From assembly GCA_018657065.1 (NCBI GenBank), contig JABHXU010000019.1, positions 1-43,536 of the forward strand: 43,536 nucleotides of DNA. The letters run 5' to 3'. A program made the translations under genes and the position numbers. This document shows positions 1 to 43,536 of this stretch, piece after piece. The notes beneath the pieces were generated by a model that made no database searches, had not been told where the DNA came from, and was given only the letters and a program-made list of their open reading frames with translations. The stretch is from an archaeon (lineage in GTDB: Archaea; Nanobdellota; Nanobdellia; Woesearchaeales; GW2011-AR15). Within the stretch, counting starts at the first letter, position 1. Each line of letters starts with the position of its first letter.

Positions 1-13
1 AAGGTGAAATAAT

Positions 14-532
14 ATGAGTTTTAGAGTTAGAGATGCAAAAACAGTAAAAGAAGCTGCAAAATTTAAATTAGCAACAAATATAGAAGATACTATTTTGGAT
101 TATAATATTTTTGAAGAGGTTTACAAAAATAATCCAATACCTTATAGGGCAGATGGAAAAACTTTAGATACGAGTGCAATTCGAAGTGGACTTATGAATG
201 TTCAAGAAGGACTCCAAACATTATTTAGACAAATGGAAATATATGATGGAGTCATAGGTTTAGAATTAAATTAAAATGAAAATTTTGTTGATATTGGTTC
301 AATTGTAAATGTTGAGATTAATGATGGAGAAGGACCATTAGAGCAGGAGACTTATTGGTTGCTTCCCTTTGCAGGAGGACAAGTTTTGGATTTTAGGAAG
401 AATGGACAAAAATATCATATTACAACTCTTAATTCAGGAACACCAATTGCAAAAGCATTAGTTGGAACCAAAATTGGAAAATCAGTTGAGCCTATGTCAG
501 GTGTTAAGTACACAGTAAAAGAAATTCTTTAA
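14..532 (+). pseudogene. GreA/GreB-like transcription factor, interrupted by in-frame TAA
   Basis: The first part (codons 1-86) opens with an AAGGTGA ribosome site and ends at TAA 272-274. The same frame then continues without another stop to 530-532. The second half reads like the C-terminal domain of GreA/GreB (FKBP-like fold): an IGSIV start and the hallmark GTPIAKALVGTKIGKSVE stretch, comparable to the GxALxGKKVGDEVE motif of the family. The first half ends in a helical segment, as expected for the Gre N-terminal arm. No ATG, GTG or in-frame start serves the second half. Family members relieve backtracked RNA polymerase. I infer one gene of about 172 codons with codon 87 changed to a stop (for example from AAA). 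A sequencing error or readthrough is possible. Confidence 0.7.
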
Positions 533-614
533 TTTCTCTTTTTAAATTAAGCTCACCAAAACACTTAAATATAGTTACTATTTTAGAATCATTACAGATT
601 TTTGGGGTGGGTGG

Positions 615-830
615 ATGTTAAATATCATGATTATCATTGCAGGATTTATTCTAGTCGGAGTGCTCTATTTTAATCTTAGAGACAGTCCTAGAAATAATTT
701 TCGAAGAGCTAGAAAACATCATAAATTAGGTGACAAAGAACATTCTAGAGGTGATCATAGTGAAGCAAAACTTCATTATGAGATTGCTAAACAATACCGA
801 GAAAAAGCAATGGAGCAGATGGGTGAATAA
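615..830 (+). CDS. Small membrane-anchored protein
   Basis: A 71-residue protein with one N-terminal transmembrane segment (about residues 3-20) followed by a charged, helical cytoplasmic-type tail rich in Lys, Arg, His and Glu (AKLHYEIAKQYREKAMEQ resembles a TPR-like helix). The start ATG follows a GGGTGGGTGG ribosome site. A TATA-like stretch, cttaaatata, lies about 45 nt upstream. It ends 2 nt before the first AAA+ ATPase, so the three genes 615-2610 probably form one operon. It may anchor or partner the ATPases at the membrane. I do not recognise the family. Confidence 0.75.
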   Translation: MLNIMIIIAGFILVGVLYFNLRDSPRNNFRRARKHHKLGDKEHSRGDHSEAKLHYEIAKQYREKAMEQMGE

Positions 831-832
831 AT

Positions 833-1543
833 ATGGATTGGTATGAAACTTTTGATTTTGATGAGAATCCTTTTTCAATTGATGCAAGAGAAAATTTTGA
901 CAAGCTTGTAGACATGGAAGAACATGTTGAAGAAATGAATTATAGGATCAATGCAGGAAGTATGCTAGTTGTAGAAGGACCTGAAGGATCAGGAAAAACA
1001 ACACTTTTAATGATGGCTGCTGATAAATTTGGTGGAAGAAGAAAGGTTGTTTATGTTGATTGTGAAATTTTAGATAAAAATCTAAATATTACACATGTTT
1101 TGCAGGAAAGATTTGGAATAATTGGTAGACTATTTAATAAAAAACCAAAAAACATGATTCTTTTAATGGATAATGTGAATTACCTTTCAAAAAAAAATAC
1201 TGAAAGAATAAAATATTATTTTGATCAAAATTATATAAAATCAATTATTTTTACTGCTAATAGTTATTCAAGAGCAAAGTTTTCAGATAGTTTAAGAGAT
1301 AGAATTGGTCAAAGAATTGTCAAATTACCTAAATATAATAAGGATTTAGCAGTTGAAGTTATAATGTCACGGACAGATAATAATGAGATGTTTAATGATC
1401 AAATAATCACAAAGATTTTTAAAAGCTCAAAAAATTTAAAAGAGTTATTGCATAATTGCGAAAAAGTTGCCATGTCTGCAGCGAAAAAAGAAAGAAGAAG
1501 AGTTCAAATGGCAGATTTAAAGGTGTTGAGTGATAAAAAATGA
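833..1543 (+). CDS. AAA+ ATPase (ExeA/Orc1-like), first of a tandem pair
   Basis: 236 residues. The opening MDWYETFDFDENPF box is typical of the ExeA/GspA-like and archaeal AAA ATPases that start with WYxxxFxxxxNPF. Walker A is GPEGSGKTT at residues 49-57 and Walker B is ILLMDNVN at about 109-116. The second acidic residue of Walker B is replaced by Asn (D-N rather than D-E), which could weaken hydrolysis. The C-terminal region is helical and basic. Its stop overlaps the ATG of the next gene (ATGA), so the two are translationally coupled. The partner shares the NPF box and domain layout, suggesting duplication and a hetero-oligomer. The substrate is unknown. Confidence 0.8.
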   Translation: MDWYETFDFDENPFSIDARENFDKLVDMEEHVEEMNYRINAGSMLVVEGPEGSGKTTLLMMAADKFGGRRKVVYVDCEILDKNLNITHVLQERFGIIGRLFNKKPKNMILLMDNVNYLSKKNTERIKYYFDQNYIKSIIFTANSYSRAKFSDSLRDRIGQRIVKLPKYNKDLAVEVIMSRTDNNEMFNDQIITKIFKSSKNLKELLHNCEKVAMSAAKKERRRVQMADLKVLSDKK

Positions 1544-2610
1544 TTTGGTATAAAAAAATAGGTTTTAATAGTAATCCTTTTAGTATGAAGCCAGCAGCTT
1601 TTCAACCAGATGTAGTTGCTTATGATTTAGAATATATTTATGATAAATTAGAAAGTGCTGAAATTTTATTTATTGAAGGAGAGTATGGAACTGGAAAAAC
1701 AACAATATTAAAGAGTATTATTTCAAAATTTAAAGAAGATAATAAAATTGTGTATTATAGTTTTAATGCAGGTAGAAATTTTAATTTACTTGGTTTACTA
1801 AATGGTGCAAATTCTTTTTTAAGAAGATTCACAGGTTTAAAACATAGAAATATTATTTTACTTTTAGATGAAGTTCACACAATGACTAAATCTCAAGCTA
1901 AAGAAATTTTAAAATATTATCAAAATGGTGTTTTACAATCAGTTGTTTTTGTAACTCATGATTATAATTGTGTTACATTGCCTGAGGATCTACAGTTATA
2001 CTTAGAAGGAAATGTCATTAAAACAGTTCCATTATCTCAAAACGAAGCAATAGAACTAGTTGAAAATCGAATTGGAGAAATTGATTTGTTTTCAAAAAAA
2101 ATCCTAAAAAGAATTTTTGAGCTTTCAGATAAAAATCCAAGACGATTTTTAGCTAATTGTGAAGATATTGCAAGATACGCTGTTGAAATGGAAGATTATA
2201 AAGTCAGTGATTTTCATATTGATTCAGTTCTAGAAGAAGTTATTGAAAAAAAGAAAAAACAAAGAGAAGTTCTAAAAAAAGTTGTAGAACCTAAACTTGT
2301 TGAAAAAATAGTGGAAGAAATCTCAGAAACAAAAGTTTCTGATGATGATCAGAAACCAAAAAAGGTTTCTGACAAAAAAGAAGCTGAAGAAAAAGATGAA
2401 CCAAAAATTGAAATTAAAGAAGTTGAAGAACCTAAAATTGATGATAAACCTAAAAGAGAGAAAAGGTTTAAAGTCAATAAATTAGTTGAGGGTACAAAAG
2501 ATCCACTTGGAAAAATTGAAGCTGCTGATGAAAACGAAGTACAAGCAGAAGAAGAACCAACTTCCACTGATGAAATTCCAGAATACAAAGTTTTTGTGTT
2601 TGAAAATTAA
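1540..2610 (+). CDS. AAA+ ATPase with acidic/basic C-terminal tail
   Basis: 356 residues. It opens with MIWYKKIGFNSNPF, the same box as the upstream ATPase. Walker A is GEYGTGKTT (47-55) and Walker B is IILLLDEVH (105-113), here with the full D-E pair, so this copy is probably the active ATPase. The AAA module ends near residue 230. The rest is a low-complexity tail of Lys, Glu and Asp with several VSDxK-type repeats, likely disordered. It overlaps the previous gene by 4 nt. By family analogy it may remodel a membrane-associated or DNA-bound complex, but context does not settle this. Confidence 0.8.
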   Translation: MIWYKKIGFNSNPFSMKPAAFQPDVVAYDLEYIYDKLESAEILFIEGEYGTGKTTILKSIISKFKEDNKIVYYSFNAGRNFNLLGLLNGANSFLRRFTGLKHRNIILLLDEVHTMTKSQAKEILKYYQNGVLQSVVFVTHDYNCVTLPEDLQLYLEGNVIKTVPLSQNEAIELVENRIGEIDLFSKKILKRIFELSDKNPRRFLANCEDIARYAVEMEDYKVSDFHIDSVLEEVIEKKKKQREVLKKVVEPKLVEKIVEEISETKVSDDDQKPKKVSDKKEAEEKDEPKIEIKEVEEPKIDDKPKREKRFKVNKLVEGTKDPLGKIEAADENEVQAEEEPTSTDEIPEYKVFVFEN

Positions 2611-2632
2611 TTCTTTTTTTTAAATATTTTAT

Positions 2633-3292
2633 TTAAGTTAATTCTACATAAATGTTGTATAATGATTGACCTGAAGTTCGATTAACAGGAACAAGTAATT
2701 GAAAATCTACAATACTTCCATTAAATCCAACAACATTATCATCCATAATAGCAGCGTAAACGGTCTCGCTTGAATTTAGATTTAAAATAACATTCCAAAA
2801 TACTGATCTATCACCAGATTGATTGTTTGTTTGTGTACTTCTACATCCAGTAAGTAAGTTTGCTCCAATATAAAAATCTGGGTGACTTGTAGTTGTATAG
2901 GTGTCATTAATTCCATTTGAAAGAGAATCAGGAATATCTAATTTGGTTTCTTCATCATATATATGTGTTTGATTTGAGCAGTTAATTAAACTCCAATCAG
3001 AAATAACAGATCTAGAAGCTATTACTTCTCCAACAGCGTCAACAACATTCCAATCATAAAATACATCACCAGCAGCATTTTCTAGGGCAATTCCACTTGT
3101 AACAGTTCCAAAATAACCTTGCCAGACTTGATCTCCTGTTTGTCCACTGGTATCTAAATAAATAAAGGTAACATTCCCTCCTTCAGCTGTAATATTTGAA
3201 GTGTTTTGAGTTGGATCAGAATATACAATATTTAAATTAAAAATTAGAACTAATAATGCAAAACTTATGATTAATGTTAGTTCTTTTTTCAT
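2633..3292 (-). CDS. Secreted surface protein of the DPANN type
   Basis: 219 residues. A cleavable signal peptide is visible at residues 1-25 (basic MKKE, hydrophobic core, VYSDP after it). The mature part begins with an Asn/Thr-rich stretch and the pattern GGNVTFIYLDTSGQTGDQVW followed by QGYFG. I recall this pattern from many secreted proteins of Woesearchaeota/Pacearchaeota-like genomes. Numerous N-x-S/T sequons (NTS, NIT, NVT, NQT, NDT, NQS) fit an N-glycosylated cell-surface protein. No membrane segment follows, so it is probably secreted or S-layer associated. It sits 1 nt after the recombinase-like gene on the same strand, so the two may be co-transcribed. Function unknown. Confidence 0.75.
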   Translation of the reverse strand: MKKELTLIISFALLVLIFNLNIVYSDPTQNTSNITAEGGNVTFIYLDTSGQTGDQVWQGYFGTVTSGIALENAAGDVFYDWNVVDAVGEVIASRSVISDWSLINCSNQTHIYDEETKLDIPDSLSNGINDTYTTTSHPDFYIGANLLTGCRSTQTNNQSGDRSVFWNVILNLNSSETVYAAIMDDNVVGFNGSIVDFQLLVPVNRTSGQSLYNIYVELT

Positions 3293-3293
3293 T

Positions 3294-3851
3294 TTATACT
3301 TTTTTTAAAAATTGATTATAATTTTGACTTGGTGAGATATTTAATTCTGAGAGTATTTTGAAAATTCTAAATGTAGTTATTCCTATTTGTCTAGAAATAC
3401 TCTCAAGAAGAACACCGTTTTTATAAGCATGGGCAATATGAAAATATCTAAATGATTGAGGATTAATTTTTTCTAAAAACACTCGTTTTGTGTGCATTTG
3501 AATAATTTGTCTTATTCTTTTTTCTGAAATACTAGAAGATTGTCTAGTTGCAATAATATTTGAATTTTTTTTAAGATTATTTCCTAGAATATAGAGTCGC
3601 AAATCTTTAGCTAATTTTGAGGAAATGAATGAAAATCTAATTTCCCTATTCTCAGGGTTAAATATTTTAATTTTATTCCCATTAATGTCTTTAACTTTAA
3701 TATTTGTTAATTCAATTAAAGTGCAGCCAGACTCATAAAGAATTCTAATCATAAGTTTGTCTCTAGCGTCATCAATTGACCTAATTAATTGTCTTATTTG
3801 TTTTAAAGACAAATACAATATAGAGCTATCGCTAGTTTTGAGTTTGTTCAT
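3294..3851 (-). CDS. Tyrosine-recombinase homologue lacking catalytic residues
   Basis: 185 residues resembling only the catalytic half of XerC/XerD-type recombinases. LMIRILYESGCTLIELTNIK aligns with the box normally reading LLYxTGLRxSELxxLK, but the catalytic Arg is Thr44. The second box is PQSFRYFHIAHAYKNG where active enzymes have PHxLRHTFATHLLENG. Arg135 is kept, but both flanking His positions are Gln and Tyr. The G-H motif is G157-I, and the region where the nucleophilic Tyr is expected has Phe161/Phe164. It should not cut DNA, although DNA binding may remain. It is chromosomal and unrelated to the integrase at 20748. Alternative: a decaying gene, though the frame is fully open. Confidence 0.7.
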   Translation of the reverse strand: MNKLKTSDSSILYLSLKQIRQLIRSIDDARDKLMIRILYESGCTLIELTNIKVKDINGNKIKIFNPENREIRFSFISSKLAKDLRLYILGNNLKKNSNIIATRQSSSISEKRIRQIIQMHTKRVFLEKINPQSFRYFHIAHAYKNGVLLESISRQIGITTFRIFKILSELNISPSQNYNQFLKKV

Positions 3852-3880
3852 TTTTGGGGTAAATATTGAAATTTATTTGT

Positions 3881-3900
3881 CTAACTTGAGCTAAAGTTAG
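3881..3900. repeat. Dyad upstream of the recombinase-like gene
   Basis: CTAACTTGAGCTAAAGTTAG is an 18/20 palindrome centred 40 nt upstream of the 3851 start codon. The position suits an operator or a recombinase-type binding site (two arms, 6-nt centre). No function is shown by the sequence. Confidence 0.4.
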
Positions 3901-4021
3901 ATTTTTAATAACTATTTTCAGTATGAATTTCTATTTTAATACTTAAAATAGGAAACTGATATATAAATGTTTTGATTTAAGGAACTAGTATAGAAAAAAG
4001 TATATTAATTTGAATTAGAAG

Positions 4022-4030
4022 TCTTTATAT
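4022..4030 (+). promoter_or_regulatory. TATA box for the lipoprotein gene
   Basis: CTTTATATG ends 23 nt before the ATG at 4054. This is the spacing expected for an archaeal promoter giving a leaderless or nearly leaderless transcript. No ribosome site is seen. Confidence 0.5.
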
Positions 4031-4053
4031 GTTAAATTTTTCTTTAGAAACTT

Positions 4054-4389
4054 ATGAACTTGAAATGGATTTTAGTTGTAATTCTTGTTTTTTTAAGTAG
4101 TTGTACAACTTCGATTACTTCTAAAGTAATTAAGCCAGTAAATAATGAATTCTTTTTAACTTGTCCAGAGATTGATGTTGGGCATGAAATAGTAATTAAG
4201 GTTCAAGATAATTTAACTGATAACGAAATTACTCAAAAAATTAGATCTGTTTATCAAGGAGATGTCGTATATTTTGATTATAATTTTCAAAGAAATGAGG
4301 AATTAAAGAGATTTACTTGTTTAGATAAAGAGTATAAAATTATATGTCAATATACTAGGTTTTATGAATTAAGTTGTATAAAACAATAA
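4054..4389 (+). CDS. Small lipoprotein
   Basis: 111 residues. Residues 1-17 form a lipoprotein signal with lipobox LSSC, so Cys17 would be lipid-modified and the mature domain anchored outside the membrane. The remaining ~94 residues are soluble with three further Cys (TCP, FTC, IICQY) and a final SCIKQ, so disulfides are possible. No family recognised. It stands alone, with a TATA box 24-32 nt upstream and no clear ribosome site. Confidence 0.7.
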   Translation: MNLKWILVVILVFLSSCTTSITSKVIKPVNNEFFLTCPEIDVGHEIVIKVQDNLTDNEITQKIRSVYQGDVVYFDYNFQRNEELKRFTCLDKEYKIICQYTRFYELSCIKQ

Positions 4390-4502
4390 TTGGGATTAAA
4401 TTGAAATTATTCTGTATTATATTTTAGAAATAATAAAAACAAATAATTTATTATTGATTGGTAGTAACATTTATATATTATAAATTATTACGCTTTTGTA
4501 AA

Positions 4503-4559
4503 ATGATACCTGAAGAAAAACTTCAAAATGCATTATCTAACATTGAGACTATAGTCTAA
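4503..4559 (+). other. Leaderless 18-codon ORF in frame with the next gene
   Basis: An ATG at 4503 lies about 25-30 nt after a strong TATA stretch (ttatatatta, 4471-4480). It encodes MIPEEKLQNALSNIETIV and stops at TAA 4557-4559. The same frame runs on through IGKDK into the ATG at 4575. It therefore looks like the true N-terminus of the 4575 gene, cut off by one stop codon. It could instead be a genuine leader peptide. Confidence 0.5.
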
Positions 4560-4574
4560 ATTGGTAAAGATAAA

Positions 4575-5180
4575 ATGTCTCTTTTAATGGACAGCAATGA
4601 AAGAGCAGAAGTTTTGTGGCTTATTGGATTAGCTAATCATTATGTAGTTGAAGGTTATCGGAATTTAGATGGATTGGTTACAAATGAACCAAGTGCTTTT
4701 TATGAATTAGCAAATCAGTTAAGAGAAATAGGAGTAACAAATTTATTTGAAACTGCAAAATCTTTAGACCCTTCTGAATCTTATAAAGATAAAATATCTC
4801 TTCATGAAGTTTCAAATTCTCAAGATGCAAAAGAGGGACTTACAGAAGTTTTTAATAGAATTGAAAGCCTTTATGGTGATATGAGAGCTGAGCCTAAAGG
4901 AGTACAAAAGACTAGATTTAGTGTTGCGATGAATATGATACCTGGAGATTTGAATTATAGTAGGGCTGTGTTTTTAGTTGCAGAAGCAATTAGAAATACT
5001 CAAACTGCTATTATGAATTTAGATACAATTTATAATGGTCCACTTTCAGGATATGCAGATCTTTCTAATTTTATTGAAAGAAAATCAAATGATATTATTA
5101 CATTGCCTAATGCTAATGTAACAGGATTCATGAAATCAGTTAAAAAAGAGTATGGACCAAAATTAAAAGATATTTCTTAA
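4575..5180 (+). CDS. Helical hypothetical protein, possibly N-terminally interrupted
   Basis: 201 residues from the first ATG after the in-frame TAA. It is mostly predicted helix, with no signal peptide or membrane segment and no Cys. I do not recognise a family. Upstream, the same frame contains an 18-codon ORF with the only good promoter (TATA at 4471-4480), separated by TAA 4557-4559. Either the intact protein is about 225 residues and this allele carries a stop, or translation restarts here (GGTAAAGATAAAATG, a weak site). It converges with the 5189-6400 gene, whose stop is 8 nt away. Confidence 0.65.
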   Translation: MSLLMDSNERAEVLWLIGLANHYVVEGYRNLDGLVTNEPSAFYELANQLREIGVTNLFETAKSLDPSESYKDKISLHEVSNSQDAKEGLTEVFNRIESLYGDMRAEPKGVQKTRFSVAMNMIPGDLNYSRAVFLVAEAIRNTQTAIMNLDTIYNGPLSGYADLSNFIERKSNDIITLPNANVTGFMKSVKKEYGPKLKDIS

Positions 5181-5188
5181 ACAGATAT

Positions 5189-6400
5189 TTAAATATAAAC
5201 ACTAAAATTAAGTCCAATATATGCTAGAATAATAACAATATATGAAATTAACCAAACAGTAAAATTCCATTTTTTAATATCTTCTCCTGGCATTGGTGAC
5301 ATTGGAAACATTTCAATAAACACAATCATTATTGAAAAAACAAATATCATTTGCATAATTAGGCTAGGGAATAAAACATTTAAAATGTAAGCAAGAATAG
5401 CAAGTCCAAAAGTAAACAAGGTAATTAAGTATGCAGATTTACCAAATCTTTTTTCATCATTTTCATCTTCATCAAGTAAAGTGTATGAAGCTAATGAGAA
5501 TGTGTTTCCAAAAAATGTGCTTATTATAGTTACAAGGGTTCCAAAAGGCCAAAAAACAAATTCTGATTGTATTTTTCTTTTAAAACAAAATCTAAGTCTT
5601 GCGATTTCTCTAATTAGAGATATAGCTCCTATAATAATTAAATTAATCCAAAATAATCTAAAGAATTCATTTGATCCATTAGACCATCCATATGCGATTG
5701 AAAATGCAAAAATTATAACATAAACAATAAAGGCGATTATTTCTTTATGATTTAAAAATTCATTTTTTTTAATTTTATATGTGCTGGCTTTTTTATCAAG
5801 TATTTTTGAAGATATTGCTTCATTGACAAAATCAAACATAGTTTTACTAAATACTTGCCATAGATACATAAGTAAAATGCTTAGAAAAGTTGCAGCAGCA
5901 GGCACATATTTTTCATCCATTATGTTATTTAAAGGAGACTTTTTAGCAACAAAGTTTTGAGCATTTGAATCTTCTTTTTTTGAATAAATCATTAATATTT
6001 TTTGTTCTCCAATATTTGCTGTTTCAATTATTAATGGAGAATATTTTTTTTTGGTTCTATTCTCAAATCTTGACTCAAGTTCTCGAGTTATTTTATTGGT
6101 TTTTTTACTTCCAAGTAAGACTAAGTTTTTTTCATAATCAATATTATTAATGTCTTTTATTATAACTAAACCTTGCATGTTAATCTTTGATTTTATTAGG
6201 TTAAATAATACCTTATCTTCAAGACTGATATCTCTACCTCTAATAATATTAATGTTTGCATGGTCGATTGATCCAAAAAATCCATCAATGTCAGAACTAG
6301 CAAGATCAATTTTTTGTTTTAAATCTAGGTCTTCTTGAGCATTAACTAGTCCTATGATAATAAAAATCATTAAAAAAGTAACGAGAGTTTTTTTGATCAT
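5189..6400 (-). CDS. Site-2-protease-like membrane protein without HExxH (probable pseudoprotease)
   Basis: 403 residues. A signal peptide ends near Ala21, an extracytoplasmic domain follows (about 22-165), then about seven membrane segments. Residues 264-287 read REIARLRFCFKRKIQSEFVF then WPFG. This parallels the M50/S2P hallmark HELxHxxxARxxGVxVxxIxLxPFG, but both zinc-binding His are Arg (R264, R268), with Glu265 kept. The second zinc motif, normally NxxPxxxxDG, appears as MFPMSPMPGED (364-374). I infer a catalytically dead S2P fold, perhaps a regulator like iRhom-type proteins. It is convergent with 4575-5180. Confidence 0.6.
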   Translation of the reverse strand: MIKKTLVTFLMIFIIIGLVNAQEDLDLKQKIDLASSDIDGFFGSIDHANINIIRGRDISLEDKVLFNLIKSKINMQGLVIIKDINNIDYEKNLVLLGSKKTNKITRELESRFENRTKKKYSPLIIETANIGEQKILMIYSKKEDSNAQNFVAKKSPLNNIMDEKYVPAAATFLSILLMYLWQVFSKTMFDFVNEAISSKILDKKASTYKIKKNEFLNHKEIIAFIVYVIIFAFSIAYGWSNGSNEFFRLFWINLIIIGAISLIREIARLRFCFKRKIQSEFVFWPFGTLVTIISTFFGNTFSLASYTLLDEDENDEKRFGKSAYLITLFTFGLAILAYILNVLFPSLIMQMIFVFSIMIVFIEMFPMSPMPGEDIKKWNFTVWLISYIVIILAYIGLNFSVYI

Positions 6401-6550
6401 AACAAAAAAGAGTTATTAATTGATTTAAATTTATTTCGATCTTCTATTAAATAGAATAGTTTAATCCTTAAATTTTCAATTATGAATTAAACATCATATC
6501 CATATAGAATATTCCTTTTATAAATTTCATATTAATGGAGGTTAATAAAA

Positions 6551-6862
6551 ATGGGACATAATAATGAATGCTGTGATTCAAATACAAATAGTTGTAGTAC
6601 ATCAAGTTGCGCACCAAAAAAAACAAAAGGATGCGGTAGTGGCTGTGAAATGACGGATGGATTAATGCGAATGGCTGACAAAGCTTGGGAACAATTAATG
6701 CTTCAAAAAATGATGAAAATCTTTGAAGAACATAGAGGTGCTAATATGAATAAAACCGCTAAAGCAGTAGTTGAAGCATCTTTATCTCATTGGGAAAATA
6801 AGATGAAGGCTATGGGAGATAAACACATGTCTTTTGAAAATATTAAAAAGAGCATGATGTAG
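6551..6862 (+). CDS. Cys-rich small protein beside ArsM
   Basis: 103 residues. The first 33 contain eight Cys in clusters (ECCDSNTNSC, STSSC, KGCGSGC), suited to binding a soft metal or metalloid. The remainder is a Met- and Lys-rich helical domain (MADKAWEQLMLQKMMKIFEE). A clear GGAGG ribosome site lies 8 nt before the ATG. It is convergent with arsM across a shared terminator. The arsenic neighbourhood makes metalloid binding a reasonable guess, not a demonstration. No family recognised. Confidence 0.7.
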   Translation: MGHNNECCDSNTNSCSTSSCAPKKTKGCGSGCEMTDGLMRMADKAWEQLMLQKMMKIFEEHRGANMNKTAKAVVEASLSHWENKMKAMGDKHMSFENIKKSMM

Positions 6863-6882
6863 TTATACTTTTTAGTATAACT
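6861..6882. terminator. Bidirectional stem-loop terminator
   Basis: AGTTATACT (6861-6869), loop TTTT, AGTATAACT (6874-6882): a perfect 9-bp stem followed by a T-rich run on the plus strand. It lies exactly between two convergent genes (stops at 6862 and 6886). The stem is AU-rich, but the layout is that of an intrinsic terminator usable by the plus-strand gene. Confidence 0.6.
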
Positions 6883-6885
6883 TTT

Positions 6886-7617
6886 TTATTTTTTTATTGC
6901 AATAATTTTTAGACTTTCTAGAGCAATTCCATCATATTGACGTTTGCTAATATCTTTATCTTCATTGATTTTTTCAATAAAAAATCCTGTTTTTTTAACA
7001 ATTTCTAAATATTCTTCTTTTAAAATTGCCCCACCTACACAACCAGCAATTAAGTCTTCATCTTTTTTTTGTTCTTCACTTAAATTTTCTAATAATACTA
7101 TATCAGATACACAGAGTTTTCCATTTGTTTTTAGAACTCTAAATGCTTCGCTAAAAACTTTTTCTTTATTAGGTGCTAAATTAATAACACAATTACTTAT
7201 AATTATATCCACTGAGTTATCTTTTACAGGTAAATCTTCAATGTCTCCTAATTTAAATTCAGTGTTTTTATATCCATATTTTTCAGCATTTTTTATAGCT
7301 TTGTTTACCATTTCAATAGTCATATCAACACCAATTACTTTACCAGTTTCACCAACTTCTTTGGCTGCTAAAAAAGCATCAAAACCTGCACCACTACCTA
7401 GATCTAAAACAATGTCTCCTTTTTTAATTTCTATTAATGCTGTTGGATTACCACACCCTAATCCTAAATTTGCTTCTGGAACATTATTAACTTCGTTATC
7501 AGAATATCCAAATGTTTTTGAAACATCTGGATCATGACTACTACAACATCCACAACTAGAATTTGCAATTCCACTATATTTTTTCTTAACTATATTTTTA
7601 ATTTTTTTTGAATCCAT
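6886..7617 (-). CDS. arsM: Arsenite S-adenosylmethionine methyltransferase ArsM
   Basis: About 243 residues from the ATG at 7617. The open frame extends 18 codons further to 7671, but that extension is hydrophobic and unlike the family. It transfers methyl groups from SAM to As(III). Visible evidence: an N-terminal [12 protein letters not shown] motif with Cys cluster; SAM motif [21 protein letters not shown]; the [16 protein letters not shown] motif whose Cys is one of the arsenic-binding residues; and AGCVGGAI with the third conserved Cys. Length matches archaeal ArsM. An ACR3 exporter lies elsewhere in the window at 19577, so arsenic handling is split over two loci. Confidence 0.92.
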
Positions 7618-7716
7618 TGTAAATATAGAAAATAAATCTAATGTTAAAAATCTATTTCTTTTTATGAACAATTAAATTCCAGTTGATTTAAATATAAAAT
7701 AATTCTTTCTTCTAAA

Positions 7717-8142
7717 ATGAAATTTGAGTTTGAAAAAAATATCACAGTTATGAAAACTTTGAGCTACATTTTTATTGCATCATTAAAACTTTATTCAGAT
7801 TATGCAAAAGAATTAGGGATTCATATTCCTGCAAAAGCGTTTATTGCATTTACATTATATCCTGTTTTATATATTTTTATTTATCCACTTTTTCAAGTTG
7901 TTAAAAGAAACACAAAGAAACATAATGAATACTTCTTTTTTTTAAATGAATTAACACTAATTAATTTTGTATTACTAGGTTTATTATTTTGTGTTTTAAT
8001 TACACAAAAGTTTTGGTATGATTTGGGATTACTCTTAATTATGCTTAATTTTTTAATAATTGTTCTTGTATCAAGTGCAATAGTGGTATTTTTATCATTA
8101 ATAATTTCATGGATTTATGTTAAAATATTAAAAAGAAATTAG
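7717..8142 (+). CDS. Membrane protein of unknown function
   Basis: 141 residues with about three membrane segments: near residues 45-65, 80-102 and 105-135. The N-terminal 40 residues are amphipathic, and a basic linker (VVKRNTKKHNE) sits between segments. A TATA-like TTAAATATAAAA (7687-7698) lies about 20-30 nt upstream of the ATG, with no ribosome site, suggesting leaderless expression. It is divergent from arsM. No conserved family recognised. Confidence 0.65.
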   Translation: MKFEFEKNITVMKTLSYIFIASLKLYSDYAKELGIHIPAKAFIAFTLYPVLYIFIYPLFQVVKRNTKKHNEYFFFLNELTLINFVLLGLLFCVLITQKFWYDLGLLLIMLNFLIIVLVSSAIVVFLSLIISWIYVKILKRN

Positions 8143-8280
8143 TTGCACATTGTTTTTAGTTTTTAATTGATATTCCACAACTTTGACAAGTGTTTTTCAT
8201 TAATAGAATTAATATGAAGTTCTTAATACATTTTAAGATAAGTGATTATTTAACTAGTTATTACTCACTTTACCTTTACA

Positions 8281-8290
8281 CTTATAAATG
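8281..8290 (+). promoter_or_regulatory. TATA box for the DUF4395 gene
   Basis: CTTATAAATG ends 22 nt before the ATG at 8313, the spacing of a leaderless archaeal promoter. Confidence 0.5.
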
Positions 8291-8312
8291 AGAAGTTTTC
8301 TCTAAAAGAGTT

Positions 8313-8882
8313 ATGACATATGGAAAAATAATTGATAATTTAATTTTAGATGGTGAATTAGCCACGTATCCAGTTTTAAATGAAAAAGATGCAAGAGCAG
8401 CAGCAGGGTTAATGCTTATTATTGGTATTATAACTTTTGTGGTGACATTATTTTTAAAAAGATTTGATATTTTAGCAATAACTGTTGGAATTTTTTTCAT
8501 AGAATTTTTACTTAGAGTAGTTAATCCAGATTATGCACCTTTTTACAGATTAGGAAGTTTAATTGTTAAAAATCAAAGACCAGAGTATAGTGGGGCAGTT
8601 CAAAAAAGATTTGCTTGGTCACTAGGTTTATTAATGGCAATTTCAATGATTTTTATTTCAATTATTTTTCAAATTAGAGGAGTTTTACCATTTGCAATAT
8701 GCACAATTTGTTTGTCATTACTTTGGTTAGAAACATCTTTTGGAATTTGCGTAGGATGTAAAATGTATTACGGTTTAATGAAAATGGGAATTATAAAAGA
8801 ACCAGAAGTAATGCCTGCTTGTCCAGGTGGAGTTTGTTCTATTAAAAAACCAAAAAAACATAATAAAAAAATAAATAAATAA
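8313..8882 (+). CDS. DUF4395 integral membrane protein
   Basis: 189 residues with four hydrophobic segments. It carries the features I associate with DUF4395: NEKDARAAAG near the N-terminus, PDYAPFYRLGSLIV in the middle, and FAWSLGLLMA followed by the paired-Cys membrane segment FAICTICLSLLWLETSFGICVGC. Members are often found near redox or thiol-exchange genes, so the CTIC and CVGC pairs may be redox active or metal binding. An additional Cys pair occurs in the tail (PACPGGVCSI). It converges with the cupredoxin gene, stops 12 nt apart. Confidence 0.75.
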   Translation: MTYGKIIDNLILDGELATYPVLNEKDARAAAGLMLIIGIITFVVTLFLKRFDILAITVGIFFIEFLLRVVNPDYAPFYRLGSLIVKNQRPEYSGAVQKRFAWSLGLLMAISMIFISIIFQIRGVLPFAICTICLSLLWLETSFGICVGCKMYYGLMKMGIIKEPEVMPACPGGVCSIKKPKKHNKKINK

Positions 8883-8893
8883 AAATTTTGTTT

Positions 8894-9310
8894 TTATTCT
8901 ACAATTAAATTTCCTACCATACCATTTGCTCTATGTTGTCCAACACTACAATAATATTCAAAAGTTCCAGTTTTATCGACTGTAAATTCAACAAAAGTCA
9001 TTCCTTCATTTTCTCGAACTTTTTGCGTTGCAGCATTAAATTCATCTACAACAAAATCATGAAATCCTTGAGTACTTGTGAATTCAACCCTAATTTTGTC
9101 TCCTATTTTAACTCTTATTTCAGGTGCTTTTTGTCCATTCATTTCAAACCAATAATCTCCTCCAGTTAAAACAAATGTTTTCATTTCACTGCTTGGTTCA
9201 ACAGGCATGCTTTCAACATTATTTGTTTGTTCTGATTGAGTTTGAGTGCTACAACCAGCTACAAAAATCATTAAAGCAAATAAGCTAATAATTATTTGAA
9301 TTTTTTTCAT
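8894..9310 (-). CDS. Cupredoxin-type copper lipoprotein
   Basis: 138 residues from the ATG at 9310, chosen because a perfect GGAGG ribosome site precedes it by 7 nt and a lipoprotein signal follows (FALMIFVAGC). The open frame runs further upstream to 9436, but that part has no signal character. The mature domain is a plastocyanin-like fold with type-1 copper ligands: His in GFHDFVV, then YYCSVGQHRANGM providing Cys, His and Met. It would act as a small electron carrier or copper binder on the outer face of the membrane. No respiratory partner is seen nearby. Confidence 0.88.
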   Translation of the reverse strand: MKKIQIIISLFALMIFVAGCSTQTQSEQTNNVESMPVEPSSEMKTFVLTGGDYWFEMNGQKAPEIRVKIGDKIRVEFTSTQGFHDFVVDEFNAATQKVRENEGMTFVEFTVDKTGTFEYYCSVGQHRANGMVGNLIVE

Positions 9311-9528
9311 TTTAATTCCTCCTAGATGTAAAAGATAACGAGTTCTTTTTTTAAATTTCATCTTTAATTGGTTTAGTTTCAGCACATAGAGAGCGAGTTT
9401 TAAAATACGAGATTTTATAAAACAAGTCATATTCACTAAGTATATACTAGATTTGTTGGTTGAATTATTTGTCTATGTTCACAGTTCTTCTTGCAGCTTT
9501 TTTAGTAAAAAAACTATGAGGAGATTTT

Positions 9529-9753
9529 ATGGGTAGAAATACTAGAAATAAGAAAGACAGCAAAACATCCAAGTCATTTAGTGCAGGATTTAAAAGTAAT
9601 TTTAATTCAGATCGAAGATTTTCTTCAGCACCTAGAGAAATGCACAAAGCTAAATGTGCAGATTGTTCATCAGATTGTGAAGTTCCATTTAAACCAGTTG
9701 AAGGAAAGCCGGTTTTTTGCAAAGAGTGTTACAAAAAAAAGAAAACCTGGTGA
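9529..9753 (+). CDS. CxxC zinc-binding protein
   Basis: 74 residues: a basic, Ser/Lys-rich N-terminal half, then a zinc-binding half with CADCSSDCEVPFKPVEGKPV followed by FCKECY. Known relatives of this CxxCxxxCxVPFxPxxxxPVYCxxCY domain are small, widespread proteins of reduced-genome prokaryotes and probably bind nucleic acid. A GAGGAG ribosome site precedes the ATG. It is first of three consecutive zinc-ribbon genes on one transcript (9529-10144). Confidence 0.75.
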   Translation: MGRNTRNKKDSKTSKSFSAGFKSNFNSDRRFSSAPREMHKAKCADCSSDCEVPFKPVEGKPVFCKECYKKKKTW

Positions 9754-9758
9754 TCTGA

Positions 9759-9911
9759 GTGTATATATGTAAGAAGTGTAAAAGTAATAAAATTAAAACA
9801 CGGCCTAATAAGTCATTTGGAAAATCTTATACAACAATTGTTAATTGCAAAGACTGTGGATCAACCGATGTTGAAAAATTAGATCCAAAAAGAGGAAGAA
9901 GACGTAGATGA
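9759..9911 (+). CDS. 50-residue zinc-ribbon protein
   Basis: It starts with GTG at 9759, 5 nt after the previous stop, and overlaps the next ATG by 4 nt (ATGA). The product has two CxxC knuckles, CKKC near the start and CKDC later, giving a classic zinc ribbon. It ends in a basic tail (KLDPKRGRRR). Overlap on both sides supports it as a real member of the operon. It may bind RNA or DNA; function unknown. Confidence 0.65.
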   Translation: MYICKKCKSNKIKTRPNKSFGKSYTTIVNCKDCGSTDVEKLDPKRGRRRR

Positions 9912-10144
9912 GATATTATAAAGAAGTTAGATTCTGTAAGTTATGTAAAGCTAGATATGTAGTTGAGCAAAAACAACCTAAAAGCTATTATTGTGCAAAA
10001 TGTGTTGAAAAATTTAAAGCTCAAAAAAGAAAAGAATACGAAGCAGAAGATAAAGCAGAACAAGAAGCTAAAGATAAAGCAGAACAAGAAGCAAAAGAAG
10101 AAGCTAAAAAAGAAACTAAAAAAGAAACTAAAAAAGATAAATAA
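9908..10144 (+). CDS. Zinc-ribbon protein with repetitive Lys/Glu tail
   Basis: 78 residues. The first 40 form a zinc ribbon (FCKLCKARY and YYCAKC). From about residue 43 the chain becomes a repeated helix of Glu, Ala and Lys, built from a duplicated DNA unit (gataaagcagaacaagaag twice) and three copies of an aaagaaactaaa-like unit. Such a tail is expected to be a single charged helix or disordered. The repeat number could vary between strains. The gene overlaps its upstream neighbour by 4 nt. Confidence 0.7.
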   Translation: MRYYKEVRFCKLCKARYVVEQKQPKSYYCAKCVEKFKAQKRKEYEAEDKAEQEAKDKAEQEAKEEAKKETKKETKKDK

Positions 10145-10240
10145 ATTATTTACTTTTTTGAATTCTATTTTTTCTATTTTTATTTCTAAAACTATTTAGA
10201 TATGTGTAATTTTTTTGAAAATTTTGAATTTCAAGATAAT

Positions 10241-10250
10241 CTTTAAATAA
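10241..10250 (+). promoter_or_regulatory. TATA box for the CDF transporter
   Basis: CTTTAAATAA ends 21 nt before the ATG at 10272, consistent with a leaderless transcript. Confidence 0.5.
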
Positions 10251-10271
10251 CTAAAGAAACTTGTAAAGATT

Positions 10272-11159
10272 ATGAAACATTCTCACCATCATCATGAAAA
10301 TGATAGTTCAAAGAACTTAAAAGTTGCATTTTTTCTAAATTTTAGTTTTACAATTATTGAACTTATAGGTGGAATATATACAAATAGTGTAGCTATTATT
10401 GCTGATTCATTGCATGATTTAGGTGACACTTTGTCTTTAGGATTATCATGGTTTTTAGAAAAATATTCAAGTAAAGATCGAAGTAAAAAATTTTCATATG
10501 GATATAAGAGATTTTCTTTACTATCAGCTTTAATTAATTCAGCAATTTTAATTATAGGTTCAATTGTTATTTTATATAAAACAATTCCTCGACTTTTAAA
10601 TCCAGAAACAAGTAATTATGTTGGGATGTTATTGTTAGCAGTTTTAGGTATGATTGTAAATGGAGTGGCAGTTTTTAAATTAAAGAAAGGAAGTTCATTA
10701 AATGAAAAGGTTGTAGCCTGGCATTTACTTGAAGATTTACTTGGTTGGATTGCTATTTTTATTATTAGTATAATAAATCAGTTTATAGAAATTCCAATTT
10801 TAGATCCAATTTTAGCAGTAATTTTTGCAATTGTTATTTTTTATAATGCAATAAAAAATCTTAAACCAATTGTTGCAATTTTTTTACAAAGTACACCTTT
10901 AGATGTTGATGTGAATGAATTAGAAACCAAAATTAAAAACATAAAAACAATTAATTCTATTCATGATATGCATTTATGGACAATGGATAGTGAGAATCAT
11001 ATTTTAACAATTCATGTAGTTTTAAAAGGAAAAATCACTCCAACCAAAGTTAAATCTGTAAAAAAACAAATTCGAAAAGTAGTTTATTCTATGAAGATTA
11101 AACATGTTACAATTGAAGTTGAAGAAAAAAATGAAATATGCGAATATAATGATTGTTAA
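10272..11159 (+). CDS. Cation diffusion facilitator (zinc/cadmium-type efflux)
   Basis: 295 residues, six membrane segments plus a C-terminal cytoplasmic domain, standard CDF length. The N-terminus is His-rich (HSHHHHEN). The membrane metal site is visible as HDLGD in TM2 (ADSLHDLGDTLSLGLSWF) and WHLLED in TM5. The His/Asp make-up of the site favours Zn or Cd. It would export divalent metal in exchange for protons. The C-terminal domain includes IHDMHLWTMDSENHILTIHV, the usual metal-sensing ferredoxin-like fold. It converges with the SDR gene. Confidence 0.92.
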   Translation: MKHSHHHHENDSSKNLKVAFFLNFSFTIIELIGGIYTNSVAIIADSLHDLGDTLSLGLSWFLEKYSSKDRSKKFSYGYKRFSLLSALINSAILIIGSIVILYKTIPRLLNPETSNYVGMLLLAVLGMIVNGVAVFKLKKGSSLNEKVVAWHLLEDLLGWIAIFIISIINQFIEIPILDPILAVIFAIVIFYNAIKNLKPIVAIFLQSTPLDVDVNELETKIKNIKTINSIHDMHLWTMDSENHILTIHVVLKGKITPTKVKSVKKQIRKVVYSMKIKHVTIEVEEKNEICEYNDC

Positions 11160-11164
11160 TTTTG

Positions 11165-11983
11165 TTATATTTGACTCATAATAACTTTATCAAAAATTTT
11201 ATCACTAAACCATTTTCTTATAAAGAGTATTAATTTCGCCATACTTCCTGCAGCATATCTAGTTTTTGGATTTTTTGAATTAATTGCTTTGCTTACAGTT
11301 TTTGCTATAACAGACGGATCTGAGCCACTGCCTTTATCACCCATTCTAGCTTTGTAAGATTTTGCTACTTTTTGAACTAGATTTTTATAGGGGCCGTTTC
11401 CTGATATATTTAACATGGGATCATATAAAACATCTCCAAAACCTGTTTTTATTGCTCCAGGTTCAATTATCACAACTTTAATTCCAAATTCTTTTGTTTC
11501 TAATCTTAAGCAGTCAGACCATCCTTCAAGAGCATGTTTTGTTGCATGGTACCAAGCACCAAAAGGAGTGTACATTTTTCCACCAATTGAAGAAGTATTT
11601 ACAATCATTCCAAATTTTTGTTTTCTCATATGTGGAAGGATAAGTTGGGTTAATCTAGCAAGTCCAAATAAGTTTACATCAAATTGATATTTTGCTTGAT
11701 CAATACTAATTTCCTCAACTGTTCCATATAAACCATATCCAGCATTGTTAAATAGAACATCAATTTTTCCTTGTTCTTTTATTATTTGATTAACTCCTTT
11801 TTCTATCTGATCATATTTTGTTACATCCATAGAAATTGCATGAAAATTATCTTCATTAAAATCTGACATTTCTTTTGCTTTTCTTGAAGCTCCATATACA
11901 ATATGTCCTTCACTTAAAAGTTGTTTAGCTGTTGCTTTACCTATACCTGAACTTGCACCCGTAATTAGAATAATTTTTTTCAC
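11165..11983 (-). CDS. Short-chain dehydrogenase/reductase
   Basis: About 272 residues from GTG at 11983, chosen because AGGTGAT lies just upstream. A GTG three codons earlier falls inside that ribosome site. It is a classical SDR: cofactor motif TGASSGIGKAT, NNAGYG, catalytic Ser in NTSSIGG and YHATK (Tyr-x-x-x-Lys). After the nucleotide site, ASRK suggests NADP preference. The 270-residue size and post-catalytic EPGAIKTGF fit NAD(P)-dependent oxidoreductases of broad specificity. Substrate cannot be read from context. Confidence 0.88.
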   Translation of the reverse strand: MKKIILITGASSGIGKATAKQLLSEGHIVYGASRKAKEMSDFNEDNFHAISMDVTKYDQIEKGVNQIIKEQGKIDVLFNNAGYGLYGTVEEISIDQAKYQFDVNLFGLARLTQLILPHMRKQKFGMIVNTSSIGGKMYTPFGAWYHATKHALEGWSDCLRLETKEFGIKVVIIEPGAIKTGFGDVLYDPMLNISGNGPYKNLVQKVAKSYKARMGDKGSGSDPSVIAKTVSKAINSKNPKTRYAAGSMAKLILFIRKWFSDKIFDKVIMSQI

Positions 11984-12060
11984 TAGTATCACCTAGTGCA
12001 AATTAATGATCAAATGTAGATAAATGTTTTGTTGAAGGCATTTTATAAAAAATCAAATAA

Positions 12061-12069
12061 TTTATAAAC
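12061..12069 (+). promoter_or_regulatory. TATA box for the Lrp regulator
   Basis: TTTATAAAC ends 23 nt before the ATG at 12093; leaderless spacing. Confidence 0.5.
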
Positions 12070-12092
12070 TAAATAACAAATTCTGTTCATTC

Positions 12093-12659
12093 ATGAAAAA
12101 ACCAAATTTAGATTTACCTAAACTAACAAAAAATGATCAAGAAGTACTTAAAAATATTATTAAACATGCTAAAATTCCTGATTCTGAAATAGCAAAGAGA
12201 ATGAAGTTAAGTCCTCAAGCAGTTTTTAAGATAAGGAAAAAACTTGAGGAATCAGGAATCATTAGAGGATATATGCCTATAATTGATTTTAAAAAATTAG
12301 GTATTAATGTTATGCTGATTGTTGTTTTGAAATTGACTGCTGATGTGTGGGATAAATTTGAAGATTCTGAAATTTCTGAAAGAATGAAACAAGTACCTTA
12401 TATAATTGAGGCATATAGACTACCTGAATCAGATGCTACACATATACTTATAATGGGATTTAGAAATATTCAACAAAAAGACAAATATTTAATAAAATTA
12501 CAAACTGAATTTGCTAGAGAAGTTGAAATAAAGCATGTCTATCCTTTTTCAATTGATAGAGTTATTACTCGAAGTCCAGTAGGGTTACTTTATGAAATGC
12601 TTGATAAAAAAGAGTTTCCTATTGATGTATTTTTTTTACCGAGGAAAAAGAAAAAATAA
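12093..12659 (+). CDS. Lrp/AsnC-family transcription regulator
   Basis: 188 residues. The N-terminal winged helix (about 14-55) reads KNDQEVLKNIIKHAKIPDSE then IAKRMKLSPQAVFKIRKKLE, followed by the Lrp-typical exit ESGIIRGYMPIIDFKKLGI. The C-terminal domain is an Asn/Leu-sensing RAM-like fold but longer than usual (family about 150-165). It carries an extra basic tail ending FFLPRKKKK. It probably binds DNA as a dimer and responds to a small ligand. It is divergent from the SDR gene; the shared 109-nt spacer could hold its operator. Confidence 0.85.
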   Translation: MKKPNLDLPKLTKNDQEVLKNIIKHAKIPDSEIAKRMKLSPQAVFKIRKKLEESGIIRGYMPIIDFKKLGINVMLIVVLKLTADVWDKFEDSEISERMKQVPYIIEAYRLPESDATHILIMGFRNIQQKDKYLIKLQTEFAREVEIKHVYPFSIDRVITRSPVGLLYEMLDKKEFPIDVFFLPRKKKK

Positions 12660-12763
12660 TCAACTTTTTTTATTTTTATTGTTACATTTTTTAACTAATT
12701 TGTTCTTAAATGTATAAATTATCTAGAGCTGTTTATTATATTAGATTTGACATTTATTTCTTA

Positions 12764-12910
12764 ATGGTCATTGCAAAAACAACACGGTTAGATAGGGTTA
12801 GTTCAAAGTTAAAACTAGCTTTATGCAAGAGATGCGGTAAAAAAATAATTGGCAATGCAAGAATTAGAGGATTATCAGTAATATGTCCAAGATGCAAAAG
12901 ACCTGTATAA
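12764..12910 (+). CDS. Small zinc-ribbon protein
   Basis: 48 residues from ATG 12764. The frame is open from 12710, but the upstream part is hydrophobic and contains the promoter-like tttattata, about 25 nt before this ATG. Two CxxC pairs (CKRC, CPRC) separated by about 18 residues form a zinc ribbon, with basic residues throughout. First of four microprotein genes in 12764-13315. Nucleic-acid binding likely; function unknown. Confidence 0.65.
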   Translation: MVIAKTTRLDRVSSKLKLALCKRCGKKIIGNARIRGLSVICPRCKRPV

Positions 12911-12937
12911 CACAAATAGTATGTGGAGGTAATGAAA

Positions 12938-13021
12938 ATGGATTATGAAGAAGAATATAATGATACATCATACGGTGATTATGATGATGATGAAGAAAAA
13001 GAACCAGATGATGATTGGTAA
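12938..13021 (+). CDS. 27-residue acidic microprotein
   Basis: ATG at 12938 is preceded by GGAGGT with 7-nt spacing. An in-frame ATG at 12932 is too close to that site. Of 27 residues, 14 are Asp or Glu, ending in PDDDW. The strong ribosome site is the main evidence for translation. A very acidic peptide beside zinc-ribbon and very basic peptides suggests roles in masking nucleic-acid-binding proteins, which is speculation. Confidence 0.5.
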   Translation: MDYEEEYNDTSYGDYDDDEEKEPDDDW

Positions 13022-13062
13022 AATTATTAATAAAAGAAATTATAATCGGAGGTGTAAACTAA

Positions 13063-13107
13063 ATGCCTGCTAAAAAGAAAAAACCAGCAACCAAGAAAAA
13101 AAAATAA
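13063..13107 (+). CDS. 14-residue Lys-rich microprotein
   Basis: ATG at 13063 follows GGAGGTG with about 8 nt spacing, one of the best ribosome sites in the window. The product is MPAKKKKPATKKKK, then TAA: nine Lys among 14 residues, like an isolated histone-type tail. No longer frame uses this ribosome site, so translation of the short peptide is the simplest reading. Confidence 0.45.
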   Translation: MPAKKKKPATKKKK

Positions 13108-13180
13108 ATTGTTAAGTTCATTTAATCATTGATTTATTTTTTTTATTTTAAATTTATTTTAAATTAATTGGTGAATAAAA

Positions 13181-13315
13181 ATGTTTGAAGAAAAAATATT
13201 AACTTGCGTTGATTGTGGAAACACAGTTGTTAAATTAGTTTTAGAAAATTCTGATAATTCTAATTATCTTTGTCCTGTTTGTGAACTTGGAGAAATGGAT
13301 TTTGATGATGATTAA
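13181..13315 (+). CDS. 44-residue zinc-ribbon protein
   Basis: ATG 13181 to TAA 13313-13315. Two CxxC pairs (CVDC, CPVC) make a rubredoxin-like or zinc-ribbon knuckle, followed by an acidic tail (ELGEMDFDDD). GGTGAA lies 8 nt before the ATG. Fourth in the microprotein cluster, 38 nt before the antiporter gene. Function unknown. Confidence 0.6.
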   Translation: MFEEKILTCVDCGNTVVKLVLENSDNSNYLCPVCELGEMDFDDD

Positions 13316-13352
13316 GAAAAGTATTATAAAGAATATAATTTAAAATGATACT

Positions 13353-14525
13353 ATGCCACTTGTTGATAATACTTTATTTGTTCTTGCAATAGTACTTTTT
13401 TTTGGTTTAGTAGTTCCTGAGTTTTTTAAAAAATTTCAATTACCTTTTGCAACATCATTAGTAATTTTAGGTTCCATTTTAGGAAAAAATGGTTTTAATT
13501 ATATTGAAATTAATGCTTCAATTGAATTATTTGGGTTTTTGGGTGCTGCATTTTTAATGTTAATGGCAGGTTTAGAAGCAAAAACTGAGCATTTAACAAA
13601 TCTTAAAGAAAAAATTATTTCAATGTCAGTACTAAATAGTGTTTTGCCTTTTATAACAGGATTTTTTATTGCTTATTTTTTTGGATATTCGTTTAAATCT
13701 TCACTTTTCATAGGTATAGTATTTATTTCTTCTTCAGCAGCATTAGTTTTTTCAACTTTAAAAACGATAAAATACGATAGAACTAATATTGGAAAAGCGA
13801 TTATTAATATTGTAGTATTAGAAGATATAGTTAGTCTTTTAATGCTGTCTGTTTTGATTCAAGGAGTAACATCAACTAGGTTCCATTTATTAATTTACTT
13901 TGGTCTTTTGGTTTCATCAGTTATTATTTTAAGAATGTTTTTACCTGAAATAACAACATATTTTTTTAGAAAACATAGAAAAAAAGATGAGTATGAAACA
14001 CATTTAAGAATTGTAATAGCACTGTTACTCTTTGTTTTAATACTCTATTCAGCTCTAGGAATAAATCCAATTGTAGCATCATTTTTAGTAGGATTTATTT
14101 TAGCAAAAGTTCCAAATTTTCATATTATTAAAGAGAAGCTTCATGTAATTGGATATGGTATTTTTGTTCCAATTTTCTTTTTTATTGTTGGAACTCAAAC
14201 AGATTTTAGAATTTTAACTAAATTTGATATTAAGAATTTTTTAATGATATCAATAATTTTGGGATTATTTTTGTCAAAATTTATTAGTGGGTTTATATCT
14301 GCAAAAGTTCAAGGTTTTAAATTATATGATTCTTTAATTTTTGGTACAATTTCAACATCAAAATTAACTACTACTCTTTCAGTATCATTTGCAGCATTTT
14401 CTTTAAACATAATTGATAATGCATTATTAAGTTCAATTGTAATGCTTACAGTAATTAGTACTATCGCAGGTCCAGGATTAACTACTTTAATAGCAAAAAA
14501 AGCTAAAGGTGAAAAACATGTTTAG
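13353..14525 (+). CDS. CPA2-type Na+(K+)/H+ antiporter
   Basis: 390 residues with about 11-12 membrane segments and no regulatory TrkA-N domain, matching the membrane core of KefB/NapA-type monovalent cation/proton antiporters. Visible landmarks: an N-terminal PEFFKKFQLPFATSLVILG, MLMAGLEAKTEHL (the family's LxxGLE), and VLEDIVSLLML in the central ion-site helix. IFVPIFFFIVGTQTD matches the FxPxFFxxxG motif. A TATA-like attataaag lies 22-31 nt upstream (leaderless). Overlaps the next gene, starting an ion-homeostasis cluster to 16976. Confidence 0.88.
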   Translation: MPLVDNTLFVLAIVLFFGLVVPEFFKKFQLPFATSLVILGSILGKNGFNYIEINASIELFGFLGAAFLMLMAGLEAKTEHLTNLKEKIISMSVLNSVLPFITGFFIAYFFGYSFKSSLFIGIVFISSSAALVFSTLKTIKYDRTNIGKAIINIVVLEDIVSLLMLSVLIQGVTSTRFHLLIYFGLLVSSVIILRMFLPEITTYFFRKHRKKDEYETHLRIVIALLLFVLILYSALGINPIVASFLVGFILAKVPNFHIIKEKLHVIGYGIFVPIFFFIVGTQTDFRILTKFDIKNFLMISIILGLFLSKFISGFISAKVQGFKLYDSLIFGTISTSKLTTTLSVSFAAFSLNIIDNALLSSIVMLTVISTIAGPGLTTLIAKKAKGEKHV

Positions 14526-15576
14526 TCATTTTCTTTTTTTTGCTTTTGGATTATTATTATTAGTTAAAGGTTCAGATTTTTTTATTGAATCTTCAGCTAG
14601 AATTGCAAAAAAACTAGGAGTATCAGATTTTTTAATTGGATTAACTCTAACTTCAATAGGTACGTCAATCCCTGAACTTGCGTCTTCAGTATCTGCTTCA
14701 TTAAATGGACATTCAGGATTAATTGTTGGAAATATTGTAGGAAGTAATATTGCTAATATTGGATTAATTATAGGAATTTCTGCTATTCTTAAACCATTTA
14801 AGACAACTAGGAAAATGTATGCTAGGGATGGATATACAATGATTTTAAGTGTAATTTTATTTTTTGTTTTTTCCTTAGATAATGTTATTTCTAAATTTGA
14901 AGGTATTATTCTATTAATCGTATATGTGTTTTATATCCTATTTTTACTTAAATCAGACGATAAAAGTGTTAAAAAATACAAATTTCATGATTTTATGAAT
15001 TATGTTTTTGATTTTCAATATTTGGCATCAGTTAAAACAAGAATTGTTCATACAGCACTCAAAAAAACACCTAGCCAAAGAACAACTGATGAACACAGAG
15101 TAATTAAAATGTTTAAAGAAGGTATGGTAAAAGATTTTTTAATTATAGTTCTTTCTGGTGCAGGTATTATTTTTGGAGCGAAATATTTGGTTAATGAAGC
15201 TATTTGGATAGCTAATTTATTTAAACTTCCTGAAAGTGTTATTGGTTTAAGTTTAATTGCAATAGGTACTTCTCTACCTGAATTAATTGTTTCAATCAAT
15301 GCTGTAAGAAAAGGATTTGGAAATTTAGTTACAGGCAATGTTTTAGGAAGTAATATTGCAAACATTGCCTTAGTAGTAGGAATATCAAGTTTAATTTCTC
15401 CATTAAAAGTACCTGAAGCAAGTGTAGTTTATACAATTCCAATTATGTTGTTTTTTAGTTTAGCATTGCTCCATTTTATTAAATCTGGTTGGAAAATTGA
15501 TAAAAAGAAAGGAATAATTGCCTTAATTTCTTACACAATTTTTATGATTTTAGCGTTCTTTTATGGTTGGAGTTAA
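14518..15576 (+). CDS. CaCA-family Ca2+(Na+)/H+ or Na+/Ca2+ exchanger
   Basis: 352 residues from ATG 14518; GGTG just upstream is the ribosome site, and GTG at 14509 lies inside it. The two inverted alpha repeats are intact: GTSIPELASSVSASL with GNIVGSNIANIG, and GTSLPELIVSINAVR with GNVLGSNIANIA. Ten membrane segments. The cytosolic loop (about residues 145-200) is longer and more charged than in short YrbG-like members. It overlaps the antiporter by 8 nt, so the two are coupled. It would move calcium out using a sodium or proton gradient. Confidence 0.92.
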   Translation: MFSHFLFFAFGLLLLVKGSDFFIESSARIAKKLGVSDFLIGLTLTSIGTSIPELASSVSASLNGHSGLIVGNIVGSNIANIGLIIGISAILKPFKTTRKMYARDGYTMILSVILFFVFSLDNVISKFEGIILLIVYVFYILFLLKSDDKSVKKYKFHDFMNYVFDFQYLASVKTRIVHTALKKTPSQRTTDEHRVIKMFKEGMVKDFLIIVLSGAGIIFGAKYLVNEAIWIANLFKLPESVIGLSLIAIGTSLPELIVSINAVRKGFGNLVTGNVLGSNIANIALVVGISSLISPLKVPEASVVYTIPIMLFFSLALLHFIKSGWKIDKKKGIIALISYTIFMILAFFYGWS

Positions 15577-15624
15577 TAGTAAGATTAAAAAAGAACATTG
15601 TATTATTTATTTTAAGGGGGAAAA

Positions 15625-16473
15625 ATGATTGATATTAATTTGCTATTGAATTCATTAGTATTTAGAGTTTTATTGATAGTAATAGGAACTTATATTTTAT
15701 CAAAGATAGTAAAAAAAGTAATTGATAATTTTGCAAATATTCCTTCTAGGAAAAAAACTCATGTTCAATTTAGTTTTTTAAAACATCTTTTTACAGGATT
15801 TATTTATTTAATTGGGATTGGACTTATTGTTTATATAATTCCACCATTAAGGACAATTTCAATGTCAGTTTTTGCAAGTGCAGGTCTTTTGGCAGTAATT
15901 CTAGGATTTGCAGCTCAACAAGCATTTTCTAACATAATAAGTGGAATATTTATTGCAATTTTTAGACCATTTAAAGTTGGAGATAGAATTAAGCTACAAA
16001 CAAATATAGTTGGGAATGTTGAAGATATTACTCTTAGACACACAATTATTCGAACTTTTGAAAATAAAAGAATAGTAATTCCAAATTCAGTAATTAGTAA
16101 TGAAATTATTGAAAATTCTAGTTTAGGAGATGAAAAAATTTGTAAATTTATTGAAATAGGGATCAGTTATGATTCTAATATTAAAAAAGCTAAAAAAATA
16201 ATGCAACAAGAAGCTATGAAGCATAAATTATTTTTGGATAATAGAACAAAGCAAGAGAAAGAAGCAAATGAACCAGCAGTTATTGTTAGAGTTTTAGGTT
16301 TTGGAGATTCTTCAGTGAATTTAAGGGCTTATGTCTGGTCAAAAACACCTTCAGAAGCTTTTAAAATGGGTTGTGATTTAAATGAATCAATAAAAGAAAG
16401 ATTTGACAACGAGGGAATTGAAATTCCTTTCCCATATAGAACAATTGTGCATAAAGAAATGAATAAAAAATGA
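15625..16473 (+). CDS. mscS: MscS-type mechanosensitive channel
   Basis: 282 residues: three membrane segments, then the conserved pore helix and beta domain. FASAGLLAVILGFAAQQAFS and NIISGIFIAIFRPFKVGDRI are the MscS signature. VIPNSVISNEIIEN is the beta-domain hallmark. Length matches E. coli-type MscS. It releases solutes on hypo-osmotic shock. A strong AAGGGGG ribosome site precedes the ATG. Its stop overlaps the next start (ATGA). Confidence 0.92.
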   Translation: MIDINLLLNSLVFRVLLIVIGTYILSKIVKKVIDNFANIPSRKKTHVQFSFLKHLFTGFIYLIGIGLIVYIIPPLRTISMSVFASAGLLAVILGFAAQQAFSNIISGIFIAIFRPFKVGDRIKLQTNIVGNVEDITLRHTIIRTFENKRIVIPNSVISNEIIENSSLGDEKICKFIEIGISYDSNIKKAKKIMQQEAMKHKLFLDNRTKQEKEANEPAVIVRVLGFGDSSVNLRAYVWSKTPSEAFKMGCDLNESIKERFDNEGIEIPFPYRTIVHKEMNKK

Positions 16474-16976
16474 AGGATACAGCTCTAAAAACAAAAAGAA
16501 AATTTGTTAGAGTAGATGGAAGACTTAGAGAAATTGTCAGTGTATATGACAAAACAGGAAAATTAATACATAAACTTATGAATCCTGTGATGCTTGAATT
16601 TTATCCAAGAGATATAATTCAAGTTATTGTTGGTGCAACACTTTTAGCTGTTCCAATAGCATTTACTGAAGAAACATGGAAGCTAGGAGAAACACTTCCC
16701 AACCTAAATATTTTTGGACTTTTTTTTCTTTCAATATTATTTATTTCAGTATTTGTTTATTATAATTATTATAGAAATAAATTTAAAACTCATTGGTCAG
16801 AGTTTCTAAAAAGGATTTTATCAACATATATACTTTCCTTTTTGGTTGTAGGAATAATACTTATGTTAATCCAAAAAGCACCTTTACAATCTAATTTAAT
16901 TTTGGCATTTAAAAGAATAGTAATAGTTACTTTTCCAGCTTCAATGAGTGCTGCAATAGCTGATATTGTTAAATAA
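16470..16976 (+). CDS. DUF2391 integral membrane protein
   Basis: 168 residues. After a soluble lead of about 45 residues, YPRDIIQVIVGATLLAVPIA followed by FTEETWKLGETLP is the DUF2391/TIGR02587 signature. Four membrane segments, ending with FPASMSAAIADIVK. Coupled by 4-nt overlap to mscS, which suggests a shared role in membrane stress or ion balance. Molecular function is not known for the family. Confidence 0.8.
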   Translation: MKDTALKTKRKFVRVDGRLREIVSVYDKTGKLIHKLMNPVMLEFYPRDIIQVIVGATLLAVPIAFTEETWKLGETLPNLNIFGLFFLSILFISVFVYYNYYRNKFKTHWSEFLKRILSTYILSFLVVGIILMLIQKAPLQSNLILAFKRIVIVTFPASMSAAIADIVK

Positions 16977-17001
16977 GAAATAAAAATATTTGCATAGTAA
17001 T

Positions 17002-17238
17002 TTAATCTTCTGGCAATGCATCAAATTCTTTTTTTTTATTTTCAAACCATTCACCCATGGATTTGGGATCATTCATAAGTTCTTTCATTTTGTTCATTGC
17101 TTTAATATGATCTTCATCTTGTTTTTGAAACATTTCCATTCCATGATTTTTACTTAAATTAGCAATTTCTTCAAATGTGTTTGCATGAAATTCTAGATCA
17201 CATGCACCACCTAATTGTTTACAAGTCATTGTTTTCAT
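17002..17238 (-). CDS. DUF1059 small protein
   Basis: 78 residues beginning MKTMTCKQLGGACDLEFHANTF without signal peptide. The C-x(n)-GGACDxxFxAxTxEE pattern and the later HxMEM stretch are typical of DUF1059 proteins. Conserved Cys and His may bind metal. It has an AGGTGA ribosome site 6 nt before the ATG and is convergent with the DUF2391 gene. Confidence 0.8.
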   Translation of the reverse strand: MKTMTCKQLGGACDLEFHANTFEEIANLSKNHGMEMFQKQDEDHIKAMNKMKELMNDPKSMGEWFENKKKEFDALPED

Positions 17239-17354
17239 AATAATTCACCTAAACAAAATTGATTCAGGTGATTATTTAAAAACTATCTTTAATGAATTCT
17301 AAAAAAATATAATCAAATCTAAATAGTAGTACAAATTCTTAAAATTTAATTAAA

Positions 17355-18452
17355 ATGAATGAATTTAGTAAACTAGGGTTAAAAAAAGAAATTATTTTGT
17401 CTTTAGCTAGATTAAAATACATTGAAACCACTGAAGTTCAGGATGAAATTATTCCTTTAGCTATGCAAGGAAAAAATATAGTTTTTACTGCAATGACTGG
17501 TAGTGGTAAAACATTAGCATATTCTGTAGGTTTTTTAAGTAAAATAAATAAAAAATTAGGACCTCAAATGTTAGTTGTTGTTCCAACTAGAGAATTATGT
17601 TTGCAAGTAACTAGAGAATTAAAAAAAATTACTGAGCCGCTTGGATTGAATGTTGGGAAGTTTTATGGAGGGCATGATATGAAACTTGATAGAAGAACCC
17701 TTCAGACAAGAAATCAAATTATTGTTGCAACACCAGGAAGACTTATTGTTTATGTTAATGAGAAAAAAGTAAAATTAGGTGAAGTTAAATTAATTGTTTA
17801 TGATGAATCTGATCAATTATTTGATAATGGTTTTTATGATGATTGTGCTTACCTAAAAACTAGAGTTAACAAACATTGTCAAGTAATACTTTCTTCAGCA
17901 ACAATCTCTGACAAAGTGAAAATTTTTATTGAAAAAGAGATAGTTGATTTTGAATTTTTAAAAATTGGAATGCAAATACCAAAAAATATTGTTCAAGAAA
18001 AAGTTATGTGTAATATTTCTAAAAAAGATGAATTTCTTTTAAATTTTTTAAATAAAAAAGAATTTAGTAAAGTGTTGATTTTTTGTAATAGAAAAGTTAG
18101 AACTTATACTATTTCAGAATTTTTAAGAAAAAAAGGTTTTACATCATTTGCAATGAATAGTGATCTTGAACAAAAAGAGAGAGAAAGTCATTTAAAAATA
18201 TTTAAAAAAGGAAATGTAATACTCGTAGCAACTGATGTAGCAGCTAGAGGACTTCATATTGAAGAAGTTGATATGGTTATTAATTATGATGTTCCTAATA
18301 GAGCAGAATATTATATTCATAGAATAGGAAGAACTGGAAGAAGAGATAGTAAAGGATACTCATTAACATTGGTTTGTCCTGAAGATAAAGAAAGATTTGA
18401 TGACATTGAATTTACTTATAATTTAGAGATGAAAGAAATCAAAAATGATTAG
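17355..18452 (+). CDS. DEAD-box-type RNA helicase
   Basis: 365 residues, close to the minimal two-RecA core, so no C-terminal extension. Q motif (ETTEVQDEIIPLAM), Walker A AMTGSGKT, PTREL, TPGRL, Walker B DESD (the family usually has DEAD), SAT, the VATDVAARGLH motif and HRIGRTGR are all present. It unwinds short RNA duplexes in ribosome assembly or decay. The D-E-S-D variant keeps all catalytic acids. Its last bases overlap the end of the opposite-strand YkgJ-like gene by 14 nt. Confidence 0.93.
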   Translation: MNEFSKLGLKKEIILSLARLKYIETTEVQDEIIPLAMQGKNIVFTAMTGSGKTLAYSVGFLSKINKKLGPQMLVVVPTRELCLQVTRELKKITEPLGLNVGKFYGGHDMKLDRRTLQTRNQIIVATPGRLIVYVNEKKVKLGEVKLIVYDESDQLFDNGFYDDCAYLKTRVNKHCQVILSSATISDKVKIFIEKEIVDFEFLKIGMQIPKNIVQEKVMCNISKKDEFLLNFLNKKEFSKVLIFCNRKVRTYTISEFLRKKGFTSFAMNSDLEQKERESHLKIFKKGNVILVATDVAARGLHIEEVDMVINYDVPNRAEYYIHRIGRTGRRDSKGYSLTLVCPEDKERFDDIEFTYNLEMKEIKND

Positions 18453-18771
18453 TATTTTTTTGAGAAGCGAAAAGTAAGTGTAATGCTTCACAATCAAATT
18501 TTTCTCCATGTTTAATGTTTGTAGGATACTCCTTACAAACTTTTGGTTTAGTATCATGTATTAAGCAAAGTCCATTTTTAAGAAATATGCATTCTTCATT
18601 TTCTTTTTTTTTAATAAATTGTCGAGATTCACCAAGTAAAGAACTAATTGATAAAAGTATGTCAAGTCTGTCTTGATCTTTCCATCGAGTTATATCTTCT
18701 GGATAAATTTTGATACTAGTTCCAGTGCAACATTTTCGGCAATTTTTGCAAATATTGACTAAGAGTTCCAG
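18439..18771 (-). CDS. YkgJ-like Cys-cluster protein with non-ATG start
   Basis: About 110 residues, not opened by any ATG, GTG or TTG. The frame starts after TAA TAA with AGA then CTG at 18771, the most plausible start, just downstream of a TATA-like run. The product carries the zinc/iron-chelating cluster CKNCRKCC, then ECIFLKNGLCLIHDTKPKVC followed by KEYP. This is the CxxCxxCC...C...C...RPxxCxxFP pattern of UPF0153/YkgJ. Its neighbour at 18846 is a paralogue. Either CTG initiates or an ATG was lost. It overlaps the helicase end. Confidence 0.6.
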   Translation of the reverse strand: MELLVNICKNCRKCCTGTSIKIYPEDITRWKDQDRLDILLSISSLLGESRQFIKKKENEECIFLKNGLCLIHDTKPKVCKEYPTNIKHGEKFDCEALHLLFASQKNTNHF

Positions 18772-18845
18772 TCTTTATTATATTATAAACTTGTTTATAT
18801 GTGTATTTAATTATAGAATTAAGATATTTAAAAATATTAAATTGA

Positions 18846-19220
18846 TTAACTTACCCCATTGCATCTAGAATCAAAAGTTTTGGTTTTAGATAGAATTTTA
18901 CTAGGAAACCTTCTACATATTTCAGGTCTAGTTTTATAAATAGAACAAAAATTTTTTTCATTTTTATTTTTAAGAAAAATGCATTTTCTTTTTACAAGTT
19001 TAATATATTTTTTACCAAAAAAACTTTTGATATATTTAGTATTTGTTTTTATTTTTTCAATATCTTTTTTTGTTAACCATACAATATATTTGCAGCATTT
19101 TCCACAATGTATGCATTTGAATTTTTTATTTTTTAAAAATAAAGGTTTAATTTTAAGATAATATATTGAAAAGAACGCAAGGATTAGTGCAAATAAACTT
19201 ATGATGTCAATTAATTTCAT
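18846..19220 (-). CDS. YkgJ-like Cys-cluster protein, membrane-anchored
   Basis: 124 residues. One N-terminal membrane segment (about 5-22), then the chelating domain: CIHCGKCCKYIVWLTKKDIE, KCIFL, and FCSIYKTRPEICRRFPSK. The Cys set matches the YkgJ family, which coordinates Zn or an Fe-S cluster. It is separated from the second paralogue (18439-18771) by about 75 nt. The domain probably sits on the cytoplasmic face. Role unknown. Confidence 0.75.
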   Translation of the reverse strand: MKLIDIISLFALILAFFSIYYLKIKPLFLKNKKFKCIHCGKCCKYIVWLTKKDIEKIKTNTKYIKSFFGKKYIKLVKRKCIFLKNKNEKNFCSIYKTRPEICRRFPSKILSKTKTFDSRCNGVS

Positions 19221-19337
19221 TGATTAACTTTAGATTGTTAAGGTTAATAAATCTTATTGGAATTAGAAGAGAAATATATGTGAAGTGAAAATACTCGATT
19301 GGTCAAGGCATTAACATTTCATAATTTGAGTATACTA

Positions 19338-19472
19338 TTATCTTTCTTTTTTATCCTGACAATTTCTACATCTTGCTGCATATTTATCAACAACTTGTTT
19401 AGCTATTCTGCTTAGTCTACTATCAACAGCAACCATATAATTTGCTTCTGCCCCACATATTGAACATTTCAT
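19338..19472 (-). CDS. 44-residue zinc-ribbon-like protein
   Basis: ATG at 19472 follows AGGTGA at good spacing. CSIC near the start and CRNC near the end flank a basic helix with VAVDSRLSRIAKQVVDKYAA, which could be a dimerising or nucleic-acid-contacting segment. It lies alone between the YkgJ-like gene and acr3. No family recognised. Confidence 0.6.
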   Translation of the reverse strand: MKCSICGAEANYMVAVDSRLSRIAKQVVDKYAARCRNCQDKKER

Positions 19473-19576
19473 AAAGTTTCACCTAAAATTATTATGTTGT
19501 ATTAGAATATATATTTTTTGAAAAAAAAGCTTTTGGGATGTGCAAACATCGTGTAGACCAATTTAGTTAATGTAAA

Positions 19577-20587
19577 TTATGTATTCCAAAATTTCTTTTT
19601 ATGCAGAATTTTTCCTAAATATACTAATCCAAGCATTATAGGGACTTCCCAAAATAATCCCATTGTTGTTCCTAATGCAGCTTGAGAACCCAAACCAAAA
19701 AGAGTGATTGCTGTTGCAATAGCAATTTCAAAATGGCTCGAAGAACCAATAATAACTGAAATAATTGCTTCTTTATACCTAAGTTTGAATAATTTTGTTA
19801 TGAAAATATTGATGCCTACAACAATTATAAATCCAAGTAATAGTGGAACAGATACAAGTAACATTTCTCCTGGATTTTTCAATAAAACATCTCCGTTTAA
19901 TGTAAATAATACTATTAATGTAAAGAGTAATGCAATAATAGAAATATTACCTACTGCAGGTTTATATTTTGTTTCAAACCAATTTAGTCCTTTTCTAGCA
20001 ATAAGTAGTTTTTTGGAAATATATCCAACAATTAAAGGCAGACCAATGAACACAAGTACAGAAATCAATAGAGCATATCTATCAAGTGAGATTCCTTGAA
20101 TTCCTGTTAAAAGAACAACAACAGGAGCATATAAAAACATGATTGTTAGTGTATTAATACTTGTTGTAATAACATTTTGTTCTTGATTTCCTTTTGCTAG
20201 ACTACCCCAAACAATAACCATTGCAGTGCAAGGGCTTGAACCTAAAAGAACTAAGGCAACTATTAACTGATCATATCCTTGAAGAAAAATATTTGCTAGA
20301 ATAACAGTAACAATTGGTGCAATAATCCAATTTGATAAAAGTGTTAATAAAATTGGTTTAGGTGCTTTAAAAAGTTTTTTAACTTCTTTAATTTGAAAAT
20401 TCAAAAGAGCAGGATACATCATTAAAAATAGACAAATACCAATTGGAACAGAAACATTACCAATTTGCCAGTTATTCAGTAAAACACTTAATCCTGGTAG
20501 ATACTGAGAGAAAAGAATACCTATTAACATGCAAATAAAAACCCAAACATACAAATATTTTTCAAAATTATTTAATACTTTTTTCAT
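19577..20587 (-). CDS. acr3: ACR3-family arsenite efflux transporter
   Basis: 336 residues with ten membrane segments, the normal ACR3 length. The hallmark LLGSSPCTAMVIVWGSLAKG holds the essential Cys of TM4. The second half includes SVIIGSSSHFEIAIATAITL, the other conserved ACR3 block. It exports As(III) using the proton gradient. Unlike typical ars operons, no ArsR or ArsC lies next to it; the ArsM gene is 12 kb away. It ends the chromosomal part, about 80 nt from the left border of the integrated element. Confidence 0.92.
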   Translation of the reverse strand: MKKVLNNFEKYLYVWVFICMLIGILFSQYLPGLSVLLNNWQIGNVSVPIGICLFLMMYPALLNFQIKEVKKLFKAPKPILLTLLSNWIIAPIVTVILANIFLQGYDQLIVALVLLGSSPCTAMVIVWGSLAKGNQEQNVITTSINTLTIMFLYAPVVVLLTGIQGISLDRYALLISVLVFIGLPLIVGYISKKLLIARKGLNWFETKYKPAVGNISIIALLFTLIVLFTLNGDVLLKNPGEMLLVSVPLLLGFIIVVGINIFITKLFKLRYKEAIISVIIGSSSHFEIAIATAITLFGLGSQAALGTTMGLFWEVPIMLGLVYLGKILHKKKFWNT

Positions 20588-20669
20588 TTACACATATTTT
20601 ATCATGTCTGGCTATTTAATTATTTTCTCTTTTGACCAAATTTATTAGACTAAGTCAAATAAAAAAAAG

Positions 20670-20680
20670 TGCGGGGGAAG
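20670..20680. repeat. attL core
   Basis: TGCGGGGGAAG, identical to the tRNA-Leu 3' end at the right border. It holds the discriminator complement, the seven acceptor-stem bases and three T-stem bases. The tRNA similarity stops here, as expected for a remnant left by site-specific integration. Confidence 0.8.
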
Positions 20681-20692
20681 TGAACTAAACCC

Positions 20693-20709
20693 ATTGGGTT
20701 TAATACGTG
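20693..20709 (+). repeat. Left 17-bp inner inverted repeat
   Basis: ATTGGGTTTAATACGTG, the exact reverse complement of 43370-43386. It lies 12 nt inside attL. It overlaps a second dyad, AAACCCA-T-TGGGTTT (20687-20701), and lies just upstream of the integrase TATA box. It could serve as an integrase arm site that also represses the gene. Confidence 0.8.
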
Positions 20710-20717
20710 GCAGAACA

Positions 20718-20727
20718 CTTAAATATA
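20718..20727 (+). promoter_or_regulatory. TATA box of the integrase gene
   Basis: CTTAAATATA ends 20 nt before ATG 20748, so transcription would begin at or near the start codon. This supports 20748 rather than the TTG at 20694. Confidence 0.55.
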
Positions 20728-20747
20728 AAGAATTCTTTTTTATTCAT

Positions 20748-22088
20748 ATGAAAAAGAAATTTGTCGACGACAAATTAGATAAATTTGAAAGAGAATATAA
20801 GAATATTTCTGGGAAATGTCAATCCAGTAGGTTTCTATCTACACCATTGAATAATAAATTATTATTAGAATTTATTGAAGCAAAAAGAAAGGGAAGTTAC
20901 GGTAGGTTACTGTACAAAAGTCAAATTCAATATAAAACACTTGTTAAAAAAGCAAGAAACATTGCACGTATTGAAAAACACTTTAAAAAAGATATTGATA
21001 AAATATCAGAAAAAGAAATGTTGAATTACCGTGAGATGTTAAATGCCAATAAAATCTTATGTTATAAAACAACAGTTATTTGGGGGAAGAAGACATCAAA
21101 GACTCCAAAATTTAAATTGTCTAAAACTAATAGACCTTTAAGTTATAGAACTAAGTGTGACTATAAAGAAAACTTTTCGGATTTTCACAGATTTGTAAGG
21201 GAATATTTTTTTCAAACAGAAAACAGAAAAATTCCAGATATTACTAAGTTTTTTCAAATTCAATGTCCCTCAGATTTTAATGAAATAACTGTTGAATATA
21301 TTCCTGAAGAAGATATTCCAACACTATTAGAAAATATACAAACTAGAAAATTTAAACATATGGTACAGTTAAGCTTAATGTCTGGAGCAAGACCGTGTGA
21401 AATAACAAAAGTGAGATATGGAAATAAGTATAACTTATATAAAAATTCTGAAGGAAAATGGATCATTAAATTACCCAAAGTGAAGAGAGTTTCATATAAG
21501 AAATTCCCGTTTGTTATTGACCTTTATGAAGAAGAGTTGGGACCATATTTCAATAGTTTAAAACTTATAGAAGGAGATCTTGTTTTTAATTATACACAGA
21601 AAACATTTAGAAAATTAATGAAACATTATACCATTAAATATCTTGGAAAACACTATTCTCCTAAAATATTAAGAAAATCTGCTCGAATGATACGAACAAA
21701 TTCTGGTGAAACGGAAATGTTCATAAATAAATTGATGGGTCATGCACCTGGTTCAAAAGTTCAAGCACATTACACAAATTATGAAGGGATTAAAAGTAAT
21801 AAAAACGCAGTAGATAGGTTGAAAGAAATTCAATATCCTTCTTTAAAATCAGACTATGAGAAATTAACACGTGAAATGTTCGCATTAAAAAGAAAAAAGA
21901 AAGAAGAAGTAAAAGAAGTCAAAAAGGAAGAAGTTAAACCTGTTAAAAAAGAAGCAGAACCTGTAAAAGAAAAAGCAGAAGCTAAGGAAAAACCTAAAGA
22001 CGACAAGGAAAAGAAAAAACCTGCAACAAAAAAAGTAACAAAAGAAGTCAAAAAGGAAGAAAAACCTAAAACTTCAAAAAAAGAATAA
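20748..22088 (+). CDS. int: Tyrosine-type integrase of the element
   Basis: 446 residues from ATG 20748. A TTG 18 codons upstream is in frame but lies within the border repeat. The catalytic domain holds Arg in LMSGARPCEITKVRYG and Lys in a beta-hairpin (KVKRVSYKK). Box II is KILRKSAR (Arg present, usual His replaced by Lys), then LMGHAPGSK and the nucleophile in AHYTN. The N-terminal half is a SAM-like arm-binding region. A Lys/Glu/Pro-rich tail (about 385-446) is unusual. The gene lies adjacent to attL and would integrate the element at the tRNA-Leu end. Unlike SSV-type integrases, the gene is not split by the att site. Confidence 0.88.
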   Translation: MKKKFVDDKLDKFEREYKNISGKCQSSRFLSTPLNNKLLLEFIEAKRKGSYGRLLYKSQIQYKTLVKKARNIARIEKHFKKDIDKISEKEMLNYREMLNANKILCYKTTVIWGKKTSKTPKFKLSKTNRPLSYRTKCDYKENFSDFHRFVREYFFQTENRKIPDITKFFQIQCPSDFNEITVEYIPEEDIPTLLENIQTRKFKHMVQLSLMSGARPCEITKVRYGNKYNLYKNSEGKWIIKLPKVKRVSYKKFPFVIDLYEEELGPYFNSLKLIEGDLVFNYTQKTFRKLMKHYTIKYLGKHYSPKILRKSARMIRTNSGETEMFINKLMGHAPGSKVQAHYTNYEGIKSNKNAVDRLKEIQYPSLKSDYEKLTREMFALKRKKKEEVKEVKKEEVKPVKKEAEPVKEKAEAKEKPKDDKEKKKPATKKVTKEVKKEEKPKTSKKE

Positions 22089-22142
22089 ATTATTTTATTC
22101 TATTTCTTTTATTTTTAATATTCAATAATAAATAATTAAAAA

Positions 22143-23810
22143 TTATTCCATTGGAATGATTCCTAATTGCCTAATTCCTTTGATAGGTAACAAAGTTAAT
22201 TCTCCTTTTGATTTATATTCAGTATATTCAAGTCTACCTGCTGCGTTTGCTTGTTCATAAGTAGATGAGCCAACCATTGTTGTCTCAAAACAATCAATTC
22301 CCATTTCTGACTCTGCTGCTACATCCCAACAAATAAAAGCATGTCCTGGAACAAGTGCAATATAAGGGTTCATACCAATATTTTCTAATGCTGAGGCAAA
22401 CAATAATACACCATCAATACAGTTTGCAGAAGCCAAATCAATAGATTCTGAAGGTAATTTTATTCTTTGTGACGCTTCTTGGTTTGAACTAAAACTTACA
22501 GGAGAATTAATATAAGTTATACCCATTGCTTGAACAACATTATAGATTGCTTCAACTTCATCCCCAGAATATTCAGTAAAATCTGCAGGTAAAGTACATG
22601 TACCACATTGATACCCAGTCATAGCTCTGTTAGATTTTAATTCTGCAGCAACTCTGATTATTTGGTCTACTTTTTCAATATGAGGAGTAACCCATGCACC
22701 TATTAAGTAAGCAGTTGATACCCATTCATCGTTTGATTGAACAGCCCACACCATAGTATCTTTTGCATACATTTTGATTGGTTTAGTGTCCTCAGCAATC
22801 TTTTTGTAATCTTGAGTTACATAATAATATAGATCTGCGTATTTCATCTCAGTTATATCATCAGCAATGTATGAATAAATTTGAGGTGTTTGTTTAACAA
22901 TTTTTGTCTCTCCAGCCTCAAACGTTTCAGTAACTGTACCATAAGTAGTATGACCTTTAATCTGGGCATTAAAAGTTACAGTTACTGGGTGTGCTTCATT
23001 ATTAGTATATTCATACTCAATTAAGGAATAATTAAGTGCAGGGTATTGATTGTATACACCAGCCATTACATATGGAAGATGTCTAATTTCTAAGTCGTAA
23101 AGCATTGTATTTTCTAATTCATATTTTTTGTCATATAAGGTTGATTTATAAGAATAAATTTCATTTCTTTTATCTTCAACATCTTGTTTTAATGGATCTG
23201 GATCATATCCAAGAGTTTCTAAATCCATACTATTGATTCCAAGGAAGGATTTAAAAGACATCATATGAGAATCAATTTCTGTTGCATATGCTTTCATCTC
23301 ATCTATTTTTGCTAATTTGTCTTCTTTTGAAATTTCTTCACTTTCAATTTCTGCTTTTAGTTTTTCAAAAGAAATAACTTCTTCATTATATTGTTCTTGT
23401 AGTTTATCAATATCAACAATTAATTTTTCATACGTGTTAACTTTTTTTTGTTGAAGTTCTAATTCAAAAAATGAAGAATCAATTTGTGCTAGTTTTAATT
23501 CAGTATTAACTTTTCTTTTAGTTAAGGCTTCTCTATTTTCTCTAATATATTCATCTTGTACTTTTAGATTTTTGTCATAAAGTTCTAATTCTCCCTGGAG
23601 TTGAGATATTAATTCAAGTCTTTCAGAGTCGTCCATGTCGTCCATTAGAGTTTCTGTTTTATCAGTTATGTTTCTCCATTGATCTGTCAAAAAATCTTGA
23701 TTTTCAAAAAACTGTGCTTCAATTTTTTTATTTGCACAACTTGTCACAAATATTGCAAGTACTAATGATATGATTATGATTTTGTTTGAAAACTTTTTCA
23801 ACATATTCAC
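22143..23810 (-). CDS. Lipoprotein with coiled coil and transglutaminase-like domain
   Basis: 555 residues. Lipoprotein signal at residues 1-26 with lipobox VTSC. Residues 30-225 are long coiled coils rich in Glu, Lys and Leu. A beta-rich middle domain follows, then a C-terminal transglutaminase/peptidase-like domain with Cys in ASANCIDGVLLFASALENIG, His in VPGHAFICWD and an acidic residue in GIDCFET: a C-H-D/E triad. The protein would sit on the outer cell face. An exported enzyme on a plasmid-like element suggests cell-surface modification, contact or exclusion. Downstream of the coiled-coil gene at 23877 (66-nt gap), same strand. Confidence 0.75.
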   Translation of the reverse strand: MNMLKKFSNKIIIISLVLAIFVTSCANKKIEAQFFENQDFLTDQWRNITDKTETLMDDMDDSERLELISQLQGELELYDKNLKVQDEYIRENREALTKRKVNTELKLAQIDSSFFELELQQKKVNTYEKLIVDIDKLQEQYNEEVISFEKLKAEIESEEISKEDKLAKIDEMKAYATEIDSHMMSFKSFLGINSMDLETLGYDPDPLKQDVEDKRNEIYSYKSTLYDKKYELENTMLYDLEIRHLPYVMAGVYNQYPALNYSLIEYEYTNNEAHPVTVTFNAQIKGHTTYGTVTETFEAGETKIVKQTPQIYSYIADDITEMKYADLYYYVTQDYKKIAEDTKPIKMYAKDTMVWAVQSNDEWVSTAYLIGAWVTPHIEKVDQIIRVAAELKSNRAMTGYQCGTCTLPADFTEYSGDEVEAIYNVVQAMGITYINSPVSFSSNQEASQRIKLPSESIDLASANCIDGVLLFASALENIGMNPYIALVPGHAFICWDVAAESEMGIDCFETTMVGSSTYEQANAAGRLEYTEYKSKGELTLLPIKGIRQLGIIPME

Positions 23811-23876
23811 CTCATAAAATATTGAATATTTTTTTTAATAGAATTTCACTTAATAAACTTATCGATAGAACTTAAA

Positions 23877-24881
23877 TTAAACAATACTTACAACATATCC
23901 AGAAAATTCACTTAATCTTGATTCAAGTTTTATTTTTTTATCTTGATAATTAAGATGTTTTAGAATATTTTTTTTGTCAGAAATATCTTCTTTAAGTCTC
24001 TTAATTTTGTCCACTAGGTGTTCAAGCTTATACTGTTGTTCTTTATAATCCATTATAATTAAGGGTTTATCCATTTCAGTATTTATCTGAGACTTTTTGT
24101 CATTTAGCAAAATATATTCGGACCTTAAACTTACTAATTTTTCTTTGTCAATCTTTCTGCTTAAAATCTTCTCTTTGTTTTTGATAGGTATATTTGTTTT
24201 TGATATTTCAACTTTTAATTTTTTTATTTCATCAATAACTACTAAATTTTTATCCTTAACAATAGTTTTTAGAGGATATTCAAGATAGTCTAGGTATACA
24301 GATTTTATATTTTGTTTATGATATATTTTTCTAAACGCTTTTTCAAATGCTTTTAATTGAATGATTATTTTTGATTTTATCTTTAAAGATGTGTCTTCAA
24401 TTTCTTGGAGTTCCCGTTCAAATTTTTTTATTTTTCGATATTCTCGACTTTCTTTTAGTTTTTCAACTTGAAGATTTGCTTTTTCTTGTTTTTTTATTGA
24501 ATCATCAAGGTCAGTCTCAAGTAGTGCTAATTCTTCTTCAAGTTTATCGCTTTGGTCAAGAACATCATTTAATTCATTGATTTTTGAGTTTAGTGTTTTA
24601 TATTCAGTAACAGCATGATCTTTTGTTGAGTTAAAAAGTTGAACTATTGTATTTTCAAAGTCTTTAAGATTAAGTGCTATCTTTTTCATAGTATTATCAA
24701 AAAAGTTTGATAGAATATAGTAAGGTTTTCTAGTGTCTTCATTAAATTCATGTATCTTTTCTTCAAAATCTTTACAAAAATCTACAATTTTTAAATAGTC
24801 TAAATCAGGAACAGTAATTGATTCAAGAAAGAAATTTGTTTTTTTTATGAAATTTTCTCGGTTACCGTGCATAATTTGCAA
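23877..24881 (-). CDS. Coiled-coil protein, start uncertain
   Basis: 334 residues from TTG 24881, mainly long coiled coils (about residues 90-330) with no membrane segment or known motif. The frame stays open upstream to a TAA near 25034 and reads like protein (for example SLTNNLETLEFEKIKDASVF), but it has no ATG, GTG or TTG. The real start may be an ATT near 25020 or may have mutated. This would put the start back-to-back with the PrimPol gene. Possible roles include segregation or a structural partner; unknown. Confidence 0.65.
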   Translation of the reverse strand: MQIMHGNRENFIKKTNFFLESITVPDLDYLKIVDFCKDFEEKIHEFNEDTRKPYYILSNFFDNTMKKIALNLKDFENTIVQLFNSTKDHAVTEYKTLNSKINELNDVLDQSDKLEEELALLETDLDDSIKKQEKANLQVEKLKESREYRKIKKFERELQEIEDTSLKIKSKIIIQLKAFEKAFRKIYHKQNIKSVYLDYLEYPLKTIVKDKNLVVIDEIKKLKVEISKTNIPIKNKEKILSRKIDKEKLVSLRSEYILLNDKKSQINTEMDKPLIIMDYKEQQYKLEHLVDKIKRLKEDISDKKNILKHLNYQDKKIKLESRLSEFSGYVVSIV

Positions 24882-25034
24882 TTCTTTTTGTCCAAAAACA
24901 CTAGCATCTTTAATTTTTTCAAATTCAAGGGTTTCTAAATTATTTGTTAGAGATGAAGAAAATTTGCATTTAGAAGATGATACAGAGATATCAAAAAGTA
25001 AATTGATGTTTGTTGTACCAATAAGGTGTTGTTA

Positions 25035-27182
25035 ATGAAGATACCAATACAACTGCAAAAAAAAGATTATCGTTTCAAATTGCTTGGACACTGGGGATTT
25101 TGGAAAAAAAACAATGAAATACATATGATGGAAGGAAGAGAATATGAAAAAATATCTAAAGATAAGAATTGGAAACCTCTTGGCAAAGCACCCCATAAAG
25201 GAAACACAACAGAATACTCTCTTTTTGATTCAGCTCTTAAAAGCCATATTCAAATGAAATATAATTATGGTGTTCAAGCTGGTCCAGGTAGTTTAAGAAT
25301 AATTGATGTTGATAATGAAAAATTAATTCCATATTTTGAAAATGAATTGTCGACACTTACAATTGAAACTGGAAGTGGTGGAAGACACTATTATGTAATT
25401 AGCGAATATGACAAGAATCACCGTTTTAAAAATAGTGGTGGTGAAATGCGATGTAAGAATTGGTATGTTGTTGGTCCAAATTCAACACATCCAAATGGGA
25501 AAATGTACAAGGTTGTTAGAGACACAGAAATTCAAATAATTTCGGACATACATTTGTTAAAAATAATTGGACCTCATATTATAAAAAATAATTCTACACC
25601 AATTTTAACTTCAAAAGACACATCAAGAAGTGGTAAAGAATTTGGCATTATTTGTAGTCTGTTAAGAAAGAATAAAACTAAAGAAGAAATTTTTAGTGAG
25701 ATGAATTTATATTCTAAATGGGCAAATTCTTCGGGTCAATATCGTGAGCTAACATATAATAAAGCACTTGAAATAATTAGTAAGAAAATAATGAATCCTG
25801 AAATTAATAAAAAATCAAAGAAAGATGATTTTGTTAGAGCTAGTTTTATTGAAGATAGAAAAAGAAAACTATTGATAGAGCAATTATACGATCCAGTTAG
25901 TAAAAAGAATACTTTTTGTATATATGATGCTGAAAAAGATAAATATGAATCAATGGATGAGTTTACTGTTGAAGGTACAAAATTTAAACCACTTTTAGGA
26001 GAAGAGATTCAAAAAGGTGCTATATTTTTACCAAGTGAACCAATTGATTACGATTCAGATGTAAATCTTCAAAATCACATAAAAAAATTCATTCACAAAT
26101 GGTTAGACATTCCAAGTGATGTGTTACAATTTGCAGTTTGGAATATTTTAATGAGTTGGGTATATGAACTTTTTCATACAATTAATTACTTACGTGCATT
26201 GGGAGATACTGGAACAGGGAAAAGTAGATTTCTCGATGCATTAGGAGTTTTGCACTATAAATCAATTAGTACTAGTGGAGCAACAACAAGTGCACCTGTC
26301 TTTAGAATAATTGACAAATGGAAAGGTAGTTTGATTATTGATGAAGCTGATTTAAAAAAGTCTGATGAAGCACAAGATATGGTCAAAATAATTAATCAAG
26401 GATATGAAAAAAATAGGTTTATTATGAGGTGTGATACAAATAATTTTGACAATATTAGGTTTTTTGACCCTTTCTGTCCAAAGATATTAGGTAGTAGAAA
26501 AGTATTTACGGATAAAGCTGTAGAAAGTAGATGTATAACTCATGTCATGAGAGGAACAAATAGAAAAGACATTCCATTGAATTTGAATAAAGATTTTTAT
26601 GATGAAGCTTTATTGCTAAGAAATAAACTCCTTTTATGGAGATTTAGAAATTACTATAAAATAGATCCTACTAATAAGCCAAAAATAGATTTGGGTGAAT
26701 TAGAACCAAGAGTAAAACAAATTGTTGGCAGTTACATTTGTTTGTTTAGTAAAGATAAAACGCAGTTAAAGATATTTAAAGAGTTTATAGGAAAGCATCA
26801 AGATGAAATTGTATATGAAAGAAAAAATAGTTTTGATGGACAAATTGTTGAAACAATACATAAAATGTTATCTGATGAAACCAAGTATTTCAACAACGCA
26901 GATATTATTTCCTATGGTGAATTAAAGGGTTATAATGGCAATGTGTTATCTACTCAAGTTTTAAGCAGAATGCTAAAATCTTTAGGATTTAAAAAGGCAA
27001 AACTTAAACGATTGGGTAATGAAACTAAAAGAGTAATTCCATTAAATAAAATTCATTTAGAGATGTTATTCAAAAGATATGGTTTGGATGAAGTAGATTT
27101 ATCAACACAAAAGAATTTGAGTCCAATTGACAAATTTGACACCACAGATTTTAAAATACATGCCCATGATGATTCATTGTAA
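25035..27182 (+). CDS. PrimPol-helicase replication protein
   Basis: 715 residues from ATG 25035 (AAGGTG eight nt upstream). The N-terminal archaeo-eukaryotic primase/polymerase domain shows IIDVD at 89-93 (metal-binding DxD), ETGSGGRHYYV at 111-121 (SxH nucleotide motif) and GGEMRCKNWYVVGPNSTHP at 135-153. The central helicase has Walker A GDTGTGKS near 390 and Walker B LIIDEAD near 432. It is followed by a C-terminal region of possible winged-helix type. This PrimPol plus helicase fusion is typical of plasmids and viruses that start their own replication. It marks the element as a replicon. Confidence 0.88.
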   Translation: MKIPIQLQKKDYRFKLLGHWGFWKKNNEIHMMEGREYEKISKDKNWKPLGKAPHKGNTTEYSLFDSALKSHIQMKYNYGVQAGPGSLRIIDVDNEKLIPYFENELSTLTIETGSGGRHYYVISEYDKNHRFKNSGGEMRCKNWYVVGPNSTHPNGKMYKVVRDTEIQIISDIHLLKIIGPHIIKNNSTPILTSKDTSRSGKEFGIICSLLRKNKTKEEIFSEMNLYSKWANSSGQYRELTYNKALEIISKKIMNPEINKKSKKDDFVRASFIEDRKRKLLIEQLYDPVSKKNTFCIYDAEKDKYESMDEFTVEGTKFKPLLGEEIQKGAIFLPSEPIDYDSDVNLQNHIKKFIHKWLDIPSDVLQFAVWNILMSWVYELFHTINYLRALGDTGTGKSRFLDALGVLHYKSISTSGATTSAPVFRIIDKWKGSLIIDEADLKKSDEAQDMVKIINQGYEKNRFIMRCDTNNFDNIRFFDPFCPKILGSRKVFTDKAVESRCITHVMRGTNRKDIPLNLNKDFYDEALLLRNKLLLWRFRNYYKIDPTNKPKIDLGELEPRVKQIVGSYICLFSKDKTQLKIFKEFIGKHQDEIVYERKNSFDGQIVETIHKMLSDETKYFNNADIISYGELKGYNGNVLSTQVLSRMLKSLGFKKAKLKRLGNETKRVIPLNKIHLEMLFKRYGLDEVDLSTQKNLSPIDKFDTTDFKIHAHDDSL

Positions 27183-27509
27183 CGTATGTAACATAGTGTA
27201 ACTAGTGTATACCAATTGTCTTCAATTATCTATGTTTTAATACAATGCTGTTTGTTACACTTGTCTACATTTGTTACAGATTTCAAAAAAATAAATTTTT
27301 GATTTTTTTCAAATAATCTGTTTCTTTCAATTTATTGAATCTTAAAAGAAAATAGGTATTTTCTTGAGTTTCAATTTACGTTTTGAAATTTTGAATTGAA
27401 TATCTCTTAATAACTTTATTAACTTTAATATATAAAACAGTATATATTCTGGGAAAGATTTAATAATTACATTTAATTGTATTTGTATATATTTGTATGG
27501 GGGAGATTT
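27183..27509. other. Noncoding spacer with inverted repeats (candidate origin/control region)
   Basis: 327 nt without a gene. It contains TGTAAC at 27187-27192 and 27197-27202, then GTTACA at 27254-27259 and 27273-27278: two direct copies facing two inverted copies. A very AT-rich tract follows (about 27285-27420), then a TATA/operator dyad at 27427-27448 and a GGGGGAG ribosome site. Location directly after the replication gene suits an origin. This is inference from layout. Confidence 0.45.
27427..27448. promoter_or_regulatory. Dyad operator/TATA for the R-M operon
   Basis: AATATATA-AAACAG-TATATATT, a perfect 8-bp inverted repeat that also contains a TATA-like sequence, 62 nt upstream of the RHH gene. 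It is a natural binding site for the RHH protein, so autorepression is plausible. Confidence 0.5.
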
Positions 27510-27650
27510 ATGTCATCAAAAAATATCACTTTAAGAGTTAATGAAGAATTGTATGAAGAGTATAGAAATTATTGTAAAAAGAAAGGTTTTGTTATTTCCC
27601 GTCAATTTGAAATTATGATGGAAAAACAGATGGAAGAGGATACAAAATGA
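27510..27650 (+). CDS. Ribbon-helix-helix regulator of the Type I R-M operon
   Basis: 46 residues. NITLRVNEELYEEYRNYCKK fits the RHH pattern: a short basic strand, then two helices with a turn (KKGFVISRQFEIMM). It has a GGGGGAG ribosome site and overlaps hsdM by 4 nt (ATGA). By analogy with CopG/Arc-type repressors it binds DNA as a dimer, probably at the dyad 27427-27448. A restriction operon headed by a small regulator is consistent with timing control after entry into a new host. Confidence 0.65.
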   Translation: MSSKNITLRVNEELYEEYRNYCKKKGFVISRQFEIMMEKQMEEDTK

Positions 27651-29383
27651 AGGAGCAAATTAACATATCTGCAGAAGTCAGCTTTATATGGGAAACTGCT
27701 GAAATCATTAGAGACACATATAAAAAACATCAAAGTCAAGATATTATTCTTCCTTTTGTCGTTCTTAGAAGAATTGAATCAGTTCTTTTAGAAGAAAGAA
27801 ACAAAGTTGAAAAACTTCTTGGAAATAGCCTTAGTAAACTTAGTCCAAGTGATGCTAAAAACATTATGTCAAAGAAAGTTCAGGCATCAATAAGTTTTGA
27901 TAATTCTTCTAAATTTACGTTTAAGATATTAGCATCTGAAAAAGATACTGCGATAAAAGAAAACTTCAAGAGTTATGTTAATGGTTTTACTGATAATATT
28001 AAGAAAATATTGGATAATTTTGGTATATTAAAAGAATTAAATAAACTGGAAAAAGATAAACTCATTTATCCATTGATTAAACAATATGCAGAACTTGATT
28101 TGTCTCCTAGTGTTGTATCAAATCAAAAAATGGGTTATATTTTTGAGGAAGTTATTAGAAGATTTTCTGAACAAACTGGTGAAGAAGCAGGAGAGCATTT
28201 TACTCCAAGAGAAATCATAGAATTAATGGTTGACATTTTAATTGATGGAGATAAAATCAAAGATGGTGAATTAAAAACAATTTATGATCCAGCATGTGGA
28301 ACTGACGGAATGCTAGTTATTGGAAAAGATCATATTTTAGACAAAGTTAATCCAAAAGCAAACGTAGTTTTATATGGTCAAGAAAAGCAACCTGAAACAT
28401 GGGCTGTTGGTGCATCTGATATGTTGTTAAAAGGAGAAAATCCTGATAATATTAAATATGGAAATACTTTAACGAATGACCAATTTCCAAATGAAACTTT
28501 TGATTATATGCTTTCTAATCCTCCTTTTGGAGTAAAATGGAAAAAAGATAAACAAGATATTTTAGATGATACTTCTGGAAGATTTCATAAAGACATGTTA
28601 CCAACTATTAGAGATGGTGCATTTTTATTTCTTTTACATATGATAAGTAAAATGAAGCCTCCTCAAGAAGGAGGAAGTTCTATTGCAATTGTTTTTAATG
28701 GTTCTCCTGGCTTTAATGGTGATGCAGGGTCAGGAGAAAGTAAAATCAGGCAATACTTAATAGCAAATGATCTAATTGAAGCAATAATTGGTCTGCCAAA
28801 GGATTTATTTTATAACACGAATATAGGCACTTATGTTTGGGTACTTAGAAATAAAAAAAGTAATGAAAGAAAAGGAAAAATCCAACTTGTTAATGCTGTT
28901 GAATTTTCAGAGAAGATGCCAAAGTCCCTTGGGAAAAAAACAAAGTATATATCAGATAAACAAATAAAGCAAATTTGTCTTATATATAATAGTTTTAAGG
29001 AAAGTGAACATTGTAAAATATTTGATACTATAGATTTTGGTTATACTAAAGTTCATTTGGAATTAACAGATGTCAATGAAGATGGTAATCCGAAAAAAGA
29101 AACAGTAATAAAAAAAATTAAAGGTCAGAAAAGAGAAGTCACACAAAATGTTAAAATTTCAGATAGTGAATATATTCCATTAAAAGAGGATATAAATGAA
29201 TATTTAAAGCGAGAAGTTGAAAAACCTTATAAAATTAAAAATAAAACCATCGGTTATGAAATTAATTTTACACAATATTTTTACAAATATACTCCATTAA
29301 GAAAACAAGAAGACGTCATTAAAGAGTTTAATGATTTAGAGAAAGAAAATAAAACTCTGTTGAAGGATTTGGGATTACTATGA
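27647..29383 (+). CDS. hsdM: Type I restriction-modification methyltransferase HsdM
   Basis: 578 residues. The N-terminal helical domain includes LPFVVLRRIESVL. The SAM domain has GEHFTPREIIELM, motif I DPACGTDGMLV and motif IV NPPFG, giving N6-adenine methylation. VFNGSPGFNGDAGSGESKIR and the QYLIANDLIEAIIGLPKDLF block are characteristic of HsdM. Length is normal. It overlaps the RHH gene and the hsdS start by 4 nt each. It should form M2S with HsdS, but hsdS is frameshifted here. Confidence 0.95.
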   Translation: MKEQINISAEVSFIWETAEIIRDTYKKHQSQDIILPFVVLRRIESVLLEERNKVEKLLGNSLSKLSPSDAKNIMSKKVQASISFDNSSKFTFKILASEKDTAIKENFKSYVNGFTDNIKKILDNFGILKELNKLEKDKLIYPLIKQYAELDLSPSVVSNQKMGYIFEEVIRRFSEQTGEEAGEHFTPREIIELMVDILIDGDKIKDGELKTIYDPACGTDGMLVIGKDHILDKVNPKANVVLYGQEKQPETWAVGASDMLLKGENPDNIKYGNTLTNDQFPNETFDYMLSNPPFGVKWKKDKQDILDDTSGRFHKDMLPTIRDGAFLFLLHMISKMKPPQEGGSSIAIVFNGSPGFNGDAGSGESKIRQYLIANDLIEAIIGLPKDLFYNTNIGTYVWVLRNKKSNERKGKIQLVNAVEFSEKMPKSLGKKTKYISDKQIKQICLIYNSFKESEHCKIFDTIDFGYTKVHLELTDVNEDGNPKKETVIKKIKGQKREVTQNVKISDSEYIPLKEDINEYLKREVEKPYKIKNKTIGYEINFTQYFYKYTPLRKQEDVIKEFNDLEKENKTLLKDLGLL

Positions 29384-30643
29384 TTAAAAGTAATGAATAT
29401 AAACTAATTGAGGATAAATGGTTTAATTCAAAAAAATTTGATAGAAAAAGATTAAAATATTTTATCAATTTTTTACGTGGAATAGAACCAGGAAGTAAAA
29501 ATTATGGAATTGAAGGTAAAGGAAAAAGGTTTATTAGAGTAAATGATATTGGAAGTAATAATAAAGATAATGTTTATGTTAACTTAGAAACAAATGCTAT
29601 ATGCAAAAAGGAAGATATTCTTTTGTGTCTAGATGGATCTCCTGGATTAGTTGAAAAAGGGTTCGAAGGAATTTTTTCTACAGGGTTGAGAAAAATTGAG
29701 TTAAAATCTTTTGAACTTATTTATGATTATCTTTTCTATTCCTTAAAATGTGATTTTTCTCAAGAATGTATAACTTTTTTTTCACAAGGTACAACAATAA
29801 TGCACTCCAGTGATGCTCCAAATTATTTGAAACAGCCATTACCTTCAATTGAAGAACAAATTATAATTTCTAATTACCTTGATAATGTTACAAAAAAGAT
29901 TGACATAGTGATAGCAAATAAGAAGAAGACAAATCGAAGTTTTAACTGACTCACTTAAAATTTCGATTTTTAAGGCAATTACAGAAGGTTTTAATAATCA
30001 CCTATTTGATTCTTCAAAAATTGAATTTATAGAAAGAGTACCAAAACATTGGAAGCAAACAAAAATAAAATATTTTGCTAATATTCAAAGAGGAAAGTTT
30101 ACACATCGTCCAAGAAATGATCCTAAAATGTACAACGGACCATATCCCTTTATTCAAACAGGTGATGTATCAAAAGCATCAAAATATATTAATCATTTCA
30201 CTCAAACGTTAAGTGAAGAAGGATTAAAAGTAAGTAAAATGATTCCTAAGAAAACATTACTAATAACCATAGCTGCTAATATTGGAGATATAGCAATATT
30301 AAATTTTGATTCTTGTTTTCCCGACAGTATAATTGGGATTAACACTGTTTCAAAAATATCAAATGAATACTTATATTATTTATTAACTTCTTTAAAACAA
30401 AATATTCTAAAATATGCAAAAATTAACACTCAAATGAATATCAATGAAAAGACAATTAAACCAATTAGGGTACCTATTCCACCTAAGGGTGAGCAAGAAA
30501 TCATATTAGGAAGAATAAGTAAATTAGAAAAACTAAACAATTTGTTAAAAGAAAATTTAAAAAATGAAATTTTAAAACTTGAAGAATACAAAACAATCCT
30601 CATCAATGACGTTGTTACTGGAAAAATGAAGGTGACTGCTTAA
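29380..30643 (+). pseudogene. hsdS: Type I specificity subunit HsdS, frameshifted
   Basis: The first frame (29380-29949) encodes target-recognition domain 1 and the start of the central helix (SIEEQIIISNYLDNVTKKID). In the short repeat aagaagaagac (about 29919-29930) the frame is lost. The next frame continues the normal sequence QIEVLTDSLKISIFKAITEG, then domain 2 (KHWKQTKIKYFANIQRGKF) to the TAA at 30641-30643. One extra base, an A before CAAATCG, would restore about 421 residues. Either a mutation, a phase-variable tract, or an assembly error. A split HsdS can act as half-subunits, but the second half has no obvious start before 30128. It overlaps hsdR by 1 nt. Confidence 0.85.
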
Positions 30644-33534
30644 TGTCCAGACCATTAGAAAAAAACTTTGAAGATCATTTTTGTCAGAAATTGGAAGATC
30701 ATAGTTATCGAAAAAGACTAACCAAAGATATTGACCTAAAAATCAATATTGATGATTCTTTATTGACTGAATTTCTTGAATCTACACAAAAAGAGGAATT
30801 AAAAGAAATCAAAAGCATTCTTGGTGATAGATGGTTAGCTAAGATAAAAGAAACAGTTAATGAAAAGTTAAAAAACAATAAACTCTTTGAGATTATAAAA
30901 AATGGAATAACAATTGAAACTGTTCCAATAAAATTGATTTACTTTAAACCTGAAACGACATTCAATAAAGAGCAACTAAAAAAATACGAATCAAATATAT
31001 TTAGTTATGTAAGGCAATTCAAATTTAGAGATACAATGGAATCCATTGATATTGTATTATTCTTAAATGGATTTGCTCTTGTTACAATTGAACTAAAAAG
31101 TCCATTTAATGGACAAGTTGTTGATGATGCAGTTGTTCAGTATATTGCAGATCGTGATAAAACATTACAAATATTTAAAACACCAATATTGCATATAGCG
31201 GCTGATACCAAGAATGTTAAAATTACAACTGAATTTCTTAGAAATAATGTGGAAGACTTTGTTTGGTTTAATAAAGAACTTGAAAATCCTATTGTAGAAG
31301 ATGAGTTTCAAGTTGAATATCTCTATAATGAAATATTACTTCCTGAATCATTAATTGAAGTAATAGAACATTATCTTTCATGCTTTAAATTCAAATTACA
31401 AAATGGCAAAAAAGTTACTACCTTTTTTTTCCCAAGATATCATCAAAGAAGAACTGTTCTTAAATTAACAAATGATATTATCAAAAACTACAAGAAAAAA
31501 AGGAAGTTAGATCTAAAATATTTAATTCAACATTCAGCAGGGTCAGGAAAAAGTTATACAATAGCAGTTATTCAAAAATTCTTAAGATACATTCATATCA
31601 ATAATGAAGCAATATTCAATTCTATTTTAATACTAACAGACAGAATCAATCTTGATACACAATTAAAAGGAACAATTGGTTCAAGTGAAACTCAGAAGAA
31701 TATAATATCTTATGTTGATTCTACTGCTGAACTTGCTGAGGCACTTAATAAAAATACAAAAGTAATTATTTCAACTATTCAGAAATTTTCAGTTAAAAAA
31801 TTAGATGAAATTTTAGAATCGCAAAAAGGTAAGAAAATTTGTTTTATTTTGGATGAGGCACATCGTAGCCAATCAGGAAAATTACAAAGACATTTATTAG
31901 GTCATTTTGAAGAAGATGAACCTGAATCTGATAAAAAGTATTTTGAAACTTTTTATAAAAGAAAATTTCCAAATTTTGTATTTGTAGCTTTAACAGCAAC
32001 TCCTAGTGAAAAAACCCTAACTATGTTTGGTGAACCTTTTGATGTATATAGTATGGATCAGGCAGAACAAGAAGGTCATATTCTAAATGTATCCGAAAAT
32101 ATTGTCACTTATTCAACTTTATTTCAACTCTCAGAGAAACTGAAAAGTCAAGATGAATATCCTCCAATGATCGTTGCTAAAAAGTTAAAGAATAAAGCTT
32201 ATGAGGATATAAATGTAATAAAAGACAAAATAAGTGTTATTCTAAAAATATTTGATGCTCAAACTAAGTATGCAATAAAAAATGAATCTGCAAAAACAAT
32301 GATTGTAACATCAAGCAGAAAAAGTGCTGTAAAATACAAAGTATTACTTGATCAGATAATAAAACAAAAAAATCTTCCTTACAAATCTTTAGTTGCATTT
32401 ACAGGTGGAGTTAAATTATCCAAATCAGATTTATCCTTATTAAATCAAAAAGAAGATAGTGAGAATTTTACTGAAAAAAATATGAACAAGGTAAAAGATG
32501 ATATTGAAGAAGTTTACAAAAAGACAGAATATAGATTTTTAATTGTTGCAAATAAATATCAATACGGTTTCAATGAACCATTATTGCACACTATGTTCCT
32601 TGATAAATCAGTAGCAGATATTAATGCAGTTCAGACGATTAGCAGATTAAACAGAATTTATCCAAATAAAAATAATACCTTAGTTGTTGACTTTACAAAT
32701 TCATATAAAAAAATAATTAAAGCATTTCAAAAATTCAAGAAAGAAGTAAATGATTATTCTGGAATTAATGTAAAAGAATTACCTGAACTGTATAATGAAT
32801 TACTTAACAAGAATATATTCACAAGAAAAGATATTCAGGAGTTCAAGATAGCATATTATAAAGAGGAAAATTCAATAAAATTGGACAATATTGCTTCAAC
32901 AATTGAAAAAAGAGTAAACTCTAAATTTTCAGTAGATGAAAGAAGAGCTTTTAGAGGGTCTCTTAATAAGTTTAACAAAACATATAGTTATCTCAATAAC
33001 CTTATCAAAATAAATGATGATGAACTAAAAGACTTTGCATTGTTTAGTCATTATCTATTTAAGTATCTTAATCCAGAAGGGAAAAGTCGAAAATTAGATG
33101 AAGAGCTAAAAAAAGTATTTTTGCTTAAACACAGAATAAAATTAGAAAAAACAGAACCATTGGTAATAAGAGAAACAGGTCCAAAATATGGGGCAAAAAG
33201 ACAAATAAGATACGCTACTGTTAAAGAAGTAGTAGACGCTATTAACACTAAATATAAAGTCTTAACTACTGATAATGAAAAAGTGATCATTGAAGATTAT
33301 ATTAATAAAATTCTAACTGATGAAGAAATAAAATCTGATTTAGAAGGTAATAAAGACAAAGATTTGGATAAAGTATATGAAGCAATGATTTCAAAAAAAT
33401 TAGGAGAAAAGTTCATAGATTTTTTTATCGAACACAATCCTGAAAAATTAAGTGAATATTTGCAGACAGGTATAAGTAAGTTCATTAATTTAGAGGCTTT
33501 TAGATTAGCCGCTAGAGAAGTTGGTGTAATTTAG
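30643..33534 (+). CDS. hsdR: Type I restriction endonuclease/translocase HsdR
   Basis: 963 residues, near the usual ~1,000. The N-terminal nuclease domain shows SIDIVLFLNGFALVTIELKS (D...ExK, PD-(D/E)XK type). It is followed by the SF2 motor: Walker A SAGSGKSYT, FILDEAHRSQSG, LTATP, and QTISRLNRIYP. The C-terminal helical region contacts HsdM. It starts within the last base of hsdS. Its 3' end overlaps the end of the opposite-strand gene 33531-34346 by 4 nt. Cutting depends on a functional S subunit, which looks broken. Confidence 0.95.
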   Translation: MSRPLEKNFEDHFCQKLEDHSYRKRLTKDIDLKINIDDSLLTEFLESTQKEELKEIKSILGDRWLAKIKETVNEKLKNNKLFEIIKNGITIETVPIKLIYFKPETTFNKEQLKKYESNIFSYVRQFKFRDTMESIDIVLFLNGFALVTIELKSPFNGQVVDDAVVQYIADRDKTLQIFKTPILHIAADTKNVKITTEFLRNNVEDFVWFNKELENPIVEDEFQVEYLYNEILLPESLIEVIEHYLSCFKFKLQNGKKVTTFFFPRYHQRRTVLKLTNDIIKNYKKKRKLDLKYLIQHSAGSGKSYTIAVIQKFLRYIHINNEAIFNSILILTDRINLDTQLKGTIGSSETQKNIISYVDSTAELAEALNKNTKVIISTIQKFSVKKLDEILESQKGKKICFILDEAHRSQSGKLQRHLLGHFEEDEPESDKKYFETFYKRKFPNFVFVALTATPSEKTLTMFGEPFDVYSMDQAEQEGHILNVSENIVTYSTLFQLSEKLKSQDEYPPMIVAKKLKNKAYEDINVIKDKISVILKIFDAQTKYAIKNESAKTMIVTSSRKSAVKYKVLLDQIIKQKNLPYKSLVAFTGGVKLSKSDLSLLNQKEDSENFTEKNMNKVKDDIEEVYKKTEYRFLIVANKYQYGFNEPLLHTMFLDKSVADINAVQTISRLNRIYPNKNNTLVVDFTNSYKKIIKAFQKFKKEVNDYSGINVKELPELYNELLNKNIFTRKDIQEFKIAYYKEENSIKLDNIASTIEKRVNSKFSVDERRAFRGSLNKFNKTYSYLNNLIKINDDELKDFALFSHYLFKYLNPEGKSRKLDEELKKVFLLKHRIKLEKTEPLVIRETGPKYGAKRQIRYATVKEVVDAINTKYKVLTTDNEKVIIEDYINKILTDEEIKSDLEGNKDKDLDKVYEAMISKKLGEKFIDFFIEHNPEKLSEYLQTGISKFINLEAFRLAAREVGVI

Positions 33535-34346
33535 AAGTAAAGTGTTGCAGTAATAATTGTTTTATTCTTATTTAGTTCAATTTTAACATCTGTTATATCC
33601 CAAGTATCTCTTTCTTTTTCAATTAATTTTAAAGTAGTTTTAACATTATTTTTTCCTAAACCATGTAATAATAGTTTTCCTGTACCATATTTTTTTAGTT
33701 TACTAAGTTTAAAAAATATTTCACCTGCAAAATCATCATATCCTTTATATTGATCTATGAAAACAGTATATGGTAATGATTTGACTATTTTTTCAACTTT
33801 ATTTCGATATTCAACAATATCAAAATCCTCCTCTAACATACTTTTATGTAATTGTTTAAAATGCTCATGAAAGTATTCTCTTCCAACCATATTACATAAG
33901 TTATTGCCAAATTCAGGATATTTTTTACGAATATCTCTTTTTATATCCTTAATATCTTCACCCTTTTGAGACATATTTTTTACAACAAGAGACATCTCTA
34001 AAGCTTTATTCCAATCAGGCCTTAATTTTTCATGATAGAATTCCAATATTTTTTTATCTGAATCTTTTGGCAAATTTGCTTTTATACTAGTGGTCTTATT
34101 TTTAGATTCATCAAGTAAAAAAGTTTCATTTTCATTTTGTATAGAAACATCAATTATTTGTTCTTTTATTTTCTTTCTCTCTTCTGCACTGACCTTACTT
34201 AAATCAATTGATAGGGTTCCATCTTTTTTTATTTCAAGTGTATTTTCAGTATTTTTTGAAAAATCAAATAAAACAAATTTATTGTTATTTAAGATATTAG
34301 AAAATTTTGTATCAAATATATTTTTTAAAGCTTCTAAAATACCCAT
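33531..34346 (-). CDS. Unknown protein convergent with hsdR
   Basis: 271 residues, no signal peptide or membrane segment. Composition is charged and mixed alpha/beta. A middle stretch, EFYHEKLRPDWNKALEMSLV, begins a helical domain. The last 90 residues (SLPYTVFIDQYKGYDDFAGE onward) look like a compact alpha/beta domain. No motif recognised. It follows the 79-residue gene by 3 nt, so the pair forms a bicistronic unit. Position beside an R-M operon suggests defence or addiction, without direct support. Confidence 0.6.
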   Translation of the reverse strand: MGILEALKNIFDTKFSNILNNNKFVLFDFSKNTENTLEIKKDGTLSIDLSKVSAEERKKIKEQIIDVSIQNENETFLLDESKNKTTSIKANLPKDSDKKILEFYHEKLRPDWNKALEMSLVVKNMSQKGEDIKDIKRDIRKKYPEFGNNLCNMVGREYFHEHFKQLHKSMLEEDFDIVEYRNKVEKIVKSLPYTVFIDQYKGYDDFAGEIFFKLSKLKKYGTGKLLLHGLGKNNVKTTLKLIEKERDTWDITDVKIELNKNKTIITATLYF

Positions 34347-34349
34347 ATT

Positions 34350-34589
34350 TCAATTTATACGCTTGGCAAGTTCTATTAAAGAAAAAGCATCTGATTTTAC
34401 AAATGCTTCAGAACCTTGGACTACTCCAGCCCATTCATCAAAGTGTATTTCCTCCCCTCTTGCAGTTAAGACTCTCTGATTGGTGTTTTCTTCTTCTACT
34501 ATGTAACCTTCATCATCAACAGCCTTACCAAACATTTTTAGAACTTCTTCTTTTGATGATTCATCAAAAACAAGATTGCCGAATTTCAT
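34350..34589 (-). CDS. Small unknown protein, first gene of a pair
   Basis: 79 residues, strongly acidic in the middle. It begins MKFGNLVFDESSKEEVLKMF and contains RVLTARGEEIHFDEWAGVV, which resembles short partner proteins with a beta-hairpin. An AAGGGG ribosome site precedes the ATG. Stop and next start are 3 nt apart, so the 79/271 pair is co-translated. The size order (small then large) resembles toxin-antitoxin or two-gene defence units, but nothing confirms this. The transposon border lies 105 nt upstream. Confidence 0.6.
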   Translation of the reverse strand: MKFGNLVFDESSKEEVLKMFGKAVDDEGYIVEEENTNQRVLTARGEEIHFDEWAGVVQGSEAFVKSDAFSLIELAKRIN

Positions 34590-34685
34590 TTTTTTTACCC
34601 CTTATCCTCTAAAAATTATTTAATGTATTGTTTTGGAATCGAATTTAATATTTAAAATGTTGGTAATTCTCTTTATATATTTTAC

Positions 34686-34694
34686 TTAAAATTC
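34686..34694. repeat. Left target-site duplication
   Basis: TTAAAATTC, identical and in the same orientation at 42904-42912, immediately outside both transposon tips. Confidence 0.85.
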
Positions 34695-34760
34695 GGCTTT
34701 GCCTGATAAGTAAACGAAAAGTAAGCCCTATCCGATAAGTGATTAATCTGCCCGAGAAGT
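34695..34760 (+). repeat. Left transposon end: inverted repeat plus subterminal repeats
   Basis: The first 31 bp form the terminal repeat. Similar 8-9-bp units recur in the same orientation: TGATAAGT (34703), CGAAAAGT (34714), CCGATAAGT (34732), CCCGAGAAGT (34751). Iterated sites near a transposon end usually bind the transposase. Confidence 0.75.
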
Positions 34761-34770
34761 GTTGTTCTGA

Positions 34771-36219
34771 CTAGATTACTTTTAGCTTATCAATTATCCA
34801 AATCATTCCTTCGGTGTCAAGTTTGCAATATTCAAGTAAATCTTTCCTTATTTGCTCTTTGTTTTCGACTTCATTAAAAACACTCTCAAAATATGAAACA
34901 GATGCTAAACCGCCATTATTGATGTTAAGCTCTTTGTAGCTTTTTCCTGTTATTGCTGGAAGAACAGCTTTAATTGAGCAACTTCCTTTTTGTTCTGGGT
35001 TGTAATAATCAAAATTTCTGAATGGTGTGAGCAAATCAACAATTCGCTTTATAATAGAATCAACCCAATTTTTGTATTTTGGAAATGCTATTGCTAACTC
35101 TTTTAATCTTGTAATCTCAAAAGATTGGTTAAAAACAATGATACTTCCTTCTGTGCCTAAGACTTTAATCATTTCTTGTAAGAATTTTTCTCTTGGATCA
35201 TCTTGAGAATCATGCAAATATTCAAAATGTTTTATTTGTTTTCCATCATCAACATGAAGACTAAATTGAAATGGAATTTGTTGATATGGTTTTGTGCCAT
35301 CATACAAGGGTACAGCAGTTTGGAAAGTCTCAAAATCAAGATAGTAAAGAGGATACTTTAAGCCACTCAAGAATTTCTTAATCTCTTCTTTGTTAATGTG
35401 AACTTTTCCAGAGTTAGCATACTTTCTTTGAATTTCCTGTTTTCCATTTAATTTAAAGTCATTTGGTATATCTTTTATAGAAAAAATCTTTGCTTCCAAT
35501 AATTCTAAAGACTTTTTACCTCCCCTGTATAATTCAAAAACATGACTTTCAGGCAGAAAATTCCAGCAATCTTCTGAAACACACTCAAAACCATTATTAC
35601 AACCATTGCCAATACTTACATCTGGAGCTTCTTTATTATTAATAATCTCCATCATGTCGTCTATTCTTTCTTCTATCCCAATAATTGCTTCTTCAACTTC
35701 TGACGTAATCTCTTCTTGTGTTAAAAGTTTTTTTGGATTTATTTCTCCTTTCTTAATAAATTTATTATTAATGTGAAGTAAGAAACATTTCCGAATCTTT
35801 AATCCTGCTAATTGATAAACATGTCTTTGAAAAGAAACATCATGAATATGCTCCTCTTTAACTTTTGTTGAACCTTTAACCTCAATAATATCCCACTCAT
35901 CCTTTCCAACAGGAACAAGAACGTCTGCTCTTGCATATAATGCTCCTGCAACAATCCCCGCTTCAAATATGATTTTTCTTTTCTTTAGAAGCTCTTGAGT
36001 TTTTTGAATATTAAGTTTGAAATCTTTCCCTTCTTCAGGAAGATCAACTCCTTTAGGAAAGAGCTTTTTTGCTAATTGACCTATAATATTACCTTGCTGA
36101 ATTATATATTCCGTTGCCAAATCAAATTCTGGAATTTTATCTAAATCATGAAACATCATCCAGAGATACTTTGGGCATTGTAGCCCTATCATGTATTTGG
36201 ATTTAGTTATGAGTGGCAT
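34771..36219 (-). CDS. DUF2779 dual-nuclease protein
   Basis: 482 residues. Residues 1-20 (ITKSKYMIGLQCPKYLWMMF) and the downstream RADVLV...WDIIEVKGST with FQRHVYQLAG form a Cas4/RecB-like PD-(D/E)XK core (D, ExK, QxxxY). A Cys cluster is present at CNNGFECVSEDC. The second half is a DEDD/RNase-H-like exonuclease: YYLDFETFQTAVPLYDG, IVFNQSFEITRLKELA and YCKLDTEGM. This matches the DUF2779 family. Last gene of the transposon operon, 1 nt after res. A processing nuclease acting after Type III cleavage is a reasonable guess. Confidence 0.85.
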   Translation of the reverse strand: MPLITKSKYMIGLQCPKYLWMMFHDLDKIPEFDLATEYIIQQGNIIGQLAKKLFPKGVDLPEEGKDFKLNIQKTQELLKKRKIIFEAGIVAGALYARADVLVPVGKDEWDIIEVKGSTKVKEEHIHDVSFQRHVYQLAGLKIRKCFLLHINNKFIKKGEINPKKLLTQEEITSEVEEAIIGIEERIDDMMEIINNKEAPDVSIGNGCNNGFECVSEDCWNFLPESHVFELYRGGKKSLELLEAKIFSIKDIPNDFKLNGKQEIQRKYANSGKVHINKEEIKKFLSGLKYPLYYLDFETFQTAVPLYDGTKPYQQIPFQFSLHVDDGKQIKHFEYLHDSQDDPREKFLQEMIKVLGTEGSIIVFNQSFEITRLKELAIAFPKYKNWVDSIIKRIVDLLTPFRNFDYYNPEQKGSCSIKAVLPAITGKSYKELNINNGGLASVSYFESVFNEVENKEQIRKDLLEYCKLDTEGMIWIIDKLKVI

Positions 36220-36220
36220 T

Positions 36221-38911
36221 TTAATCAGCTATTGAACTTATCAATTCTTGCTCAAATTCATTCTCCCTATCTTGATTATAAAATGGCAAACCAATTATTC
36301 TATAATTTTTAGTTTCTACAAACTTATTTAATCCTTGCTTCCCGTACCTCTCTTTAATCTTAGCTAAGAATTTTTGTTTCCATATATCCTGATCTTCCCA
36401 AGGGGTTCCTTTTGGCTCTATAAATATTTGATAAGTTGAGGTTTCTCCTTTCTTTGTTTTCATAAATAATACAAAATCTGGTTTAAATGTTTGGCCGTCT
36501 ATAAAATCATATATCCCAAAATGTAGTTCATTTCTTATTAAATAAACTTCTTTATATTTTTCTTTTGTATCCTTAGAATCTGCAAATTTTTGAAACCATT
36601 TTACAAAAAATCTTTCTTGATCCGTTCCATAATTAGCATTAAAAACATACCAAGCTTCATCTTTAACAAGTTCCTTTTGCCCCTTAAGTCTTTCTACCTC
36701 TTTTTTGTTTATTTTAAGAGTCTTATCATAAAATATTTTAGATATTTTCTCTTGTCTAACAAAATCTGACCCAACATAATTAACCCTAGTTCTTTCTAAA
36801 CTTTCTTTTATTTTGTTTAATAGCTTCAAGACTGCTTCTAATTTATGCTTGTTTGAGATATTTTCTAAATCTTCTTTTGTTCCTTTGAAGTCTATGCTAA
36901 TGCCTGCCAAAAATTCTTTTTTATCTATTAAGTCATTCATAGAATTAAGAGCATTTGGAAATATTTGTTTTAAATTCTCAAAATTAAAGAAGTCAATTTT
37001 TGATAAAGCATTTTTTGTAATGTGGTTATCAATATCCTTTAATGAGAATGTTTTAGGTTTCTTAATTATGTTCAAATTATCGTATTTTTCATCCTTAAAT
37101 TCTAAAGCGTCTGAAACCTTTCCCTTTCCAGAATAAATCTCATAAGCTTCATTCTTTTGGGTAAAATCCATATCTGCAAAGGATTTAATTTTAGAATAAT
37201 CTTTTCTTACTTTCTTATTTAAATGGATTATTCCTGTTTTGTAAAAAGAAGTTTTCTTAAAATCTTCTTTTAGGTTTAATTCTTTTTCTTCAACATCATC
37301 TAAATCAATACCTAACTCTTCCCTTATAGCATTTTTTAAATCTGCGACATATCTTGATTCATTCCAACTATGGAAGTATAATCCTTCTAAAACTCTTAGT
37401 TCTTTTTGAGTATCTTCATCAAATTTTCTTTTATATTTGTCTTGTGTTTCATCTAAAATAAATGGATAATATCTTGCACCTCTACCGATTAACTGAGCTT
37501 CAGATATGGTTGATTTAGCAATTCTTCCTTTTGTGCTTCCACCTGTCGCCTGTTTATCTGAAACTCTAACAATATCAAACAGATTTAATACATCCCATCC
37601 CTCATTTAATTTTTGAACTGCAAAAATTGCCCTTATATTGTTATTTGCAGATTCTAACGAATTTAGGATCTTTTCTTGAGAGATAACTTCTTCTTTATCT
37701 CTTTGAGAAATTGATTTTTTATCTAAGCTTTCTTCATTCACATTCAAACAATTTTTTTCAGAAAATCCTCTTTGTATCTTTTTAACAAGTTCTGAAATTG
37801 ATATTTTTTCTTTATCATAGAATTCAAATACTTTTTTCATAATCCTTTCATTACTTTTCTTTTTAATTTCTTCAATGTCTTTATTTGAAAGATTATCAAT
37901 CAGTTTTCTAAAGTCTAATTCATTTTGTTTAGATTCTACAATTTCTTTTTGAGCTTTAAACATGATTACTGGCTTAAAATTCTTTAATCCAAATGATTCT
38001 GGAAATTCTTTTGCGTATTTTAATGCAATATCTTGTCTGTATTGGTTTACTAAAATTGCTGTTAGCATCCTGTATCTTTTGTCTCCATCTACTCTGAATA
38101 ATTCAATATCTTTAGAATATCCTGCTTGATGAAAGCTTGGCAAATCATATTTATACAATAATCTTTTTAGATATTTTTCTTTAATGCCAGGATATGTTTC
38201 AAAACCCATTGTTGCTGTAAATTCTAAAAGTAAGCTTAGTTTGTCTTTTTTTAGGATTTCTTCAATAGTATTTTCCCAATTTGGCTTATTAGTTAATGTT
38301 TTTTGTTTAGTCTTAACTTGTCCATGATGGGCTTCATCTGCTATTAAGACAATTCTTTTATCTTTAAAACTATCAAATGTAACTGCATTTTCTTTTTCGT
38401 TGTGCATATCTGAATGAAGTTTTTGTATTGTTGTAAAACAAATATTTATTTCATCTTTATTAGTAGAATCAAAATTATCTACTTCTCTTATTTGGATTGG
38501 TTTTCCATCAATTACAATTTTTTGATTAAATAGATATTTTATAGAAGATTGATCTAAGAAGTTTTCTTTGGTTTTTCCGATAATATTATTTGAATTAACG
38601 AAGAATAAGAAGTTATTATACCCTTTCTTGTAAAGATAATTTATCAATCCTGCCATAATTAGAGTTTTACCTGAACCTGTTGCCATGTTAAATAAAACTG
38701 CTCTTGGAATTGGCTTTTCTTGATATTGCTCAAAATAAGAAATAAACATCTGAAAAGCTTTTTCTTGATATTCTCTTAATGGAAAGTTTGGGTTTAGATT
38801 ATCTTTTATTTCTTTAGGAATTTCAATCTGGCTTATTGTTGCTCTTCCTAATTCTTTTAGAATATCTTCACATAACCAGTCTTTATTTCCTGCGAGAGTA
38901 TTTTGGCTCAT
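36221..38911 (-). CDS. res: Type III restriction subunit Res
   Basis: 896 residues, near the normal Res length. SF2 helicase motifs: MATGSGKTLIMAGLINYLYK, IADEAHHG, FTATMGFE, FAVQKLNEGWDVLNLFDIVR and AQLIGRGARYYPF. The C-terminal nuclease is PDFVLF...FIEPKGTPWED (PD...ExK), the arrangement of EcoP15I-type Res. It tracks on DNA after recognising unmethylated sites and cleaves. Starts in a 4-nt overlap with the preceding gene and ends 1 nt before DUF2779. Confidence 0.93.
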   Translation of the reverse strand: MSQNTLAGNKDWLCEDILKELGRATISQIEIPKEIKDNLNPNFPLREYQEKAFQMFISYFEQYQEKPIPRAVLFNMATGSGKTLIMAGLINYLYKKGYNNFLFFVNSNNIIGKTKENFLDQSSIKYLFNQKIVIDGKPIQIREVDNFDSTNKDEINICFTTIQKLHSDMHNEKENAVTFDSFKDKRIVLIADEAHHGQVKTKQKTLTNKPNWENTIEEILKKDKLSLLLEFTATMGFETYPGIKEKYLKRLLYKYDLPSFHQAGYSKDIELFRVDGDKRYRMLTAILVNQYRQDIALKYAKEFPESFGLKNFKPVIMFKAQKEIVESKQNELDFRKLIDNLSNKDIEEIKKKSNERIMKKVFEFYDKEKISISELVKKIQRGFSEKNCLNVNEESLDKKSISQRDKEEVISQEKILNSLESANNNIRAIFAVQKLNEGWDVLNLFDIVRVSDKQATGGSTKGRIAKSTISEAQLIGRGARYYPFILDETQDKYKRKFDEDTQKELRVLEGLYFHSWNESRYVADLKNAIREELGIDLDDVEEKELNLKEDFKKTSFYKTGIIHLNKKVRKDYSKIKSFADMDFTQKNEAYEIYSGKGKVSDALEFKDEKYDNLNIIKKPKTFSLKDIDNHITKNALSKIDFFNFENLKQIFPNALNSMNDLIDKKEFLAGISIDFKGTKEDLENISNKHKLEAVLKLLNKIKESLERTRVNYVGSDFVRQEKISKIFYDKTLKINKKEVERLKGQKELVKDEAWYVFNANYGTDQERFFVKWFQKFADSKDTKEKYKEVYLIRNELHFGIYDFIDGQTFKPDFVLFMKTKKGETSTYQIFIEPKGTPWEDQDIWKQKFLAKIKERYGKQGLNKFVETKNYRIIGLPFYNQDRENEFEQELISSIAD

Positions 38912-39483
38912 TTGGCCACCTCTTTTATAAAATCATTAAAATTTTTTAATTTATCTATCGAAAGTCTATGCATTGGATTAGTGGCTTTATACCCTGGTCT
39001 AAATTCTTCTCCTTGATCAATAAATCTAGAATTTTTTTTATATTTTTCTTTATCTATAAAGCCTACAATTATTGCTTCTGTAAAATTCACATCAACAAAA
39101 ATAAAGATATAATAATCTCCTTTCTTATCAATTTGTTGAGCTGCCACTGCAACTTCCCAATATTCTGCTATGCTTCCGTAATTGTAATTTTGAGTTTTAA
39201 CCTCTAAAGAGATATTTTGTGTTACAATTTGAAAATCCCAAGGATCATACTTTACATCTAAATCTTTATTTTTTATATAATCTTTTGGGTGACTTAGATT
39301 ATTTTCAACTAAGATGTTTTCTACTATGGCCTCACCAATTCCTCAAATAAAAGCATCGTTTGGAGAATCAAATTTACTATATCCCCCAACATGCTCTTTT
39401 TGATGAAGATTTTTTGCTTCCTCTCCTGCTTTTATAAAATCTTCATTTATCTTAACTTTAATAAATTCAGTTGACTTAGTCAT
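38908..39483 (-). pseudogene. PD-(D/E)XK nuclease-like gene interrupted by in-frame TGA
   Basis: ATG 39483 overlaps the end of mod by 8 nt. The frame is open to 38908 except TGA at codon 47 (39345-39343), giving 191 codons in total. After the stop: GIGEAIVENILVENN, then DPWDFQIV and ISLEVKTQ, that is Asp80/Asp83 and Glu94-x-Lys96, a nuclease-like core. Restart at a later GTG (39147) would omit that core. So the protein is probably lost unless the TGA is read through. TGG (Trp) is a likely ancestral codon. TGA is a normal stop elsewhere in the window (for example hsdM). Function in an intact operon is unknown. Confidence 0.75.
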
Positions 39484-41269
39484 TTTTAACATACCATTTT
39501 TTATTAAGTTCCTTATCTTCTTTGGAAACCTTAAACTGAGAATCTTCTATTTCAGAAAGATTAACATAAAGCTGGTTTTTATTAAGCATTTCTACTAAAA
39601 TATCTTTTTGCTGTTTTAATTTCATATTTTCTAAATCTTTCTTGTTGTCATTAAATTTTTTGATCTCTACATCATAATTTAAGAAATAATGTTCGCACAT
39701 TTCATCCCATATTTTTAGAAGAGTTTTTGTATCTTTAGCATCTTGAATCTTATCAATAGCATCTTCATTGTATTTTAGAAGTTCGCAATAGATAAACTCT
39801 CCTCCTCCTTTCCAATTTACTTCTTTTGAGATTCCTGAATTATCAAAATCTTCAATGCTTTCTTTTAATTTTCCTTCTGAATTATTTTTTCCAATTATGT
39901 TCTTTAATCTGATAACAGAATCATTTTTCCCGTAATCCAACTGTTCAATTCCTATGTATTGTCTTCCTATTTTATGAGAAACCGCACAAGTTGTTCCAGA
40001 ACCTAAGTGATAATCTAAAATAATTTCTCCTTTATTAGTACTTAATTCAATTATTCTTTGCATTAAGGTTTCAGGTTTTTGACCAAGAAAATCCTTTATT
40101 TTCTCAGCAGCAGAAGTATTTAATTGTAATTTTTTTTCATCCCATAAGGTAGTTATAGGAGAGCCAGGATTTTCATCCAGATATTTAATCTTTGTAGTTT
40201 TACCCCCTCCTTGATAACCCCTACCCCTTAGTTTAGCATATTTCCTTCCACTTTCATCTTCATATTTATACTCATGTTTGACATATTCTTCAGAAAGTGG
40301 ATTATACACCATATTAATTTCAAACTCAGCTGTTTTTGAGTAAAACAAGATTGTCTCTTGTTGTGTTGTAAGCTTTTTTGATGCCTGATTTTTCACACCA
40401 CCATATTTTTTCCAAGTTATCTCATTGACAAATCTATCATCACTAAATACTTCATCCATTAGAATTTTTAGATGAGCATGTCCTTCGGAATTTGTTTGAA
40501 CAAAAATAACTCCATCATCCCTTAACAAATCTCTAGCAACTTCTAACCTATTTTTCATAAATGTAAGCCATGTAGATAGTTTAAAGTTTGAATTATATGC
40601 AAAAGAATCGTCTGATTTTTTATCTTGAAAATAATACGGAGGATCAATATAAATCAACTTAACCTTCCCAGCAAACTCTTTCTTTAAAGAATGTAAAGCT
40701 AAAAGATTATTTCCTTTGATTATTAGATTGTCTTTAATTGTTCCTTTTTCATCTCTATTAAAGTCCTTAACTTTTTCTTCTCCTTTCGAAGTATATTTCT
40801 TAAAATTAGTCAATACTTTTGCATCAAATAATCTATCAATTTCATCTTTTGCTAAGATTTCATTAAAGAAAATCTCATTTCTCTTTTGGTCTTCCTTAGT
40901 CATTCCACCTTCTAAGACACAATCCTTAAACGGCCAGACAAGAGAAACTTCTCCTCTTTCATTAAGATATTTTCCATTAACATTTAATCCTACAATATTC
41001 TTAAATTTAGTATAAGAATTACTCAAAACTTTGATATTCTCAATATAATCTACAAACTTATTAACATTAAAAACCCAGTATTCCTTAATCTTATCAAAAA
41101 ATGTTTCTCTAATATCTTTATCATCAATAAGTATTCCAATTAAATCCTTATCTACTTTGTAAGCCCTATCAATAATTTCATTTCTATTAATATCATCTAT
41201 TTCCTCATCCCAAAACTCCATGTTTTGTTTCAGTTTTCCTTTTAGTTTTTGATCGAAATTTTTACTCAT
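39476..41269 (-). CDS. mod: Type III DNA methyltransferase Mod
   Basis: 597 residues. Beta-class order: motif IV YIDPPYYFQD comes first, and motif I DYHLGSGTTCAVSHKIGRQY is near the C-terminal third. The intervening region (about 290-380) would be the target-recognition part. EVARDLLRDDGVIFVQTNSE is motif V-like. Methylates adenine and supplies site recognition to Res. Overlaps the upstream zinc-ribbon gene and the downstream nuclease-like gene by 8 nt each. Intact, so modification should persist. Confidence 0.93.
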   Translation of the reverse strand: MSKNFDQKLKGKLKQNMEFWDEEIDDINRNEIIDRAYKVDKDLIGILIDDKDIRETFFDKIKEYWVFNVNKFVDYIENIKVLSNSYTKFKNIVGLNVNGKYLNERGEVSLVWPFKDCVLEGGMTKEDQKRNEIFFNEILAKDEIDRLFDAKVLTNFKKYTSKGEEKVKDFNRDEKGTIKDNLIIKGNNLLALHSLKKEFAGKVKLIYIDPPYYFQDKKSDDSFAYNSNFKLSTWLTFMKNRLEVARDLLRDDGVIFVQTNSEGHAHLKILMDEVFSDDRFVNEITWKKYGGVKNQASKKLTTQQETILFYSKTAEFEINMVYNPLSEEYVKHEYKYEDESGRKYAKLRGRGYQGGGKTTKIKYLDENPGSPITTLWDEKKLQLNTSAAEKIKDFLGQKPETLMQRIIELSTNKGEIILDYHLGSGTTCAVSHKIGRQYIGIEQLDYGKNDSVIRLKNIIGKNNSEGKLKESIEDFDNSGISKEVNWKGGGEFIYCELLKYNEDAIDKIQDAKDTKTLLKIWDEMCEHYFLNYDVEIKKFNDNKKDLENMKLKQQKDILVEMLNKNQLYVNLSEIEDSQFKVSKEDKELNKKWYVKND

Positions 41270-41465
41270 TTTTCTTACCTTTTTTATTGAACCTTACTTT
41301 TGGTCTGTCCCAATAAGGTGATTTGCATTTAGGGCATACTCTGGGCATTACATCTTTATCATAAGGAAGCCATTCATGCTCACAACGATAACATTTATTG
41401 CCAATCAAATCAACGTTAGCTCCATGTTCCTTTTTTTTAGCCATATTTTCTTTTGAATCGTTCAT
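41262..41465 (-). CDS. Zinc-ribbon protein heading the R-M operon
   Basis: 67 residues: KCYRCEHEWLPYDKDVMPRV followed by CPKCKSPYW is a two-CxxC zinc ribbon, flanked by basic segments. It overlaps mod by 8 nt and has a TATA-like tract (rc of 41489-41499) 24-34 nt upstream. A small regulator or DNA-binding partner at the head of an R-M operon would be analogous to the RHH protein of the Type I operon. Function is inferred from position only. Confidence 0.65.
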   Translation of the reverse strand: MNDSKENMAKKKEHGANVDLIGNKCYRCEHEWLPYDKDVMPRVCPKCKSPYWDRPKVRFNKKGKKNE

Positions 41466-41628
41466 ATTAATAAAGGTAATGTTAAGATTATATATAAATA
41501 TTTGTATTATGTGGTTCTTAATATATTACTAATGATATGTTATCTATATGATACAGAACAACAATGTTTATATAGTAGATAGTATATACCTATTAGTATA
41601 ATAATGAGTTGTACATGAGTTGATAAAA
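41466..41628. promoter_or_regulatory. Divergent promoter region of the transposon
   Basis: AT-rich spacer between the leftward cargo operon and the transposase. A minus-strand TATA-like tract lies at 41489-41499. A plus-strand TTTATATAG at 41567-41575 precedes the transposase by about 54 nt. No tip-like repeat occurs here. Confidence 0.5.
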
Positions 41629-42876
41629 ATGGAACAAATAACAGAACAAAACTTTAGGAATTTGACACGAGAACAGCGAGGGCAGTTAATAGCTCAGAAA
41701 TACAGAATAAGGAGAACTGACAAAGGCTATGAAGTACCAAGCCAATTTAACAAAGGCAAGTATCTAGTAAAAGTAAGATACGATAAGAAAGAATGTAATT
41801 GTCCTGATTATGAATTAAGAAAATGCAAATGCAAACATATTCACGCGGTAGAATATACTCTAAAAAAAGAAATAGACAAGGAAGGCAATACTGTAATAAC
41901 TCAAACAGTAAAGAAAACTTACCCTCAGAATTGGAAGTCTTACAATATTTCACAGCAAACAGAAAAAGAAAAGCTAATGGAATTATTGGCAGATATAACT
42001 TCAAGAATAAGACAACCTGCTTACACTTATGGCAGACCAAGATCTAATTTAGGAGATAATATTTTTGCTATGGTTTTCAAGACCTACTCAACTTTTTCAG
42101 GAAGAAGGTTTGCTACTGATATGAATTGGGCTTTAGAGAAAGGATATATTGACAGTAAAGTTCCTTACAATACTATGTTTGATTATTTCAAGAAGCCAGA
42201 ATTAACGCCAATATTAGCTAAAATGGTAATGTTAACAAGCCTTCCATTAAGAACAGCAGAAAGCAAATTTAACATTGATAGCACAGGATTCGGAACTTCT
42301 AACTTTCAAAGATGGTATAGCTTCAAGCATGGAAAAGAGATTTGTTCAAGAAGGTGGGTTAAATGTCATTTTGTAAATGGAGCTAAAAGTAACATCATAA
42401 CATCTGTAAAAATAACTACTGAGAATGATGCAGATTGCCCACAGCTTAAAGAAATGGCTCAAGACACAGCCAAATATTTTAATATGGAAGAACTAAGTGG
42501 AGATAAAGCATATTTGAGTAAAGATAACTTTGAGTTAGTAAATAGTCTAGGCGGGACTTTTTATGTGCCTTTCAAGAGCAACAGCAAAGGCTCAGGAAAT
42601 GGGATGATATGGAAGAAAATGTATCATTTCTTCATGCTAAACAATGAAGAATATTTACAGCATTATCACGCAAGAAGCAACGCAGAAACCACAGTACACA
42701 TGATTAAAAGTAAGTTTGGAGATAGAGTAAGAAGCAAATTATGGACAGCACAAGTTAATGAAGTATTGTGCAAGATCATTGCTCATAATATTTGCTGTGT
42801 TATAATGGAAATGAACGAATTAGGTTTAGAAAGTAACTTTTGCCCGAATAGTCAGATAGTTGCCCGAAATGTCTAA
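41629..42876 (+). CDS. DDE transposase with N-terminal SWIM zinc finger
   Basis: 415 residues from ATG 41629 (TTG at 41620 also in frame). About residues 55-72 hold the SWIM-type pattern CNCPDYELRKCKCKH (CxC...CxH). The catalytic part looks like a DDE_Tnp_1-type fold: Asp in FNIDSTGFGTS, Asp in SGDKAYLS, and Glu in SNAETTVHMIKSKFGDRVRS, with normal spacing. No frameshift, so probably active. The stop codon (42874-42876) lies inside the right terminal repeat. I cannot assign an IS family with certainty; the 9-bp duplication is a clue. Confidence 0.85.
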   Translation: MEQITEQNFRNLTREQRGQLIAQKYRIRRTDKGYEVPSQFNKGKYLVKVRYDKKECNCPDYELRKCKCKHIHAVEYTLKKEIDKEGNTVITQTVKKTYPQNWKSYNISQQTEKEKLMELLADITSRIRQPAYTYGRPRSNLGDNIFAMVFKTYSTFSGRRFATDMNWALEKGYIDSKVPYNTMFDYFKKPELTPILAKMVMLTSLPLRTAESKFNIDSTGFGTSNFQRWYSFKHGKEICSRRWVKCHFVNGAKSNIITSVKITTENDADCPQLKEMAQDTAKYFNMEELSGDKAYLSKDNFELVNSLGGTFYVPFKSNSKGSGNGMIWKKMYHFFMLNNEEYLQHYHARSNAETTVHMIKSKFGDRVRSKLWTAQVNEVLCKIIAHNICCVIMEMNELGLESNFCPNSQIVARNV

Positions 42877-42903
42877 CTTTTCATGGAGTTATCGGGCAAA
42901 GCC
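42841..42903 (-). repeat. Right transposon end: inverted repeat plus subterminal repeats
   Basis: Read inward (minus strand) the tip is GGCTTTGCCCGATAACT, then GAAAAGTTAG, matching the left tip. Two further copies, CCCGAATAGT (42843-42852) and CCCGAAATGT (42863-42872), lie in the plus orientation. Confidence 0.75.
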
Positions 42904-42912
42904 TTAAAATTC
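42904..42912. repeat. Right target-site duplication
   Basis: TTAAAATTC, identical to 34686-34694, directly outside the right transposon tip. Confidence 0.85.
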
Positions 42913-42989
42913 ATCAATATACGTTTTAATATATGCATATACCTTTTCTAAACTCACCTCTTAAATATTTCCCCTGACCGACTATAATT

Positions 42990-43262
42990 ATGTCTAAAAA
43001 AATATTTACAATAACACAAGCATTTATTGAGTGTGCAAGATTGCCTAGTAGGTCAAGAGATCATATGGAAAAGTGTATGATACAGTTGTTAAAAGACACG
43101 GGGACAACAAGAACAACTCATGGAACGAGAATAACACCTAAGTTAATTCAAAGAGCTGTAAATTCTTTTATCTATGGCATCAAACAGGGTAGTAAGGGTT
43201 GGTATTCTGACTATAGAGTAGTTGAGGATTATAACATATTCCAAATCATTTGGAAGCAATAA
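42990..43262 (+). CDS. Small unknown protein near attR
   Basis: 90 residues, basic, no Cys-rich motif or membrane segment. It begins MSKKIFTITQAFIECARLPS and ends in an aromatic stretch (GWYSDYRVVEDYNIFQIIWK). TATA-like tttaatatat (42932-42941) precedes it by about 50 nt. Before the transposon landed, it was the divergent neighbour of the 34350-34589 gene. A small DNA-binding or excision protein would fit its place beside the att site, but no helix-turn-helix is clear. Confidence 0.55.
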   Translation: MSKKIFTITQAFIECARLPSRSRDHMEKCMIQLLKDTGTTRTTHGTRITPKLIQRAVNSFIYGIKQGSKGWYSDYRVVEDYNIFQIIWKQ

Positions 43263-43289
43263 ATACGTTAATAGCGAGTATTTCTTTTG

Positions 43290-43338
43290 ATGACAATCAT
43301 CTTATTCTTAGATTATGAAAATATAAGTATAACTTATA
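43290..43338. repeat. Two short dyads near attR
   Basis: GATGA-CAA-TCATC (43290-43302) and TATAAGT-ATA-ACTTATA (43322-43338), both perfect. They are 30-80 nt inside the right 17-bp repeat and may be accessory sites for recombination or transcript ends of the 90-residue gene. Confidence 0.4.
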
Positions 43339-43369
43339 AGAAAAAAGGAACTCTTTTTGGGCTCAATAA

Positions 43370-43386
43370 CACGTATTAAACCCAAT
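43370..43386 (-). repeat. Right 17-bp inner inverted repeat
   Basis: CACGTATTAAACCCAAT, exact reverse complement of 20693-20709, 9 nt inside the attR core. Confidence 0.8.
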
Positions 43387-43395
43387 TGGAGTAAA

Positions 43396-43406
43396 TGCGG
43401 GGGAAG
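43396..43406. repeat. attR core within tRNA-Leu
   Basis: TGCGGGGGAAG, the complement of the tRNA 3' end (acceptor stem, discriminator A and part of the T stem). Same orientation as the left copy. Confidence 0.8.
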
Positions 43407-43520
43407 GGATTCGAACCCTCGAACACACTAAGTGACAGGATATCTTACAAAGGTACAATCCTTTGCTATCAATCTTGTGTCTTAAGTCCTGCGCATTTGA
43501 CCAGGCTTTGCTACCCCCGC
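43397..43520 (-). tRNA. trnL: tRNA-Leu (UAA) with intron
   Basis: Read on the minus strand: acceptor GCGGGGG/CCCCCGC, D stem GCA/TGC, anticodon stem CAGGA/TCCTG, loop C-T-TAA-G-A, long variable arm CAC-TTA-GTG, T arm GAGGG-TTCGAAT-CCCTT. Anticodon UAA and class II variable arm identify Leu. A 39-nt intron (43442-43480) follows position 37 and contains a hairpin CAAAGG...CCTTTG, as needed for the bulge-helix-bulge splice site. Discriminator A; CCA is not encoded. The gene is complete and serves as the integration target. Confidence 0.93.
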
Positions 43521-43536
43521 ATTGAGAATAATGCCT

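Follow-up and report, generated by a model that had tools for sequence, protein, structure and literature searches.

The P0001 gene and its surroundings

The window, that is the whole stretch of archaeal DNA analysed here, is 43,536 nucleotides long; its host is presumably a DPANN archaeon. Checking its open reading frames showed that an intact frame of 555 codons, here named P0001, spans exactly positions 22143-23810 on the minus strand, and the plus-strand reading of the same interval, which contains stops only, was discarded. The GTG at 23810 overlaps a Shine-Dalgarno-like GAGGTGA, and the ATG at 23804 is therefore the likelier start. The frame of the original prediction was thus intact, with the strand corrected to minus and the likelier start giving 553 residues instead of 555. 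The features of the locus are collected in Table 1.

Table 1 Features of the P0001 locus and of the element that carries it (window coordinates)
Feature	Position	Strand	Basis
Left att core TGCGGGGGAAG, 11-bp direct repeat of the tRNA-Leu 3' end	20670-20680	+	Repeat search
17-bp arm, inverted copy of 43370-43386	20693-20709	+	Repeat search
Tyrosine integrase-like gene	20694-22088	+	PF00589, 22.1 bits, below the 27.1 cut-off
P0001 lipoprotein gene, 555 aa (553 from ATG 23804)	22143-23810	-	Frame, translation; SD-like GAGGTGA before ATG 23804
Transglutaminase-like domain, residues 379-530	22221-22676	-	Profile comparisons, alignment
Glu509 codon (FETT), putative third catalytic residue	22284-22286	-	Alignment
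His490 codon	22341-22343	-	Alignment, translation
Cys464 codon, putative nucleophile	22419-22421	-	Alignment, translation
Ig-like region, residues 239-378	22677-23096	-	Beta-rich (low-confidence model); aligns with the start of NF058533 (ProA)
Stalk, charged, Pro/Gly-poor, residues 29-235	23106-23726	-	Composition; coiled coil without statistical support
Signal peptide with lipobox ending at Cys25	23736-23804	-	Translation, hydropathy
P0002, N-truncated copy of an order-wide coiled-coil-like gene, upstream of P0001, same strand	23877-24881	-	Homologue search
Prim-Pol protein	25026-27182	+	PF09250
Type I restriction-modification: HsdM 27647-29383, HsdS-like 29380-29949 and 30128-30643, HsdR 30643-33534	27647-33534	+	
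Type III restriction-modification: Mod 39476-41269, Res 36221-38911; DUF2779/RNase H protein 34771-36219	34771-41269	-	
DDE transposase	41620-42876	+	Domain search
17-bp arm, inverted copy of 20693-20709	43370-43386	-	Repeat search
Intron-containing tRNA-Leu(TAA), integration target	43395-43521	-	ARAGORN with introns; Rfam agrees
Right att core within the tRNA-Leu 3' end	43396-43406	+	Repeat search

The gene lies, as predicted, on a mobile element integrated at a tRNA-Leu(TAA), an assignment that is well supported: integrase, tRNA target and direct att repeat are all present, and the interval is syntenic in G002, a genome of the same genus. Measured from the 11-bp direct repeat next to the integrase to the 3' end of the tRNA, the element is 22.7 kb long. 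The core TGCGGGGGAAG has only two exact copies in the window, of which the one at 20670 ends 13 bp upstream of the start codon of the integrase, and the 17-bp inverted pair lies just inside both cores. Taken alone the 11-bp repeat is weak, since 96 of 2000 resamples have some 11-mer in common with the tRNA; what makes it credible is that it sits at the tRNA 3' end and is accompanied by the 17-bp inverted arms and by the synteny. The specificity subunit of the type I system, whose HsdS-like frames were named by position and by eye, is split over two frames, 178 bp apart, that are flanked by HsdM and HsdR (29380-30643).

The window and contig C8 of the same genome end with the same 141 bp, and the two are therefore probably neighbours. 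On one contig of G002, the homologue of the C8 gene (74% identity) is found about 8.6 kb from the homologues of the genes at 0.8-3.9 kb of the window (45-64%), with the tRNA-Leu between them; its orientation differs from that in the window, which is a point against simple synteny. The flank at 3.9-20.7 kb is much longer in the window than in G002. It includes a gene at 19577-20587 for a transporter, which we take to be arsenite-efflux-like, 92% identical in G009 and with no match in seven of the nine genus and family genomes searched. A 193-bp intergenic stretch (19338-19529), without an Rfam match, is 84% identical to a sequence on contig C1 of G006 near the tRNA-Leu of that genome.

At E<=1e-6, integrase relatives occurred in two of the 334 genomes searched, the own genome included, and Prim-Pol relatives were found in three of 334 genomes, namely the own genome, G006 and G125. 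The 19.5 kb around the G125 Prim-Pol gene held no other element gene and no transglutaminase (TGase) match. Contig C62 of G006, a bin of another genus, corresponds to window positions 22085-43536, with 12,000 bases at 100% and 9,553 at 99.99% identity. Horizontal transfer between genera was considered for this copy and is unproven: C62 (L013, L014) carries the tRNA-Leu type of G000, the genome of the window (100%), the G006 copy proper being 75% identical, so that misbinning in the public genome is the likelier, and probable, explanation.

Homologues of the neighbouring gene P0002 occur in 65 of 118 genomes; their full length is about 410-440 aa, and P0002 is without roughly their first 75 residues. 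A chromosomal copy in the own genome (G000:C13:235476-236435) is 35% identical to it, and no Pfam or NCBIfam family matched P0002 at its cut-off. Co-occurrence of P0001 with this gene had been proposed as a check. P0002, spread across the order, does not track P0001, close relatives of which were found in only four genomes, and in G154 the two homologues are on separate contigs (G280 was outside this comparison). The idea of a two-gene system was dropped.

P0001 is predicted to be a lipoprotein with a helix-rich stalk

At the N-terminus of P0001, a short basic n-region is followed by a hydrophobic stretch and by the lipobox FVTSC with Cys25. This is the pattern of an archaeal lipoprotein, a signal peptide with a lipobox cysteine, and as a sequence pattern it supports the proposed export and the putative lipid modification of P0001. 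The same simple lipobox scan gave two further lipobox-like proteins in the chromosomal flank. Residues 29-235 appear helix-like, with 39% charged residues and only 2 Pro and 3 Gly in 207 positions. The 'long coiled coil' attributed to this region was not borne out: its heptad periodicity was no better than that of shuffled sequences, 143 of 1000 shuffles reaching the P0001 value, and the coiled coil thus stays unproven. The stalk also received the sole Pfam match of P0001 (0.26), with no TGase match at E<=1, as well as the PHROGs match (0.028) and the PADLOC match (0.069).

The C-terminal domain resembles transglutaminases

The transglutaminase-like nature of the C-terminal domain, already proposed from the sequence, is supported by profile comparisons that are indirect but consistent. 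An HMM built from eight other archaeal TGases (alignment A5, transmembrane TGases) gave 29.1 bits for P0001; the highest score among 1000 shuffled P0001 sequences was 8.4 bits, and that among 46 other frames of the window 2.3 bits. Comparison by hhalign of the module alignment (A4, 7 rows) with A5 gave a probability of 97.9. The 552-aa anchored archaeal protein L006 matched both PF01841 (1e-06) and the anti-phage protein ProA (5.5e-13), and L004/L008 are likewise PF01841-positive relatives; these proteins tie the module to TGases. P0001 itself differs from PF01841 (Transglut_core) in that the Pfam model does not match it, but agrees with it through the profile link and through the spacing of 26 residues from Cys to His, the same as in PF01841-type archaeal TGases.

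All 11 sequences of the alignment keep Cys464 and His490. The original prediction of Cys-His-Asp candidates held for these two residues, and most likely not for the third, where Glu509 of the FETT motif aligns in place of the Asp of PF01841; from the alignment, this Glu is most likely the third catalytic residue. It is present in most rows, with FNSS in L021 where others have FETT, and the archaeal relative L056 is without the motif, its C-terminus differing and running off the contig. Single-sequence AlphaFold2 models, made without a usable alignment, had pLDDT values of 37.2 and 40.4, too low to confirm the papain-like fold that the original prediction had named as its check; in this low-confidence prediction the Cys lies on a helix and the His and Glu on strands, in the expected order. 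Foldseek with the second, poor model gave no match at E<=0.001, a result to which we attach no weight.

In the PDB, the A5 profile retrieved only two proteins at E<=0.1, 4fgo 'Periplasmic protein' (0.0021) and 4u65 'Putative cystine protease' (0.0054), both of which we take to be LapG. The A4 profile, that of P0001 itself, retrieved no relative from the PDB, and P0001 had no match to the LapG model NF045674 of NCBIfam at E<=1.

The head is common to P0001 and the anti-phage helicase ProA

The only NCBIfam match of P0001 at E<=1 was NF058533, the anti-phage protein ProA, a DUF4011/DUF3320 helicase-nuclease: residues 254-494 aligned with its positions 7-234 (E 4e-27, 94.2 bits). P0001 and ProA have in common the Ig-like plus TGase-like head, with the motifs GYQ, GQ.IRLP, TCLD/NCID, GHAF and FETT. 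In contrast to ProA, P0001 ends after this module, without helicase or nuclease, so that its 94.2 bits stand against a family cut-off of 1500, and it carries a lipobox and extra cysteines. Of the latter, the CxxC at 402/405 is present in all three archaeal sequences and the cysteines at 494 and 507 in two of them (P0001 and L055), whereas none of the three bacterial modules listed for this comparison has a cysteine at these positions. Such additional cysteines in the archaeal branch would be as expected for an exported domain.

By tblastn, the head was matched in 58 of 72,556 plasmid records. Among the 20 matches listed, seven regions were fetched and six translated (L019 being left out, and the other 51 matches unread). 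In these six cases the module formed the N-terminus of a single giant DUF3320/DUF4011 gene (four) or a split gene adjoining a helicase gene (two), and none was a lipoprotein. L018 and L023 scored 2072 and 2121 bits with ProA, and the best stretch of the Hhe profile (NF042953) was confined to their later parts, which ties the module to ProA and not to Hhe. Among 50,697 phage records, one matched, an unverified fecal scaffold with the match inside a 2026-aa frame; its length and start point to a ProA-like helicase, and the reading as a phage lipoprotein was rejected. In the literature searched, represented mostly by search listings, no description of ProA or of the Ig-TGase module was recognised.

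Close archaeal relatives are few

A search of 371 genomes of the phylum with the A1 alignment matched 61 at E<=0.001, mostly in frames of 210-270 aa. The close family (E<1e-30) was restricted to four genomes, G000, G006, G280 and G154; the first two hold the same DNA, leaving three independent loci. With the G280 protein L055 as query against 352 genomes of the order, there were ten matching genomes at E<=1e-6, of which three (G000, G006 and G154) gave strong matches.

L055, of 374 aa, lacks a stalk but has a transmembrane-like segment; over 322 aligned columns its identity with P0001 is 45%. In the G154 protein L056 (606 aa, cut by the contig end), which is 32% identical in the head, a transmembrane-like segment is combined with a stalk; no similarity between this stalk and that of P0001 was detected (77 of 500 shuffles scored at least as high). 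Both relatives thus combine a membrane anchor with the head, as P0001 does, but their anchor is transmembrane where that of P0001 is a lipobox. Their surroundings look chromosomal, L055 adjoining a CoA-ligase and a DJ-1/PfpI gene and L056 lying near a cupredoxin lipoprotein. Residues 560-604 of L056 match DUF4344, a putative metallopeptidase: near the contig end, the TGase head of the sequence (L056:3-1820) gives way at GHAL to the DUF4344 C-terminus, a switch that may be either a real fusion or an assembly chimera.

Proposed function

We favour, with a probability of about 0.5, the reading that P0001 is a lipid-anchored, extracytoplasmic, TGase-like cysteine enzyme that acts on a cell-surface protein and is carried as cargo by the tRNA-Leu-integrated element. 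It would most likely be a LapG-like cysteine hydrolase that processes surface proteins, or an acyltransferase. LapG, a periplasmic cysteine protease, is soluble. It resembles the proposed P0001 enzyme in being extracytoplasmic and TGase-like, but has no direct sequence match to it. LapG is described as cleaving a surface adhesin (PMC4694147). In P0001, the helix-rich stalk would hold the Ig-like and TGase-like head off the membrane, Cys464 would attack an amide, aided by His490 and Glu509, and the amide would be hydrolysed as by LapG, or the acyl group transferred, on a cell-surface protein. We infer the catalysis, the choice of hydrolysis over cross-linking and the substrate; no substrate gene was recognised beside P0001. 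That L055 and L056 likewise begin with a membrane anchor counts for an anchored enzyme. As to what the element might gain, masking or trimming of a surface receptor, with exclusion of competitors, would be a guess.

The role tied to the element that had been suggested for P0001 was not supported: two of the three independent loci of the close family lie among chromosomal-type genes, and P0002 is a copy of an order-wide gene. The suggested roles in cell contact or in attachment to a host cell would likewise be speculative. The gene could instead be an ordinary chromosomal envelope gene picked up by chance, with a job in envelope upkeep unrelated to the element. The chromosomal-type surroundings of two of the three independent loci and the frequency of simpler TGase frames in the phylum speak for this, but the close family is rare and patchy, unlike a housekeeping gene, and we regard this explanation as rather unlikely. 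More improbable is a surface- or superinfection-exclusion lipoprotein encoded by the element, which would modify a receptor and block incoming viruses or related elements. The location of P0001 on an integrative element with two restriction systems and a head common to an anti-phage helicase would suit such a role; against it, relatives of P0001 lie off recognisable elements, five scans of viral contigs gave no relative, and the Pfam matches of the element include no conjugation genes.

The retention of the module as the front end of a bacterial helicase-nuclease would be consistent with a non-enzymatic sensor or adaptor, in which the Ig-TGase head binds a ligand, as may happen in ProA, and catalysis is unneeded. 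The invariance of the Cys and His in every row of the alignment argues against it, and we consider it very doubtful. A further speculation, to which we give equally little weight, is that the intracellular ProA-type module has a stand-alone counterpart in small archaea, an enzyme anchored at the surface, which the element would use as an outer layer of defence beside its two restriction systems, editing surface proteins before entry of a virus or rival.

Under the favoured reading of P0001 as an anchored surface enzyme, an exported archaeal enzyme family would be linked to the module at the N-terminus of an anti-phage helicase, which is mildly surprising. Once its substrate and chemistry are worked out, the stand-alone form may offer a small testable handle on the role of the module in ProA, and also on the processing of the cell surface by small archaea.
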